This document shows positions 1 to 64,000 of a DNA stretch of 64,000 bases, in pieces. The translations under genes were made by a program, and so were the position numbers. A model generated the notes under the pieces. The model made no database searches. It had not been told where the DNA came from and saw nothing but the letters and a program-made list of their open reading frames with translations. The stretch is from Ceratodon purpureus (lineage: Eukaryota > Streptophyta > Bryopsida > Pseudoditrichales > Ditrichaceae), in the NCBI GenBank assembly GCA_014871385.1, contig CM026433.1, forward strand, positions 5,653,585 to 5,717,584, in the 5' to 3' direction. Within the stretch, counting starts at the first letter, position 1. Each line of letters begins with the position of its first letter.

Positions 1-230
1 CGAAGCAACGTTTCTCATCGTGCTTCATACACAGGGGATCCCGAAATTTCTAGGTGGAAAACGTTGCTACCGCGACGCAGGTTGCGTCGCAGGTCGTAAG
101 CAACTCCTGGGGGGTCGCTTCAATGGGAGCGTACGCATCCTGGGAACGCTTGTCTCGGGCAGCGGCTGGGCGTTTTATTGGGGCAGCCCGAACCTTGGAA
201 TCATATCCGGACCCAGGTGCTTTTGATACA

Positions 231-352
231 TACCCGGTTGGATGTACCCGGTTGTAAATACCCGAGGTGATGTATCCGATTCGATGTACCCGGTTGATAT
301 ACCTGCTGTAATGTATCCGGATCGATGTACCCGGATTATAGTACCCGGTTGG
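231..352. repeat. Subterminal short tandem repeats, motif TACCCGGTTG
   Basis: About eight degenerate copies of a TACCCGGTT/TATCCGGAT-like motif follow each other at roughly 13 to 28-base spacing. Clear copies lie near 231, 244, 286, 327 and 341, with weaker ones near 258, 275 and 314. Arrays of short motifs just inside the termini are typical of CACTA elements, where they bind the TNPA-type protein. One related copy (the complement reads TTACCCGG) occurs at the other end near 30230. ORFs read through this block are repeat artefacts. Confidence 0.6.
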
Positions 353-432
353 AGATATCGTGTACTGGGGTCGGATATGTGGGGGAAAATTATGCTCTGT
401 GACACAGCCGGGTGTACACAGCGTAGGTTCGC

Positions 433-1407
433 CACGAGTACTAATTGGCAAACACATTAATGCTCGATTTGCGAATCGGAATGTGACACGTGGAATCATC
501 GTAGGGGTCAGGATTTATTGAGCGACCTAGAAGCCAGATAATAAAATAAACCACGTGCCTGCACTGCACTGGGTTTTGAAAATTCAAAAATAAATTACAA
601 ATGATATAAATGCAGCCTGGTAATTTAGTATTGAATTGTGAAGCACTGAGCTCCTCAAGCTACATACGTCTGGAAAAATGTCCAGTACCTTCAAAGACGA
701 TTCAGCACAGGTCTAGTCTAAACAGATACTGGACTTGCAAAAAGAAACTTATATAATCTAGAGTATACGCAGGTACCAACTTCTGCTATATAGTATAAAA
801 GAAAACCCAAAGGTATCATAGGCTCGTATTCTCAAATCACCTTAGGATGACATTGATGCATCTACTCTCACAAAACATATAACGCTGCAACACTACAGGT
901 TCAGAACGGGTACTACACATTCACACCAGAAGGATGATCAACATGTGTAACGCAGCATCTCCTTGGACGCATCCATTCGAGAATGATAACGGACAGCTGA
1001 GCTTCTAGCTGGAGCACATGGTTTAATTGACTTCGGACTCTGTGTCGAAGTGTTCCAGGACCTTGTGCAAAAGCTTGGAGCAGAACGGACCAAATCTCTC
1101 TCGAACGGACCTGTAGCAAATCTTACCAAATCAGAGATGCAATTACCACGATGAATCCTAAAACATTAGAACTTGATTCGAAACTTAGAACTTAGTGAAA
1201 ATAAGAGGGTCTGTTGAACCTAGGAATCTTCATAATAATTCAAATCTAGCCATGACTGTTTTGTAGAAAGGGGTTGTTTCCTAGGTGTAGAAAAATACAA
1301 GAATCTACAAATTCTAAGTAGAAAATAATTGAATGTTCGAGTGGAGAGTTGCACAACACATTCATCACAACAATTGTACATATCCTACCTTGTTTTAAAA
1401 TCTTAAA
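433..1407. other. No gene recognised between left-end repeats and TNP1-like gene A
   Basis: This stretch holds no convincing ORF or RNA gene. It is the 3' flank of the minus-strand TNP1-like gene and probably contains its 3' UTR and polyadenylation signals, which I could not place. Confidence 0.4.
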
Positions 1408-4400
1408 CTAATCATCCTCCGATTCGGAGTAGGAACTTTCACTTCCTTCACGAGAGTCGCTGTTACCACTTCTCCCCGAGCTGGAGGAGGAGGAAACAGA
1501 CGTCTCGTTATCTCCGGAAGCAAACCGTTCTTGAATAATGCCATCTCTCACCGACCTCGTTTTGGACAACAATTCCTCCAATCCATTCATGCGAGCGAAA
1601 TTCACTTCATCTTGACTGGGGGGTCTCTTGAATTCGTTGCCCTGTGTTAAGCATTGTGAATAGTTAGAACCGCATTATCTGTAGTCAATTATAATTACAA
1701 TTCTTCCACCTCATAATATGGACAGTGTAATGGCCAACAATATGATCATCTGAATTGGCATATAAAATGAAAGCACCAAATCAAGACACTCTTAAGTAAA
1801 TCAAATTCAATCTACAGCCCAGGACTTGTAATAACTTAGTCCGACTAGACAAGGTCGAGTCAAAGTTAGCAACTCACTCTATTTGTAGTTTTCACATTCC
1901 AGACTCTAGAATGTAATTTTGTGCTGAGCATGAATTCCAACTTCGAACTCTCTCAAATTCAGAAAATATGTGACACAAATACTAACCACTGGAATCCTTG
2001 CAGGAAAAGGAAATCAAACTTCGTTAAGCAAGCTGATTGCACTCATTTTCCTTAGGTCAACAGAAGAATTCTTACAGATTCAAACTTACATAATAAAGGT
2101 GTTATTCTAGACAACATTTGTTATAAGCATCATTCGCCTCAATCAATCAAGTCAAATGATGCTTAGGATCAATATTGAAGACATGAAGCTCATCATAAGA
2201 ATCAATCCTCTACATTTGATAATAGGTGACTAATCATCTCATAAAAAGCAAACGAGAGTACTGCCAGAGATGATTGATTCTATTGGAGGAGCTCATATCA
2301 GTAAATAAACTATGTTTTCGTGGTTACTTGTTTCCTCCGTGAGTTGACTAACACCATAGTTCAGCGTTGATGCGAATACCCCTCTGTACTGATTTAAAAC
2401 GCTTATGAGAATATTATAAACTCATAAACGACTACCAACTATCACCTCTTACCAGCCATAAAAAATGTCAGCAATAATCTAAGTTGGCCTCAGTTATGTT
2501 GAATTTTCTCATATCGATATTCCAAAACTTTAAAAAAAAAGAACCTAACTGTAAGATATGATTACTCGATTTAGGAAACACAATCAGCTCTAATCCGATG
2601 GGTATCTAGGTTTCAAAGTATCCTAGTTCAGACCAAGCGCCCACGCCAGAGAGGAACAACTCACGTATACAAAACTACGACGGATTTGAACTGCACTAAA
2701 AATTAAATACGGTAATCGGAAAATGACTACTCATCCACTATCACATACGACATGGAGATGTGAGCGGCATATATCCACCACCACCCGAGTAATCTAAACA
2801 CACAAAATACGAACTACCCCAACTCTGGTTCACAGACTTCTCAGATACAAAGTAGATCCATCAGCTACAATATTAAGGAAGTTTGCGTAGACTGAAATCT
2901 AGATTAGAAAATTTTGATTGTATCGCAGCACATTAAGCATCGTTCTAAATCTTAGGAAAAAAAAAACAGAGTCATAAAGCTAGATAATCTGAATGTAAAA
3001 TCAATTGAGGTGAAAAAACTTACAAAAACTTTGTGGACACCATCGTATCCATGTCTGCCGCACTTGTGGCTGAACGTGACCCTCCCCGTAGCCTTACGCT
3101 CCTGTGCCCTCGCTACGCATAGCTTAGACTTCGCCATCTTCACAGGGTCCTTTGAGTCCCTGTAAATTTGCCAGAAGGATTCGGGACTACATGCAATGGG
3201 ACATGGCACATCCTTGGGGTTGTCATAGCATCTGAAACGTGCCTTCACACGTGCTCTCTTCTCGCGTATGCTTTTTCCCAATGAGCGAAGAACGCCCTTA
3301 GATTCCCAGTTCCCTGGGTACTTTGTGCGAAGCTTGAGAATGAACTTTGCCTTCAAAACATTAGACTGTTTTCTCCATTCAATGTGCCAGGGGAAATGAT
3401 GCTGACCTCTGTCATAGCAATATGGCTTCATATGGGCCCAATATTCACCTGCAGGATACCCATACTTGTCAACATGAACCGGAGGAATATCCTTTACCAC
3501 TGGCCAATCTGAACCAAATTGGAAATCGAGGAGATCGCCTGTGGACAGTGCTACACTGGTGCCACCTGGATCAGCCGATCTAATTGACAGAGAACGTTGT
3601 GACAATCCACCAGATGTCATGCTCGTACAATGCCTTTCGTGATCCACATGACGCTTGCGTTTCCCTTTGCTCTTGCTTCCACTCGCACCATCTCCCCTAG
3701 GAGTACCGGGCTCTTGATTCGCTGATGTAGACATACCTCTGATTTGCTGGAAGGTTTGTTTTTGAGCTTCGGCGATCATCTCGCAGAGCTCATCGACAGA
3801 AGATTTTGGCTTCCCACCCTGTACAGAAATTGGATGCAATGCCGCATCAACACGTACCTCTGAGTATCCGCTGTCGAATGGCTCCACCGGACTATTCTGC
3901 TTCAGCCGCGCGTGCTTCACTTGCCGTCCTGCTCCCTTTGAACCAACGTTCTCTGAAATACTCCGACTCTCCACCTTCCTCTGCTGACTGGTGCGTTGTG
4001 TGTCTGTGATGTTAAGTTCCTCATGTGAACCGCTAGTCGAATTAAACAAAGCCCTCTGTGCTGGTGTTAGGTTCCTCAGTAGCAAATGCAACTGCTGGAG
4101 AGTGTCCAGGTTTCCAGCGTCGTCTGACTCCTCTTCCTGCATTCTTGAGTGTCTGCCAACACCGTCAACGTCTGCAACGGTAGCTTGACCATGAGCTGCT
4201 GAAACCCCTCCTCCCGCATCCGCACATACTCCGCTGTCCAGCATCTCCTCTACTCCGTAGCCCGAGTCTCCTCTTCCGCAGTTGTCTTCGAGAACAATAT
4301 GCGGATCCTGACTCCCATGCAAATTCTGATTTCCGTCTTCAAGCACATACGGCATAGGGTTTTCAGTGGTTTGTACCTCGTTATGTGATACGCCGATATC

Positions 4401-4613
4401 ATGGTCATGATCTTTTGGACGCAAACCGACATGAGCCTCACGAACTTCAACACCAAATCTTGCCGACAGAGGGTCCAAAACAGGGTTCGATGTGACAGGC
4501 AGCTTCATCCTTCCAGATCTCTCGCGGTTCTGAGGTGGCTTTCTACGTTCCATACAACCTCCCACCGCACTTCCAAGTTTGTCGTTGTTGGTTTTCTTCT
4601 TCCGCAAAGGCAT
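1408..4613 (-). CDS. TNP1-like / Ptta-En/Spm-family protein A, two exons, 607 aa
   Basis: Exon 1 is 4613-3024 and ends at a GTAAGT donor. Exon 2 is 1641-1408 after a CACAG acceptor. Both junctions are phase 0 and give an uninterrupted 607-residue protein. The first 350 residues are acidic and serine-rich with a basic patch near residues 320-330 (KGKRKRH) that could be a nuclear signal. The C-terminal 200 residues carry aromatic and basic motifs (WHIEW, FWQIYRDSKDP, a K/R-rich stretch, then GVHKVF joined to GNEFKRPP across the intron). This pattern is typical of the plant Ptta/En/Spm transposase family (PF03004-like). The tail is a serine run ending in acidic residues. The second product of CACTA elements binds subterminal repeats and assists TNP2; that role here is inferred. 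It lies head-to-head with TNP2 gene A, as in element B. Confidence 0.72.
1642..3023 (-). other. Intron of TNP1-like gene A
   Basis: The 1.38-kb AT-rich intron lies between a GTAAGT donor and a CACAG acceptor, both phase 0. It contains no ORF of note. The splice is supported because the joined sequence reads on in the pattern expected for the family C terminus. Confidence 0.6.
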
Positions 4614-5943
4614 TGTAAGCGCGTGTCCTACACTGTAAAAACAAGAAACAAAACAGCGGGATTGAGTCAGGAAATGATACTCACTGACTTACAGTAGATC
4701 TCTTAGAAATCCTATAACATAATCTCATGAAAACCCTCCCACTACAACGGTAGTAACCACTATGGGACAATGAAAAGCAATTCCTCTCTGATACTCTCTC
4801 TAACACAGCCTTCTAAGATCACATACAAAACAGTCACCGTGCAAGCCCGAACTTTGTCTTTTCAAGACATGGACGGGCGATGTCAACAAGGGGAACCGTA
4901 GGTCGAATTTTGGTGCTTGAATACCTCGAGTAGAACTGTGTGTACAATGAGCCTCAACCGTCGGAGAACAAACGCACAGAAGGAAAGCAAATCATATATT
5001 TAGGAAACCAACCGGAGTTCCTGCAAGTTCATCTTCAACTACTGCAGTTAGAGAGGTGTCGACAACCTATTAGGTCTCGCTGACATCAGTAGTATCCTCG
5101 TAACTCGGAGATATCCATATCTCTTGAAGCTAAAAGGTTAGCCACCTGATTACATATAATGTGTTTATTATCGTCATCAAAATATTTTCAATCACCTCGT
5201 CCCCTCGTTTGTTAAGGTAACATACCTCTGCCACCGCTATCTATGTCAATGTTGTTTTATTTTTTGGTATTTCATTTGACAGTGAGAACGTGATGTGAAG
5301 GTCATCTTGTTGAAGATGGTTTTTAAAATATTGTGATTGGTATAGGGTTGTATTAATTTCTGTGAATACTTCAGACGCCCAATTTCAAGATATAGTACGT
5401 TGAACCTGGTTGTACACGTAGCAATTTATACCAATATTCAAACAAAAATCCTAACTACTTAAAGGCAATGCCTCTCTTGCAGAAAAAAAGCATCGACTCT
5501 TTCTCTCTAGGCGTTTTTTTCTAATTGAGGTAATAATAATTTCTAAACGTTTTTTGCTCTCAAGATTAAAAGGAATTACTTAGTCAAAAAACAATGGATA
5601 AATAAAAGAAATACATTTCAGTAATTCTATTAAGACGTAATGAATGCTACATATCAAAATATTCATACGGACGTCTTCTTTCATTAATTCAAACATTAAA
5701 TATATTGATTTGATGTGAATTATTTAATTTTTTTCCATATAATTAATGCGTATTTTTCAAAAGAGTATGGCTGGAAAAATGTAGGTTAGTACGAACTAAT
5801 ACAACCGTCATGTAGGCACCTTGTGCAAGATTCAGCGGAACATGGAGTATTCTCTGCAATTCATACGGTATTTCTGGCCGTTGTTTTTGGGGTTTTCCGT
5901 CTTAGTATTCCTATTCTATACTATGGTCCGTCATAATAAAAGC
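4614..5943. promoter_or_regulatory. Divergent spacer between TNP1-like and TNP2 genes of element A
   Basis: This 1.33-kb gap separates two start codons that face away from each other, so promoters or 5' leaders for both genes must lie here or in unseen 5' exons. The half near TNP2 is AT-rich. I could not assign a TATA box with confidence. The paralogous pair in element B is also divergent, with one ORF lying between. Confidence 0.4.
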
Positions 5944-8900
5944 ATGGATCCATCAGAATATGAATCAATGGACATTGAAGCTGCACTACGGCCTGAGCCG
6001 TCCGCAGCACAAGACGCTGCAGTACTACAAGACAATCCCAGACCGAAACGTCGTCGAGCTCCTCCAGGATATAGAGAAGACTCTGAACAGCATCAGTATT
6101 GGTTGGTTTGTCCATGCACGAGATGCGCCAGAAAAGATAAACCCCATGTTCGACTTCACTCTACAGTAATTAAACACATAAGGCAACACCTCATGGCTGA
6201 CAAATATAAGGTGTGTGATCTTTCATCACTTAAATTTTTCTCATGCATATTCTATTTTCTAGGTTTTCACTATAACCCCATCTCCTTTAAAAAGACATCA
6301 TTAGATAAAACATGTACCAAACAGTGGAATGGTCTTTTTTTTTACGTTATAATTTTACAAATTATATCAGGGATTCAAATTAACATTGTTCGTCACTGTC
6401 ATGGATACTGTACTTTTTTTTAGTTCACACAGCTTTCAATACTAGCATTATCAATTACGGTATGAGCGTGAATGTTACGAAATCCTCCCAAAATGATAAT
6501 TACGATAATAGAAACAAATAAAAATAAATGAACTTAGAGAAGTATATGAACAATCAATATAACTCAAATCCATCTTCGTAATTTAACCATGCCATCGTCA
6601 TCTATGTATCAACATCCTATATGCCATGCCCCTGATACTTAGTTGTTTGTTTATTGTTTTTTTTTTTTTTTTTCCTTTTCTTAATTCTTTAAATCTTTAA
6701 ACAATTGATACGTAGTTTAGGGTTCACTTAAACGTAGAGTGCAAAATCTCTACAACTCACTCCATTCAAGAACCCAGGTTTAGACTACATTTTATTTCAA
6801 AAATTAAAGAACCCCTGTATTAAAATTAATACATTTCAAATTACTGTTGAACCATAATACAATGAACAAATAGCAAATCATTGATTCCAAATTTTATATA
6901 TATACAAACATGCTTACAAAAATTCCACAAGAGTAGAAAGGGATAAAAACAGAATAACTATGCAAATCATGTAGTCTCAGGATGATTTTAATTCACCTTC
7001 ATTAACCATTCAAACCCATACATATTCTCCTTCAATAGTTCTTTGTACTAGTGACTACTTGAATCATGTTTTGATTCCTTTTGGTGTACAGTGAGTCATT
7101 AATCACTTATCATATTGCAAACACATTTTTGACATAAAATGTTACAATCATTATGCCTCTCTCGATTGATTAAATCAATTTAGCTTTGCTATTCTGTCAT
7201 TTGAGCACAATGTAAATAGCTTAAACTTAAACCGAGATTCTGCTCAGTTTTTAGTTTTTTAAGCGAGACTGAACATGTATTTCTCAGATGGAGTACGAGG
7301 TAGGTCTGCGTCGCCAGAATCTGGAACACATCCAACCCGGGTCAAGAGCTCGTGATATCCCAGAAATGCAAGCACAGCCACAAGTAACACATCATAAACC
7401 AAAACCATATTATTTTTCGTGTGACAGTGACATTAAGCCTGTAAAGATTCATTTTGATACATATCATATTCACAAATTCTTGTTTTTTACATTAAAATGT
7501 TCCTAAATGTGTATTGATGCACATACATCATTTTAACCCACCAAAGATAACTAGTCAATGGTTTACAATTGGGTGGTTAACATTGCAACACTCTCTAGAT
7601 TATGACTGTAAGTATTTTTTCCAAACATTCTTGATGTATGTATCTAACCACATCAAGGACTCCATTCAGTGTAAATAACCTGATTTCCCTCATCCTAAAC
7701 TAATGCAAAACTATCAAATTATTTTGTCCAGGCACAATACCCAATGGATGACCAAGTTTTCCCAGGAGAACAACCCCCGCAGTCAGATGAATGGGGAGCA
7801 GATCCAGAACATGTGGATTACATGCTATCCAACATTGCTAATCTGGATGGAGTTGGTATAGACCTAGAGAGAGGTCCGGACCCTGAAGCCACATATATGG
7901 AACAGCAAGCCTCGACTCCCATCTACACTGGAGCTAGACGAAGCAGACTCCACTTCATTATAAAACTCCTGAGCTGGCAAGCACGATATAAAGTCCCAGA
8001 CATAGCCGTGGATGACCTTTTGAAGCAAATGCGAGAGGACGTAATACCGCAAGGGAGGAACTCAAATGGAGCTGTCATTCAAAATAACATCCCTGTGAAC
8101 CGTGGAGAGGCAAGGAAGGTAATACGTGAGGTCGGGTTTGATTACGACATCATTGACGTATGCCCATGTGATGACTTTATTTACTATGGACCTGTGAATG
8201 GAACATTGACCCACTGTCCTAGGGAAAATTGCAACTTCAGTAGATATCGCACGGATTTGAAGACCAAAAATGTGCCTCGGAAGAAGATGCATTATTTTCC
8301 GATCAGCCCTAGACTTTTGGCACTTTATCGGAGTCCTAAATACTCCAGACACATGCAGTGGGCAGGCAACAACCGTAGTAATGGCGAAATCCTTCGATAT
8401 CCCCAAGACGGTTTGGCATGGAGGAGATTAGAAGAGACTTGTCCGTTTTTGGTGGAAGACCCCCGTAATGTGGTATTCGGCTTAGCAACGGATGGATTCA
8501 ACCCGTATAGCACAAATTCTGCTTCGCACTCGACTTGGCCGGTTATGCTCATATTGTACAACCTCCCCCCTGAGATGGCAATTAAAGCTCAGCACATATT
8601 GCTCGCTTGCATCATTCCGGGTATGTACTAAGAGTATCAAGCTCTGCAATGTTTACTTTTATTAAAGTAATCCTTGAGGAGGCTTGCTTAGGTAGTGGTT
8701 ACATTTCCTAGTTGTTTGTCAGGTACCACAATTCCGAAAATTATCCTCGCCAACAAGTTTTCCCTGCTCGGTTGGCAAGTTTTTCTTTTCTCAGTTTAAA
8801 TTTGAATCTTACCATCATTGTAAAAATAAAATAATGAAATAATAAAAAAGTATTCCTTCGAACGGTACATATTTAATTCCATTGCATACATATGTTGAAA

Positions 8901-11900
8901 ATTTAACATGCATATTACGATGCATTACATGAATTTTTCAATGATACCATAAGTTTACATGTTGTGTGAACAGGGAAAAAAAAAGTAAAGGATTGGAACG
9001 TGTATATGGAACCATTAGTGGATGAATTATTAAAACTTCATAATGTAGGCGTCGAAGCTTTTGATGTTTCAGCTCCAGAGGGAAGGAGAAGCTTTAATCT
9101 CAAGGCTGCTTTACTGTGGACTATTCACGATTGGCCGGGTATGTTCCTACACAACAGCATGACCGATGTACTTATATTTTAATTAGTACAACATCACATA
9201 GCCATGTTTTCCAGAGTCACTGTTTTCAATATTTTTATTTTTATTTATTTCTTCTTCTTTTCTTTTTTTTCCTTGTTTTTTTGGGAGTCAAATGGTGTGC
9301 AAGAATCCATTGCAAATGAAGTCAAGCACATTGCTGCAAAACTAGGCCAGGGCAAACCCAAAGCCGGCAAACCTGGACCGAACCATACATACAAACTGAA
9401 ACGTACCAAACCTCAAAACTTGAACTTAACTATCTGAAACCATGAGAAAGCATCAGCCTACTAACTGGTGTTGAATATTTCTTCATAACTGCTAACCTGA
9501 ACTCACATAAATGGTAAATGAATCTGGATTTCAAAACTAGCATTATCATCCACCGTATGAGCGTGAAAGATACAGAATCCTTCCAAAATGAAAATAATAA
9601 TAAAAATAATAATAATGAATAAAAATAAATGAACTTAATTAGAAAAGCATATGAACAAATAATATAACTGAAATCCATTAGGGGAATTTAACCAAGCCAT
9701 CGGCATCTCTGTATTCACATCGTACATGCCATGCCCCTCTAATACGTAGTTGCTGGTTATTCTTTTTTTTTTTTTTTTTTTTTATTATTATTTTTTTTTT
9801 TTTTTAATTTTTGAAACAAATGATAGGTAGTTTAGAGATCTGTTAAACCTTGATTGCAAAAACTCTGCAATTCAATCAATTGAAAAACCCAGGTTTATGC
9901 TACTTTTATTTCTAAAATCAAGGTAATCTTGTATTAAATTACTTCCACCTAAATTACTGTTGAACCTCAAAACAGAGATCAGATAGAAAAACTAGGATTC
10001 CAAATAATATATAAATGGTTAATGGATATGGATATTTACTAGTAAACAAATCTGATATTATGAACATATGTTACATATCAATTGACTGAAAAGTCCATGA
10101 TTACAATATTCACATTGGATTGTTCATGTCTTGTGCATGTTGTACATTTCATGAACCATTTTACTCTTGATTCATGTGGTACAACATCACCTAGCTCTGT
10201 TCTTTGCAGGCACTGTTTTTAATAGTTTTTGATAACTGCTCACATGAAATGCTGTAAACGGTAAATGGATATGGATTTTTATTAGTAAATAGGTCAGCAA
10301 GGATGAACATAGTAATTGACTGGAAACTCAATGGTTACAATATTCAGCTTCGATTTTTCTTTTTTTTCTTTTTTTCTTTTTTTTAATTTTTTTTTAATTT
10401 TTTTTTTTTTTTTTTGTTCTGAAGCAAATGAAGCAGATTAGGAGAAGTGGTATAGAGGTTCAAACGAATAAAAATTTGAAATCCTTTGATTCCATGAATT
10501 TCCGTTCATTTGATTCAAAAAATAAATAAATAAACAAACATATCCTTTGATTAGATTTCGCTCTCATGAAACTTACTAGGAACCACGCTTCACCTCACAG
10601 CAAGGTGGCACCTAGTTCCACCAAGTGGGCTATTAACTTACTGGCTTTAGATTGTTACTTTGTCTCGAACTGTTCAGTCTAGAAATCTGTCCTATTAAAC
10701 TCTGGACAATGAACATAGTAATTGGTTTGTTCATGTCATGTGCGTCTTGCACATTTCATGTATAATTTTACTCTAGATTCACCTTCTCCAGAATCACCTA
10801 GCTCTGTTCTTTGCAGGTACTGTTCTGAATATTTTTAATGACTGCTAACCTGAACTGCTATAAACAGTAAATGGATATGGGTTTTTATTAGTAAATAAAA
10901 TAGCACAATGAACATAGTAATTGACTGGAATCTCAACGATTACAATATCAAACCTCAGTTGTTCATGTCAGGTACATGTTTTACATTTGTGGAAAGATAT
11001 TTGTAACCTTCATTTTTGTGCTTGGAATCAGGATATGGATTTTGTTCCGGGTTAACTGTGGGAGGCAACCACGGATGTCCACCTTGTGGACCGGATGGTT
11101 TACAAACACAGGGCAAAAGCAAATTCCTGAAAAAGGTCATCTATATGGGGGCTAGAAGATTTCTTCCCCAGAATAACAATTTCAGAACAAGAAGATACGA
11201 TAAGTTTTTTGGTAATAAACCCGAAACGAGAGCCGCGCCTGAAAGGCCTACTGGAAGGTTCTGGAAAAATCAATGGGAACGCGTGCAGCGGAAGGAGATT
11301 CCCTTACGTGGAAGTGGAATGAACACTCTATCTAGCTTTTACCGGCTTCCATATTTCAAGGTACCTATGTCCACAATCTTTACAATCGTTTGCAAATGTA
11401 ATCAAGTCATTTGAAGCTAGTAAATGTGTGCCATTGTACGACACTTTTGTAGTGGCTGTTGTTGTTAGTGCATGTTTAACTCAATTACTTTTTGAATTTA
11501 ATGTACAATGTAGCAGTGGATAATAAGACAATATAGGATAAAAAGAAAATCAATTAATTTGAAATTCTTTTATGTATGATAATCAAAATCTAAAATATAA
11601 TAAGTTGTTTGCAGGACCTGTTGTTGCCACATTTACTGGACCCTATGCACATCGAAAAGAATATAGGAGTGTCTCTTATAAAGACACTATCAAATGCACC
11701 TGGTGCAAAGTCAGATTCACTTGCTGTTCGGTTGGAATTACAGTCCCGAGGAATGATGCAGGATATGCATCCACGAAGCACCGGCGATATTGACCAGTCT
11801 GGGAAGCCTGTTCTAACTTTTGCGAAAGCACCATGGATTTGGAGTCCTACAGAATTTCAGACAGTTCTTGATGTAATGAAGGGCATTCGAACACCAACAA

Positions 11901-13775
11901 ACTATGGTTCATCATTGTCATACAAGATTGGAGACAAAAAGTTACTGGGTTTAAAAACCCATGATTGGCACAACATCTTGCATGACTTCCTTCCTATTGC
12001 CATTAGGGGGACCCTTACACCAGGGATTCGAGAGACCGTTTACAGACTTTCCCGCTTTTGTAGAAAGATATGTTTGAAAGAGGTCGAGGCGGCCAAAGTT
12101 ACACAGTTGGAAGAAGAAGCTGCTGAACTTGCTACAATGATGGAAATGAATTTGCCTCCACAGTTTTTTGACATCCAACCACACCACATTGTACATTTAC
12201 CAAAAGAATTGCTTCTAGCAGGACCGGTGAGGCCACGTTGGATGTACTTTGTGGAAAGGTACATGAAAGTTCTTAAAGGTTGGGTTCGTCAGATGGCAAA
12301 GCCGGAATCCTCTATCGCAGAATCATACATTACTCATGAAGCTATTAAGTTTGCTTCGGAGTATGTGTCTGGAATTGATCCTAGGTGGGACCCAGCTTGG
12401 ACTGGCCATGATGATGACAAACAGAAGGAGGAGCTGTTACCAAAAGCATTTTTATCAAAAGGTCTCGGTCAAATTTACCATGAACAGGCTCACAGGTTCG
12501 TTCTGATGAACCATCCTCTAGTGACGCCTTGGCATGCAAGATACAACATTGCATCACAAAGTAATCCAAGGATACCCCCTTTTAGGGAATGGTTTCGCAA
12601 TGCAGTTGTTCATGCATTGGACAGTGGTGAAGTCATCAGTGATGAAATACTAGATATTAGCGCTGGACCGTCTAGGAAAGCTGACTTCTTTGCAGGTACA
12701 TCCCATAACCCCTTTCTTTTTTTATGAATTTAGCATAAAGTGTGTTGGTTAAATTTGTTATTAAGTTTCATAAAGTCTTGGATACAGAAAACAGTGAACA
12801 TATTTTTTCTATGTCTTGGTAGACCGTTTAATTCCATAATTAATTTATACACATCTGCAAATAAAGAAAATGAATTATTATATTTTATAGGTCATATGAG
12901 ATCCTGGTACTAAACATGTTTTGGTTTGGAAAACTACAATTGACTAACATTATTTTTTGTTTGCAATAGGAATGTGGTCCCGTGGAAGGCACTTCCGTGA
13001 AGCCAAGCGCGACCAATCAAAGAAAACAGCGGATTCTTACATTTCCTGTTATTTTGATCAAGGCGGAATGAGCGAAAAAACGGAATTTATAGGTCAAATC
13101 AAACATATCGTAAGATTAAATTACGATTCAATTTCTGTTGTTTTATTCAGAGGTATGTGGTGGAACAATAACGTTCGTCAGTATAGACCTAGCACAACAT
13201 ATATTGAAGATGAATGCGGCTTTTTGCGGATCTGGGCAAGAGATTTTATGCCCAATAATCTCCTTCGACATGAACCGTTTGCGTTCCCAAACGATTGCAA
13301 TCAAGTATTTGTGGTGGACGATCGCCTCAACCCTCATTGGAAGCTTGTCGTGGACACCGATGTCCGTAAGATACGCGCGGTAATTCCAACCAGTATTGCC
13401 AATGAAGATGAATTACCTGAAGCATCACTACGAGAGCAAGGAAATCAACGTTCAGAGTCTGATGTAGAAATAGAGTCAGGTGAAAATGTCGGACAAGATT
13501 TGGAGCAAGAAGAATCAGAAGAGGAAAGTGGATCTGATGCGGGTGAGGACGGACGTAATGTACAGCTGGCAGAGGAAGAAATTGGACTGGAGGAAAACGT
13601 GATAACGTATCAACGACGCCGTACCGGTTCTCAGAATATGAACACATCCAACATATTCCCAAACACCATCGAAGGCGATAACTCTGATGGTGATACAGAT
13701 GAATCTATGAGCGACGTGGAAATTGATGACGATATTGCTCCAGAAATGGATGACTCTCAGGAAGTGGAAGCCTAA
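5944..13775 (+). CDS. TNP2 transposase of CACTA element A, seven exons, 1210 aa, intact
   Basis: Exons are 5944-6210, 7288-7383, 7732-8620, 8974-9138, 11032-11360, 11615-12695 and 12970-13775. Every junction is GT-AG and the phases match, giving 1210 residues with no stop. Residues about 55-90 carry CPCTRC and a later histidine, the transposase-associated zinc motif. Residues about 240-560 form the TNP2 core (Transposase_21-like): a cysteine-rich YGPVNGTLTHCPRENC, then LATDGFNPY, VYMEPLVDEL and a GNHGCPPCGP turn joined across intron 4. Exon 6 has LDPMHIEKNIG and a DUF4218-type region (NLPPQFFDIQPHHIVHL). Exon 7 has a DUF4216-type region (ECGFLRIWARD, FVVDDRLNPHWKLV) and an acidic tail. This is the catalytic transposase that cuts CACTA ends. 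Activity is inferred from intactness only. The upstream in-frame leader was not used because ATG 5944 begins the family-like acidic N terminus. Confidence 0.85.
6431..6900 (+). repeat. Dispersed repeat copy 1 in TNP2 A intron 1
   Basis: This segment matches 9532-9980 in the same order. Shared landmarks are CTAGCATTATCA, GTATGAGCGTGAA, TAAAAATAAATGAACTTA, the phrase CATGCCATGCCCCT, a long T-run, and an AACCCAGGTTTA motif. Copies differ by substitutions and small indels, so the duplication is not recent. Confidence 0.7.
9139..11031 (+). repeat. Repeat-filled 1.9-kb intron 4 of TNP2 A
   Basis: The intron holds a second copy of the intron-1 repeat (9532-9980). It is followed by degenerate tandem units near 10010-10250, 10255-10360, 10710-10850 and 10855-10990. 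These share AAATGGATATGG, TTTTTATTAGTAAAT, GAACATAGTAATTGACTGGAA and TAGCTCTGTTCTTTGCAGG. Long T-runs lie at about 9762-9804 and 10370-10415. Several units repeat a sequence ending TTTGCAGG, so they could act as decoy splice acceptors. The true acceptor at 11031 is the one that restores the conserved PGYGFCSG reading. Confidence 0.65.
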
Positions 13776-16700
13776 CATGAATAGACAGAAACTTCTGTGT
13801 CCTGTACAGAAGATCCGCAGTACTGATCATTTAGTATCCTATACGGTAATGTATGTATGTGGAAAATTTTGATATGATAATAACTTAACTGTTACTGTTG
13901 TTCATGGTTTCCCATTACTGCATGGCATTGAGATTTGTAAACGCAACATTGACTGAATGCTACTAAGCTACTTACATTAGAACAAAATTTCAAATGCCAG
14001 AATATTTCATAGTTTTCTTACTCCTCCGTGTTATATTTTTCATAGTTCCTTACAGTAATCATCACTCTGTTGTGTTCTTTATATTAAGGGAATTATAAGC
14101 TTATACATGATTCCTATGACTTATTGAAGCTATAACATTGCCAACTCATATTTTTTAAAACCAGTCACCAACTCTTTATATAAAAACTTGCATACGATAG
14201 AGTTTAAAATAGAAAAGACATTCACCTTCTAAAAATAAGGAGGTAAAAACTAAATATTATTTGTACAATATAAAGTCATAAAGGCAGTTTCGCTCCGTGA
14301 CGTCAAAATGTAAAAAAGTTTCAGAAATTTACATTTTTGATTGCAAAGACATTTGGGATATCTTTTATTCCACAAATGACACTTACATTATTTTTTTTTG
14401 AAATAATAACATATCATTTGATGAACATGTCATATCGATAACCATCCGGATATAAGGTTCTAAATCAGCGTTTCAATTTTATCACTAATGTCTCCAAATA
14501 CATACCTAATCATACATACATATCTATACATGTGTGTGTATATAAAAATATATACATACATATACCTATATATTTATATATACATATTAATATATAAGTT
14601 TACCTTATTATGTTTAGGTTTAGGGATTTTTTTATTTTATTTTTATATATTTATTATCTGAATGAGGGAATGAACCCACATAATTTAGCCAGATTTCACC
14701 GTGTTCTTATAACTATGATTTATTCTTCATCGATATTCTCTAAGTCCTGTATTGTGATGAATCTTTATGTGGAAGCAGGAACTAATACACTGCGTGAAAT
14801 AATTTGATTGATATGGTAAATACATGTGGAGTACACTGTATGGCTATTTCTGTTTTCATCTATTGGTACACATGTTGATGATGTAGTCGTATTTAGTACG
14901 AGAATTGATTTTATGTAGATATGAAATTATATTTTTTTGCAGTCTGACTCCATTAGCACACAAACCCGTCTACTGTATATTTTTTGAATTACTACTGAAA
15001 CAAACCTGTCATATCTTGCATTTGGAGTCATGAAAATTCTTATCATAGGCATATTTTTTTCTTCACATAGAAGTTGGGCATCAATCTTTTATTTGGTCCT
15101 TTACACGGGGACCTTATTTAAGGACTGGAATTCCTAAGAAAGAAATATGATATAGCATTCTTTTCGTTTTCCTCCAAATAAAAACATAGTTTTCTAAACC
15201 CAGGAACTGGCGTTCGAGTATTGTTTTATTTATAAATCAAGCTAACTAAATCCTCTTTGACATGCAACATAATCCCCAAAATCCATAATACAAATAACTT
15301 AGGAAAAAAAAATTAAAAATTTTAAAAAAAATTAATACTTTTATGGTGTAATTAATGTTTTAAATAAACTTAATGTAATTAATGTTTTAAATAAACTTAA
15401 AGTAGTTTTTTAAGAAAAAAATGAATCTTAATGGATCCAAAACATTAAAGAACTAAAACACTATATTTTATTCCGGTCATAATTAAATGAATATTTAATG
15501 AAAACAATATTTGGTGGATATTGTGGTCTTATACATTTGTAATTACGATTACCAAAAATCTCAACTTTGTAGCCTACAAAAAAACAATCAAATTGCATGC
15601 TTTTCATAACATTTATTATCTTAAATTTTTTATATAAATTTAATTAGGCAATGTAATAAATGTTCTTGAATATTGTTAATGTTACATGGTATCATTAATA
15701 CATGAAGTACTCATTATTATTAGTACTTGAATCTGGGAAATGTTCATAATGGTTATCATTCTCAAAACTAGAATTTTTATTTTTAAGTATCTTTTAATGC
15801 ATATTATGATTTGTGGAATAAAAGTTTTTAAGATATGACTATAAATTTCTATTTACAGATCTTTTGTTTTATGTATTCAATCATTAAAATTTTAAATTTT
15901 AATGTAACCTATACGTAATTTAAAAACGATCATCAAATTGCAATTGTTAATAAACGCTGACTAAACGAGGAGATACTTAAATTAATGACTTTTTTATCGA
16001 AAAAATAAACATTCAATTATAATACCAAGTTATATTAAATTATGTTAATTATGCTTTTTTGAATCATTTGAACACAATTACGGTCGCATGATACTTCCTA
16101 CAATTGCCCAGGGAGAAATTCTGCTATAATATGTACCACATGCACTAACTCAAGGTATGTATATTTTCATATGTTTTTTATTTTAGGTTATCTTTGGAGT
16201 GTCTTCTTCCGTACATGATGATGCTATGTGAATTCGTTGATTAATTTACAAATTGCTACATTATTGTTCTTTGGGTTTGAATAGTGAAGTGATAAAAGAA
16301 ATCCTCAATATGTTATTAGCGTGGATTGGTGGAAGAGTGTTTATATAATTCACAAAATGTTATAGTTTAATTAATTTCAAATATTCATACCTTATTTAGA
16401 TTGATCTAATCATACAAAGAACAATACAGTGAGCCGAAGTGGATTGTAACAGTGATCCATATATTGAATCAATCACCACTGAAGATCTCTAGAAGAAGTT
16501 CATCTATTGGGAATTGCATTGGTTGCTTCGTTCCACATATATTTGAATAGCAAATAGTTCTCTCATAAGATGCCTTGATATGTATTAACTCTTTGTATTC
16601 ATGTTTGGTAATGATGATTTTACACGCTTATCATACGTATGATCGATATAATGTACGAGGAGAATTGTCGAAGTCTTCTCCACACTTTCAAGAAACTAGG

Positions 16701-16840
16701 AATTGTGTATTAATAACACAAAATTTTATATTTAATAAGATAGAAAAATAGAACTCTTTGCCCATGTACCGATTTGAAGCAACTTAAAATTTATGAAATA
16801 CTTTTTAAGCAATGTTTTACAAGAATGTATTAAACGTTTA
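13776..16840. other. AT-rich DNA, no gene recognised
   Basis: No convincing gene. It contains microsatellite-like TATATACATACA tracts near 14510-14600. It also has a near-perfect 25-base direct repeat (TAATTAATGTTTTAAATAAA) at about 15350-15400. The first few hundred bases are probably the TNP2 3' UTR. Confidence 0.5.
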
Positions 16841-17490
16841 GGCAAACAAATTAGTTTTTAATTCATCAAGTTAGACGAAATTCATGTTGTTCTAAATTAC
16901 CTTTGTTTTTCTCTTTATTAAATTTACATTGTTAGATTTAATTTTCTTTTTTAAATTTAATTTTTAGGCAATCAGATTAGTTTTTAATTCATCAAGTTAG
17001 ACAAAATTCATGTTGTTCTAAATTACCTTTGTTTTTCTCTTTATTAAATTTACATTGTTAGATTTAATTTTCTTTTTTAAATTTAATTTTTAGGCAATCA
17101 AATTAGTTTTTAATTCATCAAGTTAGACAAAATTCATGTTGTTCTAAATTACCTTTGTTTTTCTCTTTATTAAATTTACATTATTAGATTTAATTTTCTT
17201 TTTTAAATTTAATTTTTAGGCAATCAAATTAGTTTTTAATTCATCAAGTTAGACGAAATTCATGTTGTTCTAAATTACCTTTGTTTTTCTCTTTATTAAA
17301 TTTACATTGTTAGATTTAATTTTCTTTATTAAATTTAATTTTTAGGCAAACAAATTAGTTTTTAATTCGTCAAAGTAGATGAAATTCATGTTGTTCTAAA
17401 TTACCTTTGTTTTTCTCTTTATTAAATTTACATTGTTAGATTTAATTTTCTTTATTAAATTTAATTTTTAGGCAAACAAATTAGTTTTAA
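16841..17490 (+). repeat. Minisatellite, five 126-bp units
   Basis: Units start at 16841, 16967, 17093, 17219 and 17345, exactly 126 bases apart, and a partial sixth begins at 17471. Each begins GGCAA(A/T)CA and contains TTTTTAATTC(A/G)TCAA and CATGTTGTTCTAAATTACC. Copies differ at only a few positions, so amplification is fairly recent. All units are AT-rich and I see no conserved ORF. Confidence 0.92.
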
Positions 17491-18600
17491 ATTTGGGGCC
17501 AACCCCCTGCCCCAAATTTTTTTTCATAGCCATAATCACTGTTTTCTAATTATTGAGTGTATTTTTTAATTTTTTTTTAAGAAAAAATTATGTGTATCAA
17601 GTGTATATCAATCAGTATGTTTTCACCGTTCGGATTTTTCATATTGTGGAATGAGAGTTTTCTAGAATTTTGGAAGCGATATTTGCCAATGTGCTGTGGA
17701 ATCCTACCTTGGAGTTAGTTTATTTTTTTACTGAGACTTATAAACCTTTTTTTCAATTTTTTTTTTTTGAACATGTTCTTGACATCGCCTACTTCTTGAA
17801 TATGAAAAACCACCAAATTGTGTAATGTCAAAATTTAACACCACAAGTGGTCAAACCTTGCTATGGGGGTCGGGCACTTCCAAAAAAAAGTTTTTAATCT
17901 TCATCAAATGTTATAATCTTTTAATCCGTACGGTCAAAAATTATGAAAAAAATTCAGCACTTTCTAAATACCATATCCTTCAAGATCCTACGGTCAAATC
18001 TACAAATAAAACTTTTAAAACAAAAAATTAACAATTCTCTTTAAAAATGGCAGTTTTGGAGACTATTTGGACAAAAATTGTCAAAGTATTTTAGAGGTTA
18101 ATGATATAACATTCAACAACCAAGACAGAAATATATAAAAATCAGTAAAAGATCAGTCTACATGAGCATGCTTAATGAAGGAAACTTGACATACTATTTC
18201 ATATACAACTAAATTCAAATGAAAATTATATATCCTATAGAAATTCCTTAAATTATACTTGTAAAAAAATTATAGATTCAAGTGATTAACCTTTTAATTA
18301 AATCTTCTTATAGTAAGAATTGTAAGATAAATGAAAATTAATCCACTAGTTTAAAATCAGATAGGGGTGATAAGAAATTAAAATTATATGTTATGAAGCG
18401 AATTGAGGAACAAGAATATATTATCATAATTAAATAAATTATATGCATACTTATGTATAAAACTATGACTGTATAGAATGTAAACCCATTCATTGATCCC
18501 TACCTTGATTCTTAGAGTTCAAGGTTTGTGATGGTTAAGAGGTGGATTAGTGGGGGTTTAATAAGTGATTAGTAGGTAATTAGTAAGGTGATTAGTGTTT
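17491..18600. other. AT-rich DNA, no gene recognised
   Basis: The junction with the minisatellite is sharp (AAATTTGGGGCCAACCCC). No supported gene or RNA is visible. The small ORF at 17825-18031 is low-complexity and was not accepted. Confidence 0.4.
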
Positions 18601-20109
18601 GATTAGTTGGGGGGTTTAGCGGTACTGTGATAACGGTGGAATATTAATGAGGGAGGGAGTGGGGGGTTAGGGTACAGTGATGAAAGTTGAGGGGGTAATA
18701 ATGAGGGAGGGAGTGGGGAGTTACATTGCGTTAGGTGGCAGTTGAGGGGAACTCGGGAAGAGGGCGGGGAAGCGAGGTGCCTTGGGTTTGAATCTGGATC
18801 GTGGTGTATGCTTCTTGGTGGGTATGCTTCCTTTTGCTTGTCGCTAAACTGGTCGTCCATTGCCCTTGCGCTCCCCATCGCTTCTCTAAGACTCTTGGTG
18901 CGAGAGAAAACTCCAGGAAGCCTTTTTAGTGTTCACTCGTTGTTGGCAGAGCTTGCGATGTTTTGGTAGTCCGTTAGTTTGCGTTTTACAGCTTGTTGCT
19001 CTGTTGTGAAGTTGCGCATTTCCAGATCACTTTGTACGCTTGTTAGTGGATTGTTAAGAATCTGCGTCTGCTTCTATGCTTGGATGTGTGTTTTGCAAAT
19101 CAGTGCTCTGAGGTCTCAAATCGGAATCATTGTTGCCTGCGCGCACACGACCACGGTTGATCTTTTGAGCTCAATGCATAGCTCTGTATTCTGCATTGCA
19201 GAAAAGCACATATTCTTTTATTAGAGCATTATAGTCCGGAACACACCATGGCAAATGTTATTCTTCTCAGACAACTACAATATCACAACTCAGTATAGCT
19301 GCAAGATAGGTTTAGGTTTTTTTGTAGGGTCATCTCTCTCGCAGGGGAGCAGGGAGTGCCGGCTGATCAGAATCAGACGGGCCCCAGAGGTAACAAATCC
19401 TAATGCAGAACCGAGAATATCAAAGCTTTGTTTGATTGTATTCAAAACAGGCTTGATTTCTGAAACTTAATCCATGGCAAGTTTATGTTCTTTTTATTGA
19501 CTTATGATCTGATTTGAGTGAGTACCGCAAGATACCCTGTGAACCGGCTTGTCACTTGCAAATCAGTTGGGGAGGGCACACTTTAAAGAGATGTGGGAAA
19601 TGTGGTCATGTTTGAGTGCAGGTTTGGATAACCAACGCAGCATTTTTGCTCCCGAGAAGGAACCCAACCCCTTTAGGATGCACTTTGGCAGGACATCCGG
19701 GTTTATATAACCATCCCCTGCTCCTCTCCGGGTGAGTCCTGGCCTCTTTGACAGTGAGAGCACAATGCCTACGTGATGAGAGTTTAATCATGCGTCGGTT
19801 GTGTTGTCTTCATGTTTCAGCGCATGTTATTGGTTTAGGGTTTTTCTTGCTCATGACTACGATAGCCATGTTCTGGTTTGTTCTCTAAGAAAGAGAATCA
19901 TCTGCTGATTTTCTATGAACATTTTCAGGCTAACCACCACTTCGCACAGCTGCCAGGTTAGGTCTTTTGCACGGAAAGAATTGAGTGTAGGCATCTTGTT
20001 TATCCATGTCCTTGCGAAGCTTTACTCGTTGAATAATAATGAATATGTTCGTGATTTCGGCAGTGCGTCAGTTTGTGTGAGTATGGGAGTGCATTGACAA
20101 GTAGCCAGG

Positions 20110-22350
20110 GGCAATCGGGTTTTGGAGTGCATGGCTTTGTCGATAGGTTCATCGGGAGAAGGAAGGACGTACGAAGTTGTGATACGAGTCCTTCAGGTCG
20201 AAATTGGACAGAGGCGACATGCTCTGGCCATATACTGGGTTTGAGGAGAAAGTGTGTATACGTGTTGTCTTATATGAGTGGGCTGCGCATGTGGGAAACG
20301 GCAGGTTGAAATGCGAGTTTGGTTTCTTGCTTGCTGTTTCAGAGCGAAGTCGATGGTTTAGGTCGGGCCATTTTAAGCTGGGCGATGACCATGGAGGAGA
20401 TGTGGAACATGAGGGCGTCCTCAATGAAGTCATCCGCGCAGCCAGTGCCATCCGCAACGAACCAGGTAACCTACATTTCGAGAGATTTGTTGGTGATCAT
20501 AAAGGAATTGCTTGTCGGGTGATGGTAGGGGGCTGTCAGTGTCCGTACGCAACTTCTGTGTGAAAGCGTTACGGAATCTTTTCAGCCGTAACAATGTGCC
20601 TCCAGCTTCTTACATATTTCAAACGTTTCGAACCTTAGGGTTGATAGGTAGAGGTGTGGTGCAATGTGGGAATGACTCATTCAATGTTGCTGTTAGGGTT
20701 TAACACAAGGAGGTCCCTGAACAAGTAGTCTTGCATGTAACCTATCTAGTCAATAGCACACAGTACAACCACACGAGAGTTTGTAGGACGGATGTCCAGT
20801 AGAGAGTTATTTGAGAGTAACAGCAGTCAATGAGTCAAGCAAAATTCCCGATAATAAGTCCACGATGTCCAGCATAGCGCTCTGACCGACAGAATCCAGC
20901 TCTACTACTGTTTTTTTTGCCAGTTGGTTCATCTGCACGGCCACTTGTGACCTCAAATTCAGGGCGATGTATGTGACAACATGACCTTTGCAGGTTTGCT
21001 AGTGAAGTGAAGCAGGTAGTGCACTGAAGAATGCGAGGCCATCATGAGGATATGTCCAACGTAGCTTTGTGCGAATAGTGTCTCTGGATAGTCGTGACAT
21101 GGAATTGGATTGGAACCTGGCAGTGCGATGGTATTATGTCACAAGTGCAGACATAATATCATTGCTTTAAAGTTTCTGGTACGTGCCCAGTGAATCCAGT
21201 ATGACTCTGGAGGTGTTTCGCTGTCGCATGAATTAAAAGCAAGGACGTCTCTCCGTTTTGAGAAGCGGTTTCTGTGGAGCGGAGCTGTGAAGTGGAGCTG
21301 CAGCTGGCTGAGGTGAAGCTGGTTCTGTCCAACATTGAGGCTACTCCGGTTCCGTGTCTAGGTGGGTTGCTAGATTTGGAGTGGATGGAATGGTGAGCAT
21401 GATTGTGCGTCTGGTTGCATGACTTCAACATGTGCCGAGAATTTGATTAGAATTTTTCTTGTTTGGTTTTGGATGTCGGGTTTTGATAAGTGCAAGGGTT
21501 GTGAAATGCCGGTTTTTACATTTTTTCCCTGATATTTAGGGTTTCCGGTTCCATGATTCTCAGACGGTCAGACGACGGTGACTGGAGGGACTTCCTTTGG
21601 CGTCCGAAGTTTCAGATTTACTGGCGATGTGAACATCCCTGTGAAGCAGGCAGTGTACAATGCTGTAAGCAAGTCTCCGCCATGGCCTTTCTGTTAAGTA
21701 GTGTTTCGGTACATTTCAGGGAAGCGCTCATAAGTGGTGTTGTCTACAGCTCTATCATGGTCAGTTGGTCCTATGACTATTTCAATCTAGGTTTATTGCC
21801 TTGCAGGGGACTTCAATTGTTTTTTTGAAGAGATGTATGATAGGAATTGATTTTCTCTGAAATGTCCATGAACTGCTTATAAGATGACACCTCTGTGCTT
21901 CTAGGATTTCGTCATCAAACTGAATTGATATTGTAAGACCATTGTGTCGTCTGAAGACACACATACTCCAACTACAATGTTTTGAGATGATCGACGTGTT
22001 AAAGTGGATTGGAATGTGGAAGGTCAGGATCGAAATATACAACTGATTGCTTACTCTCCACTTGCTTCTGGGCTGCTAACGGACAAAGCTTTGACCCGCA
22101 CTGATGGAAAAGCTACCAAGGTATATTCATTTTGTTACATGAACTGCTTTCTATGATCAGTAGAAAATATATTTATTTTCAAACTACGACAATGTGCTGT
22201 AGAGCAGAACGCAGTCTCCATGTTGGAGTGTCAATATGAAAAACGTTGGCCAACTCTTTTTGGTTTGGTACGTAAATTCTTCAGATTCAACCCATTCTGA
22301 AGTTGATGCAGTCAATTGGTAGAGAGCATGGAGACAAGTCAGTGACTCAG
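20110..22350 (+). pseudogene. Decayed aldo/keto reductase gene fragment
   Basis: Two exon-like pieces are clear. The first ends at 22120 with a GTATAT donor and encodes DRNIQLIAYSPLASGLLTDK, the aldo/keto reductase strand that carries the YSPL signature. The second, 22285-22350, is bounded by TTCTTCAG and GTATG and encodes IQPILKLMQSIGREHGDKSV, the helix that follows in the family. Both junctions are phase 0. Upstream, 20130-20180 (FIGRRKDV) and 20388-20465 (MTMEEMWN, then LNEVIRA in another frame) resemble the RFI...RKD and MEE...LxxLxxxGK regions. The frame change inside that piece and the absence of the catalytic Tyr/Lys exons and the ALNW exon point to a broken copy. These enzymes are NADPH-dependent carbonyl reductases. 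It may be a host gene fragment captured by element A. Confidence 0.5.
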
Positions 22351-22566
22351 GTATGACAGTTCCCAAAGTTGCTGATGATCATGTGCTGCTTCAAGATCCT
22401 GCTTCGGGGTACTTTCATGAATGTGTTCCTGTTTTTTATCTTATAAGTTACAGAAGGAGCATTCTTTAGGCATCCTATGATCTTCTACAGTTTACATCTT
22501 TAGCTAGCGATGAGGTTTTACTTGGACTGCATGCATAAAAACTAAGCGGAATTCCTTCATTTGCAG

Positions 22567-22887
22567 GATATATTTGGCCAAGTTTATGATGCTCAAGGAG
22601 AACCTGCATTGGATGCCGTAAGCTATCCTGCTTTCCAACTTTATATTGAACTTGCCTTAAGAAAAATTTGTTCATATTCAATGCCAATTATCAGCGAATC
22701 ATGGTTTAGTGATGAATGATGGTTACTGATGCTATGCGGACAGGAAGAAAACTTGCGAATTGATACTCTGGCTGAGGTTGCCGGTCCCGTGTTCGTGTCA
22801 ATTGCAGAGAGGAAGTGCCGAAGATGCTCACGAAGATGCTGACACTTGAAGAGATTAATCAGCAAATTTATGCTGCTGTCTACTAAT
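22567..22887 (+). pseudogene. Exon-like pieces downstream of the reductase fragment, unrecognised
   Basis: 22567-22617 lies between TTGCAG and GTAAGC and reads DIFGQVYDAQGEPALDA. 22744 onward reads EENLRIDTLAEVAGPV, and 22809-22887 reads EEVPKMLTKM, then TLEEINQQIYAAVY and a stop. These look like coding exons with intact splice signals, but I do not recognise a family. They could be the end of the reductase gene or belong to another captured gene. Confidence 0.3.
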
Positions 22888-23324
22888 GCTTGGTTCTAAG
22901 CTATCACCTAGCCACGCATGTCAAGCTGATCCGCCCACCAGGCCACTCGAAGGTGGAGCCAGCACGCCTGGTGACCTGCAACAGTAACCAGGGACTTCGA
23001 AGGTGACAATCTAGTCTTGGGTGTCTTTGGCATTCGGTTGATGGGGCTCGTAGTAATACTATGATTGTAGGTTCGGGAATCTTGCTCTACTTGTATCAAG
23101 TTCATAAACAGAGATGATAGTACTGTTTGAAATGGCTCTATCCACATGTAGAGTTATCTTTCTTGGTATCCGGAAGTACAAGGTTTCTTGCTTGGAACTT
23201 CTGATGGAGTATCTTGACTGTTTGTTTGAAATTGTTTTTAAGTCATTGTTTTAGAGCTGTAAGCCGACTCCTTTCATTGCTTGGTTGAGTTATGTAGTGC
23301 TATGTATTTGATTTTAACCTGTTT

Positions 23325-23465
23325 ATTGTAAATGTAATTGTAAATGCATATGTTAATGTAAATGCAAATGTGAATGTAATTGTAAATGCAATTGTAAATG
23401 TAATCAATTATTTCGTGCAATGTAAATGTATTTGGTTAAATGTAAATGTAAATTTGTAAATTATT
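23325..23465 (+). repeat. Degenerate TGTAAATG microsatellite
   Basis: About 140 bases consist of TGTAAATG, TGTAATTG and TGCAAATG units. It ends just before the tandem stem-loop units and may mark the left edge of the segment that carries the oxygenase gene. Confidence 0.75.
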
Positions 23466-23477
23466 AAATTACATTGA

Positions 23478-23838
23478 AGAACTCGGATGGTGGTTTATCT
23501 TCCCTAAAAAGTTGATTAGCCGGATTCTTGATGTTCTCTACAACAATAATAAATAATCATTTTCACCTACATGGAGAACTCGGTTGGTGGCTTATCTTCC
23601 TAATAAGGTTGATGAGTTGGATTCCTGATGTTCTCCTAAAAAAAAACATAAATTATTAATTTTAAATTTCTTTGAGAACTCGTTTGGTGGATTGTCTTCC
23701 TGAGAGGGTTGACCTTCCGGATTTCTGATGTTCTCTTTAACTCTATAAATTTAATAACATCTAACATATATTAGGGGAACTCGGTTGGTGGTTTATCTTC
23801 CCAAAAGGTTGATAAGTCGGATTCTTGATGTTCCCCTA
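23478..23838 (+). repeat. Four tandem stem-loop units with AT-rich spacers
   Basis: Units lie at about 23478-23537, 23573-23636, 23674-23735 and 23772-23838, a period of 96-101 bases. Each begins with (G)AGAAC or GGGGAAC and ends with its complement. Unit 2 pairs GGAGAAC with GTTCTCC, and unit 4 pairs TAGGGGAAC with GTTCCCCTA. The A-to-G change in one arm is matched by T-to-C in the other. Between the arms are conserved blocks CTCGGTTGGTGG, TTATCTTCC, GGTTGAT and GGATTCTTGATG. A second pairing (TTATC with GATAA; GTC with GAC in unit 3) also covaries. Spacers are unrelated AT-rich sequence of 35-39 bases. A fifth, decayed start is at about 23872. The function is unknown. The pattern fits a structured RNA or paired protein-binding sites 5' of the oxygenase gene. 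Confidence 0.85.
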
Positions 23839-23925
23839 GAAAACATATAAAATATTATCTAAATTTCATTTGAGAATTCATTTGGTTTTTGATTTTAATG
23901 AGATTTTAAATTTGTTTTATACAGG

Positions 23926-25416
23926 ATGGAAGACCAAAAAAGAGGAAATAGAAGACCATCTAAACGACCATCAAAACGGCCCCGGGAGAGTGTTAACTTA
24001 CCAAATGGTCAAGATTTCATATTAGGGGAAGATGAAGACTTCTTTTGTTCCGCATGTTCTAAAACTGTTGCTCGCCAAGGACTTGAAGAACACTTCAAGG
24101 GCAGAATTCATAAGAACATGGAGAAGTTAGAGTTATTCTACCCTTTTCTATTGAAACAGGGTCTCAGTTGGATGGAAGGGAGAAAGAGTTTCAGATGTGA
24201 CAAGGAGTGTTGCCAAAGGGGAAATTTGCCAGCAAATTATGAACAGCTTGAGCAACATGTGTTCAAAAAACACTTCTCTACCGTTCAACCTTTCTATCCT
24301 CCTCCATCACCATTAGGTTACAGGGGTTCTCAAGTACCGAAGATTATTCATGGCAATCAAGGAGCAAAGCAGACCAAGAAGTTCTGGAAGAACTTTGATT
24401 TACTTTCAGCGATTGCAGATTTCAAGAAGCTTACAGGGCCCACTACTATCCTCTCGGATGGTGGAAATGAATTTCTTCTTCAAATTGTGAATGGAGATTT
24501 CAGTGAGAGTGATGTTAAGGAGATGACTACCTTGGCATCATACCTTGCGAAAAAAGGTAATCGTGTGAGGAATGATGATAAGAAAGAAGGGATAAAAGAT
24601 GGAACTAAAATGATGTGCTCCGGTTTCCGCCATGGCCAAGGTTATATTGGAAGGTAAGTTTTATTAAACAAAGACTACTTTTATGTATATTTTTTAACAT
24701 TTTGTTTTATCTATCTATAGTTTAAGTCTTTATAATTACTTTTACATAAATCTATTTTTTTGTACATATTTTTGTAGGTTTAAGCAGGATGATCCTCTCT
24801 GCTACTCTTATGGTGATAAGTTAGCTTCTATGCTTTACCACCATTTGAGGTCCCTATTTCCTCTAGTCTTGGAGCAGTTGGAGATGATTTGGGCCAAGGA
24901 GAATCTACCAGCTGGTATTGGTAGAGTTGGTGACTCTCCTTTCACAGCTATCAGTGTTACCAAGGATTATTCCTGTAATCCCCACACAGACGAAGGAGAT
25001 CAGAATTATGGCTTCTTTATATGGTTGGGAGCCAATGGTAAGTATTCTGTAATTCTTCAAACTTTACATTATGTCTTTATTATCTTTTTTTGTTTTTAGG
25101 TTTTTTAATTTAATTGTAATTGTATTTTTTGAATGTAGGTACTCAAGATGATGCTGGAAATGAAACGAGGTTTTATTTTCCAGCTCTTGGTTACTATTTT
25201 GAGCCTGCTATCGGAGATATTCTTCTTTGCAAGAGCAATGAGATAGTTCATTGTTCGAAGACTATTGGATCAACAGGACAATTGGGCATTGCGTTGTTTC
25301 AGAGTTGTACATTTTTCCAGGGTTATCATCTATTGGAGCAGAAACTCCGTGACGGTATTAATGACCGTTTCACTAAGAGTTGGCTAGATTCTGAGAGATT
25401 TTATGGTGCTGATTAG
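23926..25416 (+). CDS. Zinc-finger plus TET/JBP-like Fe(II) dioxygenase, three exons, 421 aa
   Basis: Exons are 23926-24653, 24778-25037 and 25139-25416, with GT-AG junctions and matching phases. An acceptor-like ATACAG lies just before the ATG, so a 5' leader exon may exist. Residues 10-20 are a basic KRPSKRPR signal. C41, C44, H56 and H62 form a C2H2-like finger, and C91, C95/C96, H111 and H116 a second. The C-terminal half has the double-stranded beta-helix pattern: H312-x-D314 in NPHTDEGD, then YYFEPAIGDILL and H367 in EIVHCSK. The order and spacing fit the TET/JBP superfamily, which oxidises 5-methylcytosine or thymine in DNA. The arginine expected 10-15 residues after the last His to bind 2-oxoglutarate is not seen (the site reads STGQLGIALF). 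It lies between the stem-loop array and the right end of CACTA element A. The family call rests on motifs only; another 2OG-oxygenase branch is possible. Confidence 0.7.
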
Positions 25417-28400
25417 ATTTTATATCTTATCACTTTTCTTTGTGTATAGGGAAATGCACAATGTTGAATACATCGTTTTCATTATTTCAATCCAGATGTA
25501 TGTGTGGACTATAAACCTTCCATTACATATGTGTAATTGTATTTTCTTTTATATGGATTATTCTTCAAATATGTTTTATTTGATGAATGTAAGGTTCTTG
25601 TTTAATACAATGAATGTAAATTCTTATTTTAAATGAACTTCCATTATATATTAGACATAGTTGATTTACAATGTTCATTGTTTCTCTTTGGATCTCTAAA
25701 AACTCATTAACATACTTTTCAGTTAATGATATGCAATGGATTAGAATGTTTAAAATATTTTTACCATATCTAATGTACAGCTTTAGTATGCTCTTGATCA
25801 ATATTTTTTATTTTTTTATTTTTTTATATAAATTGACTATAGTTAAATGCCTAATATAAGTGAAATATAAGTGTTATAAATGGATACATATTGTACTTAA
25901 ATAATTTTCATGTTAAATAATTATTTATGTACAGATACATATGGAAGTATTTTATTTTTCAAATTAAAAATTTGAATATATTATATATTCTTTAAATTCA
26001 CATTACAAGATAACATATTGTACAAAAAGTCTCTAAAGACTATAGATTTATAAGATGTATTTAGAAGGATTTGCAAACCCTTTTAAAAATTATATATTAA
26101 AGAAGTATTTAAAAGGGATTCAAAAGAACTTTAAAAAGTATTCAAAAGAACTTTAAAAAGTATTTCAGGTGCAAGAAATAATTTTTAAAATCTGAACTTC
26201 CGTATATAATTAAGCGAATCAAATTTAATTCCTACCTTTCAGTAAGGACTGTTTTTGCATTGTTTCAACATGTACTATGTTTTAAGTGTATAAAGAAGCA
26301 TGTCAGAGTTTTTGATCATTTGGAAGTTGTTTTATGAGACTGTTTGTTTCCATATCACTCTATGTTCATATCTCACTAATTTAATTCCTTTTTTTCCCCA
26401 AGACTATTATTATTTTTTTCTTTTTTTTTCACTTTTTATTATTTATTTATTTTCTGTTTTTAAAAAAAAAATCAAAATTAATTATGTTCATTAGTTTGTG
26501 GTTTTATTTGTCTCTACGTCTTACTTTTTCTTTTAATTTTGAGTCATCATTTTCTACATCATTTTTGACATGCAAATAAATTTAGTGGGCAATGGGTACT
26601 GTAGCCAAAAGGATGTACACCTTGCACGTAATATCTTATGATTGAACATGTTTGATCTGAAAACAGTACACCTTGATGTGGAATGACCCACATGATACTT
26701 ATCAATAATGAACACCAATGTATTCATTATCCATTTAAATATAATTATTCTTTACTTTCTTTAGTATGTTCATATCCTTCTTATGTATATTTTATATTCG
26801 TTTATTTATTTATTTTTTTCGGTTGTCTTTCCTACTATTTCATAAGAAAATTGAATTACAACAAATAGTTTCCCTTTATATGAAAATGAAATTCATATAA
26901 TAAAGTGTTTTAGTTCTAGGCAACTTAATAAGTACCCCTTCCTTATATGGTGTCCGCAGATAATTTTATTTGAAGAGTAGTACAGATTGTGTCTACAGCA
27001 ACTTATATGTTGAATCTGCCCCTAATCGTTGGGGAAATTTATATGTAGTATAGCGAATATGAGTTGTGAATTTTTTTCAATCAGTTTTCTAGAGGAGATC
27101 AACAAAATGAAATTTAATATTTCCATTTGTTATTTTTGTGTTCTGTTTTGGGTTTCTTTATAATTTAGTTATATTTTTCAAATTTTTAAATTAAAACTCT
27201 GTTAACACTAATCATTTTAAAAATATTCCTGGAAGTTCAGACATATAGATATTTGTATTCCAATATAATTAAAATCCATTATTCAGATGGGCCGACAGTA
27301 GTAGGTTATATACGAAATTAACATTAAAGTAGGTACATGGAATTCCTAAACAATATCCAGAATCTTAGATTTCTCTATCTGTTTTTGCACATATTGAGTT
27401 ATACATTTCGATAATATTCATTGTAAAGTATGTCCCACTTATTCACTTCTTTGAAAATTAAGACATTTTCACCGTACACATTTATCGGAGAGTAATAACA
27501 AATTCGTCGGCATAGAATAATATTTTTATAATTACTAGTAGCTCTGTGTGGAAGTGTAATTTTCGAGCACACTAAACCCAAATATGAAGTGACTCAGAAG
27601 TCGAAAGTTTGCTGACGTTGTATGAACAGTAACAAAGTGTACTGCGAAATCTTCGAACTGCTTCCGAAGACGTAGAGATTATGCAGCAACCGGCGTAGAT
27701 AGATAGTAGCCGTGCTAAGTGTTCATTTTGGATGCATCTTTGAAATATACACATCACCTAAATCATGCACGCTACGTACATGTGGTTAGACTGTAGTCTC
27801 AGGGTACATACTGCAATTACTTAGGCTCACCAAGTTGCTCTCCCCCGATGTCGCTTTTGCAAGTTCCACTCCAGAACTGCTCTGTGAACGACACATCACT
27901 GGCAGTTTGAGAGAAATGGCTTCCAGGTGACAAACAGTCATTTCCTTAGTCACTTGGGACAAGTTCTGGACAGAATGTCATTTAATGCAGTACCTCGTTG
28001 GACAGAATTCCTACTAGTGTATAGACGTTTCCAAATAATGTAATAAATAAAAATTGATTATTGTTTTTGGATTTTAATATTCTTACCACTATCAATAATT
28101 TGTTACAGGTCGTGAGTCGTGATCATTTTTTTGGATTTACACCAACAATTTGGACGACAACTCACACATAATCCCCTTGTTCAAGAATGGTACCCTCTAA
28201 ACATAACTTTCATCTAATAAAAAGGTACAATATGTGTTTTTACGTTGAAGCTCTGTTTTTGGGAGTAAATTTGGTCCTAAGGTTATTTCAATGTCAATTA
28301 TAGAAAAACAATAGTCATTTTAAAATTTAGCTTGAGTTTTAAAAGATACAATTAATTTTGCTTTGTTCAATATTATAGATTCTCATTTTTTTATAATTTT

Positions 28401-29655
28401 TTACTCCAATTAGTTGTAAGTTAGACCAAAGCGTAGTAATTTGACTGTATTTAGTCCGTAAGCCTTCATGGTCTCTAAATCCCAAGGAAACTAATTCTTC
28501 CATCATTCCATCCTTGAAACCCTATTTATTTTCAGTTTGAAGACCCCTAAACTCTTCAATGTCTATTAACTGTTTAGAGTGATTAAAAACAATTATATTT
28601 AATTTAATACACAGTAAATAATTCAAGTACCAAATGACTTTACAAATAACTATCGCAAACAAATGCCATTGTTTTCTGCTTCGAGTGTTAGGTGTTTCTA
28701 TCTTTTTTCCCCTAAATTTTTAGAAAATCAAATCCGAATTTAGTATAGAGTGTACTGATCATGTTCCAAATTTTCATGAACTGGGCAGATGAGAATTTGA
28801 TCAGGAACTTGTGACACTGGGACAACTTTGAAATTTGGAATATATATATAATTTAGTTTTTTTAAGTCAAATGGTGAAAATTTTGGAACATTATTTCGCT
28901 GACTAACTTTCAACGGATTACACTGAGATGACATGGGAACATAAGTTAAGTTAGCTGACCATGCGATCATAATTTTCCTGTTCTCCTCTTGGTCAGTTGC
29001 AGTAATGGGCAGATGGGTCCATGTTGACAATGTGATAGACTAGAGGCAAAATGGCTTCTCTAGTCTTCCGGCCTTCCACATGGGGCACTCAATTTTGTTG
29101 GACTTCATGAAAAGCACCCAAATACGTTTTTAACAAGAAGAACCTTATCTATTTTCTAAAAATATGAATATTTTTCACAATGCATGATAATATGGCTACA
29201 GTATTAGGATGATTTTAAGGATTGGATATTAATATAGTCAAATTAAATGAAATTCATAAATATGTGATGAGATTATTTAAAGATAAAACTTTAAAAAACT
29301 CAACTTCCAATACAATTCTTTGGTCATCGTCAAATTTTTCTACTCCTTTTACAATCAAACCATCAAATGACCAATAAATGGTTGTAATATTTTGTACTAG
29401 AATTGTTCATCAGGAAAGACGAGAAATCATTATTTCATGTTCAAACCAAATATATAAAGGAAATTCAATAAATCTAATCATGGTGATTTTTGTCACTTTC
29501 TTTTTGTTTCCATCAACTGTGTCACCCTTATTTTGTGGACAATTTCAGCTCATTTTTAAGATTACAGTGAAGCTCATTATGGATTTCAATAATTTCTGTT
29601 CATCTCATTTCATTGTGAATTCGTAATTATTTAGATTTAACGATTTCATATTCTT
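25417..29655. other. AT-rich DNA, no gene recognised
   Basis: Small ORFs are low-complexity, with membrane-like translations of AT-rich sequence. A 23-base near-repeat (TTCAAAAGAACTTTAAAAAG) occurs twice at about 26117-26160. A less AT-rich patch at about 27550-28000 may be old genic sequence, but I could not identify it. Confidence 0.45.
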
Positions 29656-29710
29656 TCAACGTTCAGAGTCTGATGTAGAAATACAACGTTTCTCATCGTG
29701 CTTCATACAC
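29656..29710 (+). repeat. Two fused short copies of distant element A sequence
   Basis: 29656-29683 is identical over 28 bases to 13445-13472 in the last TNP2 exon. Directly joined to it, 29684-29710 is identical over 27 bases to 6-32 near the left end. No homology extends beyond either boundary. Confidence 0.85.
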
Positions 29711-30129
29711 TAGTGTTTTCCAACAATTAGACAGACCAAAAGGAAATGAGAATAGCATTTCCCCTACAAAAGAAAACTTATAAAGTTTGCCAGAAGACTG
29801 ATTTGCAATTTGAAGAAATAACAATAGTTTTAGTACATTCAGGAATCAGGCAACAAAAAAAATTACTGAAATCCTGTACATGAAATTGTAACTTAGCTGC
29901 GGTGTAAGGTCTGGACACATTGAGTGTGAATTCGAAATTTGAGTGAAATGCTTAACCACTGCTGTTTTGAAGCCTGGATGGGTATACGTCTCGGACTCTC
30001 GGTTACATAATGCTTTGCACACGGACATCAATACCGTAGTCGGAGAGGGAACAACACTGTACAACATGAGTTTGTTGGGAACCCTATAGGAACGACATAG
30101 AGCTGGGAACCGCCGATGGGGGACGAGAT

Positions 30130-30282
30130 CCTCTCCTCAAACGTTGCTTCGGGCTTAAAAACGTTGCTTCTGTTCATAGTTCCTGGTGCTGGAAGCCTGA
30201 GAACCGAATGGAAGAGAAAGCGTTGCTTCCCCGGGTAAACATTGCTTTTAAACGTTGCTTCGCGGGGGAGTTTCTAGTAGTG
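30130..30282. repeat. Right terminal and subterminal repeats of CACTA element A
   Basis: Copies of CGTTGCTT lie at 30142, 30162, 30221 and 30252, with a variant ATTGCTT at 30241. The unit ends in TTTCTAGTAGTG at 30282, followed by ACT, whose complement AGT would be the 3-base target duplication. Repeated motifs with a CACTA tip are diagnostic of this superfamily. Confidence 0.75.
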
Positions 30283-32105
30283 ACTGTTCTCCCTCAAGCT
30301 GGTCAGGGAAGGATTCAGTACATATCCTCATGTACTGAGATTGATGAAACTCACATCGAGTATTCAGGATTCTCTTAACAAGAGTCCCATCGTGACTAAA
30401 CTCAGCTTCAAGTAAGCGATTTTTTGAATCCTGCGCAAGCTCGAAGTGCTCATAAAATGTCGTTACGTTTCTTCCATCCATTCTAGTCCGCTTTCCAAAG
30501 AATGGGCAAGTGAATCTACGGACGTCTGATCCACTGATCTAAGAATCCTGTTTCCAGAAATGAGAGTATCTCAGCACGCTGGCCCCCCAGATAACACTTC
30601 GTGACCCGCCTTCAGGATTGCTATACTTCAACATTTGAAGATCTGACATCCATCGTTTCCATCGCCGGCCCGCATCGGCCTGAAATCTGCAAGAAAATCC
30701 TCACCTTAAGTCCGATTAGCATGCTAACAACTTATAATAAGTAATTTTGAGGGCAAGCTACAGCTACACCATGGTGATGAGTGCAAATGAAAATAACAAC
30801 AATAGCAGAACACATCCAGTATGTATACAGTATATAACAATAACATAACATGAATGCAGCCCATAGCTGTAGAACTGGTCGCCAGTCATTGGATAGTAAG
30901 AAGAGCACGCTTAAATCTCATAACCAAGGTTGCTTCAAAAAAGCACAGTCACTGCAACTACTTGAAAATGTGAAATAAAACAGAAGAGTGCTTCGACGCT
31001 GGAGTTCAAGTGCATCATCCTAGTGCGCAAGAGTTGATCTAATACTCAGAAGTATCTGAAAGACGATGTTAAAGGCTTCGTGATTGTAATCAGTACCAAA
31101 ATCTATATTCAAAGTGACTATGGATTTCATAATTGTTCTACTCTCGGAGACAGAGGAGAACCGTTTCTTCCTGTAAAGGAATTTAGTAAAAATCAAGCCG
31201 TCTGTATCAACTCTGTAACCTAAGAAAATTGAAACTAGGCGATTGAGACCTTTGACATATTCCATGGCTTCTTAAGAAATTTAGCTTGTGGGCTACGAAT
31301 ATGTCTAGTGCCAGAAATTTACAATTTAATTTCTGAGCGGGAGAATGACAAGAATGACACTGTAATTGAATAGTAAGCTGAATTAGTTAGTAGCCACGAA
31401 AGGCAGAAGGGAGCACAGGATGCTGAATCATTTCTGTCCAAACTTCTGCAAAAGTGGTATGCCAAGAGCTCTCTAATCACAAGAAAATGTTCAAGAATTA
31501 CAGCTGCTAGGGCCTAGAGCCACCATATCAAAGAAACAGCTTTGACATATACATACTACCATTGGAGGTGTAGAATTTCGTACCTCAGAATGATACCCGA
31601 GGTTACTGTGCAGCTTCAGGCGCCAAACACTTTCCCGTCGCAGAAAATAAGCCCTCTCTCTTCCGATCTGTTAGAGTTGGTGCACCCAGGTGTGCATCTG
31701 AAACCCACGCATACAGATACGATCCAGTTATGATTACCTTATGTGCTTTAGGCAACTGGAACGAATAAAACTCTTCCAACCGACAAATTCTCAAGATCGA
31801 TCTCAGATATCAAAAACTGAAGATATAAGTAACAGGATACATGATCACTGCGATTCTAAGTGCAACTCAAGCATTCTACTGCTAGTGCCATCCAAAGGAC
31901 TCTACCTCCAAGAGGATGCATCAAGAATTGTGCATTAAAAGGAGACATTCAGTACCTGGTCTTGATTCACGCTGGTTAGAGTTCCTCGTCTTCTCACCAT
32001 CCAATGAAATGGACACTTCCTGAAATCCCCAAAAAGCAGATTGCCATCTAGCACTCAGCATATGGTATTTCTTCGGAGACAGGGCACAACCGCCTTGTCC
32101 TTCAG
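30283..32105 (-). pseudogene. Unrecognised host gene, interrupted by the end of CACTA element A
   Basis: Minus-strand exon-like pieces are visible. The piece 32105-31956 is bounded by TTCCAG and GTACTG and encodes CALSPKKYHMLSARWQSAFW. One near 31190-31020 encodes KKRFSSVSESRTIMKSI. The last runs from about 30690 to 30283. It reads GRRWKRWMSDLQMLKY, passes a TAG at about 30541, then continues in the same frame as FTCPFFGKRTRMDGRNV to SFPDQLEGEQS. There the frame runs straight into CACTACTAG. So the transposon end appears to sit inside coding sequence, with the rest of the gene beyond the left edge of the window. The TAG is either a nonsense mutation or part of a TTCTTAG acceptor. I do not recognise the family. 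Confidence 0.4.
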
Positions 32106-32301
32106 CTGGAACAACAACAAGAAACAGCAAGTTTTTAACTTCAAAAGCCCACGAATTCTAGATTGAATGCACACTCCCGCACGACACAAAAGAGTGGGTG
32201 GAAATTTTCCCATAGAAGACAAGAGTGAGATTTCTGTTCTTGGACCTGTCTTGATCCCTCACATTCAGGTACGCGACATGGACTCAAAGGTTGTCCCCGA
32301 A

Positions 32302-32357
32302 GGGTAAGTTGATACAGTGTTAGAATCTAGGGTAAGTTGATACAGTATTAGAATCTA
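32302..32357 (+). repeat. 28-bp direct tandem duplication
   Basis: Two 28-base units beginning GGGTAAGTTGATACAGT lie at 32302-32329 and 32330-32357 and differ at one base. They sit about 600 bases upstream of the kinase start codon, perhaps in its promoter. Confidence 0.85.
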
Positions 32358-32961
32358 GGGTTGAAATGGTCCCCAGCACTGTCCACTGTATGCAATACAG
32401 TGAAGAGTGCACTGTTGAGGCTTTTCTCGGAATTTTTAATTGCTAGTTCAGGTTGGTGCTTCTCCATCAACTAACGTAACTCGTGTGGCACTCATCCTGA
32501 CAGAGATTTTGCAACCCTGGCTCGAGGCGCAGATCGATACGTGTTGTTGACAATTTTAGTGGAGCACCTGTAAGTTGGAAGTTTTGTGATTTTTGTGTTT
32601 TTTGCATGCACTGAAGTTGTGATCATGGTGTTGGATGCGGTGGAGTAGGTGCGCTTGAATTTGATTGGAATTTAGGGTTTGAAACCCGACTTGAGTCATC
32701 TCAAAAATCCTGAAATACAAACGAACTTGGCTTTTCTCCGTGGATCCGAAGGTCATCAGGTGTGAGGACCCATCTTGTGGCAGATGCTTATTTCGTATGT
32801 ACTGTTCTTGAGACGGGTCCTGAGGAGGCCCTGTGTTCTTGAGGGAAGGCTCGAGGTTCTGGGCTGGGGGAGGATGCTCCCCGAAGTATAGAGCCGTGTG
32901 TGTATGCAGCCTGACCCGTTGCGTGGAGCTACGGTTTCGGAGATATTGCTCGGGATTGTAT

Positions 32962-35220
32962 ATGGAGCAGTCTCTTCGTCGTCGTTTGATAGATGGAGCA
33001 GTCGACTCGTCGTCGGCGGATGAGCAGCTTAGCTACTTCGATAGTGGTCTTCCGGACGAGATTAATCCACCGGGCGAGATTGGTCTTCGTGTGGAAATTG
33101 AGGCCCCGACTGGAGCCGAATCTCCCTCTTGCGTGTTTCCTCAGGAATCTCCTTCGAGCATCAGGCAAGCATCTGTCACGCAAGGAATATTACCTGAGCT
33201 GCAGGCAAGAGATTTGCCGAGCAAGCGCCTGCTTGGGAAAGGTCTGGCTAGCATTGTGTATGAGACGGAATTGAACGGAATGAGGTTTGCGAGAAAAGAC
33301 TTTGCAGGAGTACCAGTTGGCATCTTTAAATATGAGGCAGCTAAACTGGTAGATCTAAAGGACCACCAGAACGTTGTGAAGGCACATGCTCTGACCATTG
33401 GCAAGGCGAGCTGCTCGCTTGTTTTGGAACATATGGACGATGACCTTCTAGCCGTATTGCAGAAGAGAAAGAGGCATAAACGGAGATTGGCTCGCACAGA
33501 CTCTAGCAATCAATCTGAAATTAGTCCTACTCCTTTTGAACTGCCAGAAGCATTTGGCTATATGTTGCAGATTGCTAGAGGCATGGAATACCTGCATGGT
33601 CAAGGGATTTTTCATGGAGATCTTAAAACCAAAAACATTCTAGTTGCTTATGTGAAAGATGGGGACAAGAGCTCGCTGTTATTGAAAGTGGCTGACTATG
33701 GTCTTGTTCAGACCAAGAGGAAAAGCATGTCACATGTTTCTCGCCAGGCACGGAAGCTTGATATGGTTCGATGGAAAGCACCAGAAGAGTTAGAGATGCT
33801 GCTGCTGGAGGATAAAGGCGAGACATCTTCAGATTCAGGTTCTGATGAAGAGCTTATAGGATCATCAAGCGTTACTGACCGCCTGCTTAGTGCCGATGTC
33901 TTTAGCTTTGCATTGACATGCTTTCATATCTTGACCGGTGAAGAGCCATATCCAAATCAAAATTGGAAAGAGTTGGCCACTAAAATTGTGTTCGATGAAC
34001 TCAGACCAACGTTACCTGCTGCATGCCCGCTATTATTGAGAGACCTTTTGGTAAAATTCTGGAGAGAGGTTCCTGCTGAACGACCTAACTTTACCCTCAT
34101 CAGGAGAGAGTTGGAATCTCTGGAATCTCTGCACATCACTGAAAAGGTACAGTGTTAAACTTCACCTATTTTTTCAAAGTTCTTGTTTCAAATATCTACT
34201 TGAAGCCATAATAGACAGATTTAAGAATGAAAGTAACGTATCTTGTCCCAAAGGGTTACAGCTTGGTTATGTGACCAGTTCTGTGTCCACTTGGACACCA
34301 GTTCTTGTCAAGTGTAGTATGAAGTTGGAAACATGGCGGCTTTATCAGTATCAAGGATAGAACTTGTTCTTACCAGATGTAACATCTTTCTCCAAATTAG
34401 GATTCATTACATCCGTTTGCCTTGTCATTTAATCTTACACATGTATATGCAGGCGGTTGATCAAAGCTCATCAATTTCGACCGAAACGTTTGATGTGAAA
34501 GAAAGTTCTGTGTCAAGCAATCCAAGGAATCCGCCAACCCGTCTCCAACCCACAAGTGATCCTCAAGTTGGTTTATCGAGTGTTGGAAGTGAAGCAGTAT
34601 TTCGACGATTTCGTGCAATCACAAACACTGACCGACCAGGTCCTGAAGTTGCTTCATCAAGTGCTGGAAGTGAAGCAAAATCTCGTACAATCAAATCCAC
34701 AAACACTAACCTTCCAAGTTTCGAATTACCATCCGCCAAGATCGAAGTGAAGCTTAAGCTCGAGCGTCCTATCGACAGCGAACTTTTCAGACGCTTGGAA
34801 AACGACCTCAATCACCATTATAATATGCGTGAGTTCTCTCTTCATCAAGTTGTCAAAATATTCTAAATTATATTGTTGTCAAAATATGGGGATTGCTCAC
34901 ACCCTTACAAGAGCCTTTGTAGCTTTCGTCAGATGTATGCGATTCTAACCAGGAGTCGATGTTGCCTTGCTATGTGTGCAGAGGTTTTGAGAACAGACAG
35001 GAACTGCATATTAACTGTTACTGGTTGTCCTCCTGTTAATGGTTTCGACGAACACACTATTCTGGCTATAGTTCAGCGATTTGTCGGCGGTAAAGCAACA
35101 CTTCTTCAGGCTTCCTTCATCGATGAAGAAATAATAGTGTCAACGTCCTCACCAGCTCAGACTAACGACCTCATGCAAACTCGAAATGGTGACCCAATAT
35201 ACCGTTGGCAATGGAGTTAG
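32962..35220 (+). CDS. TKL-like protein kinase with unrecognised C-terminal domain, three exons, 599 aa
   Basis: Exons are 32962-34146, 34453-34828 and 34982-35220, with GT-AG junctions and matching phases. ATG 32962 is the first ATG in this frame near the kinase. The longer upstream reading starts with GTG and was not used. Residues 1-88 are acidic and low in motifs. Kinase residues 90-390 show LGKGLASIVYE (glycine loop), K112 in FARKDF, E125 in FKYEAAKL, H218-G-D220-LKTKN225, D245YG, APEE at 273 and DVFSFA at 312. Lys, Glu, both catalytic Asp and Asn are present, so activity is plausible, although HGD replaces HRD (non-RD) and DYG replaces DFG. After a serine-rich linker the last 110 residues (VKLKLERPIDSELFRRL through LTVTGCPPVNGF to EEIIVSTSS) look like a compact alpha/beta domain I cannot name. 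The substrate is unknown. The gene appears intact. Confidence 0.85.
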
Positions 35221-35655
35221 GTGGTTTTATAGCATGAAAAAATTTGTACAATGAAGTTGTAAAATAAGATTTTTTTAGAATTTTTATGTTGCATTTTGTA
35301 TTGGGTATTGATGTTGTTGTCAATATGAAGAAAAAAAATGTCATATGAAGAGGTGCTTGATGAGTGGTTTTTATCAGTTTTAAGTTATTATTTGATTTTA
35401 AATTGTTTTGTGAAAACCTTCAAAGTTATCATTGTGTTCGTTTTATATGATTTGATATGAATTTTGATAAATTTTTAATTCAATAGATTCAATTCGAAAA
35501 TATTCTAATGTATAAATTGTATTATATATAAAAGTGTATGTCCACTTTAAGTGTTACCGTTATAACAGGTCTACTATTATGTTTTAAAATAATTCATAAG
35601 GGACATTTATCTGTATAAATACCTTTTAGAAGGTTTCAACTTTGAACAAATTATA
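35221..35655. other. 3' flank of kinase gene
   Basis: AT-rich DNA with no gene, probably including the kinase 3' UTR. Confidence 0.4.
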
Positions 35656-36177
35656 CTCCCTCTGTTTCCAAAAGAAGCCATGGTTTCCACAAAGTCTTTG
35701 TTTCAGAAAGAAACAATGGTTTCATTATTACCAAGAAGTCAACCGTCAAGAATTCAAATGAGGAAACTGCCACGAACCTGAAATCAACAAGGTGGCACCA
35801 GTTGAGGGAATTTCAGAGGGCTCTTTATCTTAAGTTAATGGCAGCTTGGCAGCTGCTGCATTGAAACTAGGAGGAAACGTGACTTTTCCACTACACAACC
35901 AATGAGCAGTCACTACTAGAATTTGACCCCGTTTGCTACGTTTGGATTTTCACTAAAGCCTCGTCTGGGGTGTAGCTCTAGCTTCGAAACGTAGCTTGAA
36001 GCTACGTTTCAGCAAAAACGTAGCTACAGCTACACCCCAGACGAGGCTTTAGTGAAAATCCAAACGTAGCAAACGGGGTCAAATTCTAGTAGTGAGTACT
36101 ACTGATGCGTCACTGTGTCACTGTGCTTAATCTCAGCCTGAAATAGAAAACACCATTTCTTTTGGAAACAGAGGGAG
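35656..36177. mobile_element. Stowaway-like (Tc1/mariner) MITE, interrupted by a second MITE
   Basis: The ends are perfect 21-base inverted repeats beginning CTCCCTCTGTTTCCAAAAG (35656) and ending at 36177. TA dinucleotides flank both sides (35654-35655 and 36178-36179). CTCCCTC with a TA duplication is the hallmark of Stowaway MITEs. Without the nested insertion it would be about 335 bases. It carries no coding capacity and would be moved by a mariner-type transposase elsewhere. Confidence 0.88.
35911..36094. mobile_element. Palindromic CACTA-type MITE nested in the Stowaway-like MITE
   Basis: The 184-base unit starts CACTACTAGAA and ends with its exact complement. The two 67-base arms (35911-35977 and 36028-36094) are identical. 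The central loop contains a further palindrome of GAAACGTAGCTT. AGT flanks both sides (35908-35910 and 36095-36097), the 3-base duplication expected for CACTA transposition. The tip matches the right end of element A for 11 bases, so a TNP2 source of that type could mobilise it. Perfect arms suggest recent insertion. Confidence 0.93.
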
Positions 36178-36179
36178 TA

Positions 36180-37973
36180 ATTCATATCTTATGGTTAAAG
36201 CTGAAGTTGTAAAGTTACGTCTACAAGATATAGATTAGTAGTATGGAATCAATGTGGTTTAATTGAAATTGAAGCTTTATTAATTAGAATTTTGATTTTA
36301 TGGTTTCTAATCCTTTTTTAATATATCAAGTTGATGAATTACAGAATTGTTGGATTATACTGGTAAAACTGTCAATTTCCCCAATAATAGACTTTGAAGT
36401 TCTTTCCATGTATTTTGTATTCAATTTAACTTTTTTACGATTGAACCAATTTCAATACCAATTCAAGTCAATCTAACAAATCAATTACCAAATTGAAATA
36501 GTATAATAATTTGTAAAATCACCAATGATAATATATATTTAGCTCAAATATATTATATATTTGAATATTCATTACAAGTGATTATTACATATAAAAAAAT
36601 GTAAGATTTGTTATATTCAATCAATGTCCTTATTTAACAAGAAAGAATAGTTCTTAAATTTCTCTGATTTTTTTTTTTAAAAAACCTCAAAAATATTCAA
36701 CTCAAGTGCTTAGAGTGTGTGTGAAACCATGTATTTATTATCTCAAGTTAAGGCATAGAATCTTAAATTAGACCATTAAAAACATATTTGACAATATATT
36801 TAGATTTATTAATTACATAGATTAAAGAATTGTAGTACTTGAAGGAAAGATTTATTTTATAACTACTGAGAATCTTGCCTATTAATTTAAATTGTTGAAT
36901 GAAATTTTTGCACTATTAACTTTGAATTTCCTACTAATATTTAATTGTAGCACATAGATTTATTAATTTCAAAATAACATGCAATAGACGATGTTAAGAC
37001 ATTATCTATGTAAATTGTAATTTCCAATTAATTCAATTTCTAATTTCTAATGTAATCTTAATTCACACCATTAATATAAGGATTTATTTTTTATTTTTTA
37101 TTCTTTTCAATATTTTTGGAGAAAAAAAAGAAAATCATAAAATTTCTATAAAAGAAGAAAATAGTTTCTAACAAATCCGACATGTTGAAAAAACATCTAT
37201 CTCTCTTGGAGTAAAATTTTGCACTATGAATTTAATTTTTGTTTAAATTTTTTTAAATTTTAAACTTTTTTATATTTGCAAAAATCATCACCCTAGATTC
37301 TGTATAAAAAATCTGAGTGGTAATAAAAGGGTGCAGTGAAGTTGTTTGATTTACTCAGAAAATAGAATTATTATGCTAGCAGATTAAATTTTTTTCCAAA
37401 GTCTTACAAAACAACAATTATATTTTAAAGTAGTTTGTATAACTTTCCAAGAATTTCATAAATTAAAGTCAAATTTGACATCTCAAGCACAAATACAACA
37501 CCATGCAAAATTATTGTGATTCAAAAGAATTCATAGCTCTAAATATGAAGTATGTCTAAATTGTCCAAATGCATCCATAGAAAAATCCATCAATTGCTTT
37601 CCATAATATTCGACCATGAATTAGACTTAACAATATGACAAAATTGCAATTGCAACAAAAAATACATTCATCACAATTCGTCACGATTGTAGAATTTTGC
37701 TCTATATCTAACATTATTAATCATCCATTTTTAGACAACTCAAAAAGAAAACTAATGTAGTGTCAAGAATAACTTTAGCCTAAAAGTCACTATAAATCGA
37801 GCCTCTCAAGAGTAATGTTATTGGTTTAATCAGGCCACTAGACCCTTGATAGCATGTGCTATCCTTCATAACTACTCTAACAAGCAGACCCTGAATACTG
37901 TAACTCAAAAGTATCGAGGTGTTAACACACCGAAGCACTTCCAGACTCTTCCTCTACACGGCAGACTGCATCA
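36180..37973. other. AT-rich DNA, no gene recognised
   Basis: No supported gene, RNA or element boundary between the MITE and the small basic protein gene. Confidence 0.45.
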
Positions 37974-38201
37974 TCATCGACGACCAGTGAACATGAACTT
38001 GATATTGTTCTTAATCCGCCGCAAGTAGAAAAACGGATTCACGTAGTTGAGCTTGTTGCGAACCCTCCACCTCTGGTTATGCAGCGGATGCTGCATCTTC
38101 CACCGCAAGTGCCGGAACGGATGCCTCAGCTTGTTCCTCACATTCTGCCACCGGTTCGCCGCATTCGCAACATTGTTGTCTGCTCTCCGCAACGCGTCCA
38201 T
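37974..38201 (-). CDS. Small, very basic protein, copy 1, 75 aa, single exon
   Basis: ATG 38201 was chosen because the paralogue at 41113 starts with the same MDALRRAD. Upstream in-frame codons exist to 38216. The protein is rich in Arg, Lys, Asn and Trp and has repeated R-x-W/R-x-K blocks (RHPFRHLRWKMQHPLHNQRW) and the motif NYVNPFFYLRRIK near the C terminus. There is no signal peptide or hydrophobic helix. Its paralogue 2.3 kb downstream shares the start, W-K/R-V repeats and NPFFYL block. Conservation of sequence in two copies argues that both are real. I do not recognise the family. Nucleic-acid or organelle-ribosome association would be a guess from charge alone. Confidence 0.6.
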   Translation of the reverse strand: MDALRRADNNVANAANRWQNVRNKLRHPFRHLRWKMQHPLHNQRWRVRNKLNYVNPFFYLRRIKNNIKFMFTGRR

Positions 38202-40542
38202 CTCAAAGTACACCAAGCTGGGCTAACTCCCAGACACCACCACTTGCGCGCTCTCACAAATCCAAACCCTACCAAACAGAGCAATCCTCGTCTCTCTAGC
38301 TGAGCCACGAACACAATTGAGGTGAACTACGCCTTCAGAGAGAGACTCCGTGACACTAACGACAGGACGTGATAAGAAATGAAATCCGAGTGAGCGGACG
38401 GGCGATCGGATCCCCGCCGGCACCAAATCGAGCAGAGGATCGACTTCGAATGATTGAATGGAAGACGCTCGTTCCACCGACGCGTCTGGGAGAAGGCAGT
38501 TCAAAAGCGTCACCGGAACTCAAATGGTGCTTATCTAGCACCAGCGTTCATCTCTCAGTATAAAATATGTATAATTTCTAGATTTCAATTGTTTCGTGTA
38601 TAACTGTCGTCAATATGCGACTCTTTCGCAAACGGTAAAGAGAATTTTGATATCTATAAATTTTCTAGATATTGGAGATTGAAAGGCTGAAGTATGGTAG
38701 ATGATGTTGAATCTGGATGGATTGGGAGATGTTACCCAGGGCCAGCGTGGAACTGGTCTTTGGGTGATGTGCCGGTGGGGTTTTTTGCGTGGGAGGCGAG
38801 GTGGTGTTTCCCGAGTCCACTTTCTGCCTTTCATGCCACTTGGCTGCTCGGCTTTGCCGGGGTTGATCGTTGTGAGCTTCAGTGTCAGGAATTTATCAAC
38901 TTGTCAGTGCAGTGTTTTCTTGGTATCAGGGGAGGAAAAGATTTATCAGTTTGTCACCAGAATCAAGCTTGCGATGTTGGACAATTTTCCGTAGATCGCG
39001 AAAACTCTTGTGTGATGTCCTCATCTGATGTTGTGCAATTCAGCGATTTTTCTAGTGGTAATTATAGCCAATTTGCTATACTTGAAACATTTTGGCTAAT
39101 TTTTGAAAACGATGGAAAAAAATCAAATTTTAATCAAATGTTAAAATATATTCTTGGTATATTAGCTACTTGTGAATCTATTATGACATCGAATAACATC
39201 AATATTATAGTAGTATCACATGTGTATTAACACAACTAACAAGTTGTCTCCAAGGAAAATTTGGAAAAAGATAAACCATCAGTCCACTTAAAAATCAATT
39301 CAAGTTGTTGATGACTTAAAGCGGAAAAACTTGTGTCATTTCTAACCTTAACTTTGTGAGGGCTCTCCACCTTTTGTGAATTTTTCTTCCAAACACAAGT
39401 ATGGACAGTATGGTCAAACTACTTCTAATCTATGAATGGAGTAACTCAAAGTAACTCATTTTCTGCACTTTAGACCTCTGCATTAAATTATGAAGATTGT
39501 TAAAGACATTTCAAGTTTTGTAAAAATGTGGTTTATGATGATTTAAAGTATCATTATGAGGAGAAATAAGAAACACATACTTTGGACATGAAGAACTCAT
39601 AGGACATTGTGTGAATCCTAAAATATTTTAGTTCTTTTTTATAAATTTTAACATAAGAAATAAAGTGTAGAAAAGTATACATACTCCACAATATCTTATT
39701 TCAGTGATGGAAAATGATATTCGTAAATATATCACTCCTTTTAAAAATGATATAACTGTTAAATTAGTCATTTTAACAGTCACACTTATTACAAACTTTG
39801 CCAAAATTTGAAATAACATTGTTTAACTAGATAAGCCTACAACACAAGGACCCATACTTGAATAATGTTCTGTCTCACCTCCAAGTGTCAAATTTTCTTC
39901 CAAACAGTCAGAGTACCTTATTGGTAACTATTTTCACCATACAGTACTCTACTGCTACAGAATTCAATAAAATAAATTACTCTGTTGGTAAGTCTCATGC
40001 ACCAACTTCGTCGAAGACACCAAATGAGTCCAAAAAACACATCGATGATATTTTCCCTCGAGTTAGACCTCAAACGAGGACAGCAATTTCTACATTTCAC
40101 AGTTTCATTAATTGCCTACAATGTGAAACAACTACGTAATCCTAGAACTAATCCTCCAATTCAGCACAACATATCCTCTAGAAATAAGCCTTGAAGGCCA
40201 TGGCTGTGCACAGACATCTCTGAAAAACTCTAAATGGTTCTCCATTTCACAAGCTGAGCTCAGCTTCGGCTGTGACCACAAAGATGCTTGCAGCTATTAA
40301 ACAGCAGCAGTAAATAAGATCTAATGTCTATCTCAAGCTAAACCTTAAAGGTATGAACACCTTGATTTCATCCTCAAAATTCCTGAGCTAGTTATGCTCA
40401 TCCTGTACATCCTGCAAGCATTGCTGACGGTTTCCACACCATGTATACCATAAAGCAAGAGTAAATCCAAACACTGCGAATTCGGCAATGTAGAGTTAGT
40501 TTCAGCACAGAGCAGGACGCTGTAACCGATGCTCCAGTTCAC
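38202..40542. other. Between the small basic protein genes, no gene recognised
   Basis: The GC-richer 38200-38560 is probably the promoter and leader of copy 1. ORFs in 38370-39230 have no recognisable features. The rest is AT-rich. Confidence 0.4.
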
Positions 40543-41113
40543 TCAGTGTCTATGGTGTCCTCCTCCAAATAAATTTCGCTTGATACGTCCCAGATAGAAG
40601 AAAGGGTTCATGTAGTTGATCTTCCTCTTCACTTTCCACTTCTGGTGATCCACGGGATGCATCACCTTATGCTTCTTCACGTTGAATCTGTACTTCGGAT
40701 TATACCTGCACCAAAGGGAAGGCAGCAAGCTTAGTAAACCAATTCAACAAATGCAACCAACCTTGATTTCTTCGGAAGGCATGGGTTTACAGAAACATCA
40801 AACGTGACTAGAAAAACAACTACTGCAAGGTGCGACCAGAGTCGAAAGAGAAAGCACTATAAGCTAGAGCCAGACGTTTATCGTTTGAAAACAAAACAAG
40901 TACACAAATTCGACACAGTTCAGGTCCATAATAGATCCCAGAAGCGCCTAACCACGACCCAACTAGCCTAAGTAAACAGAATCATCCCTCCACACGTTGC
41001 AAGACATGGTCACAAGAAACGACCAACACTCACCGATTCAAGCGCCATCTAAGCGTCCTCCGAGGATGCGTGGCCATGTTAACACGCGCATCCGCGCGTC
41101 GAAGAGCGTCCAT
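40543..41113 (-). CDS. Small, very basic protein, copy 2, 80 aa, two exons
   Basis: Exon 1 is 41113-41034 (ATG to a GTGAGT donor) and exon 2 is 40705-40543 after a GGTGCAG acceptor. Joining at phase 2 restores Arg and an 80-residue frame. It begins MDALRRADARV, continues with TLRWRLNRYNPKYRFNVKKH, and has KWKVKRKINYMNPFFYLGRIK split over the usual block, ending GGGHHRH. It aligns end to end with copy 1, which lacks the intron. Both lie on the same strand, consistent with tandem duplication followed by intron loss or gain. The protein is strongly cationic with no membrane segment. Function unknown. Confidence 0.68.
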
Positions 41114-43583
41114 TGCTAGCTAACTGTCTTTCACTCACAACACACAGCAACAGCTTCTCCCTGCAACGCCCAATCTGTCTAGCTCTCAAACTTCACCACC
41201 AACTTCACTTCGACCAAAACGAGTTCCTCGCTTCAAACCTCAAACCCACTTGCACAACACCTCAGCTGTAGTTCCTTCTACCTCAGTTGTAAACTGCAAA
41301 CTATAATCAATTCAGTTGCAATACTTTTGTTGAGTACTAGGATCAATATATACAACCTTCTCCAGGAAAACCCGAAGAACAAATTTAGTAGACTAAGGGA
41401 AGCGCATGCAAAGCCGACACTATATGCAAAAGCGGCATTATCTAATAGAGGCGTAGATTTAAGTGGTTGGAAGTAGAAGGTAGTAGATTTAGATAGTTTT
41501 AGGTGTAGTAACGGGAGTGGGTGTACGTGGAGTGAAGGTCTTTCTGCGTATGTTCCGAGATATGGGAGAATAGCTACAGGGAGATCGACCGACAGGGGTT
41601 TGCCGCGTGGTGGGGATCGACGGCGGGGGCTGGGCATTTGGCAGAAGCGGAGCCGGTGCCGGCCACGTTACGTGGCTTTCGCAGAAATTGCGTGTGGGAG
41701 GGCGTACGGTATACGGCGAAGTGTAATGTTTAGTGTACAATCCGTGCATTTCTGGTACTCAATTTGGGGTGTCACACTTGGCGTTAGCGACTGTGTTATG
41801 GGGGAGAGGGGTGGATTTTTTTTAATTTTAATTTTTAGTGGCAAATGAAAGAACTTCATTGCAAAAAATTAAGAAACAACCCTCATCGGACCTGGGTCCA
41901 TGGCAAAGGGGTGGAAAATTTAGCTCATTGACAGGAGTTGGAATTTGGCATGCTAACTTACCTTGTAATTCTTTTGATATGAGTAGAATTTTGTTAAAAT
42001 GTAGAGAGTAGTATTATCCACTTTAACATCCTTATTAGGTGCTTACTGAAAAGTGGGTCTATACCTCTTACTAATAGGACGAAGAAGCTTATTGTAAGTT
42101 CCCAACTAATTCATAAGTTAACCTCTAAAGGGATGAGGGACCTATTTTGGATTTATTATGATTCTCGGAAAGTTTGTATGACTTATCTTTAAATGTTGAT
42201 TTTTCCAAATTGATATACAATATACGTTCAAAATTTGGAGATATTATTGTAGGTCAAGGGGAGTGTTAGTTCTTATGGTTATAATTATTAAGTTTGTTAG
42301 TAGCCTTCTTTTATAGCCTTTTTTCCATACAATGTAAAGGTTTATCCCTCAAAAAATTGATTTTTGACAATCATTTTTTATTACAAAAATCACTATAAAT
42401 TTATCACATATGATTTTAAATATATAAATGTCTCTAAAAATGTTGTTTTGTACTTATGTTTTTCTATTGTTAAATTTCCATTTTTTTGTTTTATTGTATT
42501 ATTTTAGAAATTAATGAATAAACTTACTATCCAACTACCCTATCTAATGATTGCAAACATGATGCATGATTACAATGTTTTCAATCATGTACCTGATTGA
42601 GGCTCAATATTTTATACAAATGCACAATCTATGCCATTAGTTAGATGAATGTTGTGAAGTTTCAGCTCGACCAAGTCGGTGCAGCAAGCGAACACATCAC
42701 TTTGTGGATTAAACCGGTGTACGGGTATACAAAGTGGAGATGGAGCTGAATCATTTTTAACCCTAATCAAATTCTATTCCTAATCCTATAGAGCTCTACA
42801 CCTCTCTCATAACTCTCTTCCAATCACTCAAATAATTAAGCTTCTTTTTATCTCCTATTAGAGTAACCCTAAGTAACTTCCAGAGTGCACTCTGGACCTC
42901 TGCTTTAAGACCATTTCTAGTGATTTTAGTATTTTGAGTGATAAGGTCGAGGCACCTATAACCGACGAGTTAAGAGATTTGCCATTGAGATTGGAGGTGT
43001 ATAAGTCGAGGGAGATTTTTCCTTGAAAGGGAAATAGGTTTAAGGAGGAATGCAACTTCAAATGTCATGTTTACTTCAATATTTAATTTATTATGAATTT
43101 TGAAAGATATTCTTTTTGTAATACATATAATCGATATGTAGGCCCACCTAAAACCGACCACCGTGACACCAAAACTTGATCAATGTGCTACTATCAGAAC
43201 ATTTCCATATGATTCTCTTTCTACCAATCATGCTTGATACTTTCTTCTAGATCTCCCAAGATTTTGAATTTAAAAACTGGTCGGAAATGGAGAAGTCTAC
43301 TGATCGGTTATGGGTACCTGGTCGGCTATGGGTGCCTCCACCTTACTGGTAATTGGCCCAAATGTGTCTTGTTAGTGAATGTTCGAAATGTCCCACCGAC
43401 ATATGTGAGGGCTGTTGAAGTCGTTTAGCCCCTCAAGCTCATCCAAGTTCTGGCACCTCAAAACACTTGCCGTACCCAAGCAATGCGAATGTGCTTTCGA
43501 GAACATTCCAAGTCACCAACATTACACTTTCTTCCTGGAGGATGATACAATTGTTGAAAGTCTTGTAACGTCTCCTACAGAGC
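41114..43583. other. Intergenic DNA, no gene recognised
   Basis: The first 500 bases are probably promoter and leader for small basic protein copy 2. A GC-rich patch at 41560-41720 has ORFs on both strands without motifs. No element ends were found before 43584. Confidence 0.4.
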
Positions 43584-43967
43584 CACTAGTGGAAACAGGC
43601 ATCAACTACACCATATGAATACACCGAAAAATCCTTATGGTGTACAAATTAAATAGAAACTCTGATTTCATTGGCCGTTGAGTTCCCTCGGTGTAAATGG
43701 TTGTCAGTTTCTTCGAGCCCACGCCAGATTAAGTCGTCACTGTTCATCGGTGGGGCCGCGTCCAATCAGAGCGTCTGTCTATTTGCAGAACATACAGATT
43801 TGCCTGCCACAGTGAGGAAGGGTAAAGGGTGGGGGAGGCGTGAAACGTGTATTACGTATTCTGTGGAAGTGGGTACAGTGTCGAGGCTTCTTCATCCAGT
43901 GGGGATTGTTTCGTCCGAAGTGGTTACTTCCATGACTGTCACAAGTTACGCAAATTAACGCCTCGGT

Positions 43968-43998
<31 letters not shown>
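43968..43998 (+). repeat. Poly(G) tract of 31 bases
   Basis: A run of 31 consecutive G lies near the left end of element B. It could form stacked G-quadruplexes. Length in the assembly may be unreliable. The proline/glycine ORFs crossing it are artefacts. Confidence 0.9.
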
Positions 43999-43999
<1 letters not shown>

Positions 44000-44472
44000 C
44001 GGGAATCCGGGTATGGGATCCGGATACAAGGTAGACGAAGAGAAATGTCGAAGGCAGGACGACGTCTGAAAACCATTCCGGTGGATGAAAATTCGTGGCC
44101 TGGCTTTAACAAATGACGTTCTCAGTTCTACTAACCAAGTTTTTGTGTTGAAATCTTTGAATGCTGCATGCAAGTGAAGAGAACATGAACATACTTGACC
44201 ATTTTCTAATACAAACTTGTTCAACTGCAAATTTCGGTAATACGTAATGAGAAAATGTCGTCTACAAGCAACTTCTCATGTGGAAGATTTAAGCTGATTC
44301 CATCAAGTCTAGATCTTGGTAAAGTGCTGCATGCAGAGAAATGCAGTACCGATGTAGTTCCATGAACAAAAAGAAAAAAATTCGCACATCAGAATGTGCT
44401 AATGTGTCGAATTGACCTCCATATTTCTGTCTATATCAACCGGAGAGACTACGACCTTTTCAACACTACCCT

Positions 44473-47211
44473 TCACAGCTGCTTCAGAAGGTCAGATACA
44501 GCATGTAGGTTCTCGACTTTCGAGTCGATGTTGATGATGTTGTCTGCGTATAGAGCTCCTGCGGCTTCCAACTCTGACTGTAACTTCGCAATCAGTGTTA
44601 CCTGCCTGTTGTGTCTGAATTCCCAAGCACTGAGTCGCTGGCGGATGATTTCGGTGTTCACGGACCAGGAGTGGACAAGTGCCTCACAATTCTTTAGGTA
44701 ACCCTTTCTCTGAGCCAGGCCAATGCAAGAGTCGGAGTCGCCCAGATCTCCTCGAGCCGCCGCCAAAACTCCCCGAGCTTTTTCGTATTCTTCTGTAGCT
44801 TTTTCGTAGGAGTCTCTCTTCTCTTTCAGTTGACGGCTCATCCACTTTATGCGGTCTTTCTCCTCGTTAAGACGCTCAACACACTTGGTCATATCCGACC
44901 CTGTGTCGTGTCTCTCCTGTTTCAGCTTTGCCATCTCGGTGTCCACGACTGCCGCGAATTTGTTTCTGAGATATGAAAAGCCAGCGTACGCCCCTACTCC
45001 AACGATGGGGAACCCGGCACTTGTGCGTCCAGAGCGCGAGAGGGAGCTGCGATAGAACGGCTCCTGTTTAGGTGCGACAATGCCGGGGTTTGAGCTGCTG
45101 GACGGTGGGATCGGGGTGTTCACCACTTGCGGCATGGTGATTGGGTTTAGGGTAGGACTGACAAAGAGATGAGATAAGTCCGGCAATTCCTCGTCCGCCT
45201 ATACATTCAAAGACAGAACAAAAACGATGGAGGACATTAAACAAACACATTAGGAAACAGTAATCCGGTCCGACCATAATTGAAAGTCCTATTTCACTCC
45301 TGAATCAGGGGAAAATCATGAAAATTGAACAACGAGAACGCACATTGTTGCAACAAATGTGTACAGGTTCAGCTAACCTGCAATGCCGTGGTTGGTATGA
45401 CCTTAACAAGAGGCTCCAGCGAGAACACAAGGTCTGCGAATTCAGGATGCAGACGGAAGCCGCGGCTGTGGCTCTAGTGCGGATGAGTTACTTTGTACGC
45501 AAATTCGGACCAGTTTACCTCCATGTGCATGGCCTCTGCGAGAAGACCGCGAGCCATGTGGAACGGGAGAACGTTGGAGATCGGCCACTGCACCTGATAG
45601 ACACGGCGAAACAGCTCTCTTACATAACACTCATACTCCTTAGAGCCATGGTTGTCGAAGGTGTAACCCGATCCGTACTTGGGTCCCCAGAATTCAGCTA
45701 GTTGCCTCCGGTTCGGCATGTACTCCGTGGGAGTCACGGTTGGTACCAGTCCCGAATTGGAGAGCCCCATGAACACGGTAAACCAAGGAATCGAGGTTGG
45801 GTCCGGTCTCTCCATGCTGTCGAACAGTCTACGAGAGATGAGCGGAGTCTTCGTCAGCTGCAACTACGGACGAGAGTTCATGTGAGAGCGAGAGAGGGGG
45901 AGAGCAAATGTAGAAAACGAGTGTCTCTGAAATTCTAATGAAGGAGACGAAGATCAGCAAGGGCACTGTTCTGGAGAGACGAGGCTCACTAATTGTCATG
46001 AATAAAAATCTCGCCCCAAATCTCATGATTGTGATATGGGGATACGAAGTCATCATTGATGAGCGTCATAGTTATAAGACGTCTTGTCAAAGGAGTGCTG
46101 AGAAATGCAAGGATTAGACAAAGTGGAGAAGGGAACACACCGATTAAGTCCCATCCGAATTGACGTGCAAGTACATTTCACTGAGGGCTTCCACTCTGCA
46201 TGGGGGGTTATCACAACATGCAGTCAGAATCAATGCTTTCATAATTAATGAAGAAAAGATTGGACAGATGAAGGTTGAAGTTCCAGCTACAATTAAGCAT
46301 GTATGGCATGGTTTGATGGACATGCATGCAAATCACATCCGAGTGCAATATGTGATTTGACGTCTTTCTGAATTGAGTAGTCGTTCCTATGATAATTGGC
46401 TCCCGATACCCGGATAGTAAAAACCGACCACCTACATACCCTGACACGCAAAGGGGTGATTGAGGACCAGATACCTAACATTATCGTTGATATTGGGGTA
46501 CAGCATGGGGTGTGCGTACACAATGTGTCGGGTGCTTACTGAGCTTGAAGGACTGCGATTTAGCACTCCTTCCTCAGTGCGACTTGGTATCTCTAGCATT
46601 TGCTGTAGTAGTAACCGTCTTTGAATTTCCGGAACGTTGTTTAAAAATCTGCACATCAGTAACCATGAAAGCGGCTGTGAGTTAATAGAAGAGAAACGAC
46701 CAATATAAACGAGTCCTACTTATCGTGTCAACTCTGAGGTAAGCAGTTGCCAGAAAGAAGTTGAGAACCTGATTCTTATGGACACGAATATCGCCTCCAA
46801 TGTGTACTTGAAACGAATTCTATGACGAAATAGTGGATCCTCAAGAACCCCCTAGGTTTATACCAGCACAAGGGACATCATTGGCAACTAAGAGATGGAC
46901 CCTAACCGGTACTTGCATTGTCACTTGTCAAGAAACCATAATACACCCTTGAACTCATGGAATTATAAAACACCTATTCACTGTCGTCTACACTGGTCCT
47001 TTAGAGAAGGTCGAAGAGATATTAAAGGTGAACAGGCCCCAACATAAAGGAACTTCTATAAAACTTTCAAAAAATAATGGTGCATTCAATTCCGATGTCC
47101 CGACTTGAATTTGTAAGAGTATTGAGCCATACCTAGGCAGGAGCTCGGTCTAGCGTTCAGTACAGGCACTGTGTCTTCAGGCTCAACACCCGATGGGTCA
47201 AAAACCAGTGT
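44473..47211 (-). CDS. Unrecognised multi-exon gene with coiled coil, inside CACTA element B
   Basis: Exon candidates on the minus strand are 47211-47133 (TLVFDPSGVEPEDTV, GTATGG donor), 46648-46440 (FLNNVPEIQRRLLLQQMLEI, GTATGT donor), 45863 to about 45480 (DPTSIPWFTVFMGLSNSG, RRQLAEFWGPKYGSGYTFDN) and 45215-44473 (ELPDLSHLFVSP to a stop). Joins between the third and fourth are uncertain. The last exon is clearly coding-like. After a proline-rich start it has about 120 residues of heptad-like coiled coil (ERLNEEKDRIKWMSRQLKEK, SYEKATEEYEKARGVL). It lies between the left end of element B and the TNP2 C terminus, in the same strand as TNP2. It could be an accessory product of the element or captured host sequence. 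No family recognised. Confidence 0.45.
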
Positions 47212-50200
47212 CTGCATAAAAAGAACAATGAATCAAAATACACATCAAACAATACACTGGGAATGGCACGGGCTAAAACAAGAATGCAATTAAATCACCT
47301 AGCGCTTATGTTAAGGAAGGGGAAGAAAGATGCACTGAATTCCGAGAAACATAATCCAAAACAGGCCATGGCCACGATTGTGCGAGTAATAAATGTATGT
47401 CACTCATCAATTTCGAATAAAATCAAGACTCGGAAGGTTAGCCCATACCGATACTGTCATGCTATTCGACATACTGGAGCTCGATCTCGTCTACAAATTC
47501 ATTGTCGTCGAGATGCGTGTCGTCATCGATACGTTCCTCGTCGGCAACAAATGCAACGTAGGTTTCGGGGTTCACTTCTTCGTTTAAATTTGTAGTTGTG
47601 CTACTCTCCACTATAGGAGACCCCCGAACATTTTCAGACCGTGTGCTTAGTGTCGGTCTACTTGATCCGAGTGTTCCAAATACACGCACCTCCCGGTCAC
47701 CTTCAATCCGCTTGCTTCTAGGATCGTGTCTGATAACCACTTTCCATGTGGGATCAACCACGTCGTTGATAAAGAACACTTGGGAGACAGCGGCTGGATA
47801 CACATACGGACCTTCGGACGCTGCTCTCTCGCATGGTACTGTACAATCCAGAAACCGAAAGCATCTTTCCTTATCACCCTGCGTCCTTGGTCGTGCGTTC
47901 TAATCCAGGAACCTTCCATCACCACACAATTAACTCCGGAATACGTGACCAGAATAATATTTTTGAGAATGCCTACATCTATCTCTGTACAGGTGGGTGA
48001 AGGAGGAATTGCTGCGATCCCTGAATCGAAAGCCACAGTTGAATTACCTGCCTCTGAATTGCATGCGTAGTGACATCCATATGCCCACATGGCATTGAAT
48101 GTCCATGCATTTTCAGAGGGTAGGCAGTGCAGACATTCAAGCTCACGAGTAATGGGGAAACCATCGTCTTTAAGTGCCCTTACATGAACATTCAGCCAGT
48201 CAGCGAATTTGGGGAAGGGGATTGAAAGGTGTCCAGGATACTGGATAGGGATTCTGCGATTTCTCCCAAGTGACCTCACGTATGATTCTCGAGCCGACTT
48301 GAATTCTCTCTTCAGTTCTAACCACTCCCTGCACAGATATGCCATATGCAAAAAAGTCAAGATGTAATCACGTTTATAAAACATCGTCCTAACAAAGTGG
48401 ATACGTATCCGGTAACTCTGCACAAAGCTGCAAAGTATTTCAGCAATGTGCAATGTCTAAGGGGACTAGAGTAAGCCGCCTAATAGTGCAAACATGGCCG
48501 CCTGCTTCATGCTTTACCGCATCAATTCTAAACACTGTCTGTGAAGGATGTGCTCTGTGCAAAAAAAAATTAGACTTGAATCAATTTTTAAAAATAACTG
48601 ACTAGAGAACTCAGTGCTTATGTGAGCGAATTGTACGAGGTGAGTGGGTTGTAGGTCTGCTTACCCATACAATTTTTCGGTATGTACAGAATGCTTTATG
48701 ATGTAGTCGTGAATGAGGCTGTGTTCCCTGTCAGTTAATTGCTTTGGTTTGGGTTTTCCGAGTAAGAGTTCACCCGAATCTTTCAGTTCTTCGGCATCCC
48801 ACACACGGCTCTTACTATGCTCATATAACTCAAAATATTCTGTACAAAATCCTAAACTCTCATCTATCATGTATCCAGTTGCCATCCCTGCTTCAGGTTT
48901 AGATTTGTCACGTACATACTTGGTAAGTACCCCCAGATAGCGCTCAACAGAATAACACCATCTCGCATGAACAGGGCCGCAGATTTCAAGTTCATCCACC
49001 AAGTGCACTACAAGATGGGTCATGATGTCAAAAAATCCTGGGGGAAAATTTAGTTCCAAGAGACATAGAACTTCTACAGCACATGTTCGAAGAGGAGGAA
49101 TCTCAGACAAACGAATGACTTTAGAGCAGATTCTTTGGAAGAGATTACCCAATCTTATAATGGTCTCCGAACTCCTCTACTTAAACTATGTCGGATCGAG
49201 GCAGGTAATATCTGCTGGAGGAGTACATGGTGATCGTGACTTTTTAGTCCGTTCAGTCTCTTCTCACCGATGTGCTTCGTGAGTGTGCTGCTGTAGCCAC
49301 TGGGTACTTTAGTACCCGATACCAAGTTCAGAAAATTTGCCCTCTCAGAATCAGTAAAAACATAAGGTGCCCTCGGCTTAACGTAGTTCCCCGAGCTCCC
49401 AATTGTCAGATGAAGGTGATGCATTTTCTCGGCCTGTGCCATGTCCCGTCTGGTTGCGAGAGTGTCCTTGTCTCCAAAGAGATGCTTCACTATATTGTCT
49501 GACACGTTCCGTTCGATATGCATTATATCCAGGGTATTTCGGATCGGCAATTCCTGAAAGACAAGAGACAGATTGTGTTAGTCATACTCAGAGTGTAACA
49601 TGATTTAAAAGAAAAATACACTCAGAATCAATAATCCGGGACATACGACTTCCATGAGCCGACTCGACATGTCACTGGTATCATACGGTTCGAGAACGGA
49701 CCCCGTCGAATAATAGAGCCAAAACTCAACAACAATATAAAAACTGAGTTAGATGAGTACAGTTCCTCATCGCACCTCAAGTTCCTGATTAAAAGAAACT
49801 TGAGTCCACTTAGGACATCCAGACATATGAATTAGGAGTGATTATAACAAAGCCATGTTTTCTCAATTAAAATTTTCCATCATCAGTCTTCCAGAGTCAT
49901 CGAATCGCCGTGGCAATGGAATGTACCGCCCATTGCTCAAAGCAACGTCTCTGATGTCTCTAATAGAGTCTCTATAAGCGGCATTGAGAGATTTACACAA
50001 GCGATGTATTAGAGAATTCGGGTGATCATCGGACCATTTATGTCAGACGATGCTCTACAACTGCTCCATCACACACAATGCATCGTAAACATGGATAATG
50101 CTGGATAAGTTCCTTCGTTGAACAATGCTGATAAATGTCGAGGCGGAAGTCGAAAATCTAACACACAACTAACGTAAGGATACGACTACATATTATTATT

Positions 50201-50547
50201 TGCTGTTCTACTGACTGTGCGAATACGCAATTCAGAGGGTAACGAGCACAAGGGCACAACTGGAAAAAAAGGTCGAGTGTTCCAAATAGAAGCAAATGTC
50301 TACGGAATCTGTAGTCACAGTCGAAAATTAGAGCAAAGAAGCAAAGCAATGAAAAGAACGGGGCATTAGGTGTAATTTGGGGTCATGAAAAGGCCGTGTA
50401 AGCCTGCCCTTTCTAGGTGAACTCCCTGCTGCCTCCCGCACTGTCGCTGGCAGCGGGTGCCAGAGTCGCTGCCCGCACAGAACTGCGTGGCGCACTGTGA
50501 TTAACAGTTCTCGGAATAATTCTTGAGACATGAACGACTTGTCTCGG

Positions 50548-50715
50548 GGTTTGGTCCCAAGTGGGCAAGTGATGTCAGTCCGGCACTGTAGATTGTGCTT
50601 TCCACACGCCTCGCTCGGAGGTCATTGGTTCGAGCCCCCGTGGCGGTTGCTGGCACCACGGTGGCATGTGCTGTGCCACGTCGAAAAGTACGCGGGCAGC
50701 GCTTGTTTTTTTCTC
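50548..50715 (+). mobile_element. tRNA-derived SINE-like copy in TNP2 B intron
   Basis: GTCCGGCACTGTAGATTGTG (A-box region) is followed by GGTTCGAGCCCCC (B box) at about 50628-50640 with tRNA-like spacing. Then come short GC-rich hairpins (GGCACCACGGTGGCATGTGC). The order matches the minus-strand copy at 56720-56925. It is an internal polymerase III promoter type insertion with no function of its own. Confidence 0.55.
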
Positions 50716-51741
50716 TCACGTGCCGCTTACACGGCCTTTTTGTGACCCGATTTTGCACCTAATGAATCCAGAGCTGCAACTTACGTGCCAATAAGGTAAA
50801 TCAAAAAGAGCGGAGACTCTTTTGATGCCAAATAGCCTTGCTGGGTCTGCAGAAGCTGGGCTTGCGCCGAGGGCCTCCCAACTTTCGCGCAATTGCCTCC
50901 ATCGAATCACATCTGCAGAAGTCACTCTTGAGGGTGGTCTACGTCTCTCCTCTACGCCACCCCAAACAGAGCTAGCGGCCCTCCAAGGATGATCTTCGGG
51001 CAAAAATATGCGGTACTGGTTGTCATACACATTCTTGTGTAGGGCGAGAGACCGTCTGGAGATCGTATTAAGCCCACATACAGGGCACCCACGGTAACCC
51101 TTTGTGACACAACCAACGACAATCCCATATGCGGGAAAGTCGTGAATTGTCCAGAGTAGTATGGCTTTCATGTTAAAGCGTGGTGAACCCCCATACATTG
51201 AAGCATCCTCTGTATACACTCCAGTATTCCATAAGATTTTAAGTTCATCAAGAAGAGGTTGAATATAAACATCAAAATTCTCACCTGTAACTGATTTTTT
51301 CCCTGGTGTAATGAAATTAAGCATTATGAAATGCCTCTTCGTGGTCATCCACGGTGGCAGGTTATAATTCAAAATTATAACTGGCCATGTGCTCCATGTA
51401 GAGCGTTTTACAGAAAACGGATTGACTCCATCTGTAGCTAATCCAAGTCGCAAATTCCGCGGTTCAAAGGAAAATTCAGCCCGCCATCTCCAATTGATAA
51501 ACTTCCATTGATGAGAGTCCACTGCCCCCCGCATCACCCCATCCTCGCTCTCGTTTCTGGCATGCCAGGTCATATAAGAGGCTTGTACTGGCGTGCTATA
51601 CATCCGCTGCAGTCTAGGAATTAGCGGAAAGTGCCGAAGAACCTTTATAGGTACCTTACTTTTGCCCACCATTTTGTACCTCTCTGCAGAACACATAGGA
51701 CACTTATCTAGCTCTTTGTACTCGGGCCCCCTCTAAAAAGG

Positions 51742-51785
51742 ATGCATGTCTTGGGACTAGGATGCATGTCTTGGGACTAGGATGC
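51742..51785 (-). repeat. 20-bp tandem duplication inside TNP2 B
   Basis: The unit AGGATGCATGTCTTGGGACT occurs twice in direct succession, followed by a partial third start (AGGATGCA). It lies in the exon segment that should encode the second cysteine motif. Being 20 bases, it shifts the frame and introduces TAG. Confidence 0.9.
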
Positions 51786-53171
51786 AGTGGATAGTTTCGT
51801 AGGCTAATCCGAGATTCTGCAGTAGTTTAGAGGCATGGTATTCATTATGGGGCAAAGAATTCACTTTGGGCAACAGACTCTTGCTGAGAATTCCAAAAAT
51901 CTCATTGACTAACTGATTAGAAGCGTTATGCGTGCGAAGGCAATTGAGCAAGAGAAGAGTTCCACCGAGCTGAGTTAGACCACTCCCTGTAAACAGCGGT
52001 GTGCTTGCACTATCCTGCAGCACCTGATGCCGCGTAGGACGAATTTGGTCCATTGCCGGGAGGTCATCGTCTGGCATGTCGTCCTCTCGCTGCTCTGCCT
52101 GTGCTGCACCAGGAACCACATTGGCCATGTCTGCTTCTCGCAAACCTTCATCATTCATTGGCCTCGCATTGTCCAAATCAGCATCTCCATCCGCATTGTC
52201 CCTTTGTTGTTCTTCCTCAGCATCATGTGCATTTCCCAAGCGACCTACCAATGCATCGTAAACATGGAACGTGTGCTGTACCATTTCTTCCATGTTCAGC
52301 CCCTCATCTAATCTCCTGTCGCCATAGTCCTGCGCAGCACGACCCCTCGTTCCATAGCTTTCCCTGATATCTAAGTCCCACTCCACGTCTGAATCGTCCG
52401 CTTCAAAACCCTAGAAAAAAAACCCAGTGTCTGTATTAGAAAAAACGAGTATCTCTAACTAGTCCCGAACTACATCAGTTCTATCTAAGTACTTTCAACA
52501 GTATTACATACCGGCACCCCTTGTGAGAGAAAACGTACCTCTGTCGATCCGCGGAGAGATGGGTGTCTTCCATACGTTTGTAGATGTTGATTCACAACAC
52601 TCCTAAATCGTAATGACCGGTTCTGGCCAAGACATATATTACAAGGACAAATTCGTTTTTGACTTCTCCTCCTATCTGCTAATAACTCCTCCCTGAAACT
52701 GAGCTTCCTATCTCGAGCAAGTATCGTAAGTCTATCTCGCAGCCTAGACCCATCATCTTCTTCCATTGAAAACTAAACGCCTGCTCTTGTACTCCTCTAT
52801 CAATTTTGTGAAAGTGTCTCCAACCGGTTAGAGTCCGTGCTGAAACCCTTGCTTGTGGTTTTGATATTGGTGGGTCTATTGTCTGTCAGCTGAATGAATA
52901 GTGATCATCCCAAGGAAGGATGAATTTTTTTTTCATCCAGATGACAAGTGGCAAAATCATCGGAGTAGTGATGGAAGGTACGTAATGGTTTAGCAACCGT
53001 TTATTCTCATGTAAGTTGTAACAAGAGGCCTGTCTGATAGCCTCGGCGGGAATACAATGATTTGCGAACCCTACGTAATCACGAACTTCTAAATCCCAGA
53101 ACCGCTAGTTTCTGGACTTAAGGTGGCCGAGACTGCAACACATCAACCTAAACCGCAGGAGTGTACTACAA

Positions 53172-54215
53172 CTACTGATCTGGGCTCGTTGCGGCTATCC
53201 AGTACGTCAGGTGTAACAGATAGTTTCTACTGAAGCAACTCTGTATATGTTGTAGGACACAAAACGCAAAAGTGAAGTGCATGATCTTCATGCATCCGAC
53301 GTCCGTCGACTTGTGAACAATGGAAATGGCCTTGAACATAATCACTTGGGCACAGAATTCCCAGAAACGGCAGCATATCGGACCACAGGACGGCTTCTCA
53401 TACGCGTCTCCGAAAAATAATACGAGGTCATTACTCTGCTCCAGTATAGGCAGGTCGTCGTCGACTTCTAGCAGTGGAATCTGTTCCACAGAACTCGATG
53501 AGCATTGGTAGCTTCTGGCACCTTCTGTAGACAACTCCGTTCCATTCCGTAGAACACGACCTGAATCATCAAACTGAGCATAAGATCCGCGGTCCATATA
53601 AGGGACTTTTCTCGAGGAGACACACATTTCCCTAAATTTTGGCGTCATCGGAACATGCCGAATTACCTTCTCCGATACCTTTTTATTGCCCACACTCTTG
53701 TACCTATCTGCAAAACAAAGAGGACATCTCTCCAAGTCCTCATACACAGGCCCCTTAAAGAGGACGCATCCCTCGGGACCGGGACAACAATCGATAAGTT
53801 CACCAGGTAATCCGAGGCCCAGTATACCCCCTTCCGTTGAGAAGCCCGATTCTTGCTGTGGAATATTATAACGGCCTTCCAGTTGAGCATCAGTTCCGTG
53901 GTTCAGAGGCCAGTCAGCGACGGGCAGATCAGGTACTGCACCGCCATCAGCCGTTGCGTCACTATAAGACGGTCCCAAGCTTGAAGGACCGCATGCTTCG
54001 GCCTCGGCAAGACTCGTAACGACACCATCCCCACTCCGCGAACTGTTTTCTCGAGCGTCCGATGCTTCCTCTTTACTTGTATCCCACTCCTCACTCTCCA
54101 TGTCTCTAAGAACATCCTCTAAATCTCCGAAGTTCCACACACTCACAATATTCCCGAAGGAGTCTCTACGAGCAAACCCGTACGTCAAAGCCAATTCTGG
54201 ACTATACCCTTCCAT
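53172..54215 (-). CDS. Partial TNP2-like protein carrying only the cysteine-rich segment, 347 aa
   Basis: This is a single open ORF from ATG 54215. Residues 1-100 are acidic and not TNP2-like by eye. Residues about 135-200 (LGLPGELIDCCPGPEGCVLF, DLERCPLCFADRYK, VIRHVPMTPKFREMC) align well with the cysteine motif and start of the TNP2 core in genes A and B. The reading then departs from TNP2: VEQIPLLEVDDDLPILEQSN follows and the tail has no motif. The rest of the transposase core, DUF4218 and DUF4216 are absent. It lies between TNP2 B and TNP1 B, starting 608 bases from the divergent TNP1 ATG. It may be a decayed copy, or a truncated regulatory product that competes with the transposase. An unseen splice near the end of the cysteine segment is possible. 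Confidence 0.5.
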   Translation of the reverse strand: MEGYSPELALTYGFARRDSFGNIVSVWNFGDLEDVLRDMESEEWDTSKEEASDARENSSRSGDGVVTSLAEAEACGPSSLGPSYSDATADGGAVPDLPVADWPLNHGTDAQLEGRYNIPQQESGFSTEGGILGLGLPGELIDCCPGPEGCVLFKGPVYEDLERCPLCFADRYKSVGNKKVSEKVIRHVPMTPKFREMCVSSRKVPYMDRGSYAQFDDSGRVLRNGTELSTEGARSYQCSSSSVEQIPLLEVDDDLPILEQSNDLVLFFGDAYEKPSCGPICCRFWEFCAQVIMFKAISIVHKSTDVGCMKIMHFTFAFCVLQHIQSCFSRNYLLHLTYWIAATSPDQ

Positions 54216-54823
54216 GACGCAACGACTATCGGAAACCCAGATTAATCAAAATCGACTAGTGGGGCAGGACTTGAATACAACGTACGACACACCGATTGCC
54301 ACCACCAGCTTCTGCGTTCTTAAGAAGCCAGTCACACTCCTACGACGTTCCCAGGTCAAGTGATAGTACCTTTTTGTTCCATTGGTTCCCAATGTGGTCT
54401 ATAAATTCTTGAGGCGGCGCAAAATGTCTATCAATACTTGGGAACCCGACTAGATCCTGGCAGAGCACTCTGATTGATCCGCACAATAGATCATGGCAGA
54501 TTCATGTAGTCTATGTTTGATTGCTCCAACGTCCAGCGGACAACGTTAGATGCATGTTTAGCATTTTGACAACTTTTCGCTGTGTCACCGTCCACCCCAC
54601 TTTTTCACAGTCTATTTTTCTACGCACCTTCAGATTTTTCATAAACCTAGTTTTTGTTCGCCGTCTCACAATCCTAATGGATGAATCCGGAGCACGCGCC
54701 GATAATGGATTTCTAGTCCGTGATTCACCTTCCTCAGGATCGTCGTCACAAGACTCTTTGGATTCTCCACGACATCTTACAATCGAGCCTGACTAGAGTC
54801 GAGAAGTGGAGAGCGACCATAAT

Positions 54824-56614
54824 ATGGCTTACCCTGCGAGGTTGGCGGAGCGTCCCATCATCGACGGCGTCGCATACGATCAAACCGTCACGGCACCGGT
54901 AAGTATTCTAACAGTACTGTTTATTCTGACGTCGAAAAATCTTGAAACCTGAGGAAGGTGATGCCAAAATGTTGCCCTGAAATCGTGAATATGTGTAAGT
55001 CAACGTTGATCACATTCGAGTAGCTCGAATCCCTCCTTCGATTGACCATCGAAGAATATGCTCCTGTGCAATGTTCTTCCGAATATTTTTCTTATCTACT
55101 TGTCGACATTATTTATTAGGCTTTGAAACCTATATCTTACCAAATATCGAGAAGGTACGCTACTGTGCCCTGTTTTGAAACGTGATGCCATGTCATTCTT
55201 TGGAAATCTGTCAATATCATACACATGCATAATTGACGAGTAAACCTGGACCATGTAGCCGGAGCTTATGCCGAGCATGTCCAACTACCCTGGAACGAAC
55301 GTGATCGGAGTACGTCGTCCTCCACTAGACCTCGGGCCACCTCCATACCCAGCGATGTTCGGCACAATACCTGCACAAGGGCCCTGGCTTAATGACCGCG
55401 GTCATCCTTCAGTAAACGCTGGATTTCCTGAGCGAAATCAACCACAACCGCTAATCACGCCAGTCATGTGCCAACCGCAGGTATCATTGTCTAATTCCAC
55501 CGAAATCCCGAGGTCGGAGTTTGGTCGTGGCCTTGATGTTGCATCTGAAGGTCGAAGGCCAGACGACAATCGTAAACGCTCCATCTCCCGCGAATTTCAG
55601 CGACCTTACTTAAAGGAGATGGCAGCCGCCCACGCTCAAAACCGCGACCCGAACATCGAGATCCCAGTATGTGCTGAAGGTACGGTCCTTGGCCTTAAAA
55701 GCTCTTGGCACAGGGCTGCTCGCCTTTGTGCACGTCAGACTATAAATTACAGGGTTAGAAGCTATAAGTCTAGACGAGCGTATTGGGAATCTCAAGTTGA
55801 ATGTGTTGCAGAGAAATTAGCAAAGCAGTTCACGTACAGTAGACCACTTGACATAAGGTACCTTGGCAAATTTTTGAAAAATACTTTGAAAAATGATAGA
55901 AAAACATGGACGGCACATTTTATTCTAACTGGTGGATCAAGACACCACAAATGTCCGGAAGAGGCGTTTACGGAATGGAAGAAGTATTGGGTGAGTGTCG
56001 CAGGACGTGAGGAATCTCTACAGATGACCGAGATGAGAAAAGGAAAGAAAAAAACACAAAGGACTTCTATATCTACACCCGACTCTGATCCTGCCGGGAA
56101 CTGGGAGCAAGTACAGAATCCGGTAACTTCTTCATTTCCATTCATAATTTTTTTCGCTTTCATTACTACAAACTTAGCATTATGTATCCCTCATTCTATG
56201 ATTGATGCATTTGATATTGCTTTTATAATACCCACAGGCACATCGAGTTGCTTCAAACACCGATTTCACCGGCAGGCTGGCGAGTGCATCCACATTCAAC
56301 TCTGAATACTCAGGAAGTCAACATGTAACAACATCTGGTTCTGCCCACGTTCCCAGGTTTGACGAGAGCACGCCAAATTTCCCTCGAGTACGTATAACCC
56401 ACCGTACCCATGCATCACATCCCCTTTACGAGTCCCATGTTTGCGAACTTGTAATATCTATATCTATCCGCCATCTCATATACGTAAAGTTTGCTGCCAC
56501 ATTAACGCCTGGATCTATTTACTCTGTATACAGCAGCACCCGGTGACGCTGTCGTGTAAGGAACTGTTTCAATATGTAAATACAGTGTGGAATGGTTTGG
56601 GAGAAGTCTTCTGA
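54824..56614 (+). CDS. TNP1-like / Ptta-En/Spm-family protein B, four exons, 389 aa
   Basis: Exons are 54824-54898, 55259-56122, 56238-56387 and 56534-56614. All junctions are GT-AG and phase 0, giving 389 residues with no stop. The N-terminal third is proline-rich. Residues about 160-275 form the family-like core: GTVLGLKSSWHRAARLCARQ, YLGKFLKNTLKNDRKTW, CPEEAFTEWKKYW and a K/R-rich MRKGKKKT stretch. The pattern parallels the C-terminal part of TNP1-like A (F/W aromatic motif, CP, then K-rich). After the core, exons 3 and 4 are serine/threonine-rich and end LGEVF. The likely role is binding subterminal repeats of element B and assisting TNP2. Its intact state contrasts with the broken TNP2 of the same element. 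Confidence 0.68.
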
Positions 56615-56719
56615 GCAAATAGAAATAAAACTAAGAAAAACAAAAATATAGACAAAAGGGAGGGGGGAGATCAGAGGAATGAAGGGGGAAGAGAAAGGAC
56701 CGTGGTTTTAACCACGAAA

Positions 56720-56925
56720 CTTGGAGTCTCTGCATCTTCTCACATGCTCAGGGGGTAGGTGGCGCCAACTGGTAGTTTCCTGCCTAGTTTTCACTAGCAG
56801 TGCCAAGCCACGTGGCCATTCGCATGCTCATACGGGTCCAAAGGGTTTCGAACCCGGACCAGTGCTATGGCGCTTGAAGCACTTTACCAGTTGGACTTCC
56901 GCGGCTTGGCGATTATCAGGGCATG
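56720..56925 (-). mobile_element. tRNA-derived SINE-like copy
   Basis: On the minus strand the head reads GCCGCGGAAGTCCAACTGGT (A-box region) and then CCGGGTTCGAAACCC (B box), with a tRNA-like 40-base spacing. A GC-rich body with CCACGTGGCTTGGCAC follows. It is not a functional tRNA because the acceptor stem does not close. It resembles the copy at 50548-50715. Confidence 0.55.
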
Positions 56926-57120
56926 CTGAAGGGATTTATATCCCTATCCATTGTTTAATATTTTTTATTTTATGTTTTTTTGAGTGGATTTGATTGGGGA
57001 AAACAGATCACATCTTTGGGAAAGCTTCACGGTGACGCCTTCTACAAAGTATTTGTGTTATAAGAAGAAGTTTCATTTAGAACTTCATCAGTTTTTTGTA
57101 GTTGTTTGATTTCTTTGATC

Positions 57121-57579
57121 ATGTCGAATTGGAGAGTTTTTTCTGAGTCTCAGGATGAAGAGCTTCAACCAGAGCTTGAGCTGGATTTTTCTTTATCTCA
57201 ACTGCCGGTTCGTACTCTTCTGCCATTTAATCCTGCACCGTTGCATGAGCGTCCACAAGAAGAAGCTGGGCCTTCTCGGCCGCCAAAGCAACCTCGTGTG
57301 GAGCAGCGGTGGCACGGCAATCTTCAACAAGATGCTCGTGCCTTGGTGATTCTGTTGCAGGTTGGGTGTGTTGAACCTGGTACTCGAGATGTGACGTTTG
57401 GAGGGATCTTTGAAGGCCTAAATGACAATCAATATTCTTGTTGTCTTAGGCCTGTCAAAGGAAGTCGCGGTCATCAACGTTGGCTTGAAGGTCCAGTAAA
57501 TCCGTTGACCAAGGCTGCTCGTGCTGACTTTGTTGCCCTTATCCTTCAACGCATCCTCAAGTTCTTGCAAATGGAGTGA
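57121..57579 (+). CDS. Unrecognised 152-aa protein
   Basis: ATG 57121 follows a leader with TTTGATCATG. The in-frame start at 57106 would add five residues. Residues 15-35 are acidic (DEELQPELELDFSLS) and 36-75 proline-rich with KQPRVEQRWHG. Residues 80-152 look folded: ARALVILLQVGCVEPGTRDV, TFGGIFEGLNDNQYS, then AARADFVALILQRILKFLQ as a terminal helix. The VTFGGIFEGL stretch faintly recalls COSTARS/ABRACL proteins, but the match is too weak to name it. It lies between element B and the gypsy-like element and could belong to either. Confidence 0.4.
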   Translation: MSNWRVFSESQDEELQPELELDFSLSQLPVRTLLPFNPAPLHERPQEEAGPSRPPKQPRVEQRWHGNLQQDARALVILLQVGCVEPGTRDVTFGGIFEGLNDNQYSCCLRPVKGSRGHQRWLEGPVNPLTKAARADFVALILQRILKFLQME

Positions 57580-59045
57580 AATTCCTTTTGGAATTCTTTT
57601 CAAGCTCTTTTAGACATATATTAAATTTTACTTGTTTAGTTTTTTTTATGTTACCAAACTTCACCTTGCATATTAGAAGTTTGGTAGATAGAAGGTGGAA
57701 ATAGTTTACCATTTGGTAGACTTTTGATGCCTTATGGCTAAGATAAGGGATAGATAAGGCTGAAGTAAGCTTGAGGGAGTTAGCCAATAAGTAGTTGAGG
57801 CCCATGAGGCGTAGGTATGGGCCGGTGTTGACTTTGGGAGAAGGCAAAGAGGTCGGGTTCCCCTCTCTCCTCCACCAGAGTTTAGTTTTTTCGGTGTGCA
57901 GTTTTTGGAGAGCGAGAGCTGAGTGTGTACTATGAGTTTTTCTATGAGATTTTGAGAGCTTGTACATCTTGTTGTTGTGCTTCTATAATGATATGGCACG
58001 CTCTATTTGGGCTCAGTATGTAATTTCTATGTGTGTTTGAGTGGGACAGTGTCCGCTGTAAAGAAGTTTAGAAGACCGAAACTTCAAAAGCTTGTAGAAA
58101 CTTGTTTATAGTGTTTTTGTTTACAAAATTTAAGCATGTCAAGTATTATTGCATTAGTTTCCTATGGTGCTTTATGAATTTTGATTTAGATTGTTTGAGA
58201 CAAAGTTATGGCTTTGAAGGTGAGAGGGTGTTGAGTTGCCGAATAGATTCAAGAGTGGAAGTAAGTACCAACTTCATGTGAGCATAGAAACCGTTTGGTA
58301 TAGATTCTGAAGATGAATTTTTGAGAGAATTTAGGTGCTGTTATCAGCTTTCTAGAAAGCTATCACTCAACTTAATCGAAGCTTGTATGAAGTCAGAGTG
58401 TTCTTGAAAGCAAAGAGAGGTGCAGCTGATGCTGAATTCGGGAGTATGACCTTTGGCGAGCTATGGACTCTTGACAGTACCTTGTTGAGCTTTAATCTTT
58501 CTATTTCTTTGTGAAGCACTTTGATAGCTTTCCAAAATGCTAAAGCACTCCTGATTTGAAGTGTTTATGCTAATTTGGTGGTTAATTGAAGTTTGGCTAT
58601 TATTTTAGAGGAAGATTTGGGATTTTGAAGGTATGTACAAGACTTATACGGTTTTGTATACGGTAGATCGTATTTATACTTTGTACATGTATGTATAAGA
58701 GTATTATACTTGTACGTATAAATCATGTATTCGTATAGTATGTTCTACTGTATTTATACATGACAAATATACGTATAAAAGTACTCTATATATACGTATA
58801 AAATACTCTACGTATACGGATAGGAATACTCTACGTATACGTACAAAGGGGGGTATAGGTTCAAGTATGTATACATGATGTGGTCAAAGGTTATTACTTC
58901 TTATATTATCCTTGTCTTTCATGTCTTGAGCCAAAACTAATAGCAGCCAGAAATCCAGTATTTTCCCAAGGCAAAGACTTCTCTACCCGACATTTGGTGC
59001 TTCCACTGAGAGTAGCTTTGGGGCATTGGTTTTGGTTGAGGCGTT
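57580..59045 (+). other. Probable 5' LTR and leader of the gypsy-like element, boundaries not resolved
   Basis: No gene is visible. 58985-59010 reads CCGACATTTGGTGCTTCCAC, like the sequence that follows the 5' LTR in many plant gypsy elements, so the LTR probably ends near 58990. Its start was not found, and the 3' LTR lies outside the window. 58640-58860 contains many TACGTATA and AATACTCTACGTATACG repeats that may be U3 regulatory repeats. Confidence 0.35.
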
Positions 59046-61643
59046 ATGGGAGACACGGTTCATGATATGGAGTCTGGGGGTGGTTCTCGAGAACCTGGCA
59101 ACGGTTCAAATGTTGCTGGAGAGTTTTTGAGAGCTATGCAGATGTTGATGGATCAGCAATCTGCTAATACTACAGGGCAAGGGGCTACTAAAGCATTGAG
59201 GGATGTTATTGGGAAGGTGGGAAGGTTTGATGGGAAGAATATCACCAAGTTCTTGAGGACTTATACTTGTGAAATGGAGATCTATCAAGTTCCAGAGAAC
59301 AGGATGATTGAGACCTTTGACTTGGCAGTTGTTCCAGAGATCAGAGAAAGAGTGAGGCAACTGCATGGGGATGTTCATGAGCACACATGGGCTAGGTTTG
59401 AAGAGAGATTGAGGGATGAATACTTTGATGAAGACTCCGAGCGGATGACAAAGGGGGCATTTCTGGAATGGGTGGAGCAACGGCATGGAAAGCATATGGG
59501 ACCAAGTGAGTTGCTTCGTGAGTTTGAGAGAAGGTTTGGCCAACTTCCATTGTATGAGAGAAGACTTATGGAAGCTCGGAAGTCTGAGATGTTTTTACAA
59601 GCCTCAGATGAAGCCTTAGAAGACAGGCTTCTCATACTTCTTCAAGATGGAGGAGCAGAAGGAGGATTCACTACTAACTGGGAGAGGATGATAGAGTCAG
59701 TGAGTCTTATTTCCAAACAACAACGTGTAAAGTCTAGGGGATTGGGCTCTAGAGTGGGCATTACAACTGTAACTGCTCCAAAGGTTCCAGTATCATCAAG
59801 TGTACCTTTGACAACTACAACACCAGGGAATAGTCCCAAAGGAAGAGTTCTTGATGATAACACACTTGAAGAACTCATGAAGGGCATGAGGGAACTCAAG
59901 GTAGAGATGAGTGCCCTTAAGAGGGATCAGAGGCCAAAAGCATCAGGATCTTCCATGGGACAGAGGGATTTTGTGGTGAGATGCATTTGGTGTGATGATC
60001 CCAATCACAAACGTGGTGATTGTGGATCGTATGCAGATGCTATGAAGAGCGGCATTATAACTTTCAAAGAAGGAAGAATTAGAGATGCTGCAACAGATGA
60101 GCCTCTTCAGATTAACTTTGGGAAGGGAGGCATGAAGAGATTGATGGAGGAGAAGCTGGGAAGGAACAATACTTCACGTGGGAAGGAAACAGAGGCCTAC
60201 ACAATTGGAGCTGATTTTAACACAACCCAAGTTTCTACTTATGCATCTAAAGAAGTGATGGTCAGGGGAGCACAAACAATCAGAAAGTTGACTGGGTGGG
60301 ATGATCCAGTGCATGCTATTACCATCAAAGCATATTTGATGAGTGAGAATGGAGAGAAGGAACCCCATGATGCATCAGTGGAAGTGAAGAGAGGCAGAGC
60401 TGTTGATGAAGGTGAATCTGAAGAGCCAACAAACAAGAAGAAACCATCAAGCAGCAAAGATACATCTTCCAAGGAAGGACCAGCAACAAACACAAGGCAA
60501 AGACAAGAATCCCCACCATATCCAGGTGAGAATACACCTTTACCAAAGGACAAGTGGGAAGAAAGAATGAGCAGCAAGAAGGGAAAAGGAAAGGAGGATG
60601 AAGGGAAGGGAAAGAGTAAGACACCAGCTTATAAACTCCAATCCGATATTGAATCTTCAGTGGATATGAAGGGCATTTTGGAAGAGAGAATTTTGGATGC
60701 CAAGATAGAGTTTACTCTAAGAGAGGCTCTTGGCATAGCAAAGAAAGATTTCCATGAGCTTATCATTGATGTGATAAAAAGGAAGAGGCAGATGACAGCT
60801 GAAACAGTGATGACAAGGGCATTGGATACTTTGATGTCCAAAGAAGAAGAAGAGGAGATTGGACAAGTGTTTGCCTTGAGCTGTGATAATGCAGGGAATG
60901 ATGACCAGATTAAAAGGCAGAGACTTATGGCTTGTGATATCCAAGATACCAAGATTGATATCATGGAGGAGGTTTTGAGTGATGACTTGGAAGATGAAGT
61001 GTTACAGATGTTTTTGAGTGATGGAGTGGTTGAGACAAATGAGAGGATGGATTCTATCAAGAATCAAAGGAAATTTGTCACAACAGAAGCCAAGGTTTTA
61101 CGATGTGGGGCTGAAAAGCCATGGAGACATGATAGTGAAGCCTTGGTAGCATTTACACATCCATTTTGGGCAAGAGCTACAACGGAGACTCGTGTAAAGA
61201 TTGGAGATATTGAGGAGTCAATCTTAGCATTGGTAGATCATGGCTCAGAGATCAACATTTTATCCCGGGAGATTTATGAGAAGGGAAAATGGCCAATTGA
61301 CACCAATCATGGATGGGTATTGAAAGCTGCCAACAATGAAAGAGGCAACCTTTATGGAGCATGTCCAGCAGTGGCCATAAAGATTGGTGATGTAGAGGTG
61401 GAGCAAAACTTCTTTGTGCAAAATAATGGAGGTTATCCCATTATATTGGGACAGCCATATATCACTGCAACAAGGATGGAGACCAAGGTATTGGATGATG
61501 GCTCACATTATGCCAAGATTCGTAGCCATGATGGTATGAGATCAGTTCAATTTCTCACAGTTAAACCAAATCATAAGAGGCATAGGGACAGACTCAGAGA
61601 AACTCCTATGCACTATGTCCATGAGGATTTTCTGGATTTCTAA
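59046..61643 (+). CDS. Gag-protease polyprotein of gypsy-like retrotransposon, 865 aa
   Basis: The ORF starts at ATG 59046. Residues about 55-230 are gag-like (VGRFDGKNITKFLRTY, MEIYQVPE, WARFEERLRDEYF, FERRFGQLPLYERR), the capsid-region pattern of Ty3/gypsy elements. A CCHC zinc knuckle follows at C313-x2-C316-x4-H321-x4-C326. Residues 400-700 are a charged linker. The protease is at about 715-850, with the catalytic motif ALVDHGSEINIL (D731) and a later IILGQPYI. The usual D-S/T-G triad reads D-H-G. The ORF ends in TAA 61641-61643, where the pol frame (-1) is already open. Gag packages RNA and the protease matures the polyprotein. No disabling change is seen in this reading frame. Confidence 0.85.
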   Translation: MGDTVHDMESGGGSREPGNGSNVAGEFLRAMQMLMDQQSANTTGQGATKALRDVIGKVGRFDGKNITKFLRTYTCEMEIYQVPENRMIETFDLAVVPEIRERVRQLHGDVHEHTWARFEERLRDEYFDEDSERMTKGAFLEWVEQRHGKHMGPSELLREFERRFGQLPLYERRLMEARKSEMFLQASDEALEDRLLILLQDGGAEGGFTTNWERMIESVSLISKQQRVKSRGLGSRVGITTVTAPKVPVSSSVPLTTTTPGNSPKGRVLDDNTLEELMKGMRELKVEMSALKRDQRPKASGSSMGQRDFVVRCIWCDDPNHKRGDCGSYADAMKSGIITFKEGRIRDAATDEPLQINFGKGGMKRLMEEKLGRNNTSRGKETEAYTIGADFNTTQVSTYASKEVMVRGAQTIRKLTGWDDPVHAITIKAYLMSENGEKEPHDASVEVKRGRAVDEGESEEPTNKKKPSSSKDTSSKEGPATNTRQRQESPPYPGENTPLPKDKWEERMSSKKGKGKEDEGKGKSKTPAYKLQSDIESSVDMKGILEERILDAKIEFTLREALGIAKKDFHELIIDVIKRKRQMTAETVMTRALDTLMSKEEEEEIGQVFALSCDNAGNDDQIKRQRLMACDIQDTKIDIMEEVLSDDLEDEVLQMFLSDGVVETNERMDSIKNQRKFVTTEAKVLRCGAEKPWRHDSEALVAFTHPFWARATTETRVKIGDIEESILALVDHGSEINILSREIYEKGKWPIDTNHGWVLKAANNERGNLYGACPAVAIKIGDVEVEQNFFVQNNGGYPIILGQPYITATRMETKVLDDGSHYAKIRSHDGMRSVQFLTVKPNHKRHRDRLRETPMHYVHEDFLDF

Positions 61644-64000
61644 ATTGCACACGTGGAGTATGGGGTGCCACGGGTGCAAAGAAATCATCGATTGCTGCAA
61701 GCCCCAATGTACAGAGAAGTGGATACAAGGTTTGGAATTTGACAAAGGATGGATTTACAAGTTTCCAAAAGGTTGAAGATTTGGATTCTATGAAGAGAGG
61801 ATTGACCAAGAAAATGGAGGAAAAATTAAAAAGAGTTGGTTTGATTTTGGATGATGAGTTTATTTCTGGAGTTGTTGAAGAAGAAGGATTTTCAGATGAT
61901 ATTTTACAAGTTTTAGAGACCTTGCTAAGAGAGGTCAGTAAGTCTATTTCTATGACAGTGGAGATTTGTTCAAGAAGCTTATACGAAGAAATATTGAAGG
62001 TAGCTGATGAAGCAAGGTTGGTTGGAAGTTATGGCTTGGAAACTGAGGCAATGGTAAACACCAAGTATAAAACTGTAGCAAAGAAGGTGAAGCCTGTGGC
62101 ATCACAATTGCCACCAGATTCTGAAGATCATATTAGAAAGGCTGAAGAGGAGCCTGGATTGAGGGAGACAAGGAAAATTGGACACAATTTCACAGAAGAG
62201 ACATTGGCCAAGCTAAAGATTGGAGGGGGTGAGTTCTTGAATGAACCTGAGAAGATAAGGTTCCGAGAAATGATCTCTAAGCATGGTAAGGCTTTTGCTT
62301 CTTCACCTGATGAGATTGGATGTGTTAATCCAAAGATTGTTGCCCCAATGGTCATTTTTACAATACCCCACGTGCCTTGGGATTTGAAGCCGATTCCCGT
62401 GCCAAGAGCCTTGCTACCTAAATTGGTGAGTCTATTGAAGGAGAAGATACAGATGGGAATACTTGAACCATCTATGGCTCCATACTCTAACCGATGGTTC
62501 ACAGTGCCAAAGAAGTCTGGGGCTTTAAGGTTTATCCAAGACATGCAGCCTGCCAACAAGGTGACAATCAGAAACAAAGGGTCAGGACCAATTGTGGATG
62601 AGGTTGCTGAGGCCTTTGCAAGACATGCCATCTATTCTATTGGAGATCTTTATTCAGGTTATGATCAATTTCAACTTGCATCAGAAAGTAGAGATTTGAC
62701 AACTATGAAGACTCCATTGGGACTTATGAGGATGTGCACATTACCTCAAGGTGCTACTAACTCTGTAGCTCACATGCAGAGTGCCATGAACCAAATCTTG
62801 AGGGATTTTGTGCCTGAGAAGACTATTCCCTTTGTAGATGACATACCTATCAAAGGATGCAAAGAAGAGGCTAAAGACTTAACAGAAGATGTTAATGGGT
62901 GCAGAAAGTTTGTGAAGGATCACATTGAAGATGTGGAGAAGATTTTAAAAAGGCTTGAAGAAGTGGATTTAACTTTATCCCTTAAGAAGTCCAAGTTTGG
63001 AGTAGATGAGATTGTGGTGGTTGGACACTTGTGTGGAACTTATGGAAGAAAACCTAACCCTGAGAAGGTTGATGCTATTGCTAGGATGAAAGCATGTGGC
63101 AGCATCACTGAAGTAAGGAGGTTTTTAGGAGCTTGTGTCTTTTATCAGATATGGGTTGCTCATTTTGCTCACATAGCTGAGCCACTATATAAGCTGTTAA
63201 GAAAGGGGACCAAGTTTAGGTGGGAGCATAAGCAAGAGCTAGCCATGGAGAGTCTAAAGGAGATGTTGAAATCTCCACCAATCTTGAGGCAAGTTGACTA
63301 TGATTGCAACAGACCAGTTGTTGTCACTGTTGATACAAGTCCAATTGCTATTGGTTGGGCTATTGGTCAAGATGATGCAGAAGGAAAGCGATTTGCCATT
63401 AGATTTGGAGCAAGAATTCTCACGGATAGACAAAGAGCATATCCACAAGTGAAGAGGGAGCTTTTGGGGGCACTTACAGCTATGAAGGCAGACCGAAATT
63501 ACTTAATTGGAGCCAATGTGGTGTTGGAAACTGATTGCTTACCATTGTTGGGAATGGTTGCTAATTGTTCAACTCTTGATATTGCCATGTTGAGGTGGAT
63601 AGCCTACATCAGATCACTCAATCCTATCTTAGTGCACAATTCTGGCAAGAAGAATTCGGTGGCAGATATGCTATCTAGAGCCAGATATATCTGTGAAGAA
63701 GAGATGGAAACGCAAGAGATTCGTGAAGATGAAGAAGATGAGGGCTATGGATATGTGCAAGCTATTGATGGAGCCAACATGAGTGATGAAGACCAACCTT
63801 TCAGAGAAGAGCTTTACAGAGGGAAATTAAGAGACATTGGCATCTATTTAAGTACCATGAAGAGACAAGAAGGTTGGTCAGACAAGGCCTTTAAAGGCAT
63901 TCGACACCAATCCTATAACTACATCTTGAGAGACAGTTTCTTATGGAAGAGGCCAAAGAGGAAGGATGGAATTCCATTAAGAGTTGTGGATGATGAAGAA
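61625..64000 (+). CDS. Pol (reverse transcriptase, RNase H) of gypsy-like retrotransposon, runs off the edge
   Basis: The -1 frame relative to gag is open from the stop at 61622-61624 to the window end, 792 codons, overlapping gag by 19 bases. There is no obvious ATG at its start, so expression by -1 frameshift is likely. The reverse transcriptase has VPWDLKPIPVPRALLPKL, YSNRWFTVPKKSGALRFIQD, DLYSGYDQF, LPQGATNSVAHMQSAMNQIL and the active site FVDD at 62831-62842. RNase H follows (VVVTVDTSPIAIGWAIG, RQRAYPQVKRELLGAL, ADMLSRARY) with the expected Asp/Glu/Asp pattern. The final residues (FLWKRPKRKDGIPL) lead towards an integrase zinc domain not in the window. The sequence style (PHVPW, PIPVPRA, VDDIPIKG) recalls gypsy elements of basidiomycete fungi more than common seed-plant lineages. 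Confidence 0.85.

Follow-up and report, generated by a model that had tools for sequence, protein, structure and literature searches.

Transposons of many fungal lineages, EnSpm included, carry TET/JBP genes, and it has been argued that they escape methylation by this means (Kojima 2025, PMC12730594). In plants, activation of the maize Spm transposon by TnpA correlates with demethylation, and VANC of the Arabidopsis VANDAL elements targets tandem noncoding repeats, as summarised in PMC10398659. The TET homologue CMD1 uses ascorbate as its co-substrate, according to the account in PMC7854593. The presence of any TET-type enzyme in land plants is described as controversial in PMC6949463.

The window, a 64,000-nucleotide stretch of DNA from the moss Ceratodon purpureus, contains a three-exon gene whose product joins two zinc-finger clusters to a domain resembling these enzymes. 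The gene lies between the ends of a transposon. The features of both are collected in Table 1.

Table 1. Positions in the window of the transposon, its transposase gene and the TET/JBP-like gene
Feature	Positions	Strand	Remarks
Left subterminal region of CACTA element	1-100	.	
578-codon open frame, in the place of the second CACTA gene	2952-4688	-	TnpA-like by place only
Tnp2 transposase gene, exon pieces	5800-13775	+	Pfam domains
Tnp2 piece: Transpos_assoc	5800-6420	+	E 0.14 only
Tnp2 piece: Transposase_21 (PF02992)	7699-8628	+	E 4e-25
Tnp2 piece: DUF4218	11594-12724	+	E 9e-30
Tnp2 piece: DUF4216	12948-13772	+	E 6.5e-5, below its cut-off
Tandem repeat immediately upstream of the gene, four units of ~100 bp	23459-23876	+	Starts at 23477, 23574, 23674, 23775
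Exon 1 of TET/JBP-like gene	23926-24653	+	Both C2H2 clusters
Intron 1	24654-24777	+	GT-AG
Exon 2	24778-25037	+	H312-x-D314, D317
Intron 2	25038-25138	+	GT-AG
Exon 3	25139-25416	+	H367, L382 (opposite the 2OG arginine in the alignment), F388, stop
Right subterminal repeats AACGTTGCTTC	30140-30261	+	Three exact, one with one mismatch
Right terminal inverted repeat	30249-30282	-	27/34 first bases equal to left end
Target site duplication ACT	30283-30285	.	Partner copy at C13:5653562-5653564, just left of the window

Exon structure and resemblance to TET/JBP and CMD1

When the three exons are joined, the spliced gene of 1266 nt encodes 421 amino acids followed by a stop. Exon 1 specifies a first zinc-ligand cluster, C41-x2-C44...H56-x5-H62, and a second, C91-x4-C96...H111-x4-H116. 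The conservation of these residues was assessed in an alignment of three family members: the window protein, a relative from the same genome (L042, 43% identical) and a relative from a metagenome (P0002, 50% identical in this alignment and 44% by local alignment). All eight cluster residues, together with H312, D314 and D317, were invariant among the three, and H367 was common to the single relative that extends that far. The unspliced frame of P0002 continues beyond exon 1 at the matching point (IGR, then ...F), in agreement with the first splice site. The original prediction of a three-exon frame, a 421-residue product, two CCHH clusters, H312-x-D314 and H367 was confirmed, and both introns are GT-AG.

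The best Pfam match of the protein was Tet_JBP (E 2.6e-4, with 20.7 bits against a curated cut-off of 34.9, which is not reached), and a second, weak match was likewise TET-like by name (E 0.12). Since Tet_JBP was matched at this E-value, and by all three family members scanned, the reading as a gene goes beyond chance. A search of 177,635 solved sequences with a three-sequence profile ranked Chlamydomonas CMD1 first, with a weak match (PDB 7cy4, E 0.0019) that spans the catalytic stretch only, and ZNF346 second, over the first zinc finger (E 0.12); TET2 and NgTET1 were absent from the six matches of this search. When the solved sequences were searched with the single sequence, CMD1 came third (E 0.064), after two teneurin-like proteins (E 0.023 and 0.024) whose matches are located elsewhere in the query. 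These results uphold the earlier claim of two zinc-finger clusters fused to a domain nearest the TET/JBP families, and the comparison with solved structures that had been proposed as a check, made here by sequence profile, put CMD1 on top with HxD...H aligned. Judged from these matches, the catalytic domain is very probably TET/JBP-like. We use this label, and not that of a proven TET/JBP enzyme, because the Pfam score falls under its cut-off and because an arginine discussed below is absent.

Searches of a protein collection for relatives returned four proteins in total, three of them pieces of exon 1 and none named as fungal or algal, and no relatives turned up in viral contigs scanned with P0002. 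The predicted structure of a truncated relative was a poor model, with a mean pLDDT of 42.

In the profile alignment to CMD1, H312, D314 and H367 align with H345, D347 and H397, and D317 aligns with D350, the Asp five residues past the first His. In CMD1 this Asp contacts N4 of 5mC, a place taken elsewhere by Asp or Asn (N1387 in TET2, D234 in NgTET1), and the arginine that holds the C5 carboxylate of 2OG (R1896 in TET2, R289 in NgTET1) is aligned with R410 of CMD1, which points away and makes no contact with the co-substrate, CMD1 being active nonetheless (as described in PMC7854593). At this place the moss protein has Leu382, and an arginine within 25 residues past H367 was found in none of the 12 intact copies of the gene described below, all 12 of which retain HxD, D317 and H367. 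Since the arginine for the C5 carboxylate is missing by alignment, oxidation by the standard chemistry is not to be assumed.

These residues bear on a chemical variant of our main reading, in which the protein would be a CMD1-like enzyme working with another co-substrate in place of 2-oxoglutarate, ascorbate for instance, and its product would be a bulky modified cytosine and not oxidised 5mC. The variant draws on CMD1 as the nearest solved structure with TET2 and NgTET1 missing from the profile matches, on the leucine in the place of CMD1 Arg410, TET2 Arg1896 and NgTET1 Arg289, on the use of ascorbate by CMD1, and on the abundance of ascorbate in plants reported in PMC11066809. However, a nearest match at E 0.0019 does not establish shared chemistry, and other residues may hold 2OG; L042 has Arg at positions +3 and +23 after its His. 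We regard this variant as distinctly improbable.

The CACTA element around the gene

The window copy of the gene sits inside a CACTA (EnSpm) DNA transposon of 30,302 bp. Its left terminus (C13:5653565; locus L044:481) precedes the window by 20 bp, and a 556-base stretch across the window edge there reads ACT directly followed by CACTACTAGAGAATGGCGCCCGAAGCAACG; the right end, in reverse complement, reads CACTACTAGAAACTCCCCCGCGAAGCAACG and then ACT. The first 10 bases of the two ends are identical, and none of 200,000 random pairs reached the 27 equal bases seen over a length of 34 that was picked after the ends had been seen. When one mismatch is allowed, the subterminal motif AACGTTGCTTC occurs 10 times in the window, against 1.15 expected, two of them at the left end and four at the right end. 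Between the element ends, Transposase_21, DUF4218 and DUF4216 follow one another in order on one strand. The 578-codon frame had no Pfam match at E values up to 5, nor was it significantly similar to a Transposase_24-like ORF in another copy.

With its ends, ACT duplication, subterminal repeats and Tnp2, the 30,302-bp element is a CACTA/EnSpm transposon by the usual definition, and in the window copy one pair of ends encloses both the gene and the element's own transposase gene, an arrangement that other copies show only partly. From this arrangement, the TET/JBP-like gene is almost certainly transposon cargo. A multi-copy gene within a complete CACTA transposon most likely has its selected role for the transposon, and the suggestion that this is a plant gene giving the plant a different demethylation route did not find support.

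A position near 18098 in the window was considered as the left end of a smaller TET-bearing element. It was rejected, since other copies extend further leftward with sequence that they have in common with one another, and since the true left end is found 20 bp beyond the window edge. At about 18092-18108 there is a junction inside the element, where a dispersed repeat of ~600 bp (~17500-18101) meets sequence shared with the TET-bearing copies; this is probably a nested insertion or a recombination point. A 126-bp tandem repeat in five units occupies 16837-17493, and similar sequence occurs elsewhere in the genome. The left flank of the insertion (L044:1-480) is open for ~160 codons on the minus strand, and the element may therefore have landed in a coding stretch. 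To the right of the transposon, by ~2.5 kb, the window holds a frame with a protein kinase domain (32824-34155, plus strand), followed by a second Tnp2 transposase (50716-51732, minus strand; Transposase_21 E 3e-65) and a DUF4100 frame (59040-61640, plus strand).

Copies across the genome

A search of the 362-Mb genome (151 contigs; 99 of 429 candidates scored) gave at least 139 matches to the gene, and copies lie on 11 of the 13 contigs C1-C13. Among the matches listed, most of exon 1 was matched at 81% identity or more in 20 places. The exon lengths were equal in 19 of these 20 copies (L028 is short by two bases), all four splice dinucleotides were canonical in 18, and the frame was uninterrupted in 12. 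The dN/dS ratio was 0.13-0.26 in 21 pairs among seven representative copies, with L027 left out, and 0.33-0.46 in the seven pairs involving L027, a decayed copy with eight stops. This indicates that selection has maintained the protein in most of the compared lineages and that some copies are in decay. Over exons 2-3, dN/dS was 0.10-0.17 in the 10 pairs that differ there by over 20 synonymous changes, and scattered between 0.13 and 0.52 in pairs with fewer.

Selection on exons 2-3 matters for an alternative in which a TET/JBP-derived protein has lost its oxidation activity and serves as a DNA-binding accessory to transposition or anti-silencing, like TnpA, with the zinc fingers as its working part and the dioxygenase fold as a scaffold. 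CACTA elements normally require a DNA-binding second protein, and the lack of an arginine after H367 in the intact copies and the Tet_JBP score under its cut-off would also fit such a role. Against it stand the HxD, D317 and H367 residues kept in every intact copy, the dN/dS of 0.10-0.17 over exons 2-3 in the 10 pairs given above, and the example of CMD1, active though its aligned arginine does not touch the co-substrate (as described in PMC7854593). We consider an inactive accessory unlikely, and prefer the reading of the protein as a base-modifying enzyme.

The introns of the window copy (24654-25138) are 96-99% identical to those of 16 of the 19 other copies, and the exons of these are 94-96% identical; synonymous differences are far more numerous in exon 1 than in exons 2-3. 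Such a pattern may reflect gene conversion or constraint on the introns. A tandem array at C9:8954178-8980007 has at least 25 units at a spacing of 1044 bp, each matching residues 6-263 at 63-64% identity, and is a piece of the TET/JBP-like gene turned satellite.

The gene and its upstream repeats are common to the copies, and the flanks split into several groups; CACTA termini of one kind close at least three of these groups. The C2 and C5 copies share one end, ...TTTCTAGTAGTG, past which their sequences part, and this end is also found at position 30282 of the window. A terminus pattern, CACTACTAGARANNCC, had 48 matches in the genome against eight for the reversed control. Eight of the 48 lay within 20 kb of eight of the 20 copies, every one pointing towards the gene, against a mean of 0.13 termini and a maximum of 3 under random placement (20,000 trials); within 35 kb there were nine matches, against a random mean of 0.23 with no trial above 4. 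Since five of the eight termini (the window, C2, C5, C1:1.85 Mb and C12:10.97 Mb) had gone into the making of the pattern, only three are independent (C7:17.84, C10:2.76 and C13:11.33 Mb), and these three still equal the random maximum. A CACTACTAGARANNCC terminus was lacking within 20 kb in 12 of the 20 copies and within 35 kb in 11. A looser terminus pattern gave 401 matches against 129 for its control; among the matches listed, two C4 copies had a possible left end upstream, at distances of 24 and 29 kb, which is about the chance expectation.

Matches to Tnp2 lay within 20 kb of five of the 20 copies against 0.29 expected, the five being the window copy, which itself supplied the Tnp2 query, and two duplicated pairs. 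For the pair at C1:1.85 Mb and C12:10.97 Mb, the Tnp2 ORF lies outside the terminus that closes the TET-bearing piece and so belongs to an enclosing or neighbouring element, which weakens it as proof of linkage. At locus L023, DUF4216 is found ~3 kb past the gene. Two intervals of ~31 and 32 kb have the same kind of termini and a 67% identical Tnp2, with no TET match among the matches listed, which is the pattern expected if the TET gene is optional cargo.

The C2, C5 and C7 copies (L012, L015, and L010 with L029-L034) are 99.4% identical over 22.7-26.1 kb, and in them the TET gene is flanked on either side by internal inverted repeats several kb long. The idea that they form a unit without CACTA genes was dropped, as a CACTA terminus and a weak Transposase_24 match (Pfam, E 0.0053, in the C5 copy) were found; Tnp2 was not seen in the sequence examined around these copies. 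Three intervals of ~1.43 kb (C2:21406076-21407509, C4:9638884-9640317 and C5:3082964-3084393) have CACTACTAGAAA at their two ends, on opposite strands; as in the C2 and C5 TET elements, one of the two ends reads CACTACTAGAAATCCC. They are probably short non-autonomous derivatives.

The distribution of copies also bears on a reading in which a gene of the host, with its own epigenetic role, was amplified by chance alongside neighbouring repeats. Purifying selection and the presence of copies on most of the contigs C1-C13 would suit such a gene. However, several copy groups share inward-pointing CACTA termini, the window copy lies within a complete element with a target duplication, and the decayed copies and the tandem array of fragments resemble the life history of a transposon. 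A host gene is highly improbable, and we rejected this reading on copy number and on the complete element in favour of transposon cargo.

Four ~100-bp repeat units lie immediately upstream of the gene in all 20 copies. A 25-base piece of the unit had 36 matches in the genome with at most one mismatch, 26 beside a listed TET match and 10 not. As tandem noncoding repeats are what VANC targets, the upstream repeats are, by analogy, our best candidate for a self-target of the protein, though a tentative one. Copies whose TET exons are at least 90% alike sit in elements of visibly different subterminal sequence, which argues against the zinc fingers reading the subterminal repeats.

Proposed anti-silencing role and comparison with known systems

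As an explanation of the whole, we think it probable that the CACTA-borne TET/JBP-like gene encodes a transposon anti-silencing enzyme. Its two zinc fingers would bring the protein to DNA, probably to the element's own noncoding repeats, and the dioxygenase-like domain would then modify 5-methylcytosine, through oxidation or through a CMD1-like ascorbate-dependent reaction. With host methylation gone or left unread, the transposase gene would then be expressed. The effect would be like that of VANC proteins or of maize Spm TnpA, but reached by direct base chemistry. Taken in parts, action of the protein on 5mC in DNA is a reasonably likely prediction from its sequence, and the prediction that it counters the silencing of its own family is favoured by a little less. 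A more specific version has the CACTA transposons of plants equipped with a zinc-finger-guided enzyme of their own that modifies cytosine, and whose co-substrate pocket differs from that of TET2 and is nearer to that of the ascorbate-using CMD1. Aimed at the element's own repeat array, the enzyme would rewrite methylated cytosine there and so let the element evade plant methylation without the plant's glycosylases; with all these parts together, this version is doubtful.

If a TET/JBP-like gene is indeed under selection in plant transposons, it would provide a concrete enzyme to test. TET/JBP genes carried by transposons, known from fungi, would then occur in an element of a plant kind as well, and the known plant anti-silencing factors would be joined by a direct chemical route. 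Signals resembling 5hmC, or TET-like transcripts, in mosses might then stem from transposons.

To our knowledge, a TET/JBP-like cargo gene does not belong to the usual description of plant CACTA/EnSpm transposons. No TET/JBP gene in a plant transposon was found among the literature titles and abstract openings listed, in which few subscription journals are covered. In their abstract, Iyer et al. 2014 (PNAS) reportedly mention transfers of fungal TET/JBP genes to some Viridiplantae, and the bare presence of TET/JBP in a plant is less novel for this reason. A land-plant CACTA element with a zinc-finger version of TET/JBP appears new.

Of the systems described so far, plant CACTA/EnSpm transposons share with the moss element the CACTA ends, the 3-bp target duplication, the subterminal repeats and Tnp2. 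TnpA and VANC are alike in being plant transposon-encoded factors tied to the loss of methylation on their own elements, but the account in PMC10398659 names no dioxygenase for them, whereas the moss protein is predicted to modify the base directly. CMD1 (PDB 7cy4) is the best solved-structure profile match, in which HxD...H and the 5mC-contacting Asp align; unlike the moss protein, it is treated in PMC7854593 as an algal protein, and the sections of that paper cited here describe no mobile element. The fungal transposons of PMC12730594 likewise hold a TET/JBP-type gene in a DNA transposon with its own transposase. According to the same paper, the EnSpm members have CAC..GTG ends and 3-bp duplications, TET genes are shared between transposon lineages, and an escape from methylation-based silencing is proposed for them as it is here. 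The moss element differs from them in belonging to a land plant, in being a ~30-kb CACTA element with Tnp2, DUF4218 and DUF4216, in the two N-terminal C2H2 clusters of its protein (the term 'zinc finger' is absent from the main text of PMC12730594), and in the four ~100-bp repeats conserved upstream of its gene.
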